Part shown: positions 1-64,000 of the stretch, in pieces
Layout of the letters: every line of letters starts with the position of its first letter
Position numbering within the stretch: position 1 is the stretch's first letter
Assembly: GCA_019670725.1 (NCBI GenBank)
Contig: AP024629.1
Span: 372,001 to 436,000, forward strand
Direction of reading: 5' to 3'
Source of the DNA: Alphaproteobacteria bacterium SO-S41
Lineage (GTDB): Bacteria; Pseudomonadota; Alphaproteobacteria; Micropepsales; Micropepsaceae
Length of the DNA: 64,000 bases
Notes under the pieces: model-generated
Told to the model about the DNA's origin: nothing
What the model saw: only the letters and a program-made list of their open reading frames with translations
The model's database searches: none
Translations under genes and position numbers: made by a program

Positions 1-224
1 CCGAGCGCGCGATAGACGGTCGGCGGCGCAGCGCGGCCGCGCTCGCCCGCGAGGCGCTGCAGGATGTCGTAGGCGCCGATCGGCGTGTGGCTTTCGGCGA
101 CGATATCCAGCACCCGCGCACGCGTTTCGGTGAGCCGCAGGCCTCGCCGTTCGGTCAGGCGCCTGGCGGCATCGAGCGCCTCGCTGCGGCAGGAGGCGTG
201 ATCGTGGACGTGGGATGCGGTCAT
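1..224 (-). CDS. zur: Zur-like Fur-family zinc uptake regulator (N-terminal part)
   Basis: The first 74 codons of a Fur-family repressor are read from an ATG at 222-224; the rest lies beyond the window edge. The visible part starts with a His/Cys segment (HVHDHASC), continues with a winged-helix start (RRGLRLTETRARVL), and then shows PIGAYDIL and PPTVYRAL. The last two motifs are typical of Zur rather than Fur or PerR. Known role of the family: Zn-dependent repression of zinc uptake genes. No zinc transporter is visible here; an operon partner may lie to the left. The assignment to Zur rests on motif recognition only, and the metal-site C-terminus cannot be seen. Confidence 0.8.
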   Translation of the reverse strand, partial: MTASHVHDHASCRSEALDAARRLTERRGLRLTETRARVLDIVAESHTPIGAYDILQRLAGERGRAAPPTVYRAL

Positions 225-557
225 GTCAGGTGACTTTGCGTCATGTCGTGGCGTCATATTCGCAATTTGCGTTTTATGGCGATCCAGAAGCGTTGCCCAA
301 ATACAATACGCCCGAAAGAGCGTTTGGTTGAAATCACTTACGCCATACTCTGCAGCAACACCCGCTTGACACAAACCGCCCCGGTGTGTGCTTTGGCGAC
401 GGACTGCAAATCAGGCGCCGGGGAGGCGTCACCGCGCAGCGACAAGCCCGAATATGGGTGCGCGCGCGAACAATAAAACCAAGAAATGCCTCCTTTGGTC
501 TGAGCGCGTCAGAAGAACGCCAGACGACATTACCTCACGGGGTTGGAGGAAAATATC
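225..557. promoter_or_regulatory. 333-bp intergenic region between divergent zur and the DUF1302 gene
   Basis: No convincing gene is seen; the short ORFs here lack ribosome-binding sites. It must hold promoters for both flanking genes. TTGACA at about 365-370 is a plausible -35 element for the rightward gene. It overlaps an ACAC/GTGT inverted repeat around a GC-rich centre (369-391) that could be an operator. A GGAGGA at 546-551 is the ribosome-binding site of the downstream gene. I see no clear Zur box. Confidence 0.4.
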
Positions 558-3296
558 ATGACCAAGACCAATCGCCTTCGCGCGGGGCTGCTCGCCACCG
601 CTGCCGGCGCCGGACTGATCGCTCTCGCGGGCAGCGCTGCGGCGCTCGAATACACTGTCGGGGGCATGAAGATCACCTTCGACACGACGATCTCGATGGG
701 CGGCTCGCTGCGCGTCGCCGACCGCAACAACGCGTTCCTGCCGGAAGCCAATGGCGGCAACCGCGATCCGCGTTCGGGCACCGGCGGCGCCGTGCTCTCC
801 GCGCCCGCAGCCGGCGGTTTCGGCCTGCAGGCGCCGACCAACCTGCTCGGCCAGGCCCTGCCGGCCCGCGTCACGATCACCAACAACGCCGACAACTTTG
901 ACGGCTCGATCAACACCGACGACGGGCGCCTGAACTTCGACAATGGCGACTTCATCGGCGCCAGCGCGAAGGTCAATCACGACTTCCTGCTGGAATACGA
1001 TAACTTCCAGGTGTTTTCGCGCTTCTACTATTTCTACGACGCCGTGCTCGACGACGAGAGCATCGGCCGCTCGGGCCTTTCGGACCGCGCGCGCGACCAG
1101 GTCGGCAAGTCGGTCGAGCTGCTCGACCTCTATCTCTCCGGCAATTTCAACCTCGGCGACCTGCCGCTCAACGTGCGCGTCGGCAAACAGGTAGTGAGCT
1201 GGGGCGAAGGCACCTTCATCCTGAACGGCATCAACGCGATCAACCCGATCGACGTCGCCGCGTTCCGCCGTCCCGGCGCGGAAATCAAGGAAGGCCTGCT
1301 ACCGGTTCCGATGGCCTATATGTCGCTCGGCCTGCCCGCGAACCTCTCGGTCGAGGCGTTCTACCAGTTCAAGTTCGAGCCCTATTCGATCGACGCTTCG
1401 GGTTCGCCCTTCTCGGGCGCCGACATCGTCGCGCGCTTCAACGAAAACGGCCTCGGCAATCTCGGCGGCCGCTCCTACACCTCGGGCAGCCTGCTCGGCG
1501 GCACCCGCCGCAACTGCGCGGGCGACAGCGATCCCGCGGGCAATTCGATCACCGACGGTTCGGGCGATACTTCGGTCGCCGGCACGCTCAACAATAACGG
1601 CCTCTCGGGCGCGGTGAATCTCGGTCTCCTGCCGGCGCCGAACTGCCTCGCGGGCGCTTCGCTCGACTTCCTCACGCCGAACACGCTCGGCATGGCGGAA
1701 CGCGACCGCAACCTGCGCGGCGATGCGGACATCGTGGCGCGCGGCGAGGACATCAATCCGGAAAATTCGGGCCAGTTCGGCATCGCGCTGCGCTGGTATG
1801 CCGAAGAACTCGGCGCGACCGAGTTCTCGCTCTACTACATGAACTATCACAGCCGCCTGCCGTTCCTGGAGATCACCTCCGGCGCGCCGAAGCTCGGCAT
1901 CTCAACGACCTCCGTGAACGCCAACATCACGCCGGACAAGCTGGCGGCGGGCGCCGCCGGCGTCCAGGGCGCGCTTGCCGCGCGCTTCGCGCCGGCCGCC
2001 GGCTGCGTCAGCGTCACCGCCGATCCCTTCACCTTCGCCGATCCGCGCTATGCCGGCTTCCGCGAGCAGGCGATCGCGGATCCCCGCAACCTCATCAACG
2101 CGCAGAGCATCGGCACGGTCCGCGCGATCTATGCCAGCTCGATCGCCTCGACGCTGGTCTCGACCGCGGGTTCGCCGTTCTTCGGTCTGGCTGCAAACAA
2201 CCCCGCGGTCGTCGCGGCGGCCAGCGCCCAGGCCGCTTCGGTCGTCGGCGTCGCCAACTCGGCCGGCAATATCGACACCTACGCCAACGCGATGCAGATC
2301 AACTGCGCCCTCGCGCTCGCCCAGTCAAAGCTGGTCGACACGTCCGGCAACGGCGCGATCGGCGCGGGCGACCTGCCCATGCTGGTCAACGGTTCGGAAA
2401 CGATCAACGTCGAATCCGACAGCCGTCTCGACGTGATCTATCCTGAGAACATCGAGCTCTTCGGCTTCAGCTTCAACACCACGATCGGCGGCTGGGGCGT
2501 GCAGGCGGAAGTCTCGTACCGTCCGCGCGCGCCGTTCCAGACCGACACCGACGCACAGACGGTCGAAGCCGCCGCCGCGGCGTGCTCGTTCCCCGTAGCG
2601 GTCGCCGACTTCGGCTTCCTGCAGTTCGAACCGCTGAACTATAACGGCGTCACGAACTGCAACCCGGGCGCGATCAACAATCTCGACGGCAACGGCCGCT
2701 ACCGTACGACGGGTGTCATCCGCAACGAGATGTTCACCTTCCAGCTCGGTACGACGGCGACCTTCACCTCGTCCGATCCGATCGTCGAATTCCTGGGCGC
2801 CGATCTCGGCATCCTGCTGACCGAATTCGGCGCGGTCTACGTCCCCGGCGTCGAGGATACCTACCTCACCAACTCCGACGGCTCGGCCACCGCGATCGCG
2901 CGTTCGACGCTGCAGTACCAGAACACGGGCTGCCAGGGTTCGGACCTGCCGCTCGGCGGCCTGCTCGGCCTCGACTTCAAGCCGTCCGACCAGTGCCGCC
3001 CGACGGACTTCTCGTTCGGCTACGTGCTGCTCGCTCGCGTCGACTACAACAACGCGTTCGGCTCGGGCTGGGCGGTCAGCCCGCAGATCGCCTTCAGCCA
3101 CGACGTCTCCGGCGCGACGCCGGCGCCGTACGGCAACTACATCGAAGACCGCATGTCCGTGAACCTCTCGGTCAGCGGCACGCTCGACAACAAGTATCGG
3201 GTGGGCGCGAGCTATACTAACTTCTTCGGCGGTGGCATCCTGAACAAAGCGTCCGATCAGGACTTCGCGTCGCTGACCTTCTCGTACTCGTTCTAA
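558..3296 (+). CDS. DUF1302 family outer-membrane protein
   Basis: A 912-residue predicted outer-membrane beta-barrel. The ATG at 558 is chosen because GGAGGA lies 6 bases upstream; a TTG 15 bases earlier would sit in that site. Residues 1-29 form a signal peptide (basic start, Ala/Gly/Leu core, AAA-L cleavage). The body is Asn/Gly/Asp-rich with alternating beta character and ends in FSYSF, the terminal aromatic typical of barrel proteins. It matches DUF1302, usually found next to DUF1329 and YCF48-like proteins, as here. It is long for the family, with Ala-rich inserted loops around residues 300-360 and 470-600. Function is not established; transport or secretion of hydrophobic compounds is a common guess. 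Confidence 0.85.
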   Translation: MTKTNRLRAGLLATAAGAGLIALAGSAAALEYTVGGMKITFDTTISMGGSLRVADRNNAFLPEANGGNRDPRSGTGGAVLSAPAAGGFGLQAPTNLLGQALPARVTITNNADNFDGSINTDDGRLNFDNGDFIGASAKVNHDFLLEYDNFQVFSRFYYFYDAVLDDESIGRSGLSDRARDQVGKSVELLDLYLSGNFNLGDLPLNVRVGKQVVSWGEGTFILNGINAINPIDVAAFRRPGAEIKEGLLPVPMAYMSLGLPANLSVEAFYQFKFEPYSIDASGSPFSGADIVARFNENGLGNLGGRSYTSGSLLGGTRRNCAGDSDPAGNSITDGSGDTSVAGTLNNNGLSGAVNLGLLPAPNCLAGASLDFLTPNTLGMAERDRNLRGDADIVARGEDINPENSGQFGIALRWYAEELGATEFSLYYMNYHSRLPFLEITSGAPKLGISTTSVNANITPDKLAAGAAGVQGALAARFAPAAGCVSVTADPFTFADPRYAGFREQAIADPRNLINAQSIGTVRAIYASSIASTLVSTAGSPFFGLAANNPAVVAAASAQAASVVGVANSAGNIDTYANAMQINCALALAQSKLVDTSGNGAIGAGDLPMLVNGSETINVESDSRLDVIYPENIELFGFSFNTTIGGWGVQAEVSYRPRAPFQTDTDAQTVEAAAAACSFPVAVADFGFLQFEPLNYNGVTNCNPGAINNLDGNGRYRTTGVIRNEMFTFQLGTTATFTSSDPIVEFLGADLGILLTEFGAVYVPGVEDTYLTNSDGSATAIARSTLQYQNTGCQGSDLPLGGLLGLDFKPSDQCRPTDFSFGYVLLARVDYNNAFGSGWAVSPQIAFSHDVSGATPAPYGNYIEDRMSVNLSVSGTLDNKYRVGASYTNFFGGGILNKASDQDFASLTFSYSF

Positions 3297-3352
3297 TATG
3301 CGGGGGACAAACATCCGCACTCGTGTTGCACGTCTCTCAGGAGGACTTTTCC

Positions 3353-4723
3353 ATGCGTAAGTTCACGGCCCTGCTCGCGACGGCCTGCGCCCTGGCGCTG
3401 GCCGGCCCCGCGCTGGCCAAGGTGCCTGCCGAAGTCGCGGCGCGCCTCGGCAAGGATCTGACGCCCTATGGCGCGGAACTCGCCGGCAATGCCGACGGCT
3501 CGATCCCGGCCTGGGACGGCGGCCTTTCCGCCCCGCCCGCCGGCGTCACCTTCGATCCGAACGCCAAGGGCTATCCCGATCCGTTCTCGGGCGACAAGCC
3601 GCTCTTCACGATCACCTCGGGCAATGCCGGCCAGTACGCCGACAAGCTAACCGAAGGCTACAAGGCGCTTCTCGCCAAGCGCGCCAACTACAAGATGCCT
3701 GTCTATCCGACGCGCCGTTCGTGCGCGTTCCCCAGCTTCGTCTATGACGCGAACAAGAAGAACGCGACGGTCGGCGAGCTGCTGCCCGACGGCAACGGCG
3801 TCTCCGGCGCGATCATGGGCGCGCCGTTCCCGATTCCCTCGAGCGGTCTTGAGTTCGTGTGGGACCACACGCTGCGCTATCGCTCCTACAAGGTGACGCG
3901 CCAGTTCAGCGCGTTCCCGGTCCAGACGTCGGGCGACCCGCTCGGCGGCAAGATCACCTTCCAGGACGAAGCTATCCTGCGCTGGTCGGACCCGTCCAAG
4001 ACGCGCGCCGAGGATCTCCAGAACATCTCTCTGCTCTACATCTCCAACACGATCGCGCCCGCACGTCTCGCCGGCAATGTCGTGCTGGTGCATGAATCGC
4101 TGAACGCGGCCGTCGAGCCCCGCAAGGCGTGGCAGTACAATCCCGGCCAGCGCCGCGTGCGCCGCGCGCCGGACATCTCCTACGACAATCCCGGCACCAA
4201 CACCGACGGCATGTCCACCTCGGACGCGTTCGACGGCTATAACGGCGCGCCGGATCGCTATGACTGGTCGCTGGTCGGCAAGTCGGAAAAGTACGTCGCC
4301 TACAACGCCAACCGCATGACGAACGCGTCCTACGCGGAACTCGTCCTCAACGGTTCGCTGAACCAGGACCTGATGCGCTACGAGCTCCACCGCGTGTGGA
4401 CGGTCGAGGCAAAGCTGCGTCCCGGCACGCGCCACGTCTATTCGCGCCGCGTGAACCACTTCGACGAGGACAGCTATTCGATCCTGTCGGTCGAGCTCTA
4501 TGACGGCCGCGGCGAACTGTGGCGCGTCCAGGAAGAGCCGATGGTCGCCTATTATCACGTCCCGCTGTGCAACGCGGCCGGCGAGATGGTCTACGACCTG
4601 CAGGACGGCCGCTATCTCGCGAGCTCGCTGCGCAACGAAGAGCCGCCGGCGAACTACAAGGCGAACGAGCTGAACGAAGCCCGTTACACGCCCGACGCGA
4701 TCCGCCGCCTCGGCCTGCGCTGA
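3353..4723 (+). CDS. DUF1329 family periplasmic/outer-membrane protein
   Basis: A 456-residue exported protein that begins at the ATG at 3353, preceded by AGGAGG at about 3339-3344. Residues 1-20 form a signal peptide ending in ALA. The mature start (VPAEVAARLGKDLTPYGAE) and the AWDGG motif are the family hallmark, and YSRRVNHFDEDSYSI near the C-terminus is also typical. DUF1329 proteins have a LolA/LolB-like half-barrel fold and co-occur with DUF1302. The two genes are 56 bp apart and probably co-transcribed; a hairpin follows the stop codon. The biochemical role is unknown. I infer that it chaperones or binds a hydrophobic ligand together with the DUF1302 barrel. Confidence 0.85.
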   Translation: MRKFTALLATACALALAGPALAKVPAEVAARLGKDLTPYGAELAGNADGSIPAWDGGLSAPPAGVTFDPNAKGYPDPFSGDKPLFTITSGNAGQYADKLTEGYKALLAKRANYKMPVYPTRRSCAFPSFVYDANKKNATVGELLPDGNGVSGAIMGAPFPIPSSGLEFVWDHTLRYRSYKVTRQFSAFPVQTSGDPLGGKITFQDEAILRWSDPSKTRAEDLQNISLLYISNTIAPARLAGNVVLVHESLNAAVEPRKAWQYNPGQRRVRRAPDISYDNPGTNTDGMSTSDAFDGYNGAPDRYDWSLVGKSEKYVAYNANRMTNASYAELVLNGSLNQDLMRYELHRVWTVEAKLRPGTRHVYSRRVNHFDEDSYSILSVELYDGRGELWRVQEEPMVAYYHVPLCNAAGEMVYDLQDGRYLASSLRNEEPPANYKANELNEARYTPDAIRRLGLR

Positions 4724-4741
4724 GCCCGGCTAAAGCCAATG

Positions 4742-4774
4742 CGGCCCGGTACCCTTGGTGCCGGGCCGTTTTCT
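4742..4774 (+). terminator. Rho-independent terminator or attenuator after DUF1329 gene
   Basis: CGGCCCGGTA pairs with TGCCGGGCCG (one G-T wobble) around a short loop, followed by TTTT. It lies 19 bp past the DUF1329 stop and 38 bp before the YCF48-like start. The downstream gene therefore probably has partial readthrough or its own promoter. Confidence 0.75.
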
Positions 4775-4811
4775 GTCTAGCCTTGCCGTCTTCAGTTGCG
4801 TGGATTTCTGC

Positions 4812-6041
4812 ATGACCTTCAAATACGCGCCCCGCTTCGCTCTCGCGCTTCTCATGGCCCTGCCGCTCGGCCTCGCCTCGGCGCAGGACGCCGCCGCCCC
4901 GGCCGCGCCCGCTTTCGCGCCCGGCGATGCGAGCCCCAGCGATCTCCTGATGAAATCCCTGCTGCTCGGCGTTGCCCGCGCCGGCAACCGCATCGTCGCG
5001 GTCGGCGAGTTCGGCCATGTCGCGCTCTCCGACGACGAGGGCAAGACCTGGCGCCAGGCCAAGCGCGTGCCGGTCGAGACGACGCTGACCTCGGTCACCT
5101 TCCTTGACGCCAATACCGGCTGGGCCGCCGGCCACGACAAGACGATCCTGATGACCGCCGATGGCGGCGAGACCTGGACCGTGCAGTATTCCCGCGAGAT
5201 TTCCGCGAAGGCCGGGATCAGCCTGGAGCCCCGCCGCCGCCCCGATGCGCCGGCCGCGACGCCCGCTCCTGAGCCCGCCGCGCCCGCCGACGGCGCCGCA
5301 CCCGCCGAAGCCGCGCCGCCTGCCGAAGGCGGCCTGCCGGTGATCGATGAAAGCGCGGTCGATGACGGCATCTCCACCGACGATGACGGCTTTGTCGAAA
5401 GCGATACGACCGGCAGCGACGTCGAAGCCGACATCCCCTTTCTCGGCCTCGTCTTCACCAGCCCGACCCACGGCTTCGCGGTCGGCGGCTTCAACTATGC
5501 CGTCGAGACCAACGACGCCGGCAAGACCTGGACGCCCCGCCGCCTCGTCGTCACCGCGAGCGATGATTTCCATCTGAGCGGCGCCTTCACCGGCCCGGCG
5601 GGCGAAATCTTCCTGCCGAGCGAAAAGGGTCAGGTCTATCGCTCGCTCGACAACGGCACGACCTGGGACATCGTCCGCGTCGGCTATGAGGGCTCGTTCT
5701 GGGGCGGCCTCGGGCTCAAGGACGGCTCGGTCCTCGCGATCGGCATGCGCGGCAATGTCTGGCGCAGCACGGATCGCGGCGAGACCTGGACCGATCTCGC
5801 CAAGGACCTCACACCGGAATCGGTCGCGGCGGGCACGCAGCTCGCCGACGGCACGATCGTGCTGGTCGGTATCGCTGGCCTCGTTATGACCTCGAAGGAC
5901 AACGGTGCGAGCTGGGACCTCTCGCTGAGCCAAGCCGACCGCAAGGGCCTCGCGGCGGTCACGCCCGGTCATGACAACATGCTGCTGCTCTTCGGCGAGG
6001 CGGGTTTCCGCGAACAGGCGCTGACCAAGCCGCAGGGCTGA
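4812..6041 (+). CDS. YCF48/BNR-repeat beta-propeller protein
   Basis: A 409-residue exported protein; the ATG at 4812 is used because an upstream in-frame GTG lies within the terminator hairpin. Residues 1-24 are a signal peptide (ending ASA). Six Asp-box-type repeats are visible: SDDEGKTW, TADGGETW, TNDAGKTW, SLDNGTTW, STDRGETW and SKDNGASW. These mark a BNR/YCF48-type propeller related to photosystem II assembly factor HCF136, but nothing here is photosynthetic. Between repeats 2 and 3 is an unusual insert: a Pro/Ala-rich stretch (about 140-180) then an Asp/Ser-rich acidic stretch. In other proteobacteria this family sits with DUF1302, DUF1329 and an MMPL/RND transporter. The transporter is missing here. 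Confidence 0.85.
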   Translation: MTFKYAPRFALALLMALPLGLASAQDAAAPAAPAFAPGDASPSDLLMKSLLLGVARAGNRIVAVGEFGHVALSDDEGKTWRQAKRVPVETTLTSVTFLDANTGWAAGHDKTILMTADGGETWTVQYSREISAKAGISLEPRRRPDAPAATPAPEPAAPADGAAPAEAAPPAEGGLPVIDESAVDDGISTDDDGFVESDTTGSDVEADIPFLGLVFTSPTHGFAVGGFNYAVETNDAGKTWTPRRLVVTASDDFHLSGAFTGPAGEIFLPSEKGQVYRSLDNGTTWDIVRVGYEGSFWGGLGLKDGSVLAIGMRGNVWRSTDRGETWTDLAKDLTPESVAAGTQLADGTIVLVGIAGLVMTSKDNGASWDLSLSQADRKGLAAVTPGHDNMLLLFGEAGFREQALTKPQG

Positions 6042-6070
6042 CCGCGCCTTTCTCAAGCCCGGATTTGGTG

Positions 6071-6100
6071 AAAAGCCCGCAATGTGCGGGCTTTTTTCTT
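6071..6100 (+). terminator. Rho-independent terminator
   Basis: AAAAGCCCGC and GCGGGCTTTTTT form a perfect stem with a 4-5 base loop and a run of six T. It lies 30 bp after the YCF48-like stop and closes the envelope module. Confidence 0.9.
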
Positions 6101-6240
6101 GGTTTTTCACGCCTTGGTGACAAAGTGACGGCACCGTCAATTTGGCCTTGCCGCCTAGGGCAAGTCGATGCATCCTGAATGAAATGATCAATCGTCGCGG
6201 TTCACGCTAGCGGCTAGAAACCACCCTGGGAGAGCACGTG

Positions 6241-7356
6241 ATGTCGAATATCACCAAGGACCCCGCCTATAACGCGGTCGATCCGAACGACTTCCCCGCG
6301 ATGATGGACGTGGACCGCTACGGCGCCCGCTCCACCGCTTTCGACAAGATCATCTCGGCGACCCACGATCATTTCTGGGACCCGCTCGACCCCAAATATA
6401 TCGACTTCACGGCGCCCTGGGACATCGAGAAGGACTATCTCGTCGACCCGATGTCCTCGCCGGACTTCCGCACGGCGATCGCCGACAGACTGGACGAGCG
6501 CGGCAAGATCAAGCTCGTGAACATGAACACGCTCTGGTCGCTGTCCTCGATCCTGCATGGCGAGCAGGGCGCGCTCGCGCTGTCCGCCTCGCTCTGCCAC
6601 ATCCTCCGCGACCCCGGAGCGCAGGAATACGCCGCGAACCAGACCCGCGAAGAGGCCCGTCACGTCACCGCATTCAGCCGTTACGTGAAGGCGCGCTGGG
6701 GCAAGCCGCGGCCAGTCGGCCCGGCGCTCGGCAATCTCCTCACCGAACTCGTCCTCTCGCCGCTGGTCTGGAAAAAGATCGTGGGCATGCAGATGCTGGT
6801 CGAAGGCCTCGCGATGGGCGCCTTCGCCATGATGTATAAGGACGGCCGCGATCCGCTGCTGGTGAAGCTGATGCAGCTCGTCATGACCGACGAGGCCTTC
6901 CACCACAAATTCGGGAAGATCTGGGCCGACCGCACCATCCCGCATCTGTCGAAAGGCGAGCACGAGCAGATCGAGGACTGGGCGTGGAACGTCTTCAACG
7001 TCCTCATCTACAATCTCGCCAGCCCCGACCAGAAGACCTGGATCTATCAGGAGCTCGGCCTCGATCCCCTCTGGTGCCAGCAGGCCTTCATGGAGGCGCT
7101 GACCGACGAGGCGATGCGCAAGGACATGCAGGACGCCTCCAACATCTTCCGCGTCCTCGTGAAGACGCTGCTCAAGGCCGGCATCATCACCGACCGCACG
7201 CGCGGCAATTACGCAGCCTTCCTCGACATGGCCGAGCTGCACAACGAGAGCGATCGGATGATCGGCGACGACATCGCCGAGGACGGCATCCGCTACCTCA
7301 TCAAGCTGAATGGCGGCACCAGCCTGCTGGGTCCGCAGCTTCTGGCGGCGGAGTAA
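6241..7356 (+). CDS. Ferritin-like diiron protein, copy A
   Basis: A 371-residue protein. The ATG at 6241 follows a GGGAGAG site. It carries two diiron half-sites with equal spacing: Glu108 then E138-x-x-H141, and Glu188 then E218-x-x-H221. This E-X29-ExxH pattern is that of bacterial diiron carboxylate oxygenases and ferritin-like oxidases. Flanking conserved words are HGEQGAL, REEARH, LVEGLAMG and TDEAFHH. No signal peptide or membrane segment is seen, so it should be cytosolic. The next gene is a near twin. The exact reaction is not recognisable: it could be an oxygenase or desaturase (AurF-like), or an oxidase. Position next to lipid-type catabolism suggests oxidation of a hydrophobic substrate (inference). 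Confidence 0.75.
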   Translation: MSNITKDPAYNAVDPNDFPAMMDVDRYGARSTAFDKIISATHDHFWDPLDPKYIDFTAPWDIEKDYLVDPMSSPDFRTAIADRLDERGKIKLVNMNTLWSLSSILHGEQGALALSASLCHILRDPGAQEYAANQTREEARHVTAFSRYVKARWGKPRPVGPALGNLLTELVLSPLVWKKIVGMQMLVEGLAMGAFAMMYKDGRDPLLVKLMQLVMTDEAFHHKFGKIWADRTIPHLSKGEHEQIEDWAWNVFNVLIYNLASPDQKTWIYQELGLDPLWCQQAFMEALTDEAMRKDMQDASNIFRVLVKTLLKAGIITDRTRGNYAAFLDMAELHNESDRMIGDDIAEDGIRYLIKLNGGTSLLGPQLLAAE

Positions 7357-7361
7357 GCGGC

Positions 7362-8486
7362 ATGACCAACGCGATGACGAACATCACCAAGGATCCGGCC
7401 TATGACGCCGCCGATCCGCACGATTTTGCGACGATGATGGAGGTCGAGCGCTACGGCAATCGCTCGACCGCCTTCGACAAGATCATCTCGGCGACCCACG
7501 ACCATTTCTGGGATCCGCTAGACCCCAAATATATCGACTTCACGGCGCCGTTCGATCTCGAGAACGAGTATCTGATGCCGCCGAACATGAACATGGAACT
7601 GCAGACGGCGGTCGCCGACCGGCTGACCGAGAAGCAGAAAATCCGCCTCGTGAACGAATCCGTGCGCTGGTCGCTCTCGTCCATCCTGCACGGCGAGCAG
7701 GGTGCGCTCTCGCTCTCGGCCTCGCTCTGCCACGTGCTGCGCGATCCCGGCGCGCAGGAGTACGCGGCGAACCAGACGCGCGAGGAAGCCCGTCACGTCA
7801 CCGGCTTCACCAAGTATGTGCAGGCCCGCTGGGGCAAGCCGCTGCCGGTCGGCCCGGCGCTTGGCAATCTCCTGAACGAGATGGTGTCCAGCCCTTATGT
7901 CTGGAAGAAGCTGGTCGGCATGCAGATGCTGGTCGAGGGCCTCGCCATGGGCGCCTTCGCGACCTTCTACACCTATGGCCGCGATCCGTTGATGGTGAAG
8001 CTGATGCAGCTCGTCATGACCGACGAGGCCTTCCACCACAAGTTCGGGAAGATCTGGGCCGACCGCACCATCCCGCATCTCTCCGAAGGCGAGCGCAACC
8101 TCATCGAGGACTGGGCGGCGGAAGTCTTCCGCGGTCTCCTCTTCAATCTCGGCAGCCCCGAGCAAAAGAAGCCGATCTATGCCGAGTTCGGTCTCGACTG
8201 GCAGTGGGTGCAGGGCGCGGTCGCCGAAGGCTTCACCGACGCCAAGATCCGCGCGCGGCTGAAGGATTCCACCTCGATCTTCCGTGTACTGATCAAGACG
8301 CTGCTGAAGGCCGGCATCATCACCGACCGCACGCGCGCCACCTATGCCGCCTTCGTCGACATGGAAGAGCTGCACACCGAAAGCGACCGGATGATCGGCG
8401 ACGATATCGCGGAAAAGGGCATCCAGTATCTGCAGCAGATCAACGGCGCGGCCGGCTTCGGCGCCACGCTGCTCGCCGCGGAATAG
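7362..8486 (+). CDS. Ferritin-like diiron protein, copy B
   Basis: A 374-residue tandem paralogue of the preceding gene, starting 5 bp after its stop. The ATG at 7362 has GGCGGAG upstream, though an ATG at 7374 would align exactly with copy A. The ligand set is complete: E112, E142-x-x-H145, E192, E222-x-x-H225. Similarity to copy A is strong by eye in the helices carrying the ligands. It is weakest at residues about 65-85 and 255-300, where the two probably differ in substrate pocket or partner contact. Two intact copies in one operon suggest a heteromer or two specificities rather than decay of one copy. The gene ends in a bidirectional hairpin. Confidence 0.75.
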   Translation: MTNAMTNITKDPAYDAADPHDFATMMEVERYGNRSTAFDKIISATHDHFWDPLDPKYIDFTAPFDLENEYLMPPNMNMELQTAVADRLTEKQKIRLVNESVRWSLSSILHGEQGALSLSASLCHVLRDPGAQEYAANQTREEARHVTGFTKYVQARWGKPLPVGPALGNLLNEMVSSPYVWKKLVGMQMLVEGLAMGAFATFYTYGRDPLMVKLMQLVMTDEAFHHKFGKIWADRTIPHLSEGERNLIEDWAAEVFRGLLFNLGSPEQKKPIYAEFGLDWQWVQGAVAEGFTDAKIRARLKDSTSIFRVLIKTLLKAGIITDRTRATYAAFVDMEELHTESDRMIGDDIAEKGIQYLQQINGAAGFGATLLAAE

Positions 8487-8527
8487 ATTTCATCGGCCCT
8501 GCGCCAACCACCGCGCAGGCAAACTCA

Positions 8528-8550
8528 TGGCCGGGGTTGCCCCCGGCCAT
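8528..8550. terminator. Bidirectional terminator hairpin between convergent genes
   Basis: ATGGCCGGGG and CCCCGGCCAT pair around a 3-4 base loop, followed by TTCTTGTTTG on the plus strand. It sits between the diiron pair and the convergent TonB receptor gene. The T-run is poor, so strength is uncertain. Confidence 0.6.
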
Positions 8551-8573
8551 TCTTGTTTGTCGTGATCCGGTGA

Positions 8574-10784
8574 TCAGTGGCTGAAGGTCAGCGTCAGGCC
8601 ATAGGTCATCGGCGGGGCATAGGGCACCAGCAACTGCGCGTTCAGCGGATAGTTGGTGGCGTAGGTGCGCACCAGCTCGTCCGTCAGGTTCTTGCCCCAC
8701 AGCGCGACGCTCCAATCGCCATCGGGCGCCGTGAAGGACAGGCGTGCGTCGATATTGTCGTAGCCCTCCTGCGTCTGGTTCGCGATGTTCGACGCGTCGA
8801 AATACATCTTCGACTGCACCGCGTAATCGACCCGCGCCTTCGCCCGCCAATCGCCGACATCCCACGCATACTGCACGCCGATGTTGAACTTGTTCTTCGG
8901 CGAGCGCGGCACGATCTTGCCGGTATTGTTGGTCGCGCCGACGACATAGTCGGTGAAGACCGCGTCGAGATAGGCGTAGGAGCCGTCGATCTGCAGTCCT
9001 TCGACGGGCCGCACGATAAACTCCAACTCCGCGCCTTCGATCCGTGCCGTCGCGGCGTTCGAGACGATGACGCAGCAGAGCGGCACCAGGGTCGAGACCT
9101 GCAGATCCTCGTAGTCGGTGCGGAAGAGCGCCAGGTTCAACTGGAGCTTGTCGTCCCACCACGAGGTCTTGGCGCCGAGTTCGTAACCCCAGGCATATTC
9201 CGGATCGTACGGCGTCGCTGCGCCGGCGGCCGTGCCGGAAATGCCTTGGAAGCCGCCGCTCTTATAGCCGCGCGAGGCCGAGGCGTAGAACAGCATGTTG
9301 TCCGCCGCCTGCCACGACAGGGCGAAGCGGGGCGTGAAGGCCTCCCAATCCTGGGTCGCGGTGACGTCGTAGTCCACCGCGCCGAGCGGCGGCGGACGCC
9401 CCGGGCCGGCATCCAGCTTGAAGCCGCCAAACCGGCCGGACTTTTCTTCCCACGTCATGCGCGCGCCGACCGTCGCGGTCAGCGTGTCGGTGATGGCGTA
9501 GTTGAACTGGCCGAACACCGCGAAGCTGGTGGCGTCGACCGACTGGGGATAGCGGGCCCGGCCCGAAATCGCTGCCGTGCCGAAATCCTGGATCAGGTCC
9601 TGCACGCGGTCGTTCTGTTCCGAGAGGTAATAGAGTCCGACCTGACCGGTCAGCTTCTCATCGAAGGCGGAGAAGGCGAGGCGGACTTCCTGGCTGAACT
9701 GCTGGTTATCCTCGATGCCGATTTCGGTCGACTCGATCTGCGCGCGCGGGAAGGTCGGGCTGATCGGATTGGAGAAGAACGGCGTAACGGTCTCGATCTC
9801 GCCTTCGCGGAACGCGGTGATCGAGGTGAACGTGCCGATCGAGGTGTCCCAGTTGATCTCGGCGCGATAGGTGCGCAGGTCGCGCTTCAGCTTGCCGTCG
9901 ATATAGGCGTTGACGATGCGCGGATCGGGATTGACGCCGACGCAATGGATGCCGGCCTGGAAGGTCGGATCGCAGATATTGTCGCGCGGATTGCCGTATT
10001 GGTCCTGATGGGTGATGTCGAAGCCGAGCACGATGTCGAGATCGTCGGTCGGCAGGAAGCGGAACTGGAACGACGCGGTGGTCAGCTTCTCGTTGTCGAC
10101 ATCGTTGCCGGTTGTCTCGTTCAGCGTATAGCCGTCGCGCGACTTGCTGGAGATCGAGGCCGAGACGAAGGTCTTGTCGGACAGCGCGTAGTTCCCCGAA
10201 CCCTTGAAGCTCAGGCGGTTATAGTTGCCGACCGTCGCTTCCAGGTTCACCCACTTGTCGTTCTCGGGCTTCTTGGTGATGAACTGGACGAGACCGCCGA
10301 CCGCGTTCTTGCCGAACAGCGTGCCCTGCGGACCGCGCAGCACTTCGATGCGCTCCAGGTTCAGGCCGTCAATGTCTGGCGTGCCGCCGCGACCGGCATA
10401 GACGCCATCCACGAACACGACGACCGACGGGTCGCCGCCCGCGTTCTGGCTGATGCCGTGGGCGCTGCCGATGCCGCGGATCGCATAGTTGGACTGGGTT
10501 GGATCGACCACCGTCATGGAGAAGCCGGGCACGCGCATCGCGAGATCGGCGAGCGTCTCGATATTGTTGTCCTTGAGGCGCGTCGCGTTGAAGGCGGACA
10601 CCGCCAGCGGCACCTTCTGCAGGTTTTCGCGCACGCGCTGGGCGGTCACGATGACCTCCTCTTCGCCCTCGGCAGCGGGCGCGGCCGGCGCCGGCGTCTG
10701 GGCGGCGGCCGTTCCGACACCGGCCGCCAGAACGGCAGCGACGGAAACGCAGGCAAGCAGATTTGGCTTGATCGTCAATCTCAT
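8574..10784 (-). CDS. TonB-dependent receptor
   Basis: A 736-residue outer-membrane receptor. Residues 1-28 are a signal peptide (ending AAA-Q). A TonB-box-like EEEVIVTAQ follows at about 42-50, then a plug domain with YAIRGIGS, VFVDGVYAGR and LERIEVLRGPQGTLFGKNAVGG. A 22-strand-type barrel ends in LTLTFSH. This resembles the large group of receptors in sphingomonad- and caulobacter-type organisms that take up many carbon sources rather than only siderophores. It is encoded convergently to the diiron pair and divergently to the DUF3237-MFS operon. The substrate is unknown; uptake of the compound degraded by the neighbouring genes is an inference. Confidence 0.92.
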   Translation of the reverse strand: MRLTIKPNLLACVSVAAVLAAGVGTAAAQTPAPAAPAAEGEEEVIVTAQRVRENLQKVPLAVSAFNATRLKDNNIETLADLAMRVPGFSMTVVDPTQSNYAIRGIGSAHGISQNAGGDPSVVVFVDGVYAGRGGTPDIDGLNLERIEVLRGPQGTLFGKNAVGGLVQFITKKPENDKWVNLEATVGNYNRLSFKGSGNYALSDKTFVSASISSKSRDGYTLNETTGNDVDNEKLTTASFQFRFLPTDDLDIVLGFDITHQDQYGNPRDNICDPTFQAGIHCVGVNPDPRIVNAYIDGKLKRDLRTYRAEINWDTSIGTFTSITAFREGEIETVTPFFSNPISPTFPRAQIESTEIGIEDNQQFSQEVRLAFSAFDEKLTGQVGLYYLSEQNDRVQDLIQDFGTAAISGRARYPQSVDATSFAVFGQFNYAITDTLTATVGARMTWEEKSGRFGGFKLDAGPGRPPPLGAVDYDVTATQDWEAFTPRFALSWQAADNMLFYASASRGYKSGGFQGISGTAAGAATPYDPEYAWGYELGAKTSWWDDKLQLNLALFRTDYEDLQVSTLVPLCCVIVSNAATARIEGAELEFIVRPVEGLQIDGSYAYLDAVFTDYVVGATNNTGKIVPRSPKNKFNIGVQYAWDVGDWRAKARVDYAVQSKMYFDASNIANQTQEGYDNIDARLSFTAPDGDWSVALWGKNLTDELVRTYATNYPLNAQLLVPYAPPMTYGLTLTFSH

Positions 10785-10939
10785 GTTTCATCCCCAGCGA
10801 CGCCGGTCTTGCCCCGTGGAAGCAGCCGGCTTGTTGACCCAAACGGCGAAAGAACGTTTAGATAGCTAAGCAAGATTAGAACGATTTGGGCGCCCTCTGC
10901 AATTCCCGAGGGCGCGATGAATTCGCGCAGGGAAGAAAT

Positions 10940-11437
10940 ATGACCGACCAGCCCGCCGGCCTCGCCGCAGAGCCTCTCTGCCGGGTCGACATCACGCTCG
11001 ATGCGGATGCGCCGATCCCGCTGGGACGCTCGCCCTGGCGCAATCGGCGGGTCAGCTATATCGCCGGCGGCACGGTGACGGGGCCGCGGCTGAATGGCGT
11101 CGTCCGCTCCGGCGGCGGCGACTGGTCGGAAGGCGGCATGGCGGAGAACGGCGATGCGCTGACCTATGTCGAGGTGCGCTCGGTCTGGACGACCCATGAC
11201 GGCGCCGAGATCTATGTCACCTATACGGGCCGCCTGATCATTTCCGCGGCGGTCCTGCCCGTCTTCCGCGACCCCGCGAAAATCGACACGCTGGACCCCA
11301 GCACCTACTATTTCCGCATCGCCCCGTTCTTCGAGACCAGCGATCCGCGTTACGACTGGCTGAACCGCGCCATGGCGGTGGGCAAGGGCACGCGCACGGC
11401 GCGCGGCGTCATCTACGACATCTCGCTCGTCGCGTGA
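10940..11437 (+). CDS. DUF3237 family protein
   Basis: A 165-residue cytosolic protein with no signal peptide. The ATG at 10940 follows AGGGAAG; an upstream TTG would add 18 unconvincing residues. The body matches DUF3237: VRSGGGDWSE, TYVEVRSVWTTHDG, and a C-terminal FETSDPRYDWLNRAMAVGKG. The family has a lipocalin-like beta-barrel and is often next to catabolic dehydrogenases and transporters; its activity is not defined. Its TGA overlaps the GTG start of the MFS gene, so the two are translationally coupled. It opens the rightward catabolic block. Confidence 0.8.
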   Translation: MTDQPAGLAAEPLCRVDITLDADAPIPLGRSPWRNRRVSYIAGGTVTGPRLNGVVRSGGGDWSEGGMAENGDALTYVEVRSVWTTHDGAEIYVTYTGRLIISAAVLPVFRDPAKIDTLDPSTYYFRIAPFFETSDPRYDWLNRAMAVGKGTRTARGVIYDISLVA

Positions 11438-12798
11438 GCGCGCCCCTCGTTGGAATCGAGGCGCCGCCCGCCGCCGTGGAGCCACCTTGGCCGAAGCCGG
11501 CCTATGCCTGGTATGTCGTCGGCGTCCTGCTGGCCGCCTATACCCTCTCGTTCATCGACCGGATGATCCTCAGCCTGCTGGTCGGGCCGGTGAAGGCGTC
11601 GATGAACATCACCGACACCGAGTTCAGCCTGCTGGCAGGCCTCGCCTTCGCGCTGTTCTACACGCTGCTTGGCTTCCCGCTCGGCTGGGTCGCCGACCGC
11701 TACAACCGTCGGAACCTCATCATGGGCGGCGTCACGGTCTGGAGCGCGATGACCGCATCCTGCGGCTTCGCCGGCAGCTATGCCACGCTGTTCCTGGCGC
11801 GGGTCGGCGTCGGCGCCGGCGAGGCGACGCTCTCGCCCGCCGCCTTCTCGATGCTTTCCGATTACTTCCCGCGCGAGAAACTCGCCCGCGCCATCGCGGT
11901 CTATTCGATCGGCGTGCCGCTCGGGTCGGGCATCGCGCTGGTGCTCGGCGCCTTCGTCGTGCAGGCGGTGATCACCTCGCCGCCGGTGGAGCTGCCCTTT
12001 GTCGGCATGGTCGATGCGTGGCGGCTCATCTTCCTGTGGGTCGCGCTGCCCGGTCTCCTCATCGTCCTGCTGATGCTGACCGTGAAGGAGCCGGTGCGCC
12101 GCGGCCGCGCGACCACCGTCGCCGCGGCCTCGAACCGCTCCATCCTGCGCTTCCTCTCCGACCACCGCTTCGCCGTCGCCGCGCATCTCTTCGGCATGGG
12201 GCTGATCTCGCTCGTCATGTATGGCGCGATGGCGTGGATTCCGGAATTCTTCCACCGCACCTATGGGATGGCGGTGCCGCGGGCCGGGCTCTATTTCGGC
12301 ATCATCATGGGCGTCGCCGGAGCCTCCGGGCTGCTCACCGGCGGGTGGCTATCGGACCGCATGCTGAAGAAGGGCCGCAAGGATGCGCCGCTGCGGACCA
12401 TGCTGCTCTCATGCCTGCTGGGCGGACCGTTTCTCGTCGCCGCGATGTTCATGCCGGAAGCCTGGATGGCCTTCATCTTGATCGCCATCGGCATGTATCT
12501 CGCCACCTGGCACGGCGTCGCCGGGGCGGCGCTGCAGTTGATCACCCCCAATGAATGCCGGGCGCAAATTACGGCGGTCTATTTCTTCGTCGCCAACCTG
12601 ATCGGGCTCGGCCTCGGGCCGACGGCGATCGCTGCCTCGACCGATTTCATTTTCGGCGACAATGCCGCGCTGCGCTGGTCGATCGCGCTGGTCGCCGGCA
12701 TCGGGATGACGCTGGCGGCGCTGATCCTGTGGGCGGGCCTGAAACCCTATGCCCGTAGTACGATCGAGGCCGAAAACGGCTGGCCGAACGCCACCTGA
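11434..12798 (+). CDS. MFS transporter, spinster-like
   Basis: A 454-residue inner-membrane protein. It starts at a GTG overlapping the DUF3237 stop by 4 bp. About 12 hydrophobic segments are seen, starting with YAWYVVGVLLAAYTLSFIDR. The loop 2-3 signature GWVADRYNRRNL matches the MFS motif G-x-x-x-D-R-x-x-R-R. The FIDRMILSLLVGPVK start is typical of spinster-type transporters, which in degraders often sit beside acyl-CoA pathway genes. A GC-rich inverted repeat without T-run (12813-12835) follows. The substrate is unknown, probably an organic acid or lipid-like molecule. Confidence 0.88.
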   Translation: MSAPLVGIEAPPAAVEPPWPKPAYAWYVVGVLLAAYTLSFIDRMILSLLVGPVKASMNITDTEFSLLAGLAFALFYTLLGFPLGWVADRYNRRNLIMGGVTVWSAMTASCGFAGSYATLFLARVGVGAGEATLSPAAFSMLSDYFPREKLARAIAVYSIGVPLGSGIALVLGAFVVQAVITSPPVELPFVGMVDAWRLIFLWVALPGLLIVLLMLTVKEPVRRGRATTVAAASNRSILRFLSDHRFAVAAHLFGMGLISLVMYGAMAWIPEFFHRTYGMAVPRAGLYFGIIMGVAGASGLLTGGWLSDRMLKKGRKDAPLRTMLLSCLLGGPFLVAAMFMPEAWMAFILIAIGMYLATWHGVAGAALQLITPNECRAQITAVYFFVANLIGLGLGPTAIAASTDFIFGDNAALRWSIALVAGIGMTLAALILWAGLKPYARSTIEAENGWPNAT

Positions 12799-12881
12799 GG
12801 CGCCGCTGTCTCGCGCGGCGCACTGGACGCCGCGCGCTGAGGCCCGCACACTCTCCGCAACAAGAATGCGTGGGGAGTGAC

Positions 12882-13685
12882 ATGAAAACGCCGATTGAGG
12901 ATCGCGGCTGGCAACGCATCAAGGTGACGCGCGATGGCCGTATCCTGACGCTGACGCTCTCCAATCCCGCGCTGCGCAACGCCGTCGATCCGCAGCTTCA
13001 CGCCGAACTCGCCGACATCTTCTATGCCGCCAATGACGATGCCGGCTCGGACGTCGTCATTCTTACGGGCGAGGGCGACGCGTTCTGCGCCGGCGGCGAC
13101 ATCAACTGGTTCCGCCGCGCCCTCGCGGGCGAGGACCATGTCCCCGGCGTGATGGAAGCGAAGAAGATTATCTTCGGCCTGCTTGACCTCGAGAAGCCCC
13201 TCATCGCGAAGGTGCGCGGTCCCGCCGTGGGCCTCGGCTGTACCATCGCGCTCTTCTGCGACACGATCTTCGCGGCGGAAGATGCCGTCTTCATCGATCC
13301 GCACGTGAAGGTCGGCATCGTCGCCGGCGATGGCGGCGCGGTGATCTGGCCGCATCTCATCGGCCATGCCCGCGCCAAGGAATACCTGATGACCGGCGAT
13401 CCCGTGCCCGCCGCCGAGGCATGGCGCATGGGCCTCGTGAACCACGTCGTGCCCAATGCCGACCTTGACGCGCGCGTCGCGGCCTATGCGGCGAAGCTCG
13501 CCGGCGGCGCGGTGCAGGCGATCAAATACACCAAGGTCTCCGTCAATCTCGGTCTGAAGCAGCTCGTCACCACCATTCTTGACGCCTCCATCGCCTATGA
13601 GATGACGACCTTCGCCACCAACGATCACCGCGAGGCGGTCGCCGCCTTCCTTGAAAAGCGCAAGCCGCGCTTCACGGGCACCTGA
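12882..13685 (+). CDS. Enoyl-CoA hydratase/isomerase family protein
   Basis: A 267-residue crotonase-fold enzyme. The ATG at 12882 is preceded by GGGGAG, 4 bases away. The CoA-binding oxyanion pieces are NPALRNAVD, GEGDAFCAGGDINW and RGPAVGLGCTIALFCD. The residue after the second loop (DPHVKVGIVAGDGG) has the layout of hydratases, with Asp in place of one usual Glu, so hydratase versus isomerase activity cannot be decided. Its stop overlaps the next ATG (TGATG). It probably works with the acyl-CoA dehydrogenase two genes downstream. Confidence 0.85.
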   Translation: MKTPIEDRGWQRIKVTRDGRILTLTLSNPALRNAVDPQLHAELADIFYAANDDAGSDVVILTGEGDAFCAGGDINWFRRALAGEDHVPGVMEAKKIIFGLLDLEKPLIAKVRGPAVGLGCTIALFCDTIFAAEDAVFIDPHVKVGIVAGDGGAVIWPHLIGHARAKEYLMTGDPVPAAEAWRMGLVNHVVPNADLDARVAAYAAKLAGGAVQAIKYTKVSVNLGLKQLVTTILDASIAYEMTTFATNDHREAVAAFLEKRKPRFTGT

Positions 13686-14350
13686 TGCGCGCCGCGGCCC
13701 AGGCCGATCTCTTCGGTGCGGTGGACCCCGTCCTGCCGCCGGGCATCGCGCTGTTCCGTGGCCGCATTCCGCTCGCCGAAAGCCGTGTCCTGCTGGACGA
13801 CATGCTCACCGTCTTCGCCGCCGCGCCGCCCTATCGGCTGCGCATGAAGACCGGCGCCTATGTCATCAACCAGCTCACCAATTGCGGCGAGCTCGGCTGG
13901 CATTCGGACAGCCAAGGCTATCGCTATGTCGACCGCCACCCCGAACAGGGCACGCCCTGGCCCGCCATCCCGCCGCGCGTGAAGGCGGCCGCCATTGCCG
14001 CTGCGCGCGAGTGCGGCGTCGCGGATTTCGATCCCGATGCCTGCCTCGTCAATCTCTATGCGGCGGAGGGGAAGCTGAACCTCCATCAGGATCACGACGA
14101 GGCCGACTTCGCCTGGCCCATCGTCTCGTTCAGTTTCGGCAATGACGGCGTCTTCGCCCTGGGCGGGGCGAAACGGCGCGATCCCGTTCAGGGCGTCACG
14201 CTGCATCACGGCGACGTCATGGTGCTGCACGGGCCTGGACGAATGCTGTTCCACGGCGTGAAGAAGATCGTGCCCGGCACCGCGCCGTTCCAGCACTCGG
14301 CCATTCCCGCAAACGGCCGTCTCAACCTCACGCTCCGGCGCGCGACATGA
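13685..14350 (+). CDS. alkB: AlkB-type 2-oxoglutarate/Fe(II) DNA repair dioxygenase
   Basis: A 221-residue protein. Family features are visible: the N-terminal start (GIALFRGRIPLAE), NLYAAEGKLNLHQDHDE with the iron-binding H-x-D, a distal His in MLFHGVKK, and the 2-oxoglutarate Arg pair in RLNLTLRR at the C-terminus. Known role: oxidative demethylation of alkylated bases in DNA or RNA. Start and stop overlap the neighbours on both sides (TGATG and ATGA), so it is inside a tight operon of acyl-CoA enzymes. That is unusual for AlkB, which is more often linked to ada. The repair role is supported by sequence; why it is in this operon is unclear. Confidence 0.9.
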   Translation: MRAAAQADLFGAVDPVLPPGIALFRGRIPLAESRVLLDDMLTVFAAAPPYRLRMKTGAYVINQLTNCGELGWHSDSQGYRYVDRHPEQGTPWPAIPPRVKAAAIAAARECGVADFDPDACLVNLYAAEGKLNLHQDHDEADFAWPIVSFSFGNDGVFALGGAKRRDPVQGVTLHHGDVMVLHGPGRMLFHGVKKIVPGTAPFQHSAIPANGRLNLTLRRAT

Positions 14351-15510
14351 CCGACTACGACGAACCCGACCACGTCACCGCGCTGCGCGACAGCGTCCGC
14401 CGTTTCGTCGCGGCGGAGATGCCGCGCGAGAAGGCGCGCCAATGGGACCGCGACAATCACTGGCCGCGCGAGGTGCATGCCAAGCTCGCCGAACTCGGCG
14501 TCTTCGGCCTCACCGTGCCCGAAGCCTATGGCGGCCACGGCCCCGACATCTCGGCGGCGATGGCTGTCATCGAGGAGCTCGCGAAACGCTCCACCGGCAT
14601 CGTCTGCTCCTACATCATGGCGGTCTGCTATGCCGGCATGAACCTGGTGGAGAGCGGCAGCGACGCCCAGCGCGCCGAGCTGTTGCCGCGCCTCGTGCGC
14701 GGCGAACTGCTCTTCGCCTACGGCCTCAGCGAGCCCAATGTCGGCGGCGATCTCGCCAGCGTCGAGACGTCGGCGCGGCTGGAAGGGGCTGAGGTCGTCA
14801 TCAACGGCGCCAAGCGCTGGTGCACGGGCTCGCATATCGCCGACTACATTTTCTGCCTCGTGCGCAGCGGCGAGAGGGGCGAGAAGTATCGCAACCTCTC
14901 CGTCGTCCTCGTGCCGCCTCAGTCCGCCGGCATCACCATCACGCCGCTCGGTCATCTCGGCATTCGCGGGGTGGAGACCAAGGACGTGACCTTCGACGAG
15001 GTGCGCGTGCCCACGGCCAATATTCTGGGCGGGCCGGACAAATGGGGGCAGGGCTGGTCGCAGCTCGCGGGCAAGGCGTTGGAGGTCGAAAAGCTCGAAC
15101 TCTCCGCCTGCGCCCTCGGCCTCGCGACGGCGGCGGTGGACGATGCCTGGGACTACGCGCAGCAGCGGGTGCAGTTCGGCCGCAAGATCTCGGCGCACCA
15201 GGCGATCCGCCACAGTCTCGCGGACATGCGCACGCGGGTGCAGGCGATGCGCCACATGCTCTACCACGCGGCGTGGCTGGCCGACCGCAACCGGCCCTGC
15301 TCGGTCGAAACCTCGATGGCGAAACTCTTCTGCTGCGAAGGCGCGTCGGAGGTGACTCAGGCTGCGATGCGCGTCGCCGGCGCCTATGGGTTGTCCGACC
15401 AGTTCGACTTCGAGCGCTACACGCGCGACGCGATCTCGCTCCCCATCGTCGGCGGCTCGTCGAACATGCAGAAAAACAACATCGCCAACCGGCTGAGGCT
15501 CGAAAGCTGA
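14347..15510 (+). CDS. Acyl-CoA dehydrogenase
   Basis: A 387-residue FAD enzyme. It has the standard three-part fold: helical start (ALRDSVRRFVAAEMP), middle domain with YGLSEPNVGGDLAS (FAD and substrate contacts) and GAKRWCTGSHIAD, and C-terminal domain with VQFGRKISAHQAIRH, ending in the FAD motif IVGGSSNMQKNNIANR. The ATG overlaps the alkB stop (ATGA). The C-terminal QKNNIA segment is the usual cofactor-contact region. The chain-length or side-chain specificity cannot be read. With the hydratase upstream it could carry out the first two steps of a beta-oxidation-like sequence. Confidence 0.9.
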   Translation: MTDYDEPDHVTALRDSVRRFVAAEMPREKARQWDRDNHWPREVHAKLAELGVFGLTVPEAYGGHGPDISAAMAVIEELAKRSTGIVCSYIMAVCYAGMNLVESGSDAQRAELLPRLVRGELLFAYGLSEPNVGGDLASVETSARLEGAEVVINGAKRWCTGSHIADYIFCLVRSGERGEKYRNLSVVLVPPQSAGITITPLGHLGIRGVETKDVTFDEVRVPTANILGGPDKWGQGWSQLAGKALEVEKLELSACALGLATAAVDDAWDYAQQRVQFGRKISAHQAIRHSLADMRTRVQAMRHMLYHAAWLADRNRPCSVETSMAKLFCCEGASEVTQAAMRVAGAYGLSDQFDFERYTRDAISLPIVGGSSNMQKNNIANRLRLES

Positions 15511-16667
15511 TGACCTCACGCGAAGACCTCCTCGCTGCCGCCGAACGATTCGCCCCCGAAATCGAACGCCGCGCGCCTGAGTTCGAAGAGGCCCGCCGCA
15601 TCCCCGCCGATCTCGCGGCACGCATGGCCGAGGCGCGGCTCTTCGCGATGCTGGTGCCTCAGGTCTATGGCGGCGTCGAAACCGACCCGCTGACGGTCGT
15701 CGAGGTGATCGAGCGCCTCGCGGTCGCCGACGGCGCGGCGGCGTGGATCACCTTCATCGCGGCGACCAGCGGCATGACCGCCGCCTATCTGCCCGAACAC
15801 GCGGCGCGCACGATTTTCGCCGACCCGAATGCGGTCATTTCAGGGGTCTTCGCGCCGCGTGGCAAAGCGGTGGATCGCGGTGACGGCACCTACGACGTCG
15901 CCGGGCGCTGGCAGTGGGGCTCGGGCACCCAGAACGCGCAGTGGATCCTCGGCGGCTGCCTGATCCTCAAGGACGGCAAGCCGGAGATGCTGGGGATGAT
16001 CCCCAACATGCGCCTGTTCCTGCGCCCGGCGGCGGAGGTGACGATCCACGACACTTGGCATGTCTCGGGCCTCAAGGGCACGGGGTCGAACGATATCGAG
16101 TTCGCGCCGGCGCGGATGTCCCGCGATTTCTCGGTCAACCTCAGCGCCGACAAGCCGCTCGACCGCCCGCTCTACGCCTTCCCGCCCTTCGGCATGCTCG
16201 CCATGGCGATCGCCGCGGTCTCGCTTGGTCTCGCCCGGGCGGCGATCGACGCGCTCGTCGACCTCGCCGGCGGCAAGACGCCGGAAGGCCACCGCCGCCC
16301 ACTCGCCCAGCGCCTCGAGACCCAGGAGAAGGTGGCGGAAGCCGAAGCCCTCGTGCGCTCCTCCCGCGCCTGGCTCCACACGACCATCAGCGCCGCATGG
16401 GACGCCGCACAGCGTCCCGGCAGCGTAACGATCGCGCACCGCCGCGACCTCCGCCTCGCCACCACCCACGCCGTCCGCAGCTGCGCCCGGGCGGTCGATC
16501 TCATGTACGCGCTCGGCGGAGGCAGTTCGGTCTACGACACCTCCCGCCTGCAACGCTGCTTCCGCGACATCCACGTCGCCACCCAGCACATGATGGTCGG
16601 CACGCCCACGCTGGAGCTCACGGGGCGGCTCTTTCTAGGACTCGAGGCGGAAACGTCAGCACTGTAA
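15510..16667 (+). CDS. Acyl-CoA dehydrogenase-fold flavoprotein, class D monooxygenase-like
   Basis: A 385-residue flavoprotein starting at the ATG that overlaps the previous stop (TGATG). It has the acyl-CoA dehydrogenase fold but resembles HsaA/HpaB-type flavin monooxygenases: GRWQWGSGTQNAQW, a WHVSGLKGTGSND middle segment, and the C-terminal FRDIHVATQHMM, typical of that group. Such enzymes use reduced flavin supplied by a separate reductase to hydroxylate phenolic or steroid-derived substrates. No reductase gene is adjacent; a FMN reductase-like gene lies 30 kb away. The alternative is a true acyl-CoA dehydrogenase without the usual catalytic Glu. I favour the monooxygenase reading. Confidence 0.75.
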   Translation: MTSREDLLAAAERFAPEIERRAPEFEEARRIPADLAARMAEARLFAMLVPQVYGGVETDPLTVVEVIERLAVADGAAAWITFIAATSGMTAAYLPEHAARTIFADPNAVISGVFAPRGKAVDRGDGTYDVAGRWQWGSGTQNAQWILGGCLILKDGKPEMLGMIPNMRLFLRPAAEVTIHDTWHVSGLKGTGSNDIEFAPARMSRDFSVNLSADKPLDRPLYAFPPFGMLAMAIAAVSLGLARAAIDALVDLAGGKTPEGHRRPLAQRLETQEKVAEAEALVRSSRAWLHTTISAAWDAAQRPGSVTIAHRRDLRLATTHAVRSCARAVDLMYALGGGSSVYDTSRLQRCFRDIHVATQHMMVGTPTLELTGRLFLGLEAETSAL

Positions 16668-16699
16668 GCACTTTTGGTCACCGGATTTCCCGTTAGTTG

Positions 16700-16715
16700 C
16701 AATGAACGTTCATTC
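16700..16715. promoter_or_regulatory. Probable TetR operator, distal
   Basis: AATGAACGTTCATT at 16701-16714 is a perfect 14-bp palindrome. A second copy of the same arms occurs 90 bp downstream next to the tetR start. Paired palindromes before a TetR gene are the usual autoregulatory arrangement. Confidence 0.75.
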
Positions 16716-16789
16716 CGATGTCTATATTTTCCGCACCATTCGCACGGGAGGTCAGCCACGCCAAACTCCAGTACCAGGATCTAGACATG

Positions 16790-16805
16790 GAATGAACATT
16801 CATTC
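16790..16805. promoter_or_regulatory. Probable TetR operator, proximal
   Basis: GAATGAACATTCATTC has 7-bp perfect arms around a CA centre. It lies 12 bases before the tetR ATG and would block transcription or translation initiation when bound. The arms match the palindrome at 16700. Confidence 0.78.
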
Positions 16806-16817
16806 TAATTTGTGACA

Positions 16818-17387
16818 ATGATCGCGCTTGGAAAACGTCTGAAGATCCTAGATGGAGCGCTGGCCGTCTTCGAAGCCAAAGGCTTCCACGCCGCCGCCGT
16901 CCCTGAGATTGCAGCGGCGTCCAGCGTGGCGGTGGGGACGATCTATCGGCATTTCCCCACCAAGGAGGCATTGGGTGAAGCCCTGCTGGCGGCGTGGCAG
17001 GAGCGGTTTAATGCGGATGTCCTGGCGCCCTATCCGGCGACCGCGACGCCGCGGGCCGCGCTGCGCCTCACCTGGCGGCGCATGGCCGGCTTCGCCCGTT
17101 CCTTTCCGGCTGCGCAACGATTTCTCGATCTGCACCACCACGCGTCCTATGCAGGGCCCGCGAGCGCCGCGGCGGAAGCGGCGCTCCACCAGGGGATGCG
17201 TGAGCTCGCCGATTGGGGTCGCCGGCAGGGCGTGATGAAACCGCTCCCGCCGGAGGCCCTGACCGCCCTGCTGCGGGGCAGCCTTGCCGGCCTGGCGCGT
17301 TATGCGGCCGTCGCGGGTGTCATCCCGCAAACCCTGATCGACGATATGGAGGACTGCCTGTGGAATGCCGTCGCCACCCGCACGTAA
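16818..17387 (+). CDS. TetR family transcriptional regulator
   Basis: A 189-residue repressor. The N-terminal helix-turn-helix is clear: ILDGALAVFEAKGFHAAAV, IAAASSVAVGTIYRHFPTKE (residues about 10-47). The C-terminal ligand domain is alpha-helical and Ala/Leu-rich. The ATG at 16818 is used; a GTG 6 bases upstream is possible, and neither has a good ribosome-binding site, so the mRNA may be leaderless. Two palindromes upstream point to autoregulation. A crotonase gene and an SDR gene follow in the same direction and may be co-transcribed. The ligand is unknown, probably an acyl-CoA or pathway substrate. Confidence 0.88.
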   Translation: MIALGKRLKILDGALAVFEAKGFHAAAVPEIAAASSVAVGTIYRHFPTKEALGEALLAAWQERFNADVLAPYPATATPRAALRLTWRRMAGFARSFPAAQRFLDLHHHASYAGPASAAAEAALHQGMRELADWGRRQGVMKPLPPEALTALLRGSLAGLARYAAVAGVIPQTLIDDMEDCLWNAVATRT

Positions 17388-17433
17388 CGCGCCCGGCTTG
17401 CCGCCCGCCCTGCCGCCCGCCACTCTCCGCGAC

Positions 17434-18240
17434 ATGACCGACCCCCAGATTATCGGCGACTTCGTCACCATCGCGCGCGACGCGGGGGTGGCGACCGTGA
17501 CGCTCAAGCGCGGCCACCGCCTCAACCCGCTGTCGCGCCAGGCGCTGGACGAGCTGAGGCGTGCCGCGCAGGCCCTGCGCAGCGACACCTCGGTCCACGC
17601 GATCATCTTGACCGGCGATCCCGTCTTCAGCGCTGGCGCCGATCTCAAAGACGCCGCGACCCGCTCGACCGAGGACACCCCGCTGCTCGAGAAGCGCGAG
17701 CGGATGCGCGCCGGCCCGGATGCCTGCGACGCTTGGGAGGCGCTCGACCAGGTGACGATCGCGGCGATCGAGGGCTTCGCGATCGGCGGCGGCGTCGCGC
17801 TCGCGGTCGCCTGCGATTTCCGGGTGATGGGGGCGGGCGCCTATCTGCGCCTGCCGGAAATTCCGCTCGGCATGAATATGAGCTGGCACAGCGTGCCGCG
17901 GCTCGTCGCGCTGGGCGGCCCGGCGCGGACCAAGACGCTGACCCTGTTCGGCGACAACATGCCAGCGGCCGAGGCGCTGGCCGCGGGCTTTGCCGATCAG
18001 GTCGTGCCCGACGGCACCGTCCTTGCCGCTGCGACCGCGCTTGCCCGCAAGGCCGCCGCCTTGCCGCCGGTCGCGGCCCGCATCGCCAAGCGTGCGATCA
18101 CCGCGTCGGCTTCGGCGCTGCACGGCGCGACCTCTTATGCCGATCTCGACCAGTTCGCGCTGACCGCCTCCAGCGGCGACAATCGCGAGGCAGTCACGGC
18201 CTTCCTGGAACGGCGCACACCGACATTCACCGGCTCATAA
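17434..18240 (+). CDS. Enoyl-CoA hydratase/isomerase (crotonase) family protein
   Basis: A 268-residue crotonase. The ATG at 17434 aligns with family starts; a GTG-type start 69 bases upstream would add a Pro-rich, unlikely leader. Oxyanion segments are GHRLNPLSRQ, GDPVFSAGADLKD and GFAIGGGVALAVACDF. LPEIPLGMNMSWHSVPRL carries one Glu in the active region. A conserved C-terminal NREAVTAFLERRTPTFTG is shared with the hydratase at 12.9 kb. It follows tetR by 46 bp and precedes the SDR by 18 bp, suggesting an operon. Hydratase or dehydratase activity on a CoA ester is likely; the substrate is unknown. Confidence 0.87.
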   Translation: MTDPQIIGDFVTIARDAGVATVTLKRGHRLNPLSRQALDELRRAAQALRSDTSVHAIILTGDPVFSAGADLKDAATRSTEDTPLLEKRERMRAGPDACDAWEALDQVTIAAIEGFAIGGGVALAVACDFRVMGAGAYLRLPEIPLGMNMSWHSVPRLVALGGPARTKTLTLFGDNMPAAEALAAGFADQVVPDGTVLAAATALARKAAALPPVAARIAKRAITASASALHGATSYADLDQFALTASSGDNREAVTAFLERRTPTFTGS

Positions 18241-18258
18241 AACACGAGGGAGATCACG

Positions 18259-19038
18259 ATGGCAGGACGGGTCGAGGGCAAGATCGCGCTCATCACCGGC
18301 GCGGCGCAGGGCCTGGGCGAGGCGATCGCCCGCATGCTGGCGCGCGAGGGCGCGCGCGTGGTGCTCACCGACATCAATATCGACAAGGCTAAGCGCGTCG
18401 CCGCCGACATCGGCGCCGACCGCGCGGTGGCGCTCGCGCATGACGTGACATCGGAAGCCGCCTGGATCGACACGATCGCCAAGGGCGTCGCGGCGTTCGG
18501 CGGGCTCCATGTCCTCGTCAACAATGCCGGCATTTCCGCGGGCACGACGGTGACCGAAACCTCGTTCGAAGATTGGAAAAAGGTCCACGAGGTCGATCTC
18601 GACAGTGTGTTCCTGGGGTGCAAATACGCCATTCCCGAAATGGCGAAGACCGTGAAGGCGACCGGCCTCGGCGGCTCGATCGTCAATATCTCGTCCATCG
18701 CCGGCATCATCGCCGGGCACAATTCGGCGGCCTACAACTCGGCCAAGGCGGGCGTCCGCCATCTCTCCAAGTCGGTGGCGCTCCACTGCGCGAAACAGAA
18801 GACCGGCATCCGTTCCAACTCGGTCCATCCCGTCTTCATCAAGACGCCGATCCTCGACAATATCGTGCAGCGTTTCGGCGAGGAGGAGGGCTATGCCAAG
18901 CTCGGCCGCCAGATTCCGCTCGGCCATATCGGCGAGCCCGACGACATCGCCTATGCCGTGCTTTATCTCGCGTCCGACGAGTCCAAGATGGTGACAGGCG
19001 CCGAGATCAAGGTCGACGGCGGCATCTCGGCGATGTGA
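18259..19038 (+). CDS. SDR family oxidoreductase
   Basis: A 259-residue short-chain dehydrogenase. GGGAG precedes the ATG. It has the nucleotide-binding TGAAQGLG (residues about 14-21), Asp at the end of the second strand (LTDINIDKA, suggesting NAD preference), NNAGIS, catalytic Ser in VNISSIAG, and the YNSAKAG active-site Tyr/Lys. The C-terminus ends in VDGGISAM, as usual. It closes the tetR-crotonase-SDR run and would oxidise a hydroxyacyl or alcohol intermediate. The exact substrate cannot be told from sequence. Confidence 0.9.
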   Translation: MAGRVEGKIALITGAAQGLGEAIARMLAREGARVVLTDINIDKAKRVAADIGADRAVALAHDVTSEAAWIDTIAKGVAAFGGLHVLVNNAGISAGTTVTETSFEDWKKVHEVDLDSVFLGCKYAIPEMAKTVKATGLGGSIVNISSIAGIIAGHNSAAYNSAKAGVRHLSKSVALHCAKQKTGIRSNSVHPVFIKTPILDNIVQRFGEEEGYAKLGRQIPLGHIGEPDDIAYAVLYLASDESKMVTGAEIKVDGGISAM

Positions 19039-19057
19039 GGAGCGCGCGGCGGCGCGC

Positions 19058-19492
19058 CTATTTCTGGCGCACCACGGCCTGCAGCAGCAGAACCTTGGCG
19101 CCCGGCGCGCCCAGCATCTGCTCGGTCGTCGTCTGCAGCCGCGTCGTCAGCGCGTCGAGGTCGGCCTGCCGCCCGATCCGCACCCGGGTCGAGGCGAAGT
19201 CCGCCATCCCGCGCAGCCAGGCATCGCGTAGCCGAGGCAGGGTTTCGGTCGCCTTGGCGCGCAGCGCCTCGTCCTCGATGTCCAGCCCGAACTCGACCAG
19301 GAACAGGCCCTGGATGCGGTTCTGGCGCATGATCGCGACGCTGACGGGATCGACGGAGACCCAGGCCGGCGACGAGGTCAGCTTGCGCTCGCTCTTTTCC
19401 GGCTTCGGTTTGGCGTCGCCGCCGCCATGGCCGCTGGCGAGGGCCGGCGTCGCGAGGCAAAGGGCGATCAGCAGGGTCGGAATGAAGCGCAT
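19058..19492 (-). CDS. Small exported FliL-like protein
   Basis: A 144-residue protein. Residues 1-19 are a signal peptide (ending ALAS), then a His/Gly/Lys-rich linker. The folded part starts with WVSVDPVSVAIMRQNRIQGL and has helices with LPRLRDAWLRGMADFAS, ending in LLLQAVVRQ. The order VDP-strand, LPRLRDA helix, final strand resembles the periplasmic domain of FliL and its stand-alone alphaproteobacterial relatives. No flagellar genes are near. It is convergent with the SDR and 5' to nothing obvious. The call is by resemblance only. Confidence 0.55.
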   Translation of the reverse strand: MRFIPTLLIALCLATPALASGHGGGDAKPKPEKSERKLTSSPAWVSVDPVSVAIMRQNRIQGLFLVEFGLDIEDEALRAKATETLPRLRDAWLRGMADFASTRVRIGRQADLDALTTRLQTTTEQMLGAPGAKVLLLQAVVRQK

Positions 19493-19571
19493 GGCCTGAC
19501 CGTAACCCAGGTGCAGTGAAGACCGGGTTTACGGCGGCAAATCAGCGGAAAAGAAGGAAAATGCCGGCGGC

Positions 19572-19647
19572 TGGTGGAGCTGAGCGGAATCGAACCGCTG
19601 ACCTCCTCATTGCGAACGAGGCGCTCTCCCAACTGAGCTACAGCCCC
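19572..19647 (-). tRNA. tRNA-Ala (anticodon CGC)
   Basis: A complete 76-nt cloverleaf, CCA encoded. The acceptor stem GGGGCTG/CAGCTCC contains the G3-U70 wobble that identifies tRNA-Ala. The D loop has AGTTGGGAG; the anticodon loop TTCGCAA gives CGC; the T arm contains GGTTCGATTCC. It reads GCG alanine codons, which are heavily used in this genome. It is transcribed alone on the minus strand with its own promoter. Confidence 0.97.
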
Positions 19648-19669
19648 AGCCTTCGCCGGCGAGCGCGCG

Positions 19670-19698
19670 GTATAGGGGGACGCGCGCCCCGTCGTCAA
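19670..19698 (-). promoter_or_regulatory. Sigma-70-type promoter of tRNA-Ala
   Basis: On the minus strand TTGACG (-35) and CTATAC (-10) are separated by 17 bases. Transcription would start about 15 bases before the mature tRNA 5' end. A GC-rich discriminator follows, as expected for stable RNA promoters. Confidence 0.65.
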
Positions 19699-19775
19699 GC
19701 CAGCGTGAGCAGGGCTTGCGGGAAGTGTCCCCGTCCTCTAGGTCCGCTCATCCTTACCCGGCGGACCGACGGCGC

Positions 19776-20078
19776 ATGAACGACCCCTATTATCCGATCT
19801 TCTGGGCCATCGATCAGATCCTGACGCTGTTCCTCATCGTGATGATGGTCCGGATCGTCCTCTCCTGGATGTTCGCCTTCCAGGTGATCAATCCGCGCCA
19901 CCCCATCGCCTGGCAGGCCGACCGCTTCACCCGCGCCGTCACCGATCCCGTGATGCGCCCCATCCAGCGCGCGCTGCCGCAGATGGGCGGCGTCGATCTC
20001 TCGCCGCTGGTCATCTTCATCCTGGTCTATGTGATCCAGATGTATCTTTGGCAGCTCTATGTCGCGCTGGCGCGCTAG
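19776..20078 (+). CDS. YggT family inner-membrane protein
   Basis: A 100-residue membrane protein; the ATG at 19776 gives the family start MNDPYYPIFWAIDQIL. Two hydrophobic segments (about 10-32 and 74-96) flank a loop containing VINPRHPIAWQADRFTRAV, with TDPVMRPIQRALPQMGGVDLSP, which matches YggT. The family is linked to osmotic tolerance and division or cofactor-assembly contexts, but has no proven enzymatic role. folD follows by 24 bp and is probably in the same transcript. Confidence 0.88.
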   Translation: MNDPYYPIFWAIDQILTLFLIVMMVRIVLSWMFAFQVINPRHPIAWQADRFTRAVTDPVMRPIQRALPQMGGVDLSPLVIFILVYVIQMYLWQLYVALAR

Positions 20079-20102
20079 GGCGACGCTTCCGGGAAGTTTG
20101 AC

Positions 20103-20990
20103 ATGACCGCCACCCGCATCGAGGGCAAGGACGTCGCCGGCGCGCTGAAGGCGCGCGTGAAAGATGCCGCCGCCCAGCTCAAGTCGGCGCACGGCATCAC
20201 GGTCGGGCTCGGCGTCATCCTGGTCGGCGAAGATCCCGCCAGCGAGGTCTATGTCCGCAACAAGGGCATCGCCGCGCGCGAGGCCGGGCTCCATGCCGTC
20301 GAGATCAAACTGCCGGCCTCATCCACCGAGGCCGAGGTGCTCGCCGAAGTGGCGCGGCTCAACGCCGATCCCAGCGTGCACGGCTTCCTTGTCCAGTTCC
20401 CGACGCCGCCCCAGGTGCGCCAGACCGCCGTGATCGATGCGATCGATCCCGCCAAGGATGTCGATGGTCTCACCGCCACAAATGCGGGTCTGCTCGTCTC
20501 GGGCCGCGAGGGCCTCGTCTCGTGCACACCGTCGGGCGCGCTCATGATGATCAAGCAGGTGAAGGCCGATCTCGCCGGGCTCGACGCGGTCGTGATCGGC
20601 CGCTCCATTCTCGTCGGCCGCCCTATGGCGCAGCTCCTTATCAATGAAAGCTGCACGGTGACGACGGCGCATTCCAGGACGCGCGATCTTCCCGCGCTCT
20701 GCCGCCGCGCCGACATCCTGGTCGCGGCGATCGGCAAGCCGAACTTCGTGCGCGGCGACTGGGTGAAGCCCGGCGCGATCGTGATCGATGTCGGCATCAA
20801 CCGGATCGCCGGCGAGAACGGCAAGACGCGCCTTGTCGGCGACGTCGCCTATGCGGAGGCAGCGGGGGTCGCCGGCGCGATCACCCCGGTTCCCGGCGGC
20901 GTCGGGCCGATGACCATCGCCTGCCTGCTGCGCAACGCCGTCATCGCCGCCTGCCGGCAGAACAATCTGCCTGTTCCGGCAGCGCTTTAG
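20103..20990 (+). CDS. folD: Bifunctional methylenetetrahydrofolate dehydrogenase/cyclohydrolase FolD
   Basis: A 295-residue enzyme. It interconverts 5,10-methylene-THF, methenyl-THF and 10-formyl-THF in one-carbon metabolism. Seen: [13 protein letters not shown] with the catalytic Lys, [25 protein letters not shown], the NADP-binding [16 protein letters not shown], and [17 protein letters not shown] near the C-terminus. Length is normal. It follows yggT, a common adjacency in Alphaproteobacteria as I recall. Confidence 0.97.
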
Positions 20991-21073
20991 CCACGTTCAC
21001 ACGGGGTTCACGGCGTCCGTGTCAAAAGGACGCTCGGCTTCCATTCCGGAAGCGCGCCTGTAATGTGGACGCC

Positions 21074-21394
21074 ATGAAGACCCGCTCCGTCGCCCTCCTC
21101 ACGCTCGCCGCGACTGTCGTCGCCGCGCTGGGTGCTGCCGAGGCCTATGACCGGCGCGTCCGCATCAAGAACGGCACCGGCGACACGATCTCCAGCCTCA
21201 CCGCGACCAGCACGACCAATGGCTGGTCGGGCCAGGTGCTCGGCGGCCTCGCACCCGGCGCCGCGACGATGGCGACCGTCGACGACGGCGACGGCGGCTG
21301 CACTTACGACTTCACCGCCAGCCTCGCCGGCGGCGGCCAGGCGCAGCTCAGCGGCGTCGACGTCTGCGCGGCGACCGTCGTCGTCATCCAGTAA
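21074..21394 (+). CDS. Small exported protein of unknown function
   Basis: A 106-residue protein; the ATG at 21074 begins a signal peptide (residues 1-23, ending AEA). The mature part is beta-rich: RRVRIKNGTGDTI, GGLAPGAATMATVDDGDGGCTYDF, then a Cys-containing C-terminus. The RVRIxNGT start and VDDGxGxCxYDF core recur in small secreted alphaproteobacterial proteins of unknown function. The two cysteines may form a disulfide. A hairpin follows, shared with argG on the other strand. Confidence 0.6.
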   Translation: MKTRSVALLTLAATVVAALGAAEAYDRRVRIKNGTGDTISSLTATSTTNGWSGQVLGGLAPGAATMATVDDGDGGCTYDFTASLAGGGQAQLSGVDVCAATVVVIQ

Positions 21395-21407
21395 TTTGAT
21401 GGAAGCC

Positions 21408-21437
21408 GGGCGCGGCAGGCGATGCCGCGCCCGCTTT
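21408..21437. terminator. Bidirectional terminator hairpin
   Basis: GGGCGCGGCA pairs perfectly with TGCCGCGCCC over a 5-base loop between the convergent small-protein and argG genes. A short TTT follows on the plus strand. It is strong as a stem, weak as a U-tract. Confidence 0.6.
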
Positions 21438-21438
21438 G

Positions 21439-22659
21439 TCACGCCTTGGCGTTGCGCACCGCCAGCGTGCGCAGGCGGAGCGCGTTCAGCTTGATGAAGC
21501 CGCCGGCGTCTTTCTGGTCGTAGGCGCCGCCGTCTTCCTCGAACGTCACGAGGTCCTTGGCGTAGAGCGAATAGGGGCTCTCGCGGCCGGTGACGATGAC
21601 GTTGCCCTTGTAGAGCTTCAGCGTGACCGTGCCGGCGACCATCTTCTGGCTGTGGTCGATCGCCGCCTGCAGCATCTCGCGCTCGGGCGTGAACCAGAAG
21701 CCGTTATAGATCAGCTCCGCATAGCGCGGCATTAGCTCGTCCTTCAGATGTGCCGCGCCGCGATCGAGCGTGATGCTCTCGATCGCGCGATGCGCCTGCA
21801 GCAGGATCGTGCCGCCGGGTGTCTCGTAGACGCCGCGCGACTTCATGCCGACGAAGCGGTTCTCGACGAGATCAAGCCGGCCGATGCCGTTGTCGTGGCC
21901 GAGCTTGTTGAGCGCCGCGAGGAGATCGGCGGGGCTGAGTGTCTTGCCGTCGATGGAGACAGCGTCGCCCTTCTCGAAGCCGATCGCGACGGTGGTCGGC
22001 TTGTCGGGCGCGGCTTCGGGGCTGATCGTGCGCTGGTAGACCATCTCGTCGGCTTCGACGCCGGGGTCTTCCAGCACCTTGCCCTCGCTGGACGAGTGCA
22101 ACAGGTTCGCGTCGACCGAGAACGGCGCTTCGCCCCGCTTGTCCTTGGCGATCGGGATCTGGTGCGCTTCGGCAAAGGCCAGCAGCGCGTTGCGGCTTTC
22201 GAATTTCCATTCGCGCCAGGGCGCGATGATCTTCACGTCCGGCTTCAGCGCGTAATAGCTGAGCTCATAGCGGACCTGGTCGTTGCCTTTGCCGGTCGAG
22301 CCGTGGCTGACCGCGTCGGCGCCCAGCCGGTTCGCGATGTCGATCTGCTTCTTGGCGATCAGCGGGCGGGCGATCGAGGTCCCCAATAGGTACTGGCCTT
22401 CATAGACCGTGTTGGCGCGGAACATCGGGAAGACATAGTCGCGCACGAATTCCTCGCGCACGTCCTCGATGAAGATGTTCTCCGGCTTGATGCCCAGCAG
22501 CAGCGCCTTCTTGCGCGCCGGCTCCAGCTCCTCGCCCTGGCCGAGATCGGCCGTGAAGGTGATGACCTCGCAGCCATATTCGGTCTGCAGCCATTTCAGG
22601 ATGATCGAGGTGTCGAGGCCGCCGGAATAGGCGAGGACGACTTTCTTAGGCGCTGCCAT
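21439..22659 (-). CDS. argG: Argininosuccinate synthase
   Basis: A 406-residue enzyme that joins citrulline and aspartate with ATP in arginine synthesis. The ATP loop AYSGGLDTS is at residues about 9-17. [30 protein letters not shown] and the [14 protein letters not shown] segment are typical. The ATG at 22659 is preferred over one 15 bases upstream because GGGAAC lies in front of it and most homologues start at the short AAPKKVVL leader. It is transcribed away from the Rrf2-type regulator gene. Confidence 0.97.
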
Positions 22660-22771
22660 GGATGGTTCCCGCATAAATAGGCGATTTCGGGCGCTTCGTT
22701 AGCGCATGCAGCACGCCCTCACAACGCTGCGAAAGACTTGGGCGGGCCTTGCGCCCACGTAAGGGAGGGGG

Positions 22772-22790
22772 CATCTCTGTAACAGAGGTG
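22772..22790. promoter_or_regulatory. Probable autoregulatory operator of the Rrf2-type gene
   Basis: CTCTGTAACAGAG is a 13-bp inverted repeat; with flanks the arms extend to 9 bp with one G-T mismatch. It ends 7 bases before the ATG of the Rrf2 gene, where a bound repressor would block expression. It also lies 113 bp upstream of argG. Confidence 0.6.
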
Positions 22791-22797
22791 GTTCCCG

Positions 22798-23247
22798 ATG
22801 GCCGACAGCCAGCGTTTCGCCGTAGCCGTGCACATGTTGATGATCCTGGCCGCCCACAAGACGGGCAAGCCGGGGCAGCCCGTCACGTCCGGCGAAATGG
22901 CGAAAAGCGTCAATGCCAATCCCGTCGTGCTGCGCCGGGTGATCTCCGCGCTGGCGCAGGCCGGCGTCGTGGCGACGCGCGCCGGCGCCAATGGCGGCGT
23001 CTGGCTCGCGCGCCAGCCGCAGGAGATCGCGCTCGACTGCGTGCGTCAGGCGGTCGATGACGGCCCGGCCGTGTGCTGCCGCACGAACCTCAACGACGAC
23101 TGTCCCGTCGCCCAGGCCGCCGCCGGCGTCATCAACGGCGTCGCCCAGCGCGTCGACGGCGCCATCCGCGCCTCGCTCGCGACCCTGACGCTCGGCGATC
23201 TCGTCAAGCAGATGAACCAGCCCGTGGCGCGGCCGGTCAGCGTCTGA
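22798..23247 (+). CDS. Rrf2 family transcriptional regulator
   Basis: A 149-residue regulator. The winged-helix start is RFAVAVHMLMILAAH, with recognition helix in NANPVVLRRVISALAQAG and wing VATRAGANGGVWLAR. In the place where IscR/NsrR carry an Fe-S cluster there are three cysteines, CCRTNLNDDC (about residues 97-106), so iron-sulfur or NO/redox sensing is possible. The spacing differs from IscR. It is probably autoregulated through the inverted repeat just upstream. Targets are unknown; no suf or isc genes are nearby. Confidence 0.85.
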   Translation: MADSQRFAVAVHMLMILAAHKTGKPGQPVTSGEMAKSVNANPVVLRRVISALAQAGVVATRAGANGGVWLARQPQEIALDCVRQAVDDGPAVCCRTNLNDDCPVAQAAAGVINGVAQRVDGAIRASLATLTLGDLVKQMNQPVARPVSV

Positions 23248-23249
23248 TC

Positions 23250-23663
23250 TCAGCGCAACTTGAACCGGACCGTCAGGAAATAGACGCGGTATTTTTCAGG
23301 CACGTCTTTCGGCAGTGGCGCGAATGCGAAGTTCTTTGCCCAGGCCAGGGCATTGGGCTGAAAATATCCGAAGGGCTCGGCGCACAGAACGACGCGATCC
23401 GCCACCGCGCCGTTGGGTGCGATGATCTGTAGGATATCCACCTGCCCACCGATCGCCCAATTGACGGCGACAGACGGAAACTTCGGCGGCTCCGGCCGGC
23501 TGACCGGCACTAGCGAGTCATCGATCAGAAAACCCGCGTTGCCCAGCTTGGCCTTGAGTTCACGCTCATCGACAGCGCATGCCGCCGATGCGGCGTTCGT
23601 CATCGCCACGAGCCCACAGATCGCAACTAGCTGCCGAGCTTGAAACGGCACGTGTAGCTCCAT
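23250..23663 (-). CDS. Exported TonB C-terminal-like domain protein (second of pair)
   Basis: A 137-residue protein; the ATG at 23663 gives a leader ending ASA at about residue 27. The C-terminal half (QIIAPNGAVADRVVLCAEP, then LAWAKNFAFAPLP, then YFLTVRFKL) follows the TonB C-terminal beta-alpha-beta pattern. It overlaps the end of the preceding homologous gene by 37 bp in a different frame. It lacks the N-terminal membrane anchor and Pro-rich spacer of real TonB, so it is not an energy transducer in the usual sense. The function is unknown. Confidence 0.55.
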   Translation of the reverse strand: MELHVPFQARQLVAICGLVAMTNAASAACAVDERELKAKLGNAGFLIDDSLVPVSRPEPPKFPSVAVNWAIGGQVDILQIIAPNGAVADRVVLCAEPFGYFQPNALAWAKNFAFAPLPKDVPEKYRVYFLTVRFKLR

Positions 23664-24022
23664 TTGCGACTGGCGAGGCTGCCGTCTTTGACCTGTGGCG
23701 CGTAGATGAAGCTGTTGACGTAATCCAGGCAAGCCGCCTCGAAGACGCCGGAGGGCGAAGAGGCGAGGACAAGCATGGCCTTCTTCTCACCTTCCTTGTC
23801 GATGATGAAGCCAATCGTGGCGCTCCCTTCCGATCCGAAGGTCTGCGCATAAAGGGGATAGGAGCCCGGATCGCCCTTGTGCATTGGTTTGGGCATCGGC
23901 TCAGCCCATCCTGAACCACGGTCCGGCCAAGCTTCCGCATCGCTCGTCGTCGGCGCCTCCGCCGCGGCAATCCCGGTGGCGAGCGCCAGGACGCATCCCC
24001 CCGAAACAAGCTTAGACTTCAT
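23627..24022 (-). CDS. Exported TonB C-terminal-like domain protein (first of pair)
   Basis: A 131-residue protein. The ATG at 24022 follows GGAG at 5-7 bases. Residues 1-22 are a signal peptide ending AAA. The folded part has YPLYAQTFGSEGSATIGFII, DKEGEKKAMLVLASSP, AACLDYVNSFIYAP and YTCRFKL: TonB C-terminal layout. Two cysteines could form a disulfide in the periplasm. It is followed by a related gene that overlaps its 3' end. No TonB, ExbB or ExbD lies in this window. Confidence 0.6.
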   Translation of the reverse strand: MKSKLVSGGCVLALATGIAAAEAPTTSDAEAWPDRGSGWAEPMPKPMHKGDPGSYPLYAQTFGSEGSATIGFIIDKEGEKKAMLVLASSPSGVFEAACLDYVNSFIYAPQVKDGSLASRKWSYTCRFKLGS

Positions 24023-24092
24023 GTGCACTCCGGACGTTAGCGAAGCAGAACAGATGAAGCCGCCGGCTTCAATCGCGCGGGGCTGCGGCGCT

Positions 24093-25223
24093 TCAGCCGG
24101 GCATCCGCTGCAACTCTGCCGAGCGTAGTTCGGCGAACTTGGCCGACGCGCGTTCCTTCACGCTCTCGCTCTTCAGCTGTCCGCACGCCGCCATGATGTC
24201 GCGGCCGCGCGGCGTGCGCACCGGCGAGGCATAGCCGGCGGCGTTCACGACATCGGCGAACTTCTCGATCTGCGCCCAGTCGGAACATTCGTACGGCGCG
24301 CCCGGCCACGCGTTGAACGGGATCAGATTGATCTTGGCGGGAATGCCGGCGAGTTTTTTCACCAGCAGCTTCGCGTCGGCGATGGAATCGTTCACGCCCT
24401 TCAGCATCACGTACTCGAACGTGATGCGCCGCGCGTTCGAGACGCCCGGATAGGCGCGGCAGGCCGCGAGCAGCGTGTCGATATTGTACTTCTTGTTCAG
24501 CGGCACGATGACGTCGCGCAGCTCGTCGCGCACGGCATGCAGCGAGACGGCCAGCATCGAGCCGATCTCCTCGCCGGCCTTGGCGATCATCGGCACGACG
24601 CCGGCGGTCGACAGCGTGATGCGGCGCTTCGACAACGTCAGGCCCTCGCCATCGGCGATGATGCCGATCGCGTCCTTCACATTGTCGAAATTATAGAGCG
24701 GCTCGCCCATGCCCATCAGCACGACATTGGTGACGCGGCGCTGCTCGGGCGCCTTGCCCGCGGGATAGTCGGCCAGTGCGTCGCGCGCGACCAGGACCTG
24801 CGCGACGATCTCGGTGGCGCTGAGATTGCGCACCAGTTTCTGCGTGCCGGTATGGCAGAAGCGGCAGGTCAGCGTGCAGCCGACCTGGCTGGAGATGCAG
24901 AGCGTGCCGCGATCTTCCTCGGGGATATAGACCGCCTCGATCTCGATCCCCGGGCCGAAGCGCAGCAGCCATTTGCGCGTGCCGTCCTCGGAGATTTGCT
25001 GTTCGACGATCTCGGGGCGGTCGAGCGTGAAATGCTCGGCCAGCTTGGTGCGCAGCTCCTTCGAGATCGACGTCATGGCGTCGAACGAGGTGACGCCCCG
25101 CTGATAGATCCAGTGCCAGATCTGGCCGGCCCGCATCTTGGCCGACTTTTCCTCAACCCCGCTCGCGATCAGTTCCGACCGGAGCTGATCGCGGGTCAGC
25201 CCGATGAGGGTCTTTAGGGGCAT
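24093..25223 (-). CDS. rlmN: 23S rRNA (adenine-2503-C2) methyltransferase RlmN
   Basis: A 376-residue radical-SAM enzyme that methylates A2503 of 23S rRNA (and A37 of some tRNAs). The cluster motif is CTLTCRFC, at about residues 116-123. The second catalytic Cys is in [10 protein letters not shown] near the C-terminus. IWHWIYQRG and [12 protein letters not shown] are typical. Its start overlaps the stop of the upstream IalB-family gene by 10 bp, so translation is coupled. Confidence 0.96.
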
Positions 25224-25732
25224 TCCTGGTTGATCCGGTCGAGCGCGGCCCCCGCCCCGGTCAGCGAATATTTGTCGGTCGTCTTGGTACCGCGCTTCGA
25301 GGTACCCTTGACCGACATGGCCGAGCCGCCGCGGATGGCGGCGATCAGCTTCTGCTCGGTGGCGCTGTCGGGGATCCAGGCGCCGCCGTCGGTCCCGGCA
25401 TTGACCGTGACGAATGAGAAACTGGCGCCGCCGACATCGACCGTCGCCTTCGAGCCGTCCTGGAAGGGATAGCCGATGACGATCGAGGGCTCACCCTTCA
25501 CCTGGCGGGCGGGGAAGTTGGAGACGATGAAGAAGATCGGGTCGCGCTTGGCGCCCTTGGGATCGCTGCTCTTGGGCTGCGACAGGGCATAGCAGACGGT
25601 CGCGCCGCCATCGGTCGACTTGAACGCCTTCCAGTCATTGAACTCGCCCAGCAGCTGGGGCTTTGCGCTCGCGGCGCCGGCCAGTCCGATGACGGCTGAA
25701 AACGCGATGGCGCAGGCGGTCGTCGAACGCAT
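25214..25732 (-). CDS. Invasion-associated locus B (IalB) family protein
   Basis: A 172-residue exported protein with a signal peptide at residues 1-24 (ending ASA). Family words are [19 protein letters not shown], then [21 protein letters not shown] and [13 protein letters not shown], as in IalB proteins of Rhizobiales and relatives. In Bartonella the family is linked to host-cell invasion; in free-living bacteria the role is unknown. It overlaps rlmN, an arrangement often seen in Alphaproteobacteria. A Cys pair probably forms a disulfide. Confidence 0.85.
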
Positions 25733-25918
25733 GGGCAATCCTTCTTGGGTGGCCGCCGCCGGCGGGCGGGCGGGCTTTAAGGCGCAGATGTGGCCCATGG
25801 CGGGCGGGCTGACAAGTCGTCTGGTGCGACTGCCGGCTGCCGGGCTGGAGGGCTATACAGGATTTCAGGGCACCAGTCGGGCTTTTTCATGGCGGCCGGA
25901 AATGCCTAGAGTGGGGTC

Positions 25919-26506
25919 ATGACGGGGAAGCCCATAACGGCCGACGAGGACGCGGCTGCAGTGCGGGCGCGGCTGACGGTGCTGCTGCGCGCCGTCGGCG
26001 AGCGGCGCGACCGGGTGGCGTTCACGGAAATCTTCACCCATTTCGCGCCGCGGGTACGTGGCTATCTCGGCCGCCTCGGGGCCACGCCCATCGAGGCCGA
26101 GGAGATCGCCCAGGACGTCATGGTCACAGTCTGGCGCCGGGCCGAACTCTTCGACCCCGCCCAGGCCTCGGCCTCGACCTGGATTTTCACCATCGCCCGC
26201 AACCGCCGGATCGACGCCATCCGCCGCCAGCGCCGGCCCGATTTCGACCCCAACGATCCGATCTTCGTGCCCGATCCGGAGCCTGCCCCCGACGCCGCCT
26301 TGCAGACGGCGACCCGGGAAAACCGCTTGCACGCAGCGCTGAAGGACCTCTCGGACGACCAGCGCGCTTTACTGCAGCAGGCGTTCTTCGCCGGCAAATC
26401 GCACAGCGAGATCGCCGCCGCGACGAAACTGCCGCTCGGCACCGTGAAGTCCCGCCTGCGCCTCGCCTTCGTCCGCCTGCGCAAGGCGCTGGAAGGCGAT
26501 GTTTAA
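25919..26506 (+). CDS. ECF-type sigma factor
   Basis: A 195-residue sigma-70 family member with only regions 2 and 4. Region 2: FTEIFTHFAPRVRGYLGR, EAEEIAQDVMVTVWRRAELF and ASTWIFTIARNRRIDAIRR. Region 4: LSDDQRALLQQAFFAGKSHSEI, and the helix-turn-helix KLPLGTVKSRLRLAFVRLRKAL. It resembles RpoE/SigE-like alphaproteobacterial factors that pair with a ChrR-type anti-sigma. No anti-sigma gene follows; a repeat element is next. The 186-bp upstream region has no clear feature apart from its promoter role. Confidence 0.88.
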   Translation: MTGKPITADEDAAAVRARLTVLLRAVGERRDRVAFTEIFTHFAPRVRGYLGRLGATPIEAEEIAQDVMVTVWRRAELFDPAQASASTWIFTIARNRRIDAIRRQRRPDFDPNDPIFVPDPEPAPDAALQTATRENRLHAALKDLSDDQRALLQQAFFAGKSHSEIAAATKLPLGTVKSRLRLAFVRLRKALEGDV

Positions 26507-26545
26507 TCTCCCTCACGGCCGAGGCAGTTCCGTCATCTCCCAACC

Positions 26546-26628
26546 CGTCATGGCCGGGCTTGACCCGGCCATCCACCCTGCCATCGCGCCCGGTCGACTG
26601 GATGGCCGCCTCAAGGGCGGCCATGACG
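26546..26628. repeat. REP/BIME-like dispersed repeat, copy 1
   Basis: Two hairpins face each other: GTCATGGCCGGGCTTGACC then CGGCCATCCA, and after a spacer TGGATGGCCGCC then AAGGGCGGCCATGACG. The whole 83 bp is itself an imperfect inverted repeat. Similar copies occur at 35.6, 49.5 and 57.7 kb, always between genes. Here it lies after the ECF sigma gene. Confidence 0.9.
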
Positions 26629-26661
26629 AGGGGCGTGCGATGCGAGCTGAACGGAAACCGG

Positions 26662-27240
26662 TTAGTCCTCGCCCTTGGCCTTCAGGAACACCCGCTCGCC
26701 CGGCTTGGTCAGCCGCAGCAGCGGCGTGCCCCATTCGTGATCCTGCTTGGGCACGAAAGGCGTCTTGGGGCCACCGGCCGCGACGGGGCGCTCGGCAAAG
26801 CGCCCCATGGTGATCAAACGGTCATACATGACGATCGCTCCGGCGGTCGCGACGTTGAGGCAGAAGGCGGTCGGGATCTTCACGATATGGGTGCAGAGCG
26901 CCTGCACCCGCGGGCTCAGCGAGCCGCGCTCCGAGCCGAAAATATAGGCGGCCCGCGCCGGGTGGCGGAAGCTCGGCATCGGGATCGCGTCGTCGGTGAA
27001 CTCGACTCCGACGAGCTCGCAGCCCTTGGGCAGGCGGAAATCCTCGAACCGTTCGAACGGGTAATAGGGCACCTGGCCCTCGGACGCCGCGGTATCGGCG
27101 AGGCGCACGATCCGCGCCTTGGTCTCGGCTTCGATCGTGAAGACGAAGCCGGCCCCGAAGGCATGGGCGGTGCGCATGAGATTGCCGAGATTCATCGCCT
27201 TGGAGATGCCCTCCGCCCCGATCCCGAAATAGCCGCGCAT
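26662..27240 (-). CDS. TrmH/SpoU family RNA methyltransferase
   Basis: A 192-residue SPOUT methylase; the ATG at 27240 gives the start MRGYFGIGAEGISKAMNLGN. Family motifs: NLGNLMRTAHAFGAGFVF, YIFGSERGSLSPRV (motif 2), and VKIPTAFCLNVATAGAIVMYDR (motif 3, the trefoil knot with AdoMet site). It would 2'-O-methylate a tRNA or rRNA ribose; the target is not readable. It is smaller than RlmB and lacks its N-terminal L30-like domain. Confidence 0.85.
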   Translation of the reverse strand: MRGYFGIGAEGISKAMNLGNLMRTAHAFGAGFVFTIEAETKARIVRLADTAASEGQVPYYPFERFEDFRLPKGCELVGVEFTDDAIPMPSFRHPARAAYIFGSERGSLSPRVQALCTHIVKIPTAFCLNVATAGAIVMYDRLITMGRFAERPVAAGGPKTPFVPKQDHEWGTPLLRLTKPGERVFLKAKGED

Positions 27241-27314
27241 GTGAAATCCTTCTTGATCGCGCGAGACCAAGCGCACCCTTGCCCCTGCCGTCAAGGCAGC
27301 CTAGATGCCCGGCC

Positions 27315-28346
27315 ATGTCCCAAGCCGCCCCCCGCAATGACGACCGCAATCCCATCCTGGTCGAGCTGACCCGCGGCAAGATCGTCGAGAGCTTCCATCG
27401 CGGCGCCGTGGCCGTCTCGGATGCGGCGGGCAAGATTCATTTCCAGCTCGGCGATATCGAGCGGCCCGTATATCCGCGCTCCGCCTTCAAGATGATGCAG
27501 GCGCTGCCGCTGATCGAGACCGGCGCCGCCGACGCCTTCAAGGTCAGCCCCAAGGAACTTTCCATGGCCTGCGCCTCGCATTCCAGCGAGCCCTTCCATG
27601 TGAAGACCGTCGCGGGCTGGCTGAAGCGCCTCGGCTGCGGCGAGGGCGATCTTGCCTGCGGTCCGCATCTGCCGATGAGCGAGGCGGCGGCGCGCATCAT
27701 GCAGCGCGGGCGCAAGGAGCCGACACGGCTGCACAATAACTGCTCGGGCAAGCATAGCGGCTTCCTCTGCACCGCCTGCTATATGGGCGAGCCGGTCGCC
27801 GGGTATGTCGAGATCGACCATCCCGTGCAGGTCCGTGTGCGCCAGGCGATCGCGGAACTCTGCGACGTCGACGGCGAGACGATGCCGTGGGGCATCGACG
27901 GCTGCGCCGCGCCGAACTTCGCTCTGCCGCTGAAGAATCTGGCGCTCGGCTTCGCCCGCCTCGCTGATCCCTCGGGCCTCGCCTCGAACCGCGCCGAAGC
28001 CGCCCATCGCCTCGTTAAGGCCGTGCGCGAAAACCCGCTCTACGAATCGGGCACGGGACGGTCCGACGTGGCGCTGATCGAGGCGACGACCGGCGGCACC
28101 GTCACGAAGATCGGCGCGGAAGGTGTCTATTCGGCCTCGATCCCTTCGCTTGGCCTTGGCGTCGCGCTCAAGATCGATGACGGCACCGGCCGCGCGGCGG
28201 AAACCGCCATCGCCGCGGTGCTCGCCCGGCTCGGCGTGCTCGACGCAAAAACGGACGCCGCCCGCCCCCTTCTCGTCGCGCCCATTACGAACTGGCGCGG
28301 CGATCATTGTGGCGAACGGCGTCCGGCGGAAAGCCTGGCCTTCTAG
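27315..28346 (+). CDS. L-asparaginase II (Rhizobium-type, class 3)
   Basis: A 343-residue cytosolic asparaginase of the family of Rhizobium etli AnsA/ReAV. The Ser-x-x-Lys catalytic pair is S56-K59 in RSAFK. The metal site of the family is present: C143 and K146 in NNCSGKH and C197 in DGCAAPN. CASHSSEPFHV is conserved. It hydrolyses asparagine to aspartate and ammonia, unrelated to the E. coli enzymes. The ATG at 27315 is chosen since the upstream in-frame start adds Pro/Arg-rich residues. Confidence 0.9.
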   Translation: MSQAAPRNDDRNPILVELTRGKIVESFHRGAVAVSDAAGKIHFQLGDIERPVYPRSAFKMMQALPLIETGAADAFKVSPKELSMACASHSSEPFHVKTVAGWLKRLGCGEGDLACGPHLPMSEAAARIMQRGRKEPTRLHNNCSGKHSGFLCTACYMGEPVAGYVEIDHPVQVRVRQAIAELCDVDGETMPWGIDGCAAPNFALPLKNLALGFARLADPSGLASNRAEAAHRLVKAVRENPLYESGTGRSDVALIEATTGGTVTKIGAEGVYSASIPSLGLGVALKIDDGTGRAAETAIAAVLARLGVLDAKTDAARPLLVAPITNWRGDHCGERRPAESLAF

Positions 28347-28353
28347 ACGGCCG

Positions 28354-28695
28354 TTAGTTGGAGGCGGCGTCCGGCGTTACATAGGTCAGCGAGCCGATCT
28401 TGCAGGTGCGGATGCCCCCGAAGCTCGCTTCGTAGTTGATCTTGTCGCCGGCCTTCAGGCAGGCGCCGCGCGACACCGCGGCGACCGAGCGGGCCTTGCC
28501 GAGGTCGATACACGAGCCGGCCGTTTCGGCCTTCCAGTGGCGAGCGCCCTGGGTCAGCACGACGGAGGTGTCGGTGTTCTCAATGAAACCGTCGATCCCG
28601 CGCGTGCGCAGGCACGGGGCATCGGCGGCGGAGGCGGCAGGCACGATCGCGGCAAAACCGGCAATCAGCAGAGCGGCAGTTGCAAGTCGCTTCAT
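28354..28695 (-). CDS. Small exported protein, possibly DUF6491
   Basis: A 113-residue protein with a signal peptide at residues 1-23 (ending ASA). Four Cys are in the mature part: CLRTRGIDGF near the start, SCIDLG, GACLKAGD and RTCKIGSL, suggesting two disulfides. The CLRxxxIDGF start resembles DUF6491-type small periplasmic proteins, but I am not sure. It is convergent with the asparaginase gene, 7 bp away. The function is unknown. Confidence 0.5.
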   Translation of the reverse strand: MKRLATAALLIAGFAAIVPAASAADAPCLRTRGIDGFIENTDTSVVLTQGARHWKAETAGSCIDLGKARSVAAVSRGACLKAGDKINYEASFGGIRTCKIGSLTYVTPDAASN

Positions 28696-28874
28696 CGGTA
28701 GTCTCCTCTTTGTTGTTCTGAGGGCCTCGCCCTAGTCGCTTTCTATGACGCGCGAAACCGCTTGGTCTGGCACCGCGGTCACATCTGCGAGAGAGTTGAT
28801 GACGCGCCCGGCCGCTTGCCCCCGATGGGGCGCTCCGCCTAGGTTGCGCGACCAAGAAAATAGGGAGAACGCCG

Positions 28875-29870
28875 ATGCGCGCCGTGCTGTGCAAAGAATA
28901 CGGACCGCCGGATTCGCTGGTTGTGGAGGACGTTCCTTCACCCAAGGCGGGCAAGGGCCAGTACGTCATTTCCGTGAAGGCCGCGGGGGTCAATTTTCCC
29001 GACGTGCTGATCATCCAGAACAAGTACCAGTTCAAGCCGGCACTGCCCTTTTCGCCGGGCGGCGAGGTGGCGGGCATCGTCAAGGAAGTGGGCGAGGGCG
29101 TCACGCATCTCAAACCCGGCGACCGCGTGCTCGGTTCCACGGGCTGGGGCGGCTTTGCCGAGGAGGTCGTCGCCGATGCCGGCCGCGCCATCCTGATCCC
29201 CGACGAGATGGATTTCGAGACGGCCTCGGCGCTCGTCATGACCTACGGCACCTCGCATCACGCGCTGAAAGATCGCGCGGATCTGAAAATGGGCGAGACG
29301 CTGCTGGTGCTCGGCGCAGCCGGCGGCGTCGGTCTCGCCGCGGTCGAGATCGGCAAGGCGATGGGCGCGCGCGTCATCGCCGCCGCCTCGACCCAGGAAA
29401 AGGTCGATGTCTGCCTCAAGCACGGCGCCGAAGCCGGCCTCGTCTACCCCTCGGGCAAGCTCTCCAAGGAAGACCAGAAGGCATTCAGCGAGCAGCTGAA
29501 GGCGATCCTGCCGAACGGCGCCGACGTCATCTACGATCCCGTGGGCGATGCCTATGCCGAGCCGGCGCTGCGCTCGATCGCCTGGGACGGCCGCTATCTC
29601 GTGGTCGGCTTCGCGGCCGGCGAAATTCCGAAGATCCCGCTCAACCTCGCGCTGCTGAAGAACTGCCAGATCGTCGGCGTCTTCTGGGGCGCCTGGGTCG
29701 CGCGGAACCCTGAGCACAACAAGCGCAACCTCGCCGAGCTGATGTGGCTCTACAAGACCGGCCGCATCAAGCCGCTGGTCTCCGCGACCTATCCGCTGGA
29801 AAAGGCCGCCATCGCCCTTAACGCGATGGCCAACCGCGAAGTAAAGGGCAAGGTCGTTCTGACGACCTGA
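28875..29870 (+). CDS. NADPH:quinone oxidoreductase (zinc-free MDR family)
   Basis: A 331-residue medium-chain dehydrogenase/reductase. GroES-like N-terminal domain: GVNFPDVLIIQNKYQFKP, LPFSPGGEVAGIVKEVG. NADPH domain: LLVLGAAGGVGLAAVEIGK. AASTQEKVDVCLKHGAE carries the cofactor end, and VIYDPVGDAYAEPALRS follows. The four structural-zinc Cys are absent, as in QOR enzymes. It would reduce quinones or enones with NADPH. GGGAG precedes the ATG. The MurA-like gene follows by 8 bp, probably co-transcribed. Confidence 0.9.
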   Translation: MRAVLCKEYGPPDSLVVEDVPSPKAGKGQYVISVKAAGVNFPDVLIIQNKYQFKPALPFSPGGEVAGIVKEVGEGVTHLKPGDRVLGSTGWGGFAEEVVADAGRAILIPDEMDFETASALVMTYGTSHHALKDRADLKMGETLLVLGAAGGVGLAAVEIGKAMGARVIAAASTQEKVDVCLKHGAEAGLVYPSGKLSKEDQKAFSEQLKAILPNGADVIYDPVGDAYAEPALRSIAWDGRYLVVGFAAGEIPKIPLNLALLKNCQIVGVFWGAWVARNPEHNKRNLAELMWLYKTGRIKPLVSATYPLEKAAIALNAMANREVKGKVVLTT

Positions 29871-29878
29871 AGGGCTTC

Positions 29879-31186
29879 ATGGCGCAAGCAACGAATAACG
29901 GCGTCCGCTACATCGTCGAGGGCGGGCACCGGCTGGCGGGCGAGATCGAGCCCGCCGGCAACAAGAATGCGGCGCTGCCGATCATCGCGGCGGCGCTGCT
30001 CACCGACCAGAAGGTGACGCTCACCAACGTGCCGCGCATTCGCGATGTCGAGGCGCTGGTCGAACTCATCCGCACGCTTGGCGCTGCGGCGGAGTGGACC
30101 GATCTCAACACGCTGGAGATCGAGGCGAAGAAGGTGCGGCCAGCCGCGCTCGATCCCGATCTCTGCGCCCGCATCCGCGCCTCGATCCTGCTCGCCGGCC
30201 CCCTGCTTGCACGCGCCGGCAAGGTGACGCTGCCGCCGCCGGGCGGCGACGTCATCGGCCGCCGCCGCGTCGATACGCACTTCCTCGCGCTGCAGCAGCT
30301 CGGCGCCAAGGTCACGGTCGGCCAGACCTATGATTTCCGCGCGGCGAAGCTGAAGGGCGCCGACGTCTTCCTCGACGAGCCCAGCGTCACCGCGACCGAA
30401 AACGCCCTGATGGCGGCGACTGCGGCGAGCGGCACGACGATCCTGCGCAATGTCGCCTCCGAGCCGCATGTCCAGGATCTCGCCAATTTTCTCGTCATGC
30501 TCGGCGCGAAGATCGACGGCATCGGCACCAATACGATGACCATCCAGGGCGGCGCGCCCTTGGGCGGCGGCACGTTCCGCATCGGCCCCGACCATATCGA
30601 GGTCGGTTCGCTGATCGGCCTCGCTGCGGTCACGCGCTCCGAACTGCGCATCAAGCGCGCCGGCGTCGCGCATTTCCGCTCGATCCTCATGGGCTTCGAA
30701 CGGCTCGGCATCGTCTGCCGCGTCGAGGACGACGATCTCATCGTCGCCGCGCAGCAGACACGGCGCATCCGCCCCGATTTCGGCGGCCATGTCCCCAAGA
30801 TCGAAGACCAGCCCTGGCCGGCCTTCCCGGCCGATCTCATGTCGATCGCCATCGTCGCGGCGACGCAGTGTTCGGGCATGATCCTTTTCTTCGAGAAGAT
30901 GTTCGAAAGCCGCCTCTTCTTCGTCGACAAGCTGATCTCGATGGGTGCGCGCATCGTGCTCTGCGACCCGCACCGCGCGATCGTCTCCGGTCCGACCCGG
31001 CTGCGCGCCGCGCGGGTCGAAAGCCCCGACATCCGCGCCGGCATGGCCGTGCTGCTCGCCGCGCTCTGCGCCAAGGGCACCTCGATCATCAACAACGCCC
31101 AGCAGATCGAGCGCGGTTATGAGCGCATCGACGAACGCCTGAACGCCCTCGGCGCCAAGATCACGCGCGAACCGGCGCGGGGCTGA
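29879..31186 (+). CDS. MurA-like UDP-N-acetylglucosamine enolpyruvyl transferase, Cys-to-Asp variant
   Basis: A 435-residue EPT-fold enzyme. Conserved: GNKNAALPIIAAALL (substrate Lys/Asn), RIRASILLAGPLLAR (Arg), ERGYERIDERLNALGAKI at the C-terminus. The active loop that reads PGGCxIGxRPxDxH in E. coli MurA is GGDVIGRRRVDTH here, so the catalytic Cys115 equivalent is Asp124. An Asp at this place is known to give fosfomycin insensitivity in mycobacterial and chlamydial MurA. The second half (PWPAFPADLMSIAI, then FFEKMFESRLFFVDKL) is divergent from canonical MurA. It may be the only MurA or a paralogue with another sugar nucleotide; the window cannot decide. Confidence 0.78.
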   Translation: MAQATNNGVRYIVEGGHRLAGEIEPAGNKNAALPIIAAALLTDQKVTLTNVPRIRDVEALVELIRTLGAAAEWTDLNTLEIEAKKVRPAALDPDLCARIRASILLAGPLLARAGKVTLPPPGGDVIGRRRVDTHFLALQQLGAKVTVGQTYDFRAAKLKGADVFLDEPSVTATENALMAATAASGTTILRNVASEPHVQDLANFLVMLGAKIDGIGTNTMTIQGGAPLGGGTFRIGPDHIEVGSLIGLAAVTRSELRIKRAGVAHFRSILMGFERLGIVCRVEDDDLIVAAQQTRRIRPDFGGHVPKIEDQPWPAFPADLMSIAIVAATQCSGMILFFEKMFESRLFFVDKLISMGARIVLCDPHRAIVSGPTRLRAARVESPDIRAGMAVLLAALCAKGTSIINNAQQIERGYERIDERLNALGAKITREPARG

Positions 31187-31192
31187 AAGAAA

Positions 31193-31219
31193 AAGGCCCG
31201 GGAGGGGCTCCCGGGCCTT
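31193..31219. terminator. Hairpin terminator after the MurA-like gene
   Basis: AAGGCCCGGGAG and CTCCCGGGCCTT form a perfect 12-bp stem with a GGG loop, 7 bp past the MurA-like stop. On the minus strand it lies 31 bp after the stop of the 37-codon ORF, so it can serve both. No T-run follows on the plus strand; on the minus strand CTTTTTCTTT follows, making it a better terminator for the leftward transcript. Confidence 0.7.
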
Positions 31220-31249
31220 CGACTCGCTCTGACGTTGCCGCCACGTTTC

Positions 31250-31363
31250 TCAATACATCCGCTTGAACAGATGGGCGAGGAAACGGAAGGGCTTCTGGGC
31301 GGACACGACAGATGAGTGCTTCTCATCCCGCGCCGCAAGCACGTAGCCATATGCACGAAACAT
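31250..31363 (-). CDS. Putative 37-residue basic small protein
   Basis: An ORF too short for ordinary gene callers. ATG at 31361-31363 with GAGGT about 6 bases upstream; TGA at 31250-31252. Translation begins MFRAYGYVLAARDEKHSS and ends KPFRFLAHLFKRMY. It is basic and aromatic, with an amphipathic C-terminal helix that could touch membrane or RNA. A good terminator on its strand follows, and a strong palindrome lies 33 bp upstream. I do not recognise the family. Support is structural only; it may also be chance. Confidence 0.5.
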   Translation of the reverse strand: MFRAYGYVLAARDEKHSSVVSAQKPFRFLAHLFKRMY

Positions 31364-31395
31364 AGTGGACCTCACGGGTTGGGGTTAAACCATTT

Positions 31396-31414
31396 CGCAA
31401 GCACCGTGCTTGCG
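31396..31414. promoter_or_regulatory. Perfect inverted repeat, probable operator
   Basis: CGCAAGCAC and GTGCTTGCG are perfect 9-bp arms around one C. It lies 33 bp before the small ORF start (minus strand) and 89 bp before the LysR gene (plus strand). The one-base centre rules out a hairpin with normal loop, so a dimeric protein site is more likely than a terminator. Confidence 0.65.
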
Positions 31415-31460
31415 ATGGCGTGGATATACGGGGCCGCCCCAACACTGACAAACGATCAGT

Positions 31461-31479
31461 TCTCATTCGACGCATGAGA
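31461..31479. promoter_or_regulatory. LysR-type box upstream of the regulator gene
   Basis: TCTCAT and ATGAGA are separated by 7 bases, fitting the T-N11-A dyad of LysR-type regulators. It is 24 bp before the LysR start, the usual place for autoregulation. Confidence 0.6.
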
Positions 31480-31502
31480 AAAATCGATATATTAACGGCG
31501 CT

Positions 31503-32438
31503 ATGAGCCGAAAACTCCCTCCTCTAAATGCCTTGCGCGCCTTCGAAGCCGCAGCCCGCCTCAAGTCGGTCTCCAAGGCCGCCGACGAATTGTCGGTGAC
31601 CCAGGGGGCGGTCTCGCACCAGATCAAGGCGCTGGAGGACTGGGCCGGGATCGAATTGCTGCGCCGGTCGGGCCGCGGCATCGCCCTCACCGATCCCGGC
31701 GAGCGCTATGCAACGGCGCTCGGCCCGGCCCTCGACCAGGTCGACCTCGCGACACGCCGCCTGCTCGCCAGCGACCCGCGCAAGGGCTGGCTCACGGTCT
31801 CGACCATGCCGTCCTTCGCGGCGAAGTGGCTGGTGCCACGGCTATCGGCCTTCCGCACCGTTCATCCCGAGATCGACGTCTGGCTCTCGACCTGGTGGAA
31901 TTTCGCCGAGGATATGGACCTCAGCGCCTTCACCGATTCCGACGTCGATCTCGCCATCCTCTATGGCGCCGGCGACTGGCCGGGCGTTGCGGCGACGCGG
32001 GTCATGGAGGAGGAACTCTTTCCGGTCTGCGCCCCCGCCTATCTCGCGCAGCATCCGCTGAAGCAGCCCCGCGATCTCGCCGGCGCGACGCTCCTCCATG
32101 ACGAGATGCGCCAGGATTGGCGGCTCTGGCTGAAGGCGGCGGGGGCGGAAAGCGTCGACCCCGAGCGCGGCCCCGGCTTTGACGATTCGGCGCTGCTCAT
32201 CCAGGCGGCGATGGCGGGAATGGGCGTCGCGCTCGGCCGTTCGGCACTGGTGAAGGCCGATCTGGCAGCGGGACTTCTCGTCGCACCGTTCGAGCTGCGC
32301 CTCGATGCGGACCTCGATTATTATCTGGTCAGCCGCCCCGGCACCGAGAATCTGCCTAAGATCAAGGCATTCCGCGACTGGCTGATGGCCCAGGCCGCCG
32401 CCGAGCCCGGTCCGAACATTACCGTCGCGGCCCCTTAA
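31503..32438 (+). CDS. LysR family regulator, GcvA-like
   Basis: A 311-residue regulator. The N-terminal helix-turn-helix PPLNALRAFEAAARLKSVSK, AADELSVTQGAVSHQIKALE is typical of the GcvA subgroup. The C-terminal effector domain has GWLTVSTMPSFAAKWLVPRL and FPVCAPAYLAQHP. A LysR box lies just upstream. The next gene on the same strand, an SDR, starts 72 bp later and may be a target or be independent. In E. coli GcvA controls glycine cleavage, but this subgroup has diverse targets in Alphaproteobacteria. Confidence 0.88.
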   Translation: MSRKLPPLNALRAFEAAARLKSVSKAADELSVTQGAVSHQIKALEDWAGIELLRRSGRGIALTDPGERYATALGPALDQVDLATRRLLASDPRKGWLTVSTMPSFAAKWLVPRLSAFRTVHPEIDVWLSTWWNFAEDMDLSAFTDSDVDLAILYGAGDWPGVAATRVMEEELFPVCAPAYLAQHPLKQPRDLAGATLLHDEMRQDWRLWLKAAGAESVDPERGPGFDDSALLIQAAMAGMGVALGRSALVKADLAAGLLVAPFELRLDADLDYYLVSRPGTENLPKIKAFRDWLMAQAAAEPGPNITVAAP

Positions 32439-32510
32439 CCCCCGCGATCCGATCTGCTAGAGCCTCGCCCCTCAAAGACATCGGCTCGATAAACGAGGGG
32501 AAAGCGGCAC

Positions 32511-33290
32511 ATGGAAATCAACGGCACGATCTCGGCAGTCGTCACGGGCGGCGCCTCGGGTCTCGGCGAAGCGACCGCGCGGGCGCTGGCGAAGCAGGGC
32601 GGCCGGGTCGCCATCTTCGACATGAACGCCGACAAGGGCGAGAAGGTCGCGCGCGAAATCGGCGGCATCTATTGCAACGTCAACGTCACCAGCGAAGACA
32701 GCGTCATCGAGGGCTTCAAACGCGCCCGCGAGGCGATCGGCCAGGAGCGCGTGCTCGTCAACTGCGCCGGCACCGGCAACGCCTTCAAGACGGCGTCGCG
32801 CGGCAAGGACGGCACGATCAAGTTCTTCCCGGTCGACCAGTTCGACCGCATCATCCAGATCAACCTCGTCGGCACCTTCCGCTGCATCGTGCACGCGGCG
32901 GCCGGCATGCTGACCCTCGACCCGCTCTCGACGGGCGAGCGCGGCGCGATCGTCAACACGGCGTCGGTCGCCGGCGAAGACGGTCAGATCGGCCAGGCCG
33001 CCTATTCGGCGTCCAAGGGCGGCGTCATCGGCATGAACCTGCCGATCGCCCGCGACCTCGCGCAGGAAGGCATCCGCTGCAACACGATCCTGCCCGGCCT
33101 CTTCAACACCCCGCTGATGCAGGCGGGCGGCCCTGAATTCGTCCAGAAGCTGGGCGCCCAGGTGCTCTTCCCCTCGCGTCTCGGCGCGCCGGAAGAATAT
33201 GCCGGCCTCGCGCTCGAAATGATCCGCAACGCCTATTTCAACGGCGAAGATGTCCGTCTCGACGGCGGCATCCGCATGACCCCGCGGTAA
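32511..33290 (+). CDS. SDR oxidoreductase, HSD10/3-hydroxyacyl-CoA dehydrogenase-like
   Basis: A 259-residue short-chain dehydrogenase. NAD-binding TGGASGLGEATARAL, FDMNADKG (Asp, NAD preference), LVNCAGTGNA, the insert DQFDRIIQINLVGTFRCI, catalytic Ser in NTASVAGEDGQIGQ and YSASKGG, then VRLDGGIRMTPR. The order and the GQIGQAAYSASKGG block match human HSD17B10 and bacterial 3-hydroxy-2-methylbutyryl-CoA dehydrogenases of isoleucine or sterol side-chain breakdown. It is close to but probably not in one operon with LysR. Confidence 0.85.
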   Translation: MEINGTISAVVTGGASGLGEATARALAKQGGRVAIFDMNADKGEKVAREIGGIYCNVNVTSEDSVIEGFKRAREAIGQERVLVNCAGTGNAFKTASRGKDGTIKFFPVDQFDRIIQINLVGTFRCIVHAAAGMLTLDPLSTGERGAIVNTASVAGEDGQIGQAAYSASKGGVIGMNLPIARDLAQEGIRCNTILPGLFNTPLMQAGGPEFVQKLGAQVLFPSRLGAPEEYAGLALEMIRNAYFNGEDVRLDGGIRMTPR

Positions 33291-33301
33291 AGGATCGCCG
33301 T

Positions 33302-34771
33302 TTGCCGGAGACGCAGTCCCGTATCCGGCTGATCGCGGCGGTCTCGGCCGCCGCGTTCGTGCTTCTGTCCATCCTGACGATCTGGCTGAGCGCGGCCTCC
33401 ATCGAGGCCGATCTCGGCACGCGCGCCGGGGCGGCGCTCAAGGCGGCGCATTTCGACGCCGTCACCGTCGCCATGGACGGGCGCACCGCCACGCTCAGCG
33501 GCTTTGCCGACGACGACACGCAGAAGGCCGGGGCGGTCGCTGCGGTCGCGGGCGTCTGGGGCATCGCTTCCGTTATCGACACCATTCAGTCCGGCGGCGC
33601 TGCGGCGGCGCCCGGGCTCTATCGCTTCGGCGCGGTCTGGGACGGGCATCGTCTCTCGCTCACCGGCTTCATGCCCAGCCGTGATGCGCGCGAAGAGACC
33701 GTCACTTTCGCGCGCGACACGCTGAAGCGCGCCGAGATCGTCGACGGGCTGCAGGTCGCGCCCGGCCCGCCAGATCTCAACTGGCAGGCGATCGCGACGG
33801 CGGGGATCGCGGCCATGAAGGGGCTGAGCAGCGCGACGCTCACCATCGCCGGCACCAAGGTCACCTTCACCGGCGTCGCGCCCGACGCGACGATCTACGA
33901 GACCTCGTCCAACCTGCTGGATTCGCTGCCCGCGCCCTATACCTCCTCGATCGACATCAAGATCGGGGCGGGTGCCGCGCCGGCCGCGCCCGCCGCGCCG
34001 CCGGGCTATCGCTTCGGCGCCGCCTATGACGGCGTCTCCATCGCGCTCAGCGGCGCGATGCCCTCCGCGGCGATCCGCACCGAAATCGTCGCCCGCCTCA
34101 AGGCCATGCTGCCGGATGCCGCGCTCGACGACCGCACGAACCTCGACCCCGCGGCGCCCGACGGCGCCTGGGCCGATGCGGTCGGCCTCGCACTCGGCCA
34201 GTTCGCGCGCTCGAAGACCGCGACACTGCAGCTCGACGGCCGCAATCTCGTGCTCGGCGTCGTGGTCGGCGACGCCGCCGCGCGCAACGGGATCAAGATC
34301 GCCTTCGAGGATATGCCCGCCGCCTATCTGGCGGCGCTCGACCTCACCATCGCGGGCAAGGGCCCGGCGGCGCGCGAGCCGGTCAGCGGCGGCGCCGACA
34401 GCCCGGCCTTTGCCTGCCAAGCGGCCTTCGCCGACGCGCTCGCGAAAGACCCCGTCGCCTTCGCCAGCTCCTCCGCGAAGCTCCCCGACAGCGCCGCGGC
34501 GCTGATCGGCAAGCTCGCCGACATCGCCGGCACCTGTCCCGAGGCGCGGCTGGAAATCACCGGCCATACCGATGCCAGCGGCCGCGAGCCCGCCAATCTG
34601 ACGCTTTCCGAGCAACGGGCCGAGGCCGTCACCGCCGCGCTCACCGCCAAGGGCGTCGATGCCGGACGCGTCTCGGCCAAGGGCTTCGGTGCCGCGCGGC
34701 CCATCGCGGCCAACGACAATGACGCCGGCAAGGCCCGCAATCGCCGAATTGAGGTTATCGTCCGGCCATGA
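33302..34771 (+). CDS. BON-OmpA family membrane protein
   Basis: A 489-residue protein. It most likely starts at TTG 33302, with AAAGGA 6 bases upstream; no ATG lies before the membrane segment at residues about 8-32. Two or three BON-like repeats follow (AALKAAHFDAVTVAMDG; AMKGLSSATLTIAGTK; similar at about 230). The C-terminal OmpA domain (about 375-489) has LEITGHTDASGREPANLTLS and SAKGFGAARPIAAND, which bind peptidoglycan. Layout resembles mycobacterial ArfA (anchor, BON, OmpA). The coiled-coil gene overlaps its stop by 4 bp. Confidence 0.8.
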   Translation: MPETQSRIRLIAAVSAAAFVLLSILTIWLSAASIEADLGTRAGAALKAAHFDAVTVAMDGRTATLSGFADDDTQKAGAVAAVAGVWGIASVIDTIQSGGAAAAPGLYRFGAVWDGHRLSLTGFMPSRDAREETVTFARDTLKRAEIVDGLQVAPGPPDLNWQAIATAGIAAMKGLSSATLTIAGTKVTFTGVAPDATIYETSSNLLDSLPAPYTSSIDIKIGAGAAPAAPAAPPGYRFGAAYDGVSIALSGAMPSAAIRTEIVARLKAMLPDAALDDRTNLDPAAPDGAWADAVGLALGQFARSKTATLQLDGRNLVLGVVVGDAAARNGIKIAFEDMPAAYLAALDLTIAGKGPAAREPVSGGADSPAFACQAAFADALAKDPVAFASSSAKLPDSAAALIGKLADIAGTCPEARLEITGHTDASGREPANLTLSEQRAEAVTAALTAKGVDAGRVSAKGFGAARPIAANDNDAGKARNRRIEVIVRP

Positions 34772-35586
34772 CCTATCTGATCGCCGAAATGCTTCTCTGG
34801 CTCGTCCTCGCCGCGGCGCTCGGTTTCGCCACTGCGTGGTTCATTCGCGGCGCGCTGGGATCGCAGCGGGCGGCCGGGGAAAGCGAGTCCGTCTGGTCCG
34901 CGAAGCTGACCTCCGCCGAAGCCGGTTTCGAGGCGCGCACGGCGGCGGCCGAAGCGGCGGTGGCGCGGCTCAAGGCCGATCTCCATGCGGCGACCACCAA
35001 GGTCGCGGCGCTGGAAGCGGAAGGCGGCAAGCGGATGGCCGATCTTGATGCGGGCGTCGGCGTGCAGCTGCGCGCGGCCGAGGCGCTGGCGTCCGAGCGC
35101 GGCGTCACGATCGAGCAGCTCCGGGTCGCGCTCAACAGCGCCAACACCCAATGGGGCAATCGCCTCGCCGCCGCCGAGGACAAGGCGACCCGTCTCGCCG
35201 CTGCGCTGGACGCCGCGCAGGAGGAAGCCTCCGCGCTGTCTGCGCCGGTGGATGACGGCCCGAAATCCGAACTCGAAAGCCAGATCGCGACCCTGCGCGC
35301 CCGCATTGCCGAACTGGAAAGCGCCCCGCCGCCCGCCACGAAAGCCGCCAAGAAACCGGCCCGGCCTGCACCGCCCGAAGGCGAGGACGACCTCCAGACC
35401 ATCGCCGGCCTAGGTCCCGCGCTGGAAAAGGCCCTGAAGGCACGCGGCATCACGACCTATCGCGCGCTCGCCGCGGTCAGCGTCGAGGAGGCCAAGGCGC
35501 TGGGCGCCACGGCCCGCAGCAATGCCGACAAATGGCCCGACCAGGCCCGCGCCCAGCACCAGGTGAAGTACGGCGAGACGCTCTAG
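34768..35586 (+). CDS. Membrane-anchored coiled-coil protein with helix-hairpin-helix end
   Basis: A 272-residue protein. One N-terminal membrane helix (residues about 5-28), a long Ala/Glu-rich coiled coil (about 45-195), a Lys/Pro linker, and a C-terminal helix-hairpin-helix of the type DDLQTIAGLGPALEKALKAR then GITTYRALAAVSVEEAKAL. The last part is like DUF4332/RPL21-type HhH domains. Its ATG overlaps the OmpA stop (ATGA), so the two proteins are made together. A shared role in envelope organisation is an inference. Nucleic-acid contact by the HhH is possible. Confidence 0.7.
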   Translation: MTYLIAEMLLWLVLAAALGFATAWFIRGALGSQRAAGESESVWSAKLTSAEAGFEARTAAAEAAVARLKADLHAATTKVAALEAEGGKRMADLDAGVGVQLRAAEALASERGVTIEQLRVALNSANTQWGNRLAAAEDKATRLAAALDAAQEEASALSAPVDDGPKSELESQIATLRARIAELESAPPPATKAAKKPARPAPPEGEDDLQTIAGLGPALEKALKARGITTYRALAAVSVEEAKALGATARSNADKWPDQARAQHQVKYGETL

Positions 35587-35622
35587 CCATTTCTCGGCCG
35601 CTCCTTACCGCTCTATCCCAAT

Positions 35623-35703
35623 CGTCATGGCCGGGCTTGACCCGGCCATCCACCTTCGGTGCTCGACGATCGCTGGATGGCCGCCTCAAGGGCGGCCATG
35701 ACG
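35623..35703. repeat. REP/BIME-like dispersed repeat, copy 2
   Basis: Same element as at 26.5 kb and in the same orientation; the outer arms are alike and the central spacer differs. It lies between the convergent coiled-coil and cytochrome c genes. Confidence 0.9.
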
Positions 35704-35727
35704 ACATAGTTGGGGCGGAGGAGAAGG

Positions 35728-36117
35728 CTAGGGATTGCTCTTCAGATACGCGATGACGTTCGCGCGGTCCTCGGGCTTCTTCAGGCCGGCAAAGGCCATC
35801 TTGGTGCCCTTCACCAGCTTCGCCGGCGCTTCCAGATAGGTGTTCAGCAATTCCTCGGTCCAGGCGGGGTTGGCGACGCCGAAATCCTTCATGGCCTGGG
35901 AATAGTTGAAATCGGTGGGCGTCGTGCCCGGCACGCTGCCGACGACGCCGTTCAGCACCGGGCCGACCTTGTTCTTGGCGTCCGGTCCGACGGCATGGCA
36001 CACCGCGCATTTGACGAAGATCTTCTTGCCCAGTTCCTCGGGGGTCTCGGTCGCGTCCTGGGCCAATGCCGCCGGAGCGAGAGCCAGCAAGGCGGCGAGC
36101 AAAACGGAGCGGCGCAT
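35728..36117 (-). CDS. Class I cytochrome c (cytochrome c2-like)
   Basis: A 129-residue periplasmic cytochrome. Signal peptide at residues 1-19 (ending ALA). Heme-binding CAVCH at about residues 39-43, with the distal Met in GTKMAF near residue 108. The C-terminal helix ANVIAYLKSNP is typical. It is an electron carrier of respiration, likely between the bc1 complex and oxidase. It is transcribed divergently from lutABC, 57 bp apart, which may link it with lactate oxidation, though this is inference. Confidence 0.92.
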   Translation of the reverse strand: MRRSVLLAALLALAPAALAQDATETPEELGKKIFVKCAVCHAVGPDAKNKVGPVLNGVVGSVPGTTPTDFNYSQAMKDFGVANPAWTEELLNTYLEAPAKLVKGTKMAFAGLKKPEDRANVIAYLKSNP

Positions 36118-36174
36118 CGTGAATTTCCTCGGTTGACCGTTCACACCTAGCGCGCCCGCGCCTATCGTCAAGCC

Positions 36175-36903
36175 ATGACCGACACCAAAGAAGCGGCCCT
36201 GTTCGTTACCTGCCTCATCGACCTCATGCGCCCGGAAGTTGGCATGGCCTCGGCCCGGCTGATCGAGCGCGCCGGGTTCACCGTCGTGGTGCCGCGCCAA
36301 GGCTGCTGCGGCCAGCCCAACTATAACGCCGGCGACCGAAAAGGCGCGCAGGTCCTCGCGCGCGCGGCGATCGCCGCGCTGGAGCCCTATGAGACCATCG
36401 TCGTGCCGTCCGGCTCGTGCGGCGGCATGATGGTGCGGCACTACCCGACGCTGTTCGACGCCGCCGATCCCTGGGCGTCGCGCGCCAAGGCCGTGGCGTC
36501 GCGCGTGCTGGAGCTGACGCAGTTCCTCGCACGCCATCCCCCCAGCGCGGGTGCGCCGGGCCTTGCCGGCAAGATCGCCTATCACGACAGCTGCTCGTCG
36601 CTGCGCGATCTCGGCGTGCACGACGAACCGCGCGCTTTGCTGCGCAGCATGACGAAGGCTGAAGACGTCCCCTTCGCGGAGAACGAAACCTGCTGCGGCT
36701 TCGGCGGGCTCTTCTGCGTGAAATACCCTGATGTCGCCGACCGCATCGCGGCCGACAAATGCGCGGCGATCATCGCCTCGGGCGCCGACAGCGTCGTGTC
36801 AGCCGATCTCGGCTGCCTCCTCAATATCGGCGGACGGCTCGCGCGCATGGGCTCGCCTATCAAGGCGGTGCATATCGCCGAAGCGCTGGCGGGCGACGCG
36901 TGA
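36175..36903 (+). CDS. lutA: LutA-type (Fe-S)-binding subunit, lactate utilisation
   Basis: A 242-residue protein with two CCG-type cysteine modules: PRQGCCGQPNYNAG with PSGSCGGMM, and HDSCSSLRDLG with ETCCGFGGLFCVKYP. These hold iron-sulfur clusters in glycolate/lactate oxidase complexes. Its stop overlaps the GTG of lutB. With LutB and LutC it oxidises L-lactate to pyruvate. Confidence 0.93.
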   Translation: MTDTKEAALFVTCLIDLMRPEVGMASARLIERAGFTVVVPRQGCCGQPNYNAGDRKGAQVLARAAIAALEPYETIVVPSGSCGGMMVRHYPTLFDAADPWASRAKAVASRVLELTQFLARHPPSAGAPGLAGKIAYHDSCSSLRDLGVHDEPRALLRSMTKAEDVPFAENETCCGFGGLFCVKYPDVADRIAADKCAAIIASGADSVVSADLGCLLNIGGRLARMGSPIKAVHIAEALAGDA

Positions 36904-38312
36904 CGACGCTCGATTTCAAAGGCCGCGCGGCGAAGGCGCTGCACGATCCCCAGCTCACCGGCGCGCTCGCCCGCGCCAAGGGGCACTTCGCGCTCGGCCG
37001 CGCGGCGGCGAAGGCGCGCACGCCCGATTTCGAAATGCTGCGCGACCGCGCCACTGCGATCCGCCGCCGCTCCATCGCGCTGATGCCCGATCTCCTCGAA
37101 CGCTTCGAGGCGCGCGCCACCGCGGCGGGCGCGACGGTGCACTGGGCCGCCGATGCCGCCGACGCGCGCGCCATCGCGACCGGGATCTGCAAGGCGCATG
37201 GCGCGACGCGCGCGATCAAGTCGAAGTCGATGGCGACCGAGGAGATCGAACTCAACGCGCATCTTCTCAGCCACGGCATCACGCCGGTTGAAACCGACCT
37301 CGGCGAATACATCATCCAGCTCCGCGGCGAGACGCCCAGCCACATCATCGCGCCCGCGGTGCATCTGACGAAGGACCAGGTCGCCGAAACCTTCCGCGCC
37401 GCGCATACCGATCTCGACCCCGCCCGCGATATTTCCGAACGCCAGGCGCTGGTGAAGGAAGCGCGGGTCAAACTGCGCGAGGCCTTCCTCGCCGCCGATG
37501 TCGGCATCACCGGCGCGAACATCCTGGTCGCGGAAACCGGCACGATCGTGCTCGTCTCCAATGAGGGGAATATCGACCTCACCGCGTCGGCGCCGCGTCT
37601 CCATATCGCGATCGCCGGGATCGAGAAGGTGGTGGAAAGCTGGGACGATGCCGGCATCGTGCTCCGCGTCCTCGCGCGCTCCGCGACGGGGCAGGACATG
37701 TCGAGCTATGTCACGGTGCTCACCGGTCCCGCGCAGGGCGACGAGGTCGGCCCCCGCACCTCTCACATCATCCTGCTCGACAATGGCCGCTCCACGCTCG
37801 CCGCCGGCAACAAGGCGGAGATGCTGGCCTGCATCCGCTGCGGCGCCTGCCTCAATCACTGCCCGGTCTACACCGCCGTCGGTGGCCACGCCTATGGCGG
37901 CCCTTATTCCGGTCCGATGGGCGCGGTGCTGACGCCCGCCATTGACGGGCTGACCAAGGACACCGCGAACCTCCCCAACGCCTCCAGCTTCTGCGGCCGC
38001 TGCGAAGCGGTCTGCCCGGTGCGCATTCCCCTCCCCATGCTGCTGCGCCACTGGCGCGAGGACGCCTATGCCGCGGGACTGCCGACGCGCGGCGAACGCT
38101 GGGGCCTCGGCATCTGGCGCGCGCTCAGCACGCGGCCGTGGGCCTATCGCCTGACGCAGTGGAGCGCCGCGCGGGGCCTGCGCTTCGTCTCGTGGTGGCA
38201 GGGCGGCAGGATCAAGCGCCTGCCCTTCGCCGGACGCGGCTTCACCGCGACGCGCGACATCGCGCCGCCTGCCGCCAAATCCTTCCAGGCCCAATGGCGG
38301 GGTAGACGATGA
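36900..38312 (+). CDS. lutB: LutB-type iron-sulfur protein, lactate utilisation
   Basis: A 470-residue protein starting at GTG 36900, overlapping lutA. N-terminal LUD domain with KSMATEEIELNAHL and TPVETDLGEYIIQL; then two 4Fe-4S modules, CIRCGACLNHCPVY (about residues 311-324) and CGRCEAVCPVRIPL. The C-terminus, rich in Arg/Trp, is as in LutB. Cytosolic, part of the LutABC complex. lutC overlaps its stop by 4 bp. Confidence 0.95.
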   Translation: MTTLDFKGRAAKALHDPQLTGALARAKGHFALGRAAAKARTPDFEMLRDRATAIRRRSIALMPDLLERFEARATAAGATVHWAADAADARAIATGICKAHGATRAIKSKSMATEEIELNAHLLSHGITPVETDLGEYIIQLRGETPSHIIAPAVHLTKDQVAETFRAAHTDLDPARDISERQALVKEARVKLREAFLAADVGITGANILVAETGTIVLVSNEGNIDLTASAPRLHIAIAGIEKVVESWDDAGIVLRVLARSATGQDMSSYVTVLTGPAQGDEVGPRTSHIILLDNGRSTLAAGNKAEMLACIRCGACLNHCPVYTAVGGHAYGGPYSGPMGAVLTPAIDGLTKDTANLPNASSFCGRCEAVCPVRIPLPMLLRHWREDAYAAGLPTRGERWGLGIWRALSTRPWAYRLTQWSAARGLRFVSWWQGGRIKRLPFAGRGFTATRDIAPPAAKSFQAQWRGRR

Positions 38313-38899
38313 GCGCCCGCGATCTCATCCTCGGCCGCCTCCGCGCGACGCAGCACCGCCTGCCCGATCCCGTAGCGCCATACCGTCCCGAGGCGCCAGC
38401 CGATCTCGGCGCTGCACTCGCCGCCCGCGCCCGCGCGGTCTTCGCGACGGCGGAGGAAATCACGTCGCTCGACGACCTCCCCGCCGCCGTCGCGCGCTAT
38501 CTCGGTCCGGACATCACGACCCTCGCCGTCGCCGCCGAGCTCCGACACCTCGCCTGGTCTGCCGCCGGGCTCACGCCCGCCGCGCCGCCCGGCCGTGCCG
38601 CGATGGCGGCGAGCGTCGCGCCGGTTGTAGGCGCGATCGCCGAAACCGGCACGCTCATCCTCACCAGCCGCGATCCGCACGGGCCCTGGCCCAATCTTCT
38701 CGCCGACCGCCATATCGCCGTCGTTCCGCGCGGCCTTATCTCGGCGACCCTGGAGGAGGCGGTCGCGCGGCTCGCCGGCAACCGCCTGCCGCGGTCGCTG
38801 CATCTGGCGACCGGGCCTTCGCGCACCGGCGACATCGAGCAGACCCTCGAACTCGGCGCCCACGGCGCGGTTGCGGTCCATCTCGTCCTCACGCCTTGA
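38309..38899 (+). CDS. lutC: LutC-type LUD domain protein, lactate utilisation
   Basis: A 196-residue LUD-domain protein. Typical words: IAETGTLILTSRD, VVPRGLISATLEEAV and GPSRTGDIEQTLELGAHGA. It completes lutABC. No lactate permease or LutR regulator is adjacent, so uptake must be encoded elsewhere. Confidence 0.93.
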   Translation: MSARDLILGRLRATQHRLPDPVAPYRPEAPADLGAALAARARAVFATAEEITSLDDLPAAVARYLGPDITTLAVAAELRHLAWSAAGLTPAAPPGRAAMAASVAPVVGAIAETGTLILTSRDPHGPWPNLLADRHIAVVPRGLISATLEEAVARLAGNRLPRSLHLATGPSRTGDIEQTLELGAHGAVAVHLVLTP

Positions 38900-38948
38900 T
38901 TCCGCCGGCCCGTAGGGCGACGCTGGCGGTCTTGGGGAGCTTCACATC

Positions 38949-39665
38949 ATGATCATCACGCGCCGCACCTTGATGGCCACGCTGACGGCGAGCGTGTTCG
39001 CGCCCGCCGCCGGCCTCTTTCGCGCTGTCGCCGCGCCGGTCAGCGGCGCCGTGACGGCGGTCGTCAACACCGTCCGGGCGCGTAAGTCGGGCGCCCCGGC
39101 CGACGCCGATCCCGTCCCGGTCGCCGTGGGCGATACCGTCGAGGTCGGCCAGACCGTCGAAACTTCCAAGCAATCCGCGGTTCAGGTCACGATGTCCGAC
39201 GGCTCGGTCGCGACCGTCGGCGCGCGCAGCATGGGCGTCGTCGGCGGCCCGGGCACCGAGGCGCTGATCATGGCGCGGGGCAATTTCCGCTACAACACGG
39301 GCTCGGGGCCTGAGGTCAACCGCACGGTCTCCACCCCCGCCCTCAAGATCGCGCTCAAGGGCACGCAGATCATCGTCAGCGTGGACGAGACCCGCACGAT
39401 CTGCGGCGTCATCGACGGCGCCATCACCTGCACGTCCAAGAAAACCGGCGCCTCCGCCGAGGTCGCGGCCGGCCAGACCATCGTCTGGGGGGCCGGCTCG
39501 TTCGGGGCTGGCGCGACGGCCGGCGTCTACACGACCGGCGACGTCGCGGTCGATCAGGGCATTGCCGCCGCGGCCGAGGCCTGGAAACCCGCCCCCGTCC
39601 AGCCCCAGGCCCCGCCGCCGCGCCCCCGGCCGCAGCCGCCCCGGCCCAAGCCCGGCCGCAACTAG
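38949..39665 (+). CDS. FecR-domain exported protein with Pro-rich tail
   Basis: A 238-residue protein. The N-terminal stretch RRTLMATLTASVFAPAAG looks like a signal sequence, with RR near the start (possibly Tat). The FecR-like domain (about 58-180) has VAVGDTVEVGQTVETSKQ, VTMSDGSVATVGARS and ALKGTQIIVSVDETR. Two Cys (ICGVIDGAITC) may pair. The last 35 residues are Pro/Arg/Gln-rich (QAPPPRPRPQPP) and probably span or bind the cell wall. Such FecR-only proteins are not linked to a sigma factor. lepA follows by 48 bp. Confidence 0.72.
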   Translation: MIITRRTLMATLTASVFAPAAGLFRAVAAPVSGAVTAVVNTVRARKSGAPADADPVPVAVGDTVEVGQTVETSKQSAVQVTMSDGSVATVGARSMGVVGGPGTEALIMARGNFRYNTGSGPEVNRTVSTPALKIALKGTQIIVSVDETRTICGVIDGAITCTSKKTGASAEVAAGQTIVWGAGSFGAGATAGVYTTGDVAVDQGIAAAAEAWKPAPVQPQAPPPRPRPQPPRPKPGRN

Positions 39666-39713
39666 GCCGCTTTGCATGGACTTTGGGCCGGGTGGCCGCT
39701 ATCTCCCCCGCCC

Positions 39714-41516
39714 ATGGCCGACCAGAGTCTCATCCGCAATTTTTCCATCATCGCGCATATCGATCACGGCAAGTCGACGCTCGCCGATCGGCTGATCCAG
39801 GTGACCGGCGGCCTCTCGGCGCGCGAGATGAAGGACCAGGTCCTCGACTCGATGGATATCGAGCGCGAGCGCGGCATCACGATCAAGGCTCAGACCGTCC
39901 GCCTCGACTACACCGCCGCTGACGGCAAGCAGTACATCCTGAACCTCATGGACACGCCTGGCCATGTGGACTTCGCCTATGAAGTCTCGCGCTGTCTCGC
40001 GGCCTGCGAAGGCGCGCTGCTCGTGGTCGACGCCAGCCAGGGCGTCGAGGCGCAGACCCTCGCCAATGTCTACGCGGCGCTCGACAACCAGCTCGAGATC
40101 GTCCCCGTCCTCAACAAGATCGACCTGCCCGCTGCCGAGCCCGACCGCATCAAGCAGCAGATCGAGGACGTCATCGGCCTCGACGCCTCCGATGCCATTC
40201 CGATCTCCGCCAAGTCCGGCCTCGGCATCGATCTGGTGTTGGAGGCGATCATCACCCGCCTGCCGCCGCCCAAGGGCGACCCGGCGGCGCCCTTCAAGGC
40301 GCTGCTGATCGACAGCTGGTACGATCCCTATCTCGGCGTCGTCGTGCTCTTCCGCGTCGTCGACGGCATGATCAAGAAGGGTCAGAAGATCCGCATGATC
40401 GCGACCAACGCGCCCTATCAGGTGGAGCGCCTCGGCGTCTTCCGGCCCAAGATGCAGGTGTTCGACGCGATCCAGACCGGCGAAGTCGGCTTCTTCACCG
40501 CGGCGATCAAGCAGGTCGCCGATACGCGGATCGGCGACACGATCGTCGATGAAAAGAACATCCACGCGACGCCGCTGCCCGGCTTCAAGGACGCGCAGTC
40601 CGTCGTCTTCTGCGGCCTCTTCCCGGTCGATGCCGCCGAGTTCGAGGACCTGCGCGAGGCGATCGGCAAGCTGCGCCTCAACGACGCCAGCTTCACCTAC
40701 GAGATGGAATCCTCCGCCGCGCTCGGCTTCGGCTTCCGCTGCGGCTTCCTCGGCCTGCTTCACCTCGACATCATCCGCGAACGGCTGGAGCGCGAGTTCA
40801 ATCTCGACCTCATCACGACCGCGCCGTCGGTCATCTACAAGATCCATCTGCGCGGCGGTTCGATCCTCGAACTCCACAACCCCGCCGACATGCCGGATGT
40901 CACGCAGATCGAGAAGATCGAGGAACCCTGGATCAAGGCGACGATCCTCGTTCCCGACGAATATCTGGGCAGCGTGCTGAAGCTCTGCGAAGACCGCCGC
41001 GGCCGCCAGATCGACCTGACCTATGCCGGCAACCGCGCGATGCTGGTCTATGCGCTGCCGCTCAACGAAGTCGTCTTCGACTTCTACGATCGCCTCAAAT
41101 CCGTCAGCCGCGGCTACGCCTCGTTCGACTACGCGATCACCGGCTATGAAGAAGGCGACCTCGTGAAGATGTCGATCCTCGTCAACGCCGAGCCGGTCGA
41201 CGCGCTCTCGATGATCGTCAATCGGGGCCGGGCCGAAATGCGCGGCCGCATGATGTGCGAGAAGCTGAAGGACCTGATCCCCCAGCACCTCTTCCAGATC
41301 CCCATCCAGGCGGCGATCGGCGGCAAGATCATCGCCCGCGAAACCATCAAGGCCCTGCGCAAGGACGTGACGGCGAAGTGCTACGGCGGCGACATCTCCC
41401 GCAAGCGCAAGCTCCTCGACAAACAAAAAGAGGGCAAAAAGAAAATGCGCCAGTTCGGCAAGGTCGACATCCCGCAAGAAGCGTTCATCGCCGCGCTGAA
41501 GATGGATGAGAATTGA
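39714..41516 (+). CDS. lepA: Elongation factor 4 (LepA)
   Basis: A 600-residue translational GTPase that back-translocates stalled ribosomes. The ATG at 39714 gives [22 protein letters not shown]1 AHIDHGKS, G3 DTPGHVDF, G4 NKIDLP are intact. The LepA-specific C-terminal domain is present: [20 protein letters not shown] small ORF starts at a TTG overlapping the stop by 4 bp. Confidence 0.97.
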
Positions 41517-41734
41517 CGCCTCCGATCGGCCATGAGCCCGACGCGTTCGCACTGGGTGACACGGTCACCGACGGTGCATGGATCGGGGTGGTCGTCGTCG
41601 ATATCGACGCTGAAACCGCCTCACCGCCTTACGTCGCGAGCGAATGGACTTATCTTCAGCGCGGCGTGATGGTCGAAACGCGCGAAGCCGGTCTCGTCCA
41701 CTACCAAGACCGCAAAGACTTGCGCCGAACCTAG
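41513..41734 (+). CDS. Small protein of unknown function, coupled to lepA
   Basis: A 73-residue ORF starting at TTG 41513, overlapping the lepA stop by 4 bp. There is no in-frame ATG. Text such as [21 protein letters not shown], then [21 protein letters not shown] looks like a small SH3-like beta-barrel. It is acidic. The coding character (third-position GC, no rare codons) supports it weakly. No family recognised. Confidence 0.5.
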
Positions 41735-41773
41735 CACGCGATAACCCCTTTCAACGCGAGCGGGGAGAGGGCA

Positions 41774-41790
41774 GACCGGCATAGCCGGTC
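41774..41790. repeat. Short palindromic intergenic hairpin (REP-like)
   Basis: GACCGGC, ATA loop, GCCGGTC; flanked by GGGGAGAGGGCA and AGGTGAGGTG. This style of GAGAGG-hairpin-GTGAGG unit is a known short repeat in Alphaproteobacteria as I recall. Only one copy is visible in the window. It lies between convergent genes and may act as a terminator. Confidence 0.5.
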
Positions 41791-41829
41791 AGGTGAGGTG
41801 CCGGGGCGCCGGTGTTTGCCCGCTGCGCG

Positions 41830-42339
41830 CTACCTATTCGGCAGTCCGTTCTTCTCTCTCTCGCGTCTGATCTCGTCCTGGCTCGCCAGCACCTCGTCGC
41901 GCAGGCCTGCCAGGCCCTCGCGCGTCGTCGTGATCGCGTCGGCGCAGTCGGTCTTCGGCGTGTAGCCGTTGGGCGTGGCATCGTCCCACGCGAGCACCTT
42001 GTCGATCGTCGCGGCGAGCGCGGGCGGATCGCCGAAGGCGTATTCGTTGATCGGGCGTCCAACGCTTTCGGAGAGTGCCCCGAACAGCGCGGGGTCGCCG
42101 TCGGGTTTCAGGTCCGGGTGGCAGCTCAGATGGACGCGGTAGCGCAGCTGCCCTGCATAGAACCAGAACACCGCCTCGTCGCGGTCACCATCGGCGAACA
42201 TCTGGGCCGCGGCCTTGTAGTAGGCGGCGGGGTGCTTGTTCTCGATCCCCTCGGTCAGCGTCACGATGTTCGCCCATGCGGTTGGCGCGAGGCCGAGGAG
42301 AAGCAGGGCGGCGCGCCCGATCATGCCTGAAAATGTCAT
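41830..42339 (-). CDS. Exported protein of unknown function
   Basis: A 169-residue protein with a signal peptide at residues 1-23 (ending AWA). Mature part is alpha-helical: ENKHPAAYYKAAAQMFADGD, RDEAVFWFYAGQLRYRV, reminiscent of a Sel1/TPR-like helical pair. A C-terminal coiled coil is rich in Arg/Glu (ASQDEIRREREKNG). Two Cys may pair. The ATG at 42339 fits the signal peptide. No family recognised with confidence. Confidence 0.6.
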   Translation of the reverse strand: MTFSGMIGRAALLLLGLAPTAWANIVTLTEGIENKHPAAYYKAAAQMFADGDRDEAVFWFYAGQLRYRVHLSCHPDLKPDGDPALFGALSESVGRPINEYAFGDPPALAATIDKVLAWDDATPNGYTPKTDCADAITTTREGLAGLRDEVLASQDEIRREREKNGLPNR

Positions 42340-42427
42340 GGTGCGATCCTGACCCCGCATCGTGGCGATTGTCGGGCGGGCGGGTCAGGTCGGCGCTTGA
42401 CGATACAGATAATATTCCTATATTGAG

Positions 42428-43693
42428 ATGGCGGCATGGAACGGGCGGGCGATGATCAACCAAGCATCGGATAGCCCGGACTGCCGGACCTGCCCTGATC
42501 TCAGCCCCGAAGGGAAAGGGGGGTACACCCCCCAGAAAATTCCCGGATCAATTACACCCCATGCCCGCGGGGCGACAGGCCGTTGGCGGCGTGCAGGGAT
42601 AGGCGCCCTGCTGTTTCTCGCCGCCTGCGCCGCGCCGCGCGAGGCAGCGCCCGACCTGCCGCGTCTTGATCCCGTCGCTGCGCAGATCTTCCACGCCGAT
42701 CCCCGCTGGCTTGGCGGCGATGCGGCGGTGTCCGTCGCGCTCGGCGACGACCGCATCCTCTGGCTGTTCGGCGACAGCTTCGTCGATCTTGCGCCGCCCT
42801 ATCGGCGCGACGAGGCGGCGTTTCCGCGCAACACGGTCGCGCTCGAAACCGGCGCCGATCCGCGCGACGCGCGCATGGCCTTCTTCTGGCGCCGCGACGC
42901 GAAGGGCGTCCCCGCCTCGTTCTTCCCCGAAGACGGCGCCGAATGGTTCTGGCCGGGCGGCGGCATACGGCTGGAGGACGGCATGCTCGCGATCTTCCTG
43001 CAGCGCATCCACGCCGTCACTGGCGGCTTCGGTTTCGCGACCAAAGGCTATGCGGTGATGCTGATCGCCAATCCCGACGAGGCACCCGATGCGTGGCGTC
43101 TCCGCCGCGTCGATGGTCCCGCACTGCCGTTCGATGCGCTGCCGGGCGCGGCAGTGCTGCGCGACGGGCCGTATGTCGTCGCTCTCGCAGTACGCCAGCA
43201 AGGCACCCATGCGGGCGCCTTCGTCCGCTACGATGCGGCGGCGCTCGCCAAAGGTGACCTCACAAAGGCCGAATGGTGGGCGGGCGATGGGCGTGGCTGG
43301 GTCGCCACCGCAGCGCTCGGCACGGCCGGGCCCGCTTTCGTCATCGACGATGCCGGCGCGGAATCATCGCTCCATTGGGATGCCTGCGCCCGCGCCTTCG
43401 TCCATGTCGCGAGCTACGGCTTCGGCGCCTCCGACATCGGCCGCCGCGAAGCGGCGCGTCTCACCGGGCCCTGGAGCGCGCCTGAGGCCGTCCTGCGCCC
43501 GCCGGAATCAAACGGCCCGGCGCCGTTCGTCTATGCCGGCCGCGCGCACGCGGCGCTCGCGACGCCCGCGGGCACGGAGATGCTCACCTATATCGCCTCC
43601 AGCTTCAAACCGGACGAGATCATCAGCGCGACGGGGCAGGCGCAGCTCTACTGGCCGCGCGTCGCCCGCGTCGCCGCGCCCGCCTGCAAGTGA
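42428..43693 (+). CDS. Putative lipoprotein, DUF4185-like beta-propeller
   Basis: Up to 421 residues. The lipobox LAAC sits in GALLFLAACAAP at about residues 58-69, very far from the first ATG (42428) or the next (42452). No start codon lies closer in frame. Downstream, RILWLFGDSFVDLAPP, NTVALETGAD, FWPGGGIRLEDGMLAIFLQR and WSAPEAVLRPPE match the DUF4185 propeller type related to glycoside hydrolases. Either the N-terminal part is a long leader, or a frame error or a non-standard start occurs there. Function unknown. Confidence 0.6.
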   Translation: MAAWNGRAMINQASDSPDCRTCPDLSPEGKGGYTPQKIPGSITPHARGATGRWRRAGIGALLFLAACAAPREAAPDLPRLDPVAAQIFHADPRWLGGDAAVSVALGDDRILWLFGDSFVDLAPPYRRDEAAFPRNTVALETGADPRDARMAFFWRRDAKGVPASFFPEDGAEWFWPGGGIRLEDGMLAIFLQRIHAVTGGFGFATKGYAVMLIANPDEAPDAWRLRRVDGPALPFDALPGAAVLRDGPYVVALAVRQQGTHAGAFVRYDAAALAKGDLTKAEWWAGDGRGWVATAALGTAGPAFVIDDAGAESSLHWDACARAFVHVASYGFGASDIGRREAARLTGPWSAPEAVLRPPESNGPAPFVYAGRAHAALATPAGTEMLTYIASSFKPDEIISATGQAQLYWPRVARVAAPACK

Positions 43694-43698
43694 AGCGG

Positions 43699-44523
43699 CT
43701 AGCCGCGCCCCAGCGCACGCTCGACGACCGCGCTCTCGCCGTTGGTGTAGTATTTCGCGGCCTTCAGCTTGGCGGCCTCTTCCTTGACGCCCCAGACCTT
43801 GGCCAGCGCCACCGCATCCTCATAGCCATAGCCAGTATCGGCCCAGGTACAGGCATGGCTCTGGCGCGCTTCCACGAGGATCGGCGGGATGAGATCGCCA
43901 TAGCCGTTGCGCAGCTTGTAGCCGATCGTCGCCTTGGCATCGCCGATGCCGATGGTCCACAGCTCCGAGATCAGCTTGGCGTCGCAATAGGTATAGCTGG
44001 AGTTGGCGAAGGCCTCGTAGTCGGCCTGGTCTTCGCTCGCCGCCCCGTTGTTGGCGGCAGGCGCCGCGGCGAGCGCGGCGACCACTTCGGCGCTGCGCCC
44101 GGCGGTGTAGAGCTTCGCGACCTTGGTCTTGGCGTCATAGACCTCGGGCGTTTTCCAGTAGGCGGCAAGCCGCTCGGCATCCTCATAGGTGTGCGGCGTG
44201 TCGGCCCAGCTGCAGGCATGGCTGCGGCGCGCTTCGACCAGCAGCGGCGGGATGTTCTCGATGAGGCCGTTCAGCACCTTCTGGCCGATCGTGGTCTTCG
44301 CCTTGTCGACGTCGATGCTCCACAGCCCCGCCAGCAGGGTCGCGTCGCAATAGGTGTAGCCGGAATTGGCGAAGGCCATGAAGGCATCGTCTTCACTCGG
44401 CGCCGGCGTGCTGATGGGCGGCATCGCCGTTGCGGCGAAGGCGGCGGGCGCCAGCGCGAGCGCTGTCGACACCATCAGCGCCGCTGTGAATCGCCTGATC
44501 GCCGTCCGGCTGGTGATCATCAT
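43699..44523 (-). CDS. Exported protein with two tandem copies of a Cys-containing domain
   Basis: A 274-residue protein with a signal peptide (residues 1-31, ending AFA). Two copies of an about 95-residue unit follow. Unit 1 has FANSGYTYCDATLLAGLW, VEARRSHACSWAD, AKLYTAGRSAEV. Unit 2 has FANSSYTYCDAKLISELW, VEARQSHACTWAD, AKYYTNGESAVV. Each unit holds one conserved Cys pair that could be a disulfide. GAGGG precedes the ATG at 44523. I do not recognise the domain. The internal duplication points to a binding or scaffold role in the periplasm. Confidence 0.65.
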   Translation of the reverse strand: MMITSRTAIRRFTAALMVSTALALAPAAFAATAMPPISTPAPSEDDAFMAFANSGYTYCDATLLAGLWSIDVDKAKTTIGQKVLNGLIENIPPLLVEARRSHACSWADTPHTYEDAERLAAYWKTPEVYDAKTKVAKLYTAGRSAEVVAALAAAPAANNGAASEDQADYEAFANSSYTYCDAKLISELWTIGIGDAKATIGYKLRNGYGDLIPPILVEARQSHACTWADTGYGYEDAVALAKVWGVKEEAAKLKAAKYYTNGESAVVERALGRG

Positions 44524-44640
44524 TGCTGTACCCTCAACTGTCGGCCCGCCACGCGGCGCCAAGGTAGAGCGCGCCACGCGTCAGTCCATCGCTGTTTCGC
44601 CGCATCCTTGCTACTTTTGGCCGCGGCGGCATGGTCCGGC

Positions 44641-45156
44641 TCAGCCGGTGTAGACGTCTTCCATCTCGATCAGATAGTCAGCCGAAAGCTTGTCGATGAT
44701 CCGCTGCTTGGCGGAGGCGCCCGGGCCCTCGGGGTCCTTCCAGACGCACCACCATTCCTCGACCATCTGACGGTTCCAGGCGTGCCAGTAAACGCCGTAG
44801 GGCGTGTCGTATCCCTTGGGATCGAAGCCGCCGAAGGCTGCCTCGTTCAGCGCAACCGAAGCGCGCTGACTGCAGACGCTCGGGCCGTAGCGCTCGAACC
44901 ACTCCGCCGCTTCGTCCCGCAGATACTGGCCGAGCTTGGCGCCGTCGACGCGGCCGTTGAGCTTGTAATAGACGAGCGGCCGCTTCCGGTTGCCGGACAG
45001 CGCCGCGTATTCGCTGGCGGGCATCACCAGCCAAGCGTTGTAGCTGTTCATCGCCTCGAAAGTGTAGACCGTCCCGCCCACCCACAGCGCGGTATGGCCG
45101 GGGCCATAGCCCGACGCATTGGTCACGCAGGTGATGATGCCGACAGATGTGGCCAT
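44641..45156 (-). CDS. Putative permuted NlpC/P60-like hydrolase
   Basis: A 171-residue protein without an obvious signal peptide. An early His motif, GPGHTALWVGG (His21), precedes a later Cys motif, GPSVCSQRAS (Cys95). Such His-before-Cys order is that of circularly permuted papain-like enzymes (YiiX/LRAT-type). Aromatic residues are frequent (VYWHAWNRQMVEEWWCVW). If right, it would cut or transfer acyl or peptide bonds. The call is a motif-based guess. An inverted repeat with 9-bp arms (45171-45193) lies between it and the hydrolase upstream. Confidence 0.45.
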   Translation of the reverse strand: MATSVGIITCVTNASGYGPGHTALWVGGTVYTFEAMNSYNAWLVMPASEYAALSGNRKRPLVYYKLNGRVDGAKLGQYLRDEAAEWFERYGPSVCSQRASVALNEAAFGGFDPKGYDTPYGVYWHAWNRQMVEEWWCVWKDPEGPGASAKQRIIDKLSADYLIEMEDVYTG

Positions 45157-45257
45157 GACAGTCCCCGGTTGCAGCCGCCGTGCGGGCGGCTGCCTCAGGG
45201 TTGTATGTTACCAAGTCTCATCCCGTGGCGAGCGATGAGGCATGACGCCACAGCGCG

Positions 45258-46391
45258 CTAGAGGCGCGCCTTGATCCAGGCGTCCATCACGTCGATCGCA
45301 CGGTCGCGGATGGGCCGCGAATCCTCGAAATAGTGGGCGCCGGGGATCAGCTCCAGCGTCTTGTCCTCAGACCCGATGAAGGAGTGGATGATCTTCGCAT
45401 CGCTCGGGAAGACGCCGGTATCGGCGGTGCCCTGGAGCACCAGCGCGGGCAGGCGGAACTTCTCCAGATGCGGTTTGCCCTGGCACTTCGAGGTTTCCAG
45501 GCTCCACATCGACAGCCAGGTCTTCAGCGTGTTGGCGCGGCCGATCGAGGGCGTCTTGTTCGCCTCGGCGGGATGGCCGCGATAGCAGAGCGGCGTGATA
45601 CGGTCCGACGGATCGATCGCCGGGTCCATGCAGCGCAGATCGCCCCACACGCGGAACATCGGGAAGATGCGGTCGGGGATGCCGGCGTCGTTCAGCCGCT
45701 TCAGTTCGGCCTTAGCCCAGTCGGTGATGCGCTGGTTGCGGGCGCGCTGCGCGGTGCGGTAACGGGCGATGAAGTCTTCCGAATAGGGCGGGCCGTTATC
45801 GGGGTTGAACGGGTTCAGCGATTCATCCGTCTTGGTCGGATCGTTCTCGTCGATGACGGAGGCGTCCATCCAGTCAGTCAGCACTTCGGGCCGGCCCTGA
45901 TGGGCGTTCAGCGAGATGTAGAGATCGCCGGGAATGAGGCTCTCCAGCGCCGCGCGTCCCGCACCCTTCAGGTTCTCGTGCAGCGTCGGTTTGATGGCCT
46001 CGCCCTGATAGGCGCCCATCAGCGAGCCGCCGCCGGAGTTGCCGATCACGACGATCTTCTCGACGCCCGCGACTTCCTTCAGCCACTTGGTGCCGACGCC
46101 GATATCGACCAGCGCGTGCTCCAGGATGAACTGGTCCTCGACGCCGCGGAAGCGGGTGTTCCAGCCGAGAAAGCCGTAGCCGCGCGCCGCGAAATAGGGC
46201 GCCGCATAATGCTCGGCGAAGTCGACATTGTAGTGGGTGGCGATCACCGCGACCTTGGGGCGCGGATTGCCCTTGGGCGTCCAGTAGAGGCCCTGGCAGG
46301 GATGGCCGCCGGCCCCGACGCGCGCAGCGGTTGCGGAGGGCAGGCCGATGAATTGGCGCTCGACGGCGGCCAGAAGATCGCTCTCGTCCAT
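45258..46391 (-). CDS. Alpha/beta hydrolase family protein
   Basis: A 377-residue serine hydrolase. The nucleophile elbow GNSGGG puts Ser119; late motifs are LVLQGTADTGVFPSDAK (acid) and PGAHYFEDSR (His). FLGWNTRFRGVEDQF may be the oxyanion-side loop. A large lid of about 120 residues lies between. No signal peptide is visible. It lies upstream of, and reads away from, the regulon at 47 kb. Substrate unknown; an ester or amide of an aromatic or lipid-like compound is plausible. Confidence 0.8.
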   Translation of the reverse strand: MDESDLLAAVERQFIGLPSATAARVGAGGHPCQGLYWTPKGNPRPKVAVIATHYNVDFAEHYAAPYFAARGYGFLGWNTRFRGVEDQFILEHALVDIGVGTKWLKEVAGVEKIVVIGNSGGGSLMGAYQGEAIKPTLHENLKGAGRAALESLIPGDLYISLNAHQGRPEVLTDWMDASVIDENDPTKTDESLNPFNPDNGPPYSEDFIARYRTAQRARNQRITDWAKAELKRLNDAGIPDRIFPMFRVWGDLRCMDPAIDPSDRITPLCYRGHPAEANKTPSIGRANTLKTWLSMWSLETSKCQGKPHLEKFRLPALVLQGTADTGVFPSDAKIIHSFIGSEDKTLELIPGAHYFEDSRPIRDRAIDVMDAWIKARL

Positions 46392-46420
46392 GTCGTATCC
46401 TTCCTCGTCTCGTTTCTTGT

Positions 46421-46996
46421 TCAGGCTTTCAGGGCCGCGGCGACCTGGGCGGTGCGGCGCACCAGTCCGTCCAGCAATTGCAGCGGCAGCGGATCCTTCA
46501 GCACCGGTCCGTCGAATGCAGCATGGGCGGCGGGCACCGCGACCTGCTCGGTGACGACCAGCGTCTGGATGGTCTGGAAAATCTGGCGGAGATGGGTAAG
46601 GGCGCGCAGGCCCCCGAACGGGCTCGGCGAGGCCGACATGATCCCGGCGATCTTGCCGCGAAAGGCGCTGAGCGCGATGATGGATTCCCCGCCGGTCGGA
46701 CGCGACAACCAGTCGATCGCGTTCTTCAGGACGCTGGAGATCGAGCCGTTATATTCCGGCGTCGCAATCAGGAAGCCGTCATGGGCGACGAATTCGGCTT
46801 TCAGGGCGAGCGCGGCTTCGGGAAAGGCCGACACTTCAAGCTCGTGACTGTAAACGGGCAGCGGATAATCGGCGAGTTTGAGCGGCGTCACTGCGATTTC
46901 GGCCTTGCCCGCCGCTGCGACCGCGAGATCCAGCAGCCTCTGGTTGAAAGAGCCCTCGCGGGTGCTACCTGCCAGTGCGAGAAGTTTGATCCCCAT
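46421..46996 (-). CDS. NADPH-dependent FMN reductase
   Basis: A 191-residue flavodoxin-like reductase; the ATG at 46996 gives MGIKLLALAGSTREGSFNQ. The FMN loop GSTREGSFN and the family word TPEYNGSISSVLKNAIDWLSR are clear. It would reduce FMN or quinones, and could supply reduced flavin to a class D monooxygenase. Its start is 100 bp from a GTCAACTAGGTTAAC palindrome that also precedes the divergent VOC gene. Confidence 0.88.
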   Translation of the reverse strand: MGIKLLALAGSTREGSFNQRLLDLAVAAAGKAEIAVTPLKLADYPLPVYSHELEVSAFPEAALALKAEFVAHDGFLIATPEYNGSISSVLKNAIDWLSRPTGGESIIALSAFRGKIAGIMSASPSPFGGLRALTHLRQIFQTIQTLVVTEQVAVPAAHAAFDGPVLKDPLPLQLLDGLVRRTAQVAAALKA

Positions 46997-47095
46997 CCGC
47001 AAATCCGCCCTGTTTTCCGGCACTTTCGGCGGCCGGCGTCTTATTCGTTAGTTCTCTATACAATCGGGGCGCATTCAATGCTATTCTCCCGGAAC

Positions 47096-47110
47096 GTCAA
47101 CTAGGTTAAC
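47096..47110. promoter_or_regulatory. MarR-type operator candidate, site 1
   Basis: GTCAACTAGGTTAAC: 6-bp arms around TAG. It lies 42 bp before the VOC gene start (47152) and 100 bp from the divergent FMN reductase start. The same 15-mer, with one or two changes, occurs at 54640 and 55262. Confidence 0.7.
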
Positions 47111-47151
47111 ATATGCAGCGGCCCAAAGACCGCGCGGCCAAGGAGGACAGC

Positions 47152-47721
47152 ATGCCCAGACCCGTCAATTCCGTATTCCAGATGAAGGGGATCAATCACC
47201 TCGCGCTCGTCTGCAAGGATATGAAGCGCACGGTGGACTTCTATTCCGGCGTGCTCGGCATGCCGCTGATCAAGACGATCGACCTGCCGGCGAACAAGGG
47301 CCAGCACTTCTTCTTCGACGTCGGCAATGGCGACTCGATCGCCTTCTTCTGGTTCCCCGAAGGCCCCGAAGCGGCGCCCGGCGTCGCGGCGCCTGCAGCG
47401 CTCCCCGGCCAGGGCAACTTCGCCTCGGCGCACGGCTCGATGAATCACATCGCGATCAATGTCGATCCCGAGAATTTCGACGCGTACTACGAGAAGCTGA
47501 AGGCCCGCGGCGTGAACGTCACCATGGTGATGAACCACGACAACTCGCCGACCCAGGTCAGCCCCACCGTCACCGACGACGTCTATGTCCGCTCGGTCTA
47601 TTTCTTCGATCCCGACGGCATCATGCTGGAATTTGCCGCCTGGACCCGTGAGCTCGACGAGCGCGATGTCGGCACGGCGCCCGCGACGGCGATCAAGAAG
47701 CCGGAACCCGCGCTCGCCTGA
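47152..47721 (+). CDS. VOC family protein (glyoxalase/extradiol dioxygenase-like)
   Basis: A 189-residue VOC-fold protein. AAGGAGG lies 6 bases before ATG 47152. Metal-ligand positions are visible: INHLALVCKDMKRTVDFYSG (His), NHIAINVDPENFDAY (His), and DPDGIMLEFAAW (Glu). The spacer PEAAPGVAAPAALPG is typical of a subfamily shared with the gene at 54.0 kb. It could be a dioxygenase, isomerase or lyase. It ends back-to-back with the MarR gene: the TGATCA palindrome holds both stop codons. Confidence 0.85.
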   Translation: MPRPVNSVFQMKGINHLALVCKDMKRTVDFYSGVLGMPLIKTIDLPANKGQHFFFDVGNGDSIAFFWFPEGPEAAPGVAAPAALPGQGNFASAHGSMNHIAINVDPENFDAYYEKLKARGVNVTMVMNHDNSPTQVSPTVTDDVYVRSVYFFDPDGIMLEFAAWTRELDERDVGTAPATAIKKPEPALA

Positions 47722-48216
47722 TCAGGCGCTGGGATCACCGCTGACCTTGGGATCCTGGCTCTCCGCAGCCAGGTTCATCCCGATCTTGATGAGCAGCCGG
47801 CGCAACTGATCGACCTCTTTGGGCGTCAGGCCGGCTGTGGCGATCTCGTTCACTTCAGCGACCGCGGGCAGAAGCTTCTTCTCCAGCCGCTTCGCGACCG
47901 GCGTCAGATAGACATGGACCCGCCGGCGGTCCTCGGTCGATTGTTCGCGGCGTACGAAGCCGCTCTTCTCCAGGCTCTTCAACGCAATGACCGTTGTCGG
48001 TTCGCGCATGCCGACGCGGCGGCTTAGTTCCCGCTGCGTCAACCCGTCTTCCTGCCACAGCACGCGCAGAAAGCGCCATTGGCCGCTCGAAACGCCGTGC
48101 GGCTGGGTGCGCAATTCCAGCGCCCGTGAAAAAGACCGAAAAGCGATGCGCGTGAGGAAACCAAGACTGTTGTTGGAGTCAGCATAGAATCGTGCGTCGT
48201 CCCGTCCTTCACTCAT
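47722..48216 (-). CDS. MarR family transcriptional regulator
   Basis: A 164-residue winged-helix regulator. SSGQWRFLRVLWQEDGLTQ, RELSRRVGMREPTTVIAL and the wing RREQSTEDRRRVHVYLTP are typical. It is convergent to the VOC gene (stops adjacent) and divergent from the MetE-like gene at 48.4 kb. It may bind the 15-bp palindromes nearby, but the second MarR gene at 54.7 kb has a stronger positional claim. Confidence 0.88.
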   Translation of the reverse strand: MSEGRDDARFYADSNNSLGFLTRIAFRSFSRALELRTQPHGVSSGQWRFLRVLWQEDGLTQRELSRRVGMREPTTVIALKSLEKSGFVRREQSTEDRRRVHVYLTPVAKRLEKKLLPAVAEVNEIATAGLTPKEVDQLRRLLIKIGMNLAAESQDPKVSGDPSA

Positions 48217-48371
48217 TTTGCACCTGATGCCCCCGTGGATGACTTTGCGCCATTTCCACTAGGGGACGATGGACAGCGGCGGGGTGAACGTCAACAGGCC
48301 GTGATTGACAGTGCGGTCCGGCGCCCTGTAGCAATCATGTAGAAAACTAAGCATTTGGACCCTGCATAAAA

Positions 48372-49433
48372 ATGGAAAAACTGCCCGGCCTGCCTCTGTT
48401 GCCGACGGCAATCGTGGGTAGCTATCCCCAGCCTGACTGGCTGATCGATCGCGAGAAACTGAAGAGCCGCCTGCCGCCCCGCGTGCGCGCGAAGGAGCTG
48501 TGGCGCGTGCCCGAAGCGGAGCTCGCCGATGCGCAGGAGGCTGCGACGCTGATGGCGATTTCCGACCAGGAACTCGCCGGCATCGACATTATCGGCGACG
48601 GCGAGATGCGCCGTGAATCCTATTCCAACGCGCTCGCCAATGCGCTCTCGGGCATCGACATCGACAAGCCCGGCTCGGCGATGGACCGCACCGGCAACGC
48701 CAATCCCGTTCCGCGCGTCGCCGGCCGGATCAGCCGCCTGAAGTCGATCGAGGGCGACAATGCCGGCTTCCTGAAGCGCCGCGCCCACTGCAACTGCGTG
48801 AAGATCACGCTGCCCGGTCCCTTCACGATGACCCAGCAGGCGCAGAACGATTTCTACGACACCGACGAAGCGCTCGCGATGGACTACGCGACCGCGGTCA
48901 ATGCCGAGCTGAAAGACCTCTTCGCCAACGGCGTCGACATCGTCCAGCTCGACGAGCCCTATCTCCAGGCCCGCGCCGACAAGGCCCGCGCCTATGCGAT
49001 CAAGGCGATCGACAAGGCGGTCGACGGCGTCGGCGGCCTGACCGCGCTGCACATCTGCTTCGGCTATGCCTATGTGCACGAGAAGCATGGCGGCGCGAAG
49101 CAGGGCGGCTACGACTTCCTCGGCGAGCTCAACGAGTCGAAGATCGACATCATCTCGCTGGAAGCGGCGCAGCCGAATCTCGATCCGCGCATCCTCAAGG
49201 AACTGCCGGACAAGCGGATCATGTACGGGGTCATCGACCTCAACGATCCGAATGTCGAAACGGCCGAGCTGGTGGCGAAGCGGCTGCGCGCCGCGCTCGA
49301 ATACACGCGTCCCGAGCAGCTCATCGCCGCGCCGGATTGCGGCATGAAGTATCACTCGCGCGAGGTCGCCTTCGCCAAGCTGAAGGCCATGGCCGACGGC
49401 GCCGCGATGGTGCGCAAGGAACTGGGCGCTTAA
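48372..49433 (+). CDS. MetE C-terminal-like (core) methyltransferase
   Basis: A 353-residue protein matching only the catalytic half of cobalamin-independent methionine synthase. The zinc set is complete: H227 and C229 in ALHICFGYA, E264 in ISLEAAQ, C323 in APDCGMK. The N-terminal half of MetE, which helps bind polyglutamyl folate, is missing. Such short proteins include core-MetE and epoxyalkane:CoM transferases, so the thiol and methyl or alkyl donor are open. No ribosome-binding site is seen before the ATG. A MarR gene is divergent from it. Confidence 0.82.
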   Translation: MEKLPGLPLLPTAIVGSYPQPDWLIDREKLKSRLPPRVRAKELWRVPEAELADAQEAATLMAISDQELAGIDIIGDGEMRRESYSNALANALSGIDIDKPGSAMDRTGNANPVPRVAGRISRLKSIEGDNAGFLKRRAHCNCVKITLPGPFTMTQQAQNDFYDTDEALAMDYATAVNAELKDLFANGVDIVQLDEPYLQARADKARAYAIKAIDKAVDGVGGLTALHICFGYAYVHEKHGGAKQGGYDFLGELNESKIDIISLEAAQPNLDPRILKELPDKRIMYGVIDLNDPNVETAELVAKRLRAALEYTRPEQLIAAPDCGMKYHSREVAFAKLKAMADGAAMVRKELGA

Positions 49434-49461
49434 GCGCCCAGCCGGGTTCTATCCCATAACT

Positions 49462-49539
49462 CGTCATGGCCGGGCTTGACCCGGCCATCCACCAACCGCA
49501 CCAGTGGCATGGATGGCCGCCTCAAGGGCGGCCATGACG
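49462..49539. repeat. REP/BIME-like dispersed repeat, copy 3
   Basis: Same element and orientation as at 26.5 and 35.6 kb, 78 bp. It lies between the MetE-like gene and the convergent hydrolase operon end. Confidence 0.9.
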
Positions 49540-49558
49540 CGTCGTTGAGGGCGCGGTG

Positions 49559-50263
49559 TTAGCCGCCCAACCAATCCTCTAGAATGAGAACGGTCTCCGC
49601 GGGACGCTCCAGCGTCAGCAGGTGGCCGCACTGCTCGACGATTTCCAGCCGCACATCAGGAATCGCGGCCAGCATCTCGTCCTGATGCGCCTTGGTGGTG
49701 ATGCCGTCCTCGCGGCCCCAGATCAGCAAAGTCGGGCAGGGGATAGTGGCCAGCGACGGGCGGCTGTCGGCGCGGCTCATGATCGCGCGCTGTTGGCGCA
49801 GGAAGGTCTCTGCGCCAGTGTCGAGCGCCATGCCGCGCACCACGGCCAGCAAATCCTCATCGCTGCGCCGGTCGGGATGGACAAGGATCGGAATCCGTTC
49901 CTCCACCACGCCCGCGAAATTGCCGCTCTCGACGAGACGGATATAACCCTGCCGCCGTTCGGTCTGCGCGGGGCCGTCATTGGGCGCCAGCGTGCTCATC
50001 AGCACGAGCCGGCGCACGCGTTCCGGCGCCTGATGCATCACCTCGAACGCGACGAACCCGCCCATCGCGTGCGCGACGAGATCGAACACCGGCGGCGCCG
50101 TCTTCAACAGCCGCTCAGCCATGCCGGCGACCGTGTCGTCTTTGGTATGATCGGCGATGGTGAAATCGATCCGATGCCCAAGCGCCGCAATCACCGGCGC
50201 CCAGAACGCGTCGGTCAGCAACTGACCCGACACGAGTACGACAGGAGCAGGCGTGTCGCTCAT
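49559..50263 (-). CDS. Alpha/beta hydrolase-fold protein with Ala at the nucleophile position
   Basis: A 234-residue protein; the ATG at 50263 overlaps the stop of the dehydrogenase gene. The fold is clear: VVLVSGQLLTDAFWAPVI, CPTLLIWGREDGIT (acid), EQCGHLLTLERPAE (His). The elbow, normally G-x-S-x-G, reads AHAMGG, with Ala66 at the place of Ser (codon GCG). If this reading holds, it cannot form the usual acyl-enzyme. It may be a binding protein, a cofactor-free lyase or dioxygenase-type enzyme, or inactive. It is the last gene of a four-gene operon. Confidence 0.8.
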   Translation of the reverse strand: MSDTPAPVVLVSGQLLTDAFWAPVIAALGHRIDFTIADHTKDDTVAGMAERLLKTAPPVFDLVAHAMGGFVAFEVMHQAPERVRRLVLMSTLAPNDGPAQTERRQGYIRLVESGNFAGVVEERIPILVHPDRRSDEDLLAVVRGMALDTGAETFLRQQRAIMSRADSRPSLATIPCPTLLIWGREDGITTKAHQDEMLAAIPDVRLEIVEQCGHLLTLERPAETVLILEDWLGG

Positions 50264-51201
50264 CACGCGACCCGATGCAACAATTCGGTGCCTGCAGCGA
50301 CCCGCCGGCAATTCTCCAGCGCCACCGACATCGAGCGGCGCAGCGTCTCCGGTGTCAGCCAGGCGAGATGCGGCATGACCACGACATTGGAAAGCGTGAG
50401 CAGCGGATTGGCGGGATCGACCGGCTCCTGCGCAAAGACATCGAGCCCCGCGCCCGAGAGCTGACCCGATTGCAGCGCCGCGACCAATGCGACTTCATCA
50501 ATCAGTTCGCCGCGCGCGGTATTGATGATGATCGCGCCGCGCTTCATCCGAGCGATTGAATCGGCGCCGATCAGACCGCGCGTTTCCGGCGTCGCGGGGG
50601 CGTGCAGCGAGAGAATATCGGCTTCGGCGAGCAACGCTTCCAAAGAACGGAACTGCGCCTCGCGTCCGACCTTCGGGCTGCGCGCGGTGTAGATGACGCT
50701 GGCGCCGAGCGCTTCCAGCACCGGTGCCAGTCGCGAGGCCGAGGCACCGAAGCCGAAAAAGCCGACCGTGCGCCCCGCGATCTCGCCGACCTGGTCGAGC
50801 ACGGCGGCCTCCGGCTTCCAGCCATTCCCCGCGCGCGTCTGCGGATCGAACACCGCGACGCGGCGCAGCACGGCCAGCATCAGTGTCAGCGCCATCTCCG
50901 CGACCGCCTGCGAATTCGTGCCGGGCATGTTGCAGACCGCGATGCCGCGCGCCTTGGCGGCTTCAAGGTCGATCGTGTTCACGCCGACGCCGATCTTCTG
51001 GATCAGCTTCAGCTTGGGCGCGCCGTCCATCATGGCCGCCGTGACGGGCTTCAGCACATGCAGCAGCACATCGGCATCGGCGCTTTCGCGCGCGAAGGCT
51101 GCGTCGTCAAACTCATCCACGATGGCGATCTCCGCATCGCGGATCTCGCTCAACGCGGCGCGAAAGCCGGGGCTCGCGCGATAATGCAGCAGCGCCTTCA
51201 C
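50263..51201 (-). CDS. D-2-hydroxyacid dehydrogenase family protein
   Basis: A 312-residue NAD(P)-dependent enzyme starting at GTG 51201, overlapping the enolase-like stop by 4 bp. IQKIGVGVNTIDLEAAKARG, VGFFGFGASASRLAP (nucleotide loop, third Gly replaced by Ala), INTARGELIDEVAL (Arg), and VVMPHLAWLTPET (His) are the family sites. It would interconvert a 2-keto acid and a 2-hydroxy acid, such as hydroxypyruvate or glyoxylate. It sits between an enolase paralogue and a hydrolase. Confidence 0.88.
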   Translation of the reverse strand: MKALLHYRASPGFRAALSEIRDAEIAIVDEFDDAAFARESADADVLLHVLKPVTAAMMDGAPKLKLIQKIGVGVNTIDLEAAKARGIAVCNMPGTNSQAVAEMALTLMLAVLRRVAVFDPQTRAGNGWKPEAAVLDQVGEIAGRTVGFFGFGASASRLAPVLEALGASVIYTARSPKVGREAQFRSLEALLAEADILSLHAPATPETRGLIGADSIARMKRGAIIINTARGELIDEVALVAALQSGQLSGAGLDVFAQEPVDPANPLLTLSNVVVMPHLAWLTPETLRRSMSVALENCRRVAAGTELLHRVA

Positions 51202-52508
51202 GCCCGGCTCGCCTTCAGGTGTGCGGCGACCGAGGCCGGGAAGGCGTCGATGCCCGCAAAGCGTGCGCGCGAGCCCATCGCCTCCTCGATGCGCAGCAAT
51301 TCGTTCCACTTCGCCATGCGTTCGGAGCGCGCGAACGAGCCGACCTTCAACTGACCGGCATCCCAGCCGGTCGAAAGATGCGCGATCGTCAGGTCCTCGG
51401 TTTCGCCGGAACGCGCGGACACGATGGTCGCCCAGCCCTGGGCGCGCGCCGCATCCAGCGCGGCCTTCGCCTCGCTCACGGTACCGGCCTGGTTCACCTT
51501 GATGAGCGCGGCATTGCACGCGCCTTCCGCCGCCGCGCGATCGACGCGCGCCGCATTGGTGACCAGGAAATCGTCGCCGATCATCTGGATCGTCTCGCCC
51601 AGCCGCTTGGTCGCGTCGGCCATGCCCGCCATGTCGTCCTGCGAGACGGGGTCCTCGATGGAGAGAATTGGGTAGGTCGCGGCCCAGCGCGAGACGCGGT
51701 CGACCATCGCACCCGAGTCCATCGTCGCGTTGTCGAGCGGCAGGCGATAGCTTCCGTCCTCGAACAGCTCGTTCGCGGCGACGTCGAGCGAGATGTAGAC
51801 ATCGACACCCGGTCGGTACCCAGCCTTCTCGATCGACTCGACCATCGCCACCAGCGCTTCTTCGTTCGAATTGAAGTTCGGCCACCAGCCGCCTTCATCG
51901 GCCGTGCCCGAGAGCTGGCCTCGTCCCGCCATCACCTCGCCGGCCGCGCGATAGACATCGGCGGTGATCTCCAGCGCACGCCGCACCGATCCGGCATGCG
52001 GCGTCATAATCATGAAGTCCTGAATGTCGGTGCGCCGCCCCGCATGGGCGCCGCCGCCGAAGATCTGGATTTCCGGCAGGGGCAGGCGCACATCGGCTTC
52101 GCCTGCGAGATAGCGCCAGAGCGGCAGGCCCTCGGCCGCCGCTGCAGCATGCAGCACAGCCATGGAGAGCGAGACCGTCGCGTTCGCACCGTGGCGCGCC
52201 TTGTTCGGCGTGTTGTCCGAGGCGATGATCGCCGCATCGATCGCGCTTTGGTCGGCCGCGTCCTGGCCGACCAGCAGCTTCGCTAGCGTCTCGTTGATCG
52301 CGGCGACCGCGCCATCAACGCCCATGCCGCCAAAGCGTTCGCCGCCGTCGCGCAGATCGACCGCCTCATGCGCACCGCGCGAGGCGCCCGCGGGCGCGAT
52401 GGCTCGGCCGACGGCGCCACCGGCCAGCGTCACCTCCGCCTCGACCGTCGGGCGGCCGCGGGAGTCCCAGATCTGGCGGGCTTTCAGGGAGGCGATCGTC
52501 GTTTTCAT
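51198..52508 (-). CDS. Enolase paralogue with altered active-site loops
   Basis: A 436-residue enolase-family protein. Catalytic and metal residues are kept: E205 in ADEGGWW, D242, E285 in SIEDP, D312, K337 in LIKVNQAGT, plus SGETEDLTIAHL. Mobile loop 1 of enolase (PSGASTG) is PAGASRG here, and GDEGGFAPN is ADEGGWWPN; HADNN is HAGRR. These changes sit where the substrate is held, so a substrate other than 2-phosphoglycerate is likely. The housekeeping eno is expected elsewhere. It overlaps both neighbours by 4 bp: kinase-like upstream, 2-hydroxyacid dehydrogenase downstream. Confidence 0.85.
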   Translation of the reverse strand: MKTTIASLKARQIWDSRGRPTVEAEVTLAGGAVGRAIAPAGASRGAHEAVDLRDGGERFGGMGVDGAVAAINETLAKLLVGQDAADQSAIDAAIIASDNTPNKARHGANATVSLSMAVLHAAAAAEGLPLWRYLAGEADVRLPLPEIQIFGGGAHAGRRTDIQDFMIMTPHAGSVRRALEITADVYRAAGEVMAGRGQLSGTADEGGWWPNFNSNEEALVAMVESIEKAGYRPGVDVYISLDVAANELFEDGSYRLPLDNATMDSGAMVDRVSRWAATYPILSIEDPVSQDDMAGMADATKRLGETIQMIGDDFLVTNAARVDRAAAEGACNAALIKVNQAGTVSEAKAALDAARAQGWATIVSARSGETEDLTIAHLSTGWDAGQLKVGSFARSERMAKWNELLRIEEAMGSRARFAGIDAFPASVAAHLKASRA

Positions 52509-53509
52509 CGTGCGTCCATTGCGTCGGCCCAGGTCCAGGCCACTTCCTCAACGCCGACGGCCGGCAACGCCACGAGGGCGCGCGCGGTGCGGCGTACGAA
52601 ATCCTTGTCGCTCTCGCTGGTCAGGTATTCGACCGGCGACTTGCCGTCCACGCGGGCCAGCAGGAAGGCCGACAACAGCGCGCCCGCGCGCCGCTCGACG
52701 CCCGCGCGCGGCTCCCATCTGACGTCCGCGAGATAGGCATGAACCAGCGCGTCGAAGGCTTTGAGATACTCGGCGCGATGCTGCGGCCGCCACACGCCCT
52801 TCAGCAACAGATGCGTCAGGCAGAAGGCGAGATCGAAGGCCGGGTCGCCGAACCACGCGCACTCGGCATCGAGAAACACCGGTCCATCAGGACCGGCCAG
52901 AATGTTCTTCGGGCTGACATCGCCGTGGACCAGCGCGATCTCCGTTTCCAGCGTCTCTTCCGCCAGCGCAGTAAGTTTTGCGGCGAGGTCGGGATGGGCC
53001 TTCGCGGTGTGCAGCAGATAGGGCTCGATGCGCAGTGCGGCAAACATAGCGCCATTGGCGAAATCGCGCGCCGCCTCGGCCGAATAGGCGGTGGCGCCGT
53101 GAATGCGCGCGAGGTCGCGGCCCACAGCGGTGGCGATCTCCAGATCGACACGTCCCGCCGCCAGTTCGGCCTTCCAGTTGGGGTGATCTTCGGGCGGCAG
53201 GAACTCCATCACGAAGAGATGGTCGTCCGGCGATTCCGCCAGCACGCGCGGGGCGCGCGGGCGGCCGAGTTTCCCCGCCAGGCGCAGCCATTTGACTTCG
53301 CTCTCCGCGCGCTCGACCGGCGCGAACCATTCGGCGGCGACGCGCAGCTGCGCCAGTGCGCGCTTCACGCAGACCGGTCCGTCGGGCAGCTCGACCTTGA
53401 AGATGTCGCACGACACCCCGCCGGTCAGCCGCGTCACCGCAGGTTTGGCGCTGCCCGTCAGCAGCCCCAGACGCCTCAGCGCCCCCGTGATCGTCGCCTC
53501 CGCGTCCAT
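52505..53509 (-). CDS. APH-fold phosphotransferase (small-molecule kinase)
   Basis: A 334-residue kinase of the aminoglycoside phosphotransferase/choline kinase/MTR kinase fold. ALVHGDVSPKNIL is the catalytic loop (Asp, Asn); FLDAECAWFGDPAFDLAF is the metal Asp motif; VCVKRAL holds the ATP-binding Lys. The LDAE, WFGDPAFDLAF end is close to methylthioribose-kinase-like proteins. It opens the four-gene operon; the enolase paralogue overlaps its stop by 4 bp. So its product is probably a phosphorylated sugar acid or similar for the enolase. Confidence 0.85.
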   Translation of the reverse strand: MDAEATITGALRRLGLLTGSAKPAVTRLTGGVSCDIFKVELPDGPVCVKRALAQLRVAAEWFAPVERAESEVKWLRLAGKLGRPRAPRVLAESPDDHLFVMEFLPPEDHPNWKAELAAGRVDLEIATAVGRDLARIHGATAYSAEAARDFANGAMFAALRIEPYLLHTAKAHPDLAAKLTALAEETLETEIALVHGDVSPKNILAGPDGPVFLDAECAWFGDPAFDLAFCLTHLLLKGVWRPQHRAEYLKAFDALVHAYLADVRWEPRAGVERRAGALLSAFLLARVDGKSPVEYLTSESDKDFVRRTARALVALPAVGVEEVAWTWADAMDAR

Positions 53510-53522
53510 GCTTGCCCAACGG

Positions 53523-53534
53523 TTAGAGTTCTAA
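53523..53534. promoter_or_regulatory. Short inverted repeat before the kinase-enolase operon
   Basis: TTAGA-GT-TCTAA lies 13 bp before the kinase ATG, next to an AT-rich stretch (ATCATATAGAAAGG) unlike its surroundings. It could be an operator or part of the promoter. Confidence 0.35.
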
Positions 53535-53611
53535 TCATATAGAAAGGAACGGCTCCGACGATCAAGCGCCGCGCGTGCGTTGACAAGCCGTCCGCAGCGC
53601 CGCACCATTTC

Positions 53612-53626
53612 GTCAACAAGACTTAC
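53612..53626. promoter_or_regulatory. Degenerate MarR-type operator candidate, site 4
   Basis: GTCAACAAGACTTAC matches the palindrome GTCAACTAGGTTGAC at 11 of 15 positions, with a perfect left arm. It lies 29 bp before the SnoaL-like ATG. Another GTTGAC half-site is at about 53579. Confidence 0.35.
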
Positions 53627-53655
53627 AAAGATTACAAATCCCAAGGGAGAGAAGC

Positions 53656-54039
53656 ATGAGCGACGACATCAAAGCCATCGAAGTCCTGGCCAAGCGCTTC
53701 TTCGACGCGGTCGAGAATGGCGATCCCGCGACGCTGGAAGCGATCTACGATCCCAAGGTCGAGATCTGGCACAACACGGATCGCCTGACGGTGACGCGCG
53801 AGGACAATATCAAGGTCCTGAAGTCGTTCATCGAGCGGGCGCCGAAGCGCACCTACACGGATCGCCGCCTGATCGCCTATCCCGGCGGCTTCGTGCAGCA
53901 GCATCTGCTGATCGCCGAGCAGCCCAACGGCAAGGTGCTGGAACTGCCGGCCTGCCTCGTCTGTGCGGTCGCCAACGGGCGTATCACGCGGCTCGACGAA
54001 TATTTCGACTCGGCCGCGCTGACGAAGTGGTTCGCCTAG
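53656..54039 (+). CDS. SnoaL-like/nuclear transport factor 2-fold protein
   Basis: A 127-residue protein. GGGAGAG lies before the ATG. The NTF2-like order is FFDAVENGDPATLEAIYDP, KVEIWHNTDR, RRLIAYPGGFVQQHLL and RITRLDEYFDSAALTKWFA. Family members include polyketide cyclases, ketosteroid-isomerase-like enzymes and dehydratases. It converges on the VOC gene 7 bp away. The pocket residue WH (about position 37) may be functional. Substrate unknown. Confidence 0.8.
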   Translation: MSDDIKAIEVLAKRFFDAVENGDPATLEAIYDPKVEIWHNTDRLTVTREDNIKVLKSFIERAPKRTYTDRRLIAYPGGFVQQHLLIAEQPNGKVLELPACLVCAVANGRITRLDEYFDSAALTKWFA

Positions 54040-54046
54040 AGCCGGT

Positions 54047-54577
54047 TCAGGCCTCCGCGGGCGCCAGCGCGCGCCCCGGGGTATGGCGGACGTCTTCGGG
54101 GCCGAACACTTTCGTGGTCGCCGCGAATTCCATCATGATGCCGTTCGGATCGGTGAAATAGACCGACCGGACGAAGACGCCGGGATGCATCGTCGCGCTG
54201 ACGGTGGCCGGGCTGTCGTCGTGGTTCATGACCATCGGAAAGACCGCGACGCCGGCCTTTTCCAGGCGCTGGCGGTATTCTTCCAGTTTCTCTTCCGGCA
54301 CATCGAAGGCGAGATGGTTCATCGAGCCGACGGCGGTGCGGCTGTCGCCGGGAAAGCTGCGGACCGAGGCGACGCCTGGCGCCGCGGCTGGGCCGTCGGC
54401 CCAGAAGAAGAAGGCGATCGAGTTGCCGTTGCCGCAATCGAAGAAGAAATGCTGGCCGCCGTCGGGCAGCTCGACGGTCTTGTACAGCGGCATGTCCAGG
54501 ACCTCGGTGTAGAACTTCACCGTCTCCTCCATGTCGCGGCAAACCATCGCGACGTGATTGATGCCGGTCGTCTTCAT
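54047..54577 (-). CDS. VOC family protein (paralogue of the 47-kb gene)
   Basis: A 176-residue VOC protein clearly related to the one at 47.2 kb: INHVAMVCRDMEETVKFYTE, GGQHFFFDCGNGNSIAFFFW, MNHLAFDVPEEKLEEY, PNGIMMEFAATT. Ligand His, His and Glu are in the same places. Its promoter side carries operator site 2. With the SnoaL-like protein it may act on the same metabolite. Confidence 0.85.
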   Translation of the reverse strand: MKTTGINHVAMVCRDMEETVKFYTEVLDMPLYKTVELPDGGQHFFFDCGNGNSIAFFFWADGPAAAPGVASVRSFPGDSRTAVGSMNHLAFDVPEEKLEEYRQRLEKAGVAVFPMVMNHDDSPATVSATMHPGVFVRSVYFTDPNGIMMEFAATTKVFGPEDVRHTPGRALAPAEA

Positions 54578-54639
54578 GATGCGTCTCCCAGGAATTTTGT
54601 TGCGCTAAGTGTCACTGGCCGGTTCCCCGCGTCAATATC

Positions 54640-54654
54640 GTCAACTAGGTTGAT
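54640..54654. promoter_or_regulatory. MarR-type operator candidate, site 2
   Basis: GTCAACTAGGTTGAT lies between the divergent VOC (63 bp) and MarR (84 bp) genes, the expected place for an autoregulatory site. A partial GTCAAT half-site is 9 bp upstream. Confidence 0.72.
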
Positions 54655-54737
54655 GTTCGATAACGCTGCGACAGGCCGGATTGACGGGCGCGCGCATCGC
54701 CCTAGGCTGACACCCACTCTCAACGCATGCAGGCTTC

Positions 54738-55232
54738 ATGAACGCCGCCGACTATCTCATTGTCCCCTTGCTTCAGGCGTTTTGCTGGTTTGACGACGGT
54801 CTGCAGGCCCAGCTCCAGGAGAAGGGCTGGGGCCATGTCACCCGCCCGCAATCGATGGTGATGGTCAATGTGGTCATCGGCGTCTGCCGTCCGTCGGACA
54901 TCGCGCGCAATCTGGGGATCAGCCGCCAGGCGATCCACTCGACCATCAACCAGATGATCGAAATGGGCATGCTGGAGCTGACGGACGATCCGCTGGACGG
55001 CCGCTCCAAGATCCTGTCGATCGCGGCCAAGGGTCTCGCGATGCGCGCGGATGCCAATGAAGCCGTGCAATTGCTGACGGCGGAACTCGCGCGCCGCATC
55101 GGCAAGACGAATGTCGCCAATCTCGCGGTGGCGCTGGGCGCGGACTGGGGTCAGCCGCTGTTGCCGACGCCCGCCAATGCTGCACCTGCGAAACGCAAGG
55201 CGAAATCGTTGCAACGCGGCGACGGTGCGTGA
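54738..55232 (+). CDS. MarR family transcriptional regulator
   Basis: A 164-residue regulator of the MarR fold. The helix-turn-helix is PSDIARNLGISRQAIHSTIN, QMIEMGMLELTDDPLDGRSK being the recognition helix end and wing. The N-terminal region is short and aromatic (FCWFDDGL). Its promoter region holds operator site 2 and its 3' side operator site 3 before the TonB receptor gene. It is the best candidate for the protein that binds GTCAACTAGGTTGAC. Confidence 0.85.
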   Translation: MNAADYLIVPLLQAFCWFDDGLQAQLQEKGWGHVTRPQSMVMVNVVIGVCRPSDIARNLGISRQAIHSTINQMIEMGMLELTDDPLDGRSKILSIAAKGLAMRADANEAVQLLTAELARRIGKTNVANLAVALGADWGQPLLPTPANAAPAKRKAKSLQRGDGA

Positions 55233-55261
55233 CAAAGCTTACTACTCAAAGCATTTTAATC

Positions 55262-55276
55262 GTCATCTAGGTTGAC
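55262..55276. promoter_or_regulatory. MarR-type operator candidate, site 3
   Basis: GTCATCTAGGTTGAC matches the other sites with one change in the left arm. It is 78 bp before the TonB receptor start and 30 bp after the MarR stop. Confidence 0.7.
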
Positions 55277-55353
55277 AATACCGCCGCGAACAGCATTCTC
55301 CCGCAAAACCGCCGCCTCAGACGGCCTTCGATATTCACGGGGAGAAACCTACC

Positions 55354-57582
55354 ATGCGTTCCAACGCCACCAGATTCTTCATGTCCGCGGCCAGCGCGCT
55401 TGCGCTCACCGTGGCCGCCATGCCGGCCTTCGCCCAGGACACGGCGCCCGCCGCCGATGATTCAGACGAAGAGGTCGTCGTCACCGCGCAGAAGCGCGAG
55501 CAGAAGCTGCAGGACGTGCCGCTGGCCGTCAGCGCGTTCAGCTCCAAGGCGCTGACCGACCAGGCCGTCACCAGCCTCACCAATCTCAGCGCCAAGGCGC
55601 CGAACGTCATTCTCGCGCCGGTCGGCTACTCGCCCTTCGCCGCCGCCTTCTACATTCGCGGCCTCGGCTTCTCGGACGTTGAATCCAGCTTCGAGCCGTC
55701 GGTCGGCACCGAAATCAACGGCGTCTATCTCACGCGCAACTCCGGCGCGCTGATGGACTTCTACGACGTCGAATCCGTCGAAGTGCTGCGCGGCCCGCAG
55801 GGCACGCTCTATGGCCGCAACACGATCGGCGGTCTCATCAGCGTTCGCACCAAGCGCCCGGACGGCACGTTCAGCGGCGGTGTGCAGGGCACGCTCGGCG
55901 ATCACGGCCGCCGCGAGATCCGCGCTGCGGTCAACTTCCCGATCTCCGAGACGCTCTCAGGCCGCATCTCGGTCCTCTCGAAGACCTATGACGGCTACAA
56001 CTACAATGCGACGCGCAAGATGAAGGAAGGCGACCAGGAAACCCTGGCCGGCCGCCTGACGCTGCACTGGACGCCGAGCGAGAAGTTCGACGCGACGCTG
56101 ATCGTCGATGCGGACAAGGAAGAAGGTTCGGGCTCCTCGATGCGCAATGCCGGCCTGCCCGGCAACACGTTCGCGCCGCTGTCGCCCACCGTCTACGCCG
56201 CCGGCGACGACCCGTATGTGTCGTATGGCGACGCGCCGATCTTCTCGCGCGTCGATACCTGGGGCGCCACGCTTGAAATGAACTACGATGTCGGCGTCGG
56301 CACGATCACCTCGGTGACCGGCTATCGCGAGTTCGACGACAACATCCTCTCCGACTACGACGCCAGCGGCAGCCCGACCTATCGCTACCATGGCGAGCGC
56401 CTCCAGACGCATCACCAGTTCAGCGAAGAACTGCGCATCGCGTCGAACGGCGACGGTCCGTGGAACTATGTCGCCGGCGTCTACTACCTGAACCAGGCCT
56501 ATGAGATCTCCAACGCGCAGAACGCGGTCATCCCCGTGACGATCGCGCCCGGCGTCGTCATTCCGGTCACGATCATCAACGGCGCACAGGTCGCGTCGCA
56601 GGAAAATACGGCCGTCGCCGCGTTCGCCCAGATCGACTACAACGTGACCGACGCGCTCGTGCTGACGGCCGGCGGCCGCTACAGCTTCGAGAAGAAGGAG
56701 TTCACGAACGATCCGATCGGCGCGGTGCCGCAGGCGACGTTCAAGGACGACTGGAGCGATTTCTCGCCCAAGCTCGGCATCTCCTACAAGTTCAATGACG
56801 ATGTCATGGGGTATGCCCAGTGGCAGCAGGGCTTCCGTTCGGGTGGCTTCAACGGCCGCGCGAACACGCTGACCTCGGTCGGTCCGTTCAATGCGGAAAA
56901 CGTCGATGCCTACGAACTCGGCGTGAAGAGCACGCTGGCCGACGGCAAGCTGCGCCTCAACGTCGCGATCTTCCGCAACGAATACTCCGACATGCAGACC
57001 GGCACGCAGGGTCCGATCTTCGGGCCTGGCGGCGCGATCATCGGCTTTGAATCGATCGTCTCGAACGCGGCCGGCGCGATCATCGATGGCGCCGAACTGG
57101 AAGCCAACTGGGCCGTCAGCGAGGAATTCACGCTGAACGCCAATATCGGCTACCTCGATGCGCGCTATGAAACGTTCTTCACCGACTTCACGTCGGACGG
57201 CGTCAACAACCCCACCGACAACTCGGACCTGCCGCTCGTCTTCGCGCCCAAGTGGTCGGGCTCGATCGGCTTCACCTACCAGAAGGACTTCGACTTCGGC
57301 ACGATGACGCTGAACGCGAACGCTGTGTACATGGACGACGCCTACACCAGCGGCGGCGTCATCAACCGCACGTCGGACATCCAGGTGCGCGACGCCAACA
57401 CGCTGCTCGACGGCACGATCTCGTTCGAATCGACGGACGGCAAGTGGCACCTCGCGGTGTGGGGCAAGAACCTCACCGACGAACTCGTCATCAACAACAC
57501 GTTCGGCCTCGGCTCGCTGGGCAACCTGCGCGTCTACTCGCCGCCGCGTACCTTCGGCGTCGACTTCGGCGTGAACTTCTAA
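55354..57582 (+). CDS. TonB-dependent receptor
   Basis: A 742-residue outer-membrane receptor; GGGGAG precedes the ATG. Signal peptide at residues 1-28 (ending AFA-Q). TonB-box-like EEVVVTAQKREQ at about 39-50; plug with FYIRGLGFSD, GTEINGVYLTRNSG and VEVLRGPQGTLYGRNTIGG; barrel ends RTFGVDFGVNF. It is of the carbon-uptake type rather than a siderophore type. Operator site 3 in front suggests control by the neighbouring MarR protein, so it may import the inducer or its precursor. Confidence 0.93.
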   Translation: MRSNATRFFMSAASALALTVAAMPAFAQDTAPAADDSDEEVVVTAQKREQKLQDVPLAVSAFSSKALTDQAVTSLTNLSAKAPNVILAPVGYSPFAAAFYIRGLGFSDVESSFEPSVGTEINGVYLTRNSGALMDFYDVESVEVLRGPQGTLYGRNTIGGLISVRTKRPDGTFSGGVQGTLGDHGRREIRAAVNFPISETLSGRISVLSKTYDGYNYNATRKMKEGDQETLAGRLTLHWTPSEKFDATLIVDADKEEGSGSSMRNAGLPGNTFAPLSPTVYAAGDDPYVSYGDAPIFSRVDTWGATLEMNYDVGVGTITSVTGYREFDDNILSDYDASGSPTYRYHGERLQTHHQFSEELRIASNGDGPWNYVAGVYYLNQAYEISNAQNAVIPVTIAPGVVIPVTIINGAQVASQENTAVAAFAQIDYNVTDALVLTAGGRYSFEKKEFTNDPIGAVPQATFKDDWSDFSPKLGISYKFNDDVMGYAQWQQGFRSGGFNGRANTLTSVGPFNAENVDAYELGVKSTLADGKLRLNVAIFRNEYSDMQTGTQGPIFGPGGAIIGFESIVSNAAGAIIDGAELEANWAVSEEFTLNANIGYLDARYETFFTDFTSDGVNNPTDNSDLPLVFAPKWSGSIGFTYQKDFDFGTMTLNANAVYMDDAYTSGGVINRTSDIQVRDANTLLDGTISFESTDGKWHLAVWGKNLTDELVINNTFGLGSLGNLRVYSPPRTFGVDFGVNF

Positions 57583-57605
57583 GGCTCAGGCCTCATTCTG
57601 AAAAG

Positions 57606-57640
57606 AAAACGCCGGGACGAAAGTCCCGGCGTTTTCTTTT
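57606..57640 (+). terminator. Rho-independent terminator
   Basis: AAAACGCCGGGAC and GTCCCGGCGTTTT form a perfect 13-bp stem with a GAAA tetraloop, followed by CTTTT. It is 23 bp after the TonB receptor stop. Confidence 0.93.
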
Positions 57641-57681
57641 GTCTTGGCGTCGCGCCGAATATTTTCAATTGTTCTCTTCAT

Positions 57682-57765
57682 CGTCATGGCCGCCCTTGAG
57701 GCGGCCATCCAGTGAACAGCGCCGTGCCATGAAGTTGGATAGCCGGGTCAAGCCCGGCCATGACG
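57682..57765. repeat. REP/BIME-like dispersed repeat, copy 4 (inverted)
   Basis: The same element as the other three copies but in the opposite orientation: GTCATGGCCGCCCTTGAGG comes first and AGCCCGGCCATGACG last. It is 84 bp long and lies between the convergent TonB receptor and korB genes. Confidence 0.9.
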
Positions 57766-57797
57766 TGTAGGGGTGGGTCGCTGATCGAAACGGGCGG

Positions 57798-58859
57798 TCA
57801 GCCCGCGCGATAATCCGCATTGATCGCCGCCAGCGCGCTCGACTTGGGGCACAGCACGTCGGTGCCCAGCCGGTTCAGCGGCGTCTTCACCGTGTTCAGC
57901 GAAGTGTGCAGATCGCGCGGGTCGGTGTTGACGTAGAGCAGGCCGGTCACCAGCTCGCCGTCGGCATGGCGCTGCTGCAGATAGTTCATCGCCTTCACCT
58001 TGTCACGCGGGTCATAATCGTCGCGGATCTTGTGCAGGCGGATGATCGAGCCGTCATGCTGCATCACGTCCTGTGAGGTACCCGGCGCCTGATCGAGTTT
58101 GATCGCCTCGCGGCCTTCCATGAAATCCAGCCGGTTCACGGCCTCGTTGTGCTCGCGCACGAAGTCGAAGCTCTTGGTCGAGCCCGCATGGTTGTTGAAA
58201 GCGATGCAGGGGCTGATCACGTCGATCACCGCCGCGCCGCCATGCGCGATGCCAGCCTTGATCAGCGGGATGAGCTGCGTCTTGTCGCCGGAAAAGCTGC
58301 GCCCGACAAAGGTCGCCCCGGCGATCAGCGCCAGGCTGACGAGGTCGATCGGCGAATCCATATTGGTCGCGCCGCCCTTCGACTTCGAGCCGTTATCGGC
58401 GGTCGCCGAGAACTGACCCTTGGTCAGGCCGTAGACGCCATTGTTCTCGCAGACATACAGCATGTTCACGCCGCGCCGGATCGCGTGGACGAACTGGCCG
58501 ATGCCGATCGAGGCGCTGTCGCCGTCGCCGGAGACGCCGAGATAGATGAGGTCGCGATTGGCGAGATTGGCGCCGGTCAGCACCGAGGGCATCCGCCCAT
58601 GCACCGAGTTGAAGCCGTGGCTCTGCCCCAGCAGATAGTCCGGCGTCTTCGACGAACAGCCGATGCCCGAAAGCTTGGCGACGCGGTGCGGTTCGATGTC
58701 GAGTTCGAAACACGCCTGGATCAGCGAGGCCGAAATCGAATCGTGGCCGCAGCCCGCGCACAGCGTCGAGATCGCGCCTTCATAGTCGCGATGGGTAAAG
58801 CCGAGCGCGTTCTGCTCGAGATTGGGGTGCCGGAATTTCGGCTTGGCGAGATAGCTCAT
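57798..58859 (-). CDS. korB: 2-oxoacid:ferredoxin oxidoreductase, beta subunit
   Basis: A 353-residue thiamine diphosphate subunit. Cluster cysteines are seen in STLCAGCGHDS and SGIGCSSKTP. The TPP/Mg motif is GVSGDGDSASIG with CENNGVYGLTKGQFSAT. The start overlaps the korA stop (ATGA). With KorA it decarboxylates a 2-oxo acid, probably 2-oxoglutarate, to acyl-CoA and reduces ferredoxin. Confidence 0.92.
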   Translation of the reverse strand: MSYLAKPKFRHPNLEQNALGFTHRDYEGAISTLCAGCGHDSISASLIQACFELDIEPHRVAKLSGIGCSSKTPDYLLGQSHGFNSVHGRMPSVLTGANLANRDLIYLGVSGDGDSASIGIGQFVHAIRRGVNMLYVCENNGVYGLTKGQFSATADNGSKSKGGATNMDSPIDLVSLALIAGATFVGRSFSGDKTQLIPLIKAGIAHGGAAVIDVISPCIAFNNHAGSTKSFDFVREHNEAVNRLDFMEGREAIKLDQAPGTSQDVMQHDGSIIRLHKIRDDYDPRDKVKAMNYLQQRHADGELVTGLLYVNTDPRDLHTSLNTVKTPLNRLGTDVLCPKSSALAAINADYRAG

Positions 58860-60694
58860 TCGGCTGCGCCTTCCAGTTTCGGTTCCAGCTGCGCGACACG
58901 TCCGGCGATCTCCGCCTGGATGAAGCGCGCGGTGATGGGCGTCCCGTCATAGTGCGGGATCGAGACGATCCGCGCCGGATCGATCGCGCCCTCGTTGATC
59001 AGCAGCGTCCGCATCTGCCCGTCGCGGTTCTGCTCCACGACGAAGACCTGCTCGTGCGCGTTGACGAACTCGATCACCTCGTCGGTGAAGGGGAAGGCGC
59101 GAACGCGCAGCGTGTCGAGATGCAGGCCCTTCTTCTCCAGCGTATCCAGCGCTTCGCTCATCGCGGGCGCGGTGGAGCCGAAATAGATCGCGCCGAAGCG
59201 GGCCGGGCGCTGCGCGGTGTGGATGACGGGCTTGGGCACCAGGCCCTTCGCCGTTTCGAACTTGCGCAGCAGGCGCTGCATGTTGTCGACATAGACGGCG
59301 CCTTCTTCCGAATACTTGGCGTAGCGGTCGCGCGAGGTGCCGCGGGTGAAATAGGCGCCGCGCGTCGGGTGCGTGCCGGGCAGGGTGCGGAACGGGATCG
59401 CATCGCCGTCGACATCGAGATAGCGGCCGAAGTCGACGCCGGCATCCAGCATCTCCTTCGTCATGATCTTGCCGCGGTCATAGGTCCGCATGTCGTCCCA
59501 CTCCAGCGGCTCGCACAGCCACTGGTTCATGCCGATATCGAGATCGGACATGACGAAGACCGGGGTCTGTAGCCGCTCGGCCAGATCCAGCGCCTCGGCG
59601 GCGAACAGGAACGCCTCGCGCGGATCCTCGGGGAACAGCAGGACATGCTTGGTGTCGCCGTGGCTTGCGTAGGCGCAGAGCAGGATGTCCGATTGCTGCG
59701 TGCGCGTCGGCATGCCTGTCGAGGGGCCGCCGCGCTGGATGTCGAAGATGACGGCGGGGATTTCGGCGAAATAGGCGAGGCCGAAGAATTCCTGCATCAG
59801 GCTGATGCCGGGCCCCGAGGTCGCGGTGAACGAGCGCGCGCCGTTCCACCCCGCACCGATCACGACGCCGATCGCGGCGAGCTCATCCTCGGCCTGCACG
59901 ATCGCGTAGTTGTTGGCGCCGGTCGCCTCGTCGACACGCAGATCCTTGCAATGCGCCGCAAAGGCTTCGGCGACCGAGGTCGAGGGGGTGATCGGATACC
60001 AGGCCGCGACCGTCGCGCCGCCATAGACGCAGCCGAGCGCCGCGGCGTCGTTGCCCTCGATGAAGATGCGATTGCCCACCTTGTCGGACTTCTCCACCTT
60101 CAGCTTGCAGAGCCCTTCGAGGTGCTCGATCGCATAGTCGCGGCCGATATGCAGCGCCTTGAAGTTCGGCTCCAGCAACCGCTCCTTGCCCTTGAACTGC
60201 TCGCGGATGAGGTCCTCGATCACGGCCGGATCGATGTCGAGGATCGCCGAGAGCGCGCCGACATAGATGATGTTCTTGAAGAGCTGGCGCTGGCGCGGAT
60301 CGCTATAGGTCCGGTTGCAGATCTCGGTCAGCGGCATGCCGATGACGGTGATGTCGGGCCGGAACTTCGAGGGCGGCAGGGGTTTGGAGGAATCGTAGAA
60401 CAGATAGCCGCCCGGCTCGATCGAGGCGACGTCCTTGTCCCAGGTCTGCGGGTTCATCGCGACCATCAGGTCGACGCCGCCGCGCCGGCCCAGCCAGCCC
60501 TGGCCGGAGACGCGCACCTCATACCAGGTCGGCAGGCCCTGGATGTTCGAGGGGAAGATGTTGCGCGAGGCGATCGGCACGCCGGTCTTCAGGATCGACT
60601 TCGCGAACAATTCGTTCGCGCTCGCCGATCCCGAGCCGTTGACGTTGGCGAATTTGACGACGAAGTCGTTGGTCGCGACTATTGGCTTCGGCAT
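58856..60694 (-). CDS. korA: 2-oxoacid:ferredoxin oxidoreductase, fused gamma-alpha subunit
   Basis: A 612-residue protein; the ATG at 60694 lies within the last 16 bp of the upstream gene. An N-terminal gamma domain (about 1-190; VKFANVNGSGSASANELFAK) is fused to the alpha domain (about 210-612; WYPITPSTSVAEAF, TSGPGISLMQEFFG, QRGGPSTGMPTRTQQSDIL). This fused two-subunit type is found in aerobic or microaerobic bacteria. 2-oxoglutarate is the likeliest substrate by architecture, but pyruvate or aryl-pyruvate cannot be excluded. Confidence 0.92.
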   Translation of the reverse strand: MPKPIVATNDFVVKFANVNGSGSASANELFAKSILKTGVPIASRNIFPSNIQGLPTWYEVRVSGQGWLGRRGGVDLMVAMNPQTWDKDVASIEPGGYLFYDSSKPLPPSKFRPDITVIGMPLTEICNRTYSDPRQRQLFKNIIYVGALSAILDIDPAVIEDLIREQFKGKERLLEPNFKALHIGRDYAIEHLEGLCKLKVEKSDKVGNRIFIEGNDAAALGCVYGGATVAAWYPITPSTSVAEAFAAHCKDLRVDEATGANNYAIVQAEDELAAIGVVIGAGWNGARSFTATSGPGISLMQEFFGLAYFAEIPAVIFDIQRGGPSTGMPTRTQQSDILLCAYASHGDTKHVLLFPEDPREAFLFAAEALDLAERLQTPVFVMSDLDIGMNQWLCEPLEWDDMRTYDRGKIMTKEMLDAGVDFGRYLDVDGDAIPFRTLPGTHPTRGAYFTRGTSRDRYAKYSEEGAVYVDNMQRLLRKFETAKGLVPKPVIHTAQRPARFGAIYFGSTAPAMSEALDTLEKKGLHLDTLRVRAFPFTDEVIEFVNAHEQVFVVEQNRDGQMRTLLINEGAIDPARIVSIPHYDGTPITARFIQAEIAGRVAQLEPKLEGAAE

Positions 60695-62463
60695 GACGCA
60701 CTGGCTTGCGGAATTTCGATAAGGGTCTTCTGCATGTCCCACGCGCCCGTCGGGCAGCGTTCGGCGCAGAGACCGCAATGGAGGCAGACGTCCTCGTCCT
60801 TCGCCATGATGCGGCCGGTCTTCAGTTCGGTCGAAACGTAGAGATCCTGCCACTCGTTCGGCGCCGGCGCGGTCAGGCGCGTGCGCAGTTCGGCTTCCTC
60901 GCCATTGGCGGTGAAGGTGATGCAGTCCATCGGACAGATATCGACACAGGCGTCGCACTCGATGCAGAGCTTCGGTGCGAACACGGTCTGCACATCGCAG
61001 TTGAGACAGCGCTGCGCTTCGGCAAAGCCCAGATGCTTGTCGAAGCCGAGTTCGACCTCGGCGCGGATGTCCTTCAGCGCGACCGCGTTATCGAGATGCG
61101 GCACCTTGTAGCGCTTGTCCGCGCGGATATCGTTGTCGTAGCTCCACTCGTGGATGCCCATCTTCTGGCTGGAGACGGCGATCCCCGTCGCCGGCCGCAC
61201 CGCGACATCGTCGCCTTGCGTGAACTTGACGATGGAGGTCGCTGCGCCGTGGCCATGCGCCACCGCCCAGATGATGTTCTTCGGCCCGAACGCCGCGTCG
61301 CCGCCGAAGAAGACCTTCGGATTGGTCGACTGGTAGGTCGTCTCCGACACCTTGGGCATGCCCCAGCGGTCGAACTCGATCCCGACATCGCGCTCGATCC
61401 AGGGGAACGCGTTCTCCTGGCCGATCGCGACGAGGATGTCGTCGCAGGGCATGAAGACGTCGGCCTCGCCCGAGGGCACCAGGCTGCGCTTGCCGTCCTT
61501 GTACTCGGCCTTGACCTTCTCGAAGATCATGCCGGTGAGGCGGCCCTTCTCGTTCGTCACCGATTTGGGGACGAGGAAATTGTGGATCGGAATGCCCTCG
61601 TGGCTGGCGTCTTCCTTCTCCCAGGGCGAGGCCTTCATTTCCTCGAAGCCTGAGCGCACGACGACGCGGACGTCCTCGCCGCCGAGGCGGCGCGCGGTGC
61701 GGCAGCAATCCATCGCGGTATTGCCGCCGCCCAGCACGATCACGCGCTTGCCGATCTTCTCGACATGGCCGAACGAGACGCTCGCCAGCCAGTCGATGCC
61801 GACATGGATATTGCCGGCGACCTGGTCCTGGCCGGGCACTTCAAGATTGCGTCCGCGCGGCGCGCCGCTGCCGACGAAGATCGCGTCATAGTTCTCGGTC
61901 AGCAAAGCCTTCAGGCTGTCCACCCGCTGGCCCAGCTTCAGCTCGGGCTCCAGCCCGGTGATGAAGCCGACCTCTTCGTCCAGCACCGCTTCGGGCAGGC
62001 GGAATTTCGGAATCTGCGTCCGCATGAAGCCGCCGGCTTTGGCGTCGCCGTCATAGATCGTGACGTGGAACCCCAGCGGCAGCAGGTCGCGCGCGACCGT
62101 CAGCGCGGCCGGACCGGCGCCGACCAGCGCGACGCGCTTGCCATTCTTCTCGGTCGCGGGCTTGGGCAGGCGGTCCTGGATGTCGCCCTTGTTGTCGGCG
62201 GTGACGCGCTTCAGGCGGCAGATCGCGACGGGCTGCTCCTCGACCCGGCCACGGCGGCAGGCGGGCTCGCAGGGCCGGTCGCAGGTGCGGCCGAGCACGC
62301 CCGGGAACACGTTGGAATGCCAGTTGACCATATAGGCGTCGGCGTAGCGGCCGGCGGCGATTAGGCGGATGTATTCAGGGACGGGGGTATGGGCGGGACA
62401 CGCCCACTGGCAGTCGACGACCTTGTGCCAGTAATCCGCACCTGCGGGCTCTGTCGGATTCAT
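60679..62463 (-). CDS. FAD/NAD(P)H oxidoreductase with Fe-S modules, partner of KorAB
   Basis: A 594-residue flavoprotein like the small subunit of glutamate synthase. N-terminal cysteine module: CQWACPAHTPVPEYI with CDRPCEPACRRG. FAD motif VALVGAGPAALTVARD; NAD(P) motif VIVLGGGNTAMDCCRTA; FFGGDAAFGPKNIIWAV. Two C-terminal 4Fe-4S ferredoxin modules: CIECDACVDICPMDC and CLHCGLCAERCPTGA. It overlaps korA by 16 bp. Known analogues link 2-oxoglutarate:ferredoxin oxidoreductase to NADP, e.g. in aromatic-degrading Azoarcus. So the operon likely exchanges electrons between ferredoxin-level carriers and NAD(P). Confidence 0.88.
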   Translation of the reverse strand: MNPTEPAGADYWHKVVDCQWACPAHTPVPEYIRLIAAGRYADAYMVNWHSNVFPGVLGRTCDRPCEPACRRGRVEEQPVAICRLKRVTADNKGDIQDRLPKPATEKNGKRVALVGAGPAALTVARDLLPLGFHVTIYDGDAKAGGFMRTQIPKFRLPEAVLDEEVGFITGLEPELKLGQRVDSLKALLTENYDAIFVGSGAPRGRNLEVPGQDQVAGNIHVGIDWLASVSFGHVEKIGKRVIVLGGGNTAMDCCRTARRLGGEDVRVVVRSGFEEMKASPWEKEDASHEGIPIHNFLVPKSVTNEKGRLTGMIFEKVKAEYKDGKRSLVPSGEADVFMPCDDILVAIGQENAFPWIERDVGIEFDRWGMPKVSETTYQSTNPKVFFGGDAAFGPKNIIWAVAHGHGAATSIVKFTQGDDVAVRPATGIAVSSQKMGIHEWSYDNDIRADKRYKVPHLDNAVALKDIRAEVELGFDKHLGFAEAQRCLNCDVQTVFAPKLCIECDACVDICPMDCITFTANGEEAELRTRLTAPAPNEWQDLYVSTELKTGRIMAKDEDVCLHCGLCAERCPTGAWDMQKTLIEIPQASASCRSQ

Positions 62464-62740
62464 GCGGGTGCAAGGCCCCACCGCGCGGGGCTCAACCAAA
62501 AGCGCAACTCAACCATGTTCTCGGGCCACCCTCATGGTCGCCGTTTACCCGGCGATCCCTGCGGTTATTTTCGACCCGTCATGGGCTTAGCGCAATAAAA
62601 TCTACGCGGGTGCGCCGCAGCAATCGTCCATTTAGCTGTCAAAAATCGTCCAAATAAGAATCATTCTCATTGTCATCTCAGATATCCGTCGCTAGAAGTG
62701 CGCCGCATTCGCAATACCGGGGCAACGGGGACCGAAATTG
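62464..62740. promoter_or_regulatory. Intergenic region between the kor operon and siderophore receptor gene
   Basis: No gene is seen. It must hold divergent promoters. The right half is AT-rich and carries a Fur-box-like sequence at 62655-62669; the left part, after the diaphorase start, is GC-rich without visible motifs. Confidence 0.45.
62655..62669. promoter_or_regulatory. Fur-box-like sequence before the siderophore receptor gene
   Basis: TAAGAATCATTCTCA reads TGAGAATGATTCTTA on the other strand, close to the TGATAATCATTATCA core of Fur boxes. It is 72 bp before the ATG, and the gene product is an iron-siderophore receptor type, so the position makes sense. Fur, or another alphaproteobacterial iron regulator, may bind. 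Confidence 0.6.
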
Positions 62741-64000
62741 ATGATGAAGAAGCATGCTGGCGTGCGGGCGATTGCTCGCCCGCGTCTGGGGCTGTCGGCG
62801 GTGGCTGGCGTGGCGGGATTGGCGCTGGCACATGGCGCCGCGCAGGCCGCTGACACCACGGCGCCGGTTCAGGTCGCCGAAGTGAACGCAAGCGGCGAGA
62901 CGGTCAACGTCACCGGCGAGCGCAAGAAGCCGGAATCGCCGAAATACACGGCGCCGCTGCTCGACACGCCGCAGACCATCACCATCATCGATTCCGGCAC
63001 GATCCGCGGCCAGAACCTGCTGACCCTGCGCGAGATCCTCTCGACCGCGCCCGGCATCACCTTCGGCGCCGGCGAAGGCGGCGGCGGCTATGGCGACAGC
63101 ATCAACCTGCGCGGCTATGCGGCGAACTCCGACATCACCGTCGACGGCGTGAAGGACAGCGCGCAGTACACCCGCACCGACCCCTTCAACCTCGAGCAGA
63201 TCGAGCTCGTGAACGGCGCGAACTCCGTCTATGGCGGTTCGGGCTCGCTGGGCGGTTCGATCAACATCGTTTCCAAGACGCCGCACGGCAACGACACGAC
63301 CACGGTCGTCGGCGGCCTCGGCACCGACGGCTATGGCCGCGTCACGCTGGATACCGACCAGAAGGTCACGGACCAGATCGCCATCCGCCTCAACGCCATG
63401 GGCCATAAGCAGGACGTGCCCGGCCGCGACGTGGAAAACTACAGCCGCTGGGGCATCGCGCCGTCGATCGTCTTCGGTCTCGGCTCGCCGACCACCGTCA
63501 CGCTCAACTATCTCCATCAGGAAGACGATAACATCCCGCAATACGGCGTGCCGTATTACGCCAACGCCTTCAACAACGGCCCGGTGCCCGGCGTCGATCC
63601 ATCGAAGTATTATGGCTACGCCAATCTCGATACCCAGCTGATCGACGTCGACCAGTTCACCGTAAAGGTCGATCACGAGTTCAACGAATGGCTCTCGGTC
63701 CGCAACCTCACCCGTTACCAGGAAGTCGATCAGGTCTCGGTCGTCGACCCGCCGCAGAGCGGCGTGTGGTGTATCGCCTCCGGCATCAACATCGCGACCG
63801 GCGCCGCCTGTGCGACACCCGGCCAGTACACGGTCGGCGGCCCGCGCGGCAATCGCCGCGATACCAAGAATACGCTGCTCTACAACCAGACCGACTTCGC
63901 GGCGCAGTTCGAGACCGGTGGGCTGAAGCACAGCCTCGTCTTCGGCTTCTCGATCGCGGACGAGGACTACCACCTCGAAACCGGCAACGTGCTGCGCAAC
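62741..64000 (+). CDS. Catecholate-siderophore-type TonB-dependent receptor (5' part)
   Basis: The first 420 codons from ATG 62741; the gene runs off the window. Signal peptide at residues 1-36 or so (ending AQAA). TonB-box-like ETVNVTGERK at about 54-63; plug motifs LLDTPQTITIIDSG, SINLRGYAANSDITVDGVKD, EQIELVNGANSVYGGSGSLGGSINIVSK. This layout is that of Fiu/BfrA-like catecholate siderophore receptors. The Fur-box-like sequence upstream fits iron repression. The barrel end cannot be seen. Confidence 0.88.
   Translation, partial: MMKKHAGVRAIARPRLGLSAVAGVAGLALAHGAAQAADTTAPVQVAEVNASGETVNVTGERKKPESPKYTAPLLDTPQTITIIDSGTIRGQNLLTLREILSTAPGITFGAGEGGGGYGDSINLRGYAANSDITVDGVKDSAQYTRTDPFNLEQIELVNGANSVYGGSGSLGGSINIVSKTPHGNDTTTVVGGLGTDGYGRVTLDTDQKVTDQIAIRLNAMGHKQDVPGRDVENYSRWGIAPSIVFGLGSPTTVTLNYLHQEDDNIPQYGVPYYANAFNNGPVPGVDPSKYYGYANLDTQLIDVDQFTVKVDHEFNEWLSVRNLTRYQEVDQVSVVDPPQSGVWCIASGINIATGAACATPGQYTVGGPRGNRRDTKNTLLYNQTDFAAQFETGGLKHSLVFGFSIADEDYHLETGNVLRN

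Follow-up and report, generated by a model that had tools for sequence, protein, structure and literature searches.

A tandem pair of predicted diiron oxygenases and a dyad recurrent at the promoters of their homologues in Alphaproteobacteria

The window analysed is a 64 kb stretch of the genome of Alphaproteobacteria bacterium SO-S41, in which two genes for diiron enzymes lie in tandem on the + strand. Copy A (6241–7356, 371 aa) starts at an ATG, with a GTG one codon upstream, and copy B (7362–8486) starts at an ATG at 7362, 5 nt past the stop of A, or at an alternative ATG at 7374. They are preceded on the same strand by genes for an AmeA-like DUF1302 outer-membrane protein (543–3296; PF06980, 505 bits; ORF start given, the true start being possibly later), an AmeB-like DUF1329 periplasmic protein (3323–4723, from the ORF start; PF07044, 443 bits) and an AmeC-like YCF48/BNR protein (4755–6041; PF14870, 70.5 bits; ORF start, the true start probably later). 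The DUF1302 and DUF1329 genes are the sole matches to their families in the whole genome. A TonB-dependent receptor gene (8574–10784, − strand; PF00593, PF07715) is convergent to A-B, and its tie to them is putative. The sequence-only reading had placed the pair between a DUF1302/1329 module and a TonB receptor, and this arrangement stands, with the YCF48/BNR gene additionally lying between DUF1329 and A. Further downstream on the + strand are genes for an enoyl-CoA hydratase/isomerase (12870–13685; PF00378), an AlkB-like 2OG-Fe(II) protein (13685–14350; PF13532; NCBIfam AlkB at 198 bits, below the cut-off of 267), an acyl-CoA dehydrogenase (14347–15510), a second acyl-CoA dehydrogenase (15525–16667, the matched part of an ORF at 14820–16667 with an uncertain start) and a TetR regulator (16812–17387). 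In the related loci L006, L017, L033 and L055, a homologue of the enoyl-CoA hydratase/isomerase comes next after B within the group and the second acyl-CoA dehydrogenase is also found downstream; the AlkB-like protein is likewise retained in the group downstream of B.

Terminator-like hairpins were found on the + strand between YCF48 and A (6070–6096; 12 pairs, T-rich tail) and after copy B (8527–8550; 10 pairs). An 11-pair hairpin occupies the equivalent place in L006, no + strand hairpin was found there in L055, and the hairpins of L064 and L051 overlap the dyad described below, so the hairpin before A is not clearly conserved. The scan returned 3 such sites against 1.8 in shuffled sequence, and the count therefore proves nothing; it is the position and stem length of the hairpins that suggest A-B as a separate two-gene transcript. 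A sigma-70 promoter scan found no promoter.

Both paralogues are intact and share 73% identity. Each carries six ligands, which in A numbering are E108, E138-x-x-H141, E188 and E218-x-x-H221, with 29 residues from E108 to E138 and again from E188 to E218 (E-X29-ExxH twice). A complete pair with all ligands and with identical spacing in each half-site had been claimed from the letters of the window, and both points are borne out, the spacing by the ligand positions of copy A. The six ligands were invariant in 94 of 94 distinct homologues and, in a larger set, in all 131 distinct full-length homologues (duplicate loci collapsed by sequence before both counts, 7 partial diiron ORFs left out). Ligand loss in orthologues, which the earlier reading had named as evidence that would speak against it, was thus seen in none. 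The two copies have different residues at 100 of 371 positions, 22 of them within residues 61–100 and 31 within 241–300, in agreement with the divergence noted earlier near residues 65–85 and past the last ligand. Compared with a single orthologue each (from L006), A has a dN/dS of 0.065 and B one of 0.120. When 15 A sequences were set against 15 B sequences, 8 alignment positions had residues that were fixed or near-fixed but different in the two groups.

The same genome holds a third paralogue, C, which is divergent beside an HAE3-like RND gene. A quick IQ-TREE analysis of 94 rows recovered A (28 rows, SH-aLRT 99), B (15 rows, 88, where the mark is 95) and C (25 rows, 100). FastTree with 131 rows again recovered B (15 rows, support 95) and C (25 rows, support 99); the A rows (18) did not form one clade, and support for a wider C+ group was 7. 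The separate groups of A and B in the 94-row tree support an old, maintained pair. Of 385 Alphaproteobacteria genomes sampled, 53 had a match to the family at E ≤ 1e-20, 5 of the 53 only via a match of ~29–36% identity. A plasmid collection held a relative in 6 of 72,556 records, with little annotation and a best identity of 49% (Tistrella).

The sequence-only reading had also suggested a heterodimer or a split substrate range; the 8 differently fixed positions leave room for the latter. An obligate A-B heterodimer, in which each copy supplies part of one active unit, would fit two adjacent, old and conserved genes, and a diiron partner lies directly upstream in 13 of the 15 B rows. However, A occurs without B behind YCF48 in L070 and L071, B without A in L055 and L042, and in the genome G011 (100% complete) B and C were found with no A; in G008, fragments at other places may represent a second copy. 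Since A-alone and B-alone operons exist, and both copies have a full ligand set, the obligate form of the claim is weakened and we regard it as very improbable.

To place the enzymes among known diiron families, an AF2 model of A (pLDDT 84.9, pTM 0.86) was compared with known structures. It matched R2, R2lox, AurF and CmlI about equally (Z 19.5–20.6), so the structure search could not separate these families, and Foldseek gave no match at E ≤ 0.001. In copy A the two E...ExxH half-sites are predicted to lie in a helical bundle. At position 214, the place of the third His in AurF, the 131 homologues have Val (101), Thr (25) or Ala (5), which points to a 2-His/4-carboxylate site, the set of most diiron hydroxylases according to the portion of PMC12101540 available to us. 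By sequence and model, the predicted site is thus 2-His/4-carboxylate on an R2/AurF-like fold.

AurF/CmlI (PF11583) is the best Pfam family, at 29.6 bits for A, 26.1 for B and 26.6 for C, with a gathering score of 29.6. The predicted fold, the length, the ExxH motifs and the Asp before the last ExxH are alike, whereas the third His is missing (VxxDExxH in A versus HxxDExxH) and Glu, not Asp, precedes the first ExxH. All 131 homologues are without the third His and hence without a 3-His/4-carboxylate site, and membership of AurF was rejected. An AurF/CmlI-type N-oxygenase acting on amines would find some support in the Pfam ranking, A standing at the cut-off and B below it, but this reading is highly improbable given the missing His and a profile search against the PDB that reaches AurF only at E 1.7. 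In R2lox, a Tyr and a Val form a crosslink. R2lox proteins such as the alkane monooxygenase GkR2loxI resemble the present family in fold (Z ~20) and in the 2-His/4-carboxylate set, but at the equivalent positions, assigned from ligand spacing, all 131 homologues depart from them, with Met (129) or Leu (2) in place of the presumed Tyr and Ala in place of the Val, so that membership was rejected here as well. In the accessible part of PMC10867098, Y162 and V72 of GkR2loxI are near the metal site, this R2-fold enzyme is reported to degrade alkanes, and a ligand double mutant lost its alkane activity only partly.

The radical Tyr of class I ribonucleotide reductase R2 lies four residues past the first His ligand. 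Here, despite an R2-like fold (Z 20.6) and ligand pattern, that position holds Phe in 128 of the 131 homologues and Tyr in the other 3, and the neighbours are catabolic. R2 membership failed on this position; class Ic R2 is also without the radical Tyr, so the residue is a weak criterion against R2 when taken alone. The best PDB profile match, to an aldehyde decarbonylase, is not significant (E 0.013); the ligand motifs of the two are aligned in it. A fatty-aldehyde processing enzyme akin to cyanobacterial aldehyde deformylating oxygenase nevertheless appears most unlikely: the match spans ~130 residues around the ligands and falls below every curated cut-off, the deformylating oxygenase is a shorter protein, and such a reaction is not needed in a catabolic setting. 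A storage ferritin, the other finding that the sequence-only reading had said would count against it, was likewise set aside, since the Pfam and NCBIfam matches, taken to E 1, include no ferritin family.

Upstream of copy A, by 101 nt, lies the dyad TGACG-N4-CGTCA (6126–6139), a putative operator and the single occurrence of TGACR-N4-YGTCA in the window. The motif precedes 87 of 141 distinct diiron genes (mean 0.09 and maximum 1 in shuffles), at 27–219 nt before the matched gene. Among loci that were all picked for a diiron gene, 109 of 117 distinct dyads sit at diiron promoters; a count with duplicate loci not collapsed gave 86 of 88 sites upstream of a diiron gene. The spacer was N4 in 87 regions, N3 in 9 and N8 in 1, with none at N0–2 or N5–7, and the dyad was present at 1 of 10 testable DUF1302 promoters (duplicates collapsed by sequence for these counts and for that of the ferredoxin subclade below). 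The whole genome holds 18 exact dyads, 3 at diiron promoters, 8 at other promoters and 7 inside genes. They also precede genes for an alcohol dehydrogenase, a P450 nearest P450terp, a flavin monooxygenase, a PhyH-like protein and a thiolase, as well as the non-oxidation genes for a phosphate transporter, a symporter and a TPR protein.

Two TetR genes were considered as regulators. The TetR beside the thiolase (L171) has the dyad at its own promoter, but was rejected as a family-wide regulator because its orthologues, one each in 37 of 44 genomes, occur in 6 of 8 enzyme-free ones, and because, of 29 testable orthologues, just 2 have the exact dyad in front of them (30 loci, one without a callable ORF). 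The TetR of the window is a weak candidate: its homologues lie 0.2–4.5 kb from diiron genes in relatives of two genera, no homologue was found in Parvibaculum-type loci, and its own promoter is without the dyad. The dyad could alternatively be a core promoter part or an RNA leader kept in the diiron family, in which case no dedicated regulator would bind it. Its distance from the matched genes, the lack of an identified regulator among the candidates scanned and its poor retention before the dyad-bearing TetR are compatible with this; the perfect symmetry, the mostly fixed spacer and the occurrence before other genes of the same genome speak against it, and we consider it rather improbable.

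The DUF1302, DUF1329 and YCF48 (COG4447-type) genes that precede A and/or B in several genera are homologues of AmeABC. This recalls AmeABCD, the RND system for apolar monoterpenes of Castellaniella defragrans, where in the text available of PMC6394551 the system is described as an exporter and deletion of ameABCD lowers monoterpene tolerance. The likeness extends to the HAE3-like RND gene of this genome (G000:C1:36663-40100, divergent to copy C), for which HAE3 is the best NCBIfam match at 145.8 bits versus a cut-off of 351.9. Unlike adjacent ameA-D, the genes of the A, B and C types lie at 543–6041 and the RND gene elsewhere; it is also longer (1146 aa versus 787 aa for AmeD, as given in that portion of PMC6394551), and AmeD-sized genes are present besides it in genus g6. 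Diiron genes stand at both loci here, and the same portion of that paper makes no mention of them. For P. putida, the part of PMC10866462 at hand gives separate locus numbers and a common Tween-20 growth phenotype for DUF1302/DUF1329 and an RND/periplasmic pair.

In 19 of 32 C/C+ rows there is an MMPL gene no more than 1.5 kb away, versus 1 of 99 other rows, all 20 being divergent and upstream (one C row was unplaceable, and 13 rows without MMPL were too close to a contig end to judge). Of 96 genomes from the same taxonomic family, 16 have a close DUF1329 (E ≤ 1e-120), and each of these carries the RND gene; no close DUF1329 was found in the 77 that lack the RND gene. This co-occurrence follows genus boundaries, so that kinship alone could cause it. 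One genome with the A-B pair is a counter-case: the search of G012 (91% complete) met no DUF1329 and no RND gene, and its A-B pair has a TonB-type gene upstream (L052). In the genus-g5 loci examined no transporter part was found near A or C. We infer that an AmeABCD-like transporter of hydrophobes is divided between two loci, both of which carry a diiron enzyme.

Other oxidation genes accompany some homologues. P450 genes lie within 6 kb of homologues in 8 of 138 loci, and the two compared with the PDB matched CYP153A7 (E 1.6e-175 and 8.5e-184). In Parvibaculum-type loci an acyl-CoA synthetase and acyl-CoA dehydrogenases adjoin the homologues, and a Parvibaculum strain is described in the accessible part of PMC3695450 as oxidizing alkanes in the P450 manner. 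As the sequence-only reading had stated, no ferredoxin or rubredoxin motif was found near the pair, within 5 kb in the window by a scan of called genes. In an unselected scan, 2 of 127 loci (the totals of 127 and 138 include loci fetched twice) had a putidaredoxin-type ferredoxin gene adjoining the diiron gene; among loci fetched since a subclade was suspected the figure was 5 of 10, and there the dyad was missing. The search used motifs only, and other donor types could be missed. Two Rieske-like matches and one doubtful Fer2-like match, 3–4.6 kb away, were also returned. The neighbouring ferredoxin also adjoins a P450 and may serve that P450 alone. In the window's genome a putidaredoxin-type ferredoxin, 73% identical to that of the relatives, is encoded elsewhere (G000:C1:4326766).

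Our preferred, still tentative reading is that A and B are O2-dependent oxidizers of hydrophobic aliphatic or terpenoid-like compounds, working with a ferredoxin, a split RND system and a shared dyad regulator. They would be soluble diiron oxygenases that activate O2 for C-H hydroxylation or desaturation, with electrons probably from the putidaredoxin-type [2Fe-2S] ferredoxin encoded elsewhere, and their product would enter CoA-dependent beta-oxidation. The AmeABCD-type RND system over two loci would move the hydrophobic compound across the envelope, and the A-B unit and copy C with its divergent RND gene would be under one putative regulator at TGACR-N4-YGTCA. Counting against this reading are the genome G012, the genus-g5 loci, the genus-bound co-occurrence of the transporter genes, the size of the RND gene, the scarcity of the dyad at DUF1302 promoters, its absence from the ferredoxin-bearing subclade and its many sites away from diiron promoters, the P450 beside the ferredoxin, the P450-type alkane oxidation of the Parvibaculum strain and the residual alkane activity of the GkR2loxI mutant. 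An unlikely alternative is biosynthetic: hydroxylation or desaturation of one of the cell's own lipids (hopanoid-like, carotenoid or polyketide), moved outwards by the HAE3-like RND protein. For it speak the HAE3 member HpnN, which moves hopanoids, and the description of AmeABCD as an exporter (both in the text available of PMC6394551), and a homologue in L139 that is followed directly by a KS-DH-KR-ACP-KS polyketide synthase gene. Against such tailoring, many loci have beta-oxidation genes, an acyl-CoA synthetase or a CYP153-type P450 nearby; so does the lack of a match at E ≤ 1e-20 in 46 of 96 same-family genomes (incomplete genomes included) speak against it, as this would be unusual for a basic envelope lipid.

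The catabolic reading bears on a general problem: the first oxidation is the hard step in the breakdown of inert hydrophobic molecules, and few soluble single-gene enzymes are, to our knowledge, known for it. The present family has a full diiron site, yet does not pass the residue criteria for AurF, R2 and R2lox. A literature search (titles and starts of abstracts) met no description of it, from which absence from print is not claimed, and a search joining ferritin-like with DUF1302 found no paper. New relative to the first reading are the third paralogue, its RND neighbour and the shared dyad, which could not be seen from the window alone. Possibly, though we hold this as doubtful, the family is a new group of soluble diiron C-H oxygenases in Alphaproteobacteria at the core of an undescribed dyad regulon, in which a hydrophobe sensor would induce the paralogues and the HAE3-like pump, and A, B and C would divide substrates or steps. 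The dyad makes the function directly testable: as DNA bait it should catch the regulator, and the ligand of that regulator would point to the substrate.

The diiron genes A (6241-7356) and B (7362-8486) adjoin each other in a complete genome of 4.44 Mb, in which the window covers 372001-436000, and their products are 73% identical. Each protein has two unbroken E-X29-ExxH half-sites, which in copy A comprise E108, E138 and H141 (half-site 1) and E188, E218 and H221 (half-site 2). These six ligands are unchanged in all of 131 distinct full-length homologues. The intact tandem pair proposed by the sequence-only reading was thereby borne out, as was its placement of the A/B differences, which cluster in residues 61-100 and 241-300. 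The dN/dS values of 0.065 (A) and 0.120 (B), with one orthologue each as reference, indicate that both copies are maintained. The proposed A-B heterodimer is not favoured, as A occurs without B (L070, L071) and B without A (L055, L042) behind YCF48 at other loci.

Matches at E <= 1e-20 were found in 50 of 96 same-family genomes (G084 by a 36% match only) and in 53 of 385 genomes of the class sample (five by ~29-36% matches only). A tree of 94 distinct sequences revealed three separate groups: A (28 rows, SH-aLRT 99), B (15 rows, 88) and C (25 rows, 100), the last containing a third paralogue encoded elsewhere in the same genome. In a faster tree of 131 rows, the B and C groups were kept and A was not a single group. 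The A-B tandem is present in several genera. Three homologues outside the family (G135:C1:1898103, G193:C574:1741, G261:C1:1449131) were each reported with one in-match stop codon.

The best Pfam match, AurF, was marginal (A, 29.6 bits, exactly the cut-off; B, 26.1), and no NCBIfam model reached its own cut-off for the diiron proteins. A PDB search with a profile from 40 homologues returned nothing significant (top E 0.013, aldehyde decarbonylase). The fold class is predicted from an AF2 model of copy A (pLDDT 84.9, pTM 0.86), to which R2, R2lox, AurF and CmlI are about equally near (Z 19.5-20.6). Residue tests, with equivalences taken from ligand spacing and not from superposed structures, set the family apart from AurF, R2 and R2lox, and membership in each was rejected. 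The third His of AurF (for AurF, CmlI and DnfA ligands, see the available text of PMC9478400 and PMC12101540) is replaced by V, T or A; the radical-Tyr position of R2 holds Phe in 128 of the 131 homologues and Tyr in the other three; and the Tyr and Val positions of R2lox are Met/Leu and Ala. The two His and four carboxylates are the set used by most diiron hydroxylases, according to the accessible part of PMC12101540. A and B thereby belong to a known kind of enzyme, within which their family forms an uncharacterised variant.

The strongest result, and a new one, is a conserved dyad that links the paralogues and one transporter gene. In the window, this putative operator, TGACGGCACCGTCA (6126-6139), follows a terminator-like hairpin and precedes copy A. 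Across the collected loci, the exact form, TGACG-N4-CGTCA, has 81 distinct sites; 76 of these precede diiron genes of 300 codons or more by no more than 250 nt, and three others precede truncated diiron genes (L140, L048, L051). Of 141 distinct regions upstream of diiron genes, 87 contain the relaxed form, TGACR-N4-YGTCA (mean 0.09 and maximum 1 in 100 rounds of shuffling). Among all 5-mer dyads with N4, TGACG ranked first (66 regions) and TGACA second (6). In 2.39 Mb of loci, 109 of 117 distinct relaxed sites were at diiron promoters; because these loci were picked for their diiron genes, the comparison is with the remaining DNA of the loci themselves and not with whole genomes. The dyad is absent from B copies within the tandem and from a CYP153/ferredoxin subclade; the lone B copy in L055 has it. 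Upstream of the diiron genes in L109 and L120, TTACG-N4-CGTAA with identical spacing takes its place, possibly a shifted operator.

The window's genome contains 18 exact dyads, versus one match for the reversed control pattern. One is located 5' of A and two between C and a divergent RND gene. Eight are at other promoters (L160, L161, L164, L165, L167, L171, L172, L173:5074), those of genes for alcohol dehydrogenase, PHO4 transporter, P450, GPH symporter/PhyH-like, FAD oxidase, thiolase/TetR, flavin monooxygenase and TPR protein, several of which are oxidation genes. Seven fall within called genes, one in a doubtful 80-codon ORF. Conservation of these eight sites in other genomes was examined on the TetR side of the thiolase site (L171), and that TetR failed as a candidate family-wide regulator.

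The DUF1302, DUF1329 and YCF48/BNR genes 5' of A-B have the same make-up as AmeABC of the apolar-monoterpene RND system of Castellaniella defragrans. No further DUF1302 or DUF1329 was found elsewhere in the window's genome, and no RND gene is next to A-B. The RND gene (1146 aa) divergent to C, 342 kb from A-B, is the strongest MMPL match genome-wide; its top NCBIfam match, HAE3, was under the cut-off. Among the 131 rows, an MMPL gene lay within 1.5 kb, always divergent and upstream, in 14 of 25 C rows, 1 of 99 others and 5 of 7 rows of the wider group around C, which is poorly supported and includes an MMPL match only 23% identical (L116). Of the 96 family genomes, 19 carry the RND gene; 16 have a close DUF1329 (E <= 1e-120), and each of these is among the 19, a co-occurrence confounded by kinship. 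A further 12 family genomes have a weaker DUF1329 without the RND gene. We infer that the two loci encode one divided transporter. The Pseudomonas putida counterparts have separate locus numbers and a common phenotype, as described in the portion available of PMC10866462. In two genomes, the DUF1302-DUF1329-YCF48 set is tandemly doubled 5' of A-B (L063:1-8733, L064:7-8983), and several have tandem RND gene pairs near a diiron copy (L082, L084, G010:C1, G090:C17).

In near relatives (L006, L017, L033, L055), the diiron gene(s) are followed by genes for enoyl-CoA hydratase, an AlkB-like protein and two successive acyl-CoA dehydrogenases. TonB receptor, DUF3237 and MFS genes separate B from the enoyl-CoA hydratase/acyl-CoA dehydrogenase group in the window. 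The AlkB-like 2OG-Fe(II) protein (13685-14350) is retained in this beta-oxidation group, an odd setting for a DNA-repair relative. Parvibaculum-type loci have acyl-CoA synthetase and acyl-CoA dehydrogenases 3' of the diiron gene. In one further subclade, Fer2 ferredoxin and P450 genes (Pfam) adjoin it; the ferredoxin is nearest to putidaredoxin and related ferredoxins, and two P450s compared with PDB were nearest to CYP153 types. In the first scan, unselected and covering 127 loci, ferredoxin/P450 neighbours occurred at two, and a ferredoxin was then seen at 5 of 10 loci fetched for the suspected ferredoxin subclade; P450 genes of that type lay within 6 kb at 8 of 138 loci, six among the ten selected. 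The window's genome encodes a ferredoxin and a P450, 73% and 62% identical to those of the subclade, neither close to a diiron gene. At L139:9125-16288 (G045:C8), a diiron homologue stands immediately 5' of a polyketide synthase gene (KS-DH-KR-ACP-KS), which suggests recruitment into biosynthesis.

The reduced diiron centre would most likely bind O2, become activated and remove hydrogen from a substrate C-H bond, with electrons probably supplied by a putidaredoxin-type ferredoxin. An alkane monooxygenase with an R2 fold has been reported, the ligand mutant of which lost activity only partly (PMC10867098, in the text available). Alkane oxidation in a Parvibaculum strain proceeds in P450 manner, according to the available section of PMC3695450, which counts against plain alkane hydroxylation as the diiron role there. 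Gene neighbours and the genes sharing the dyad point to a hydrophobic aliphatic or terpenoid substrate, the oxidised products of which would enter beta-oxidation. The AmeABCD-like system would deal with its transport or toxicity, the direction following by analogy the export reading of AmeABCD in the accessible part of PMC6394551.
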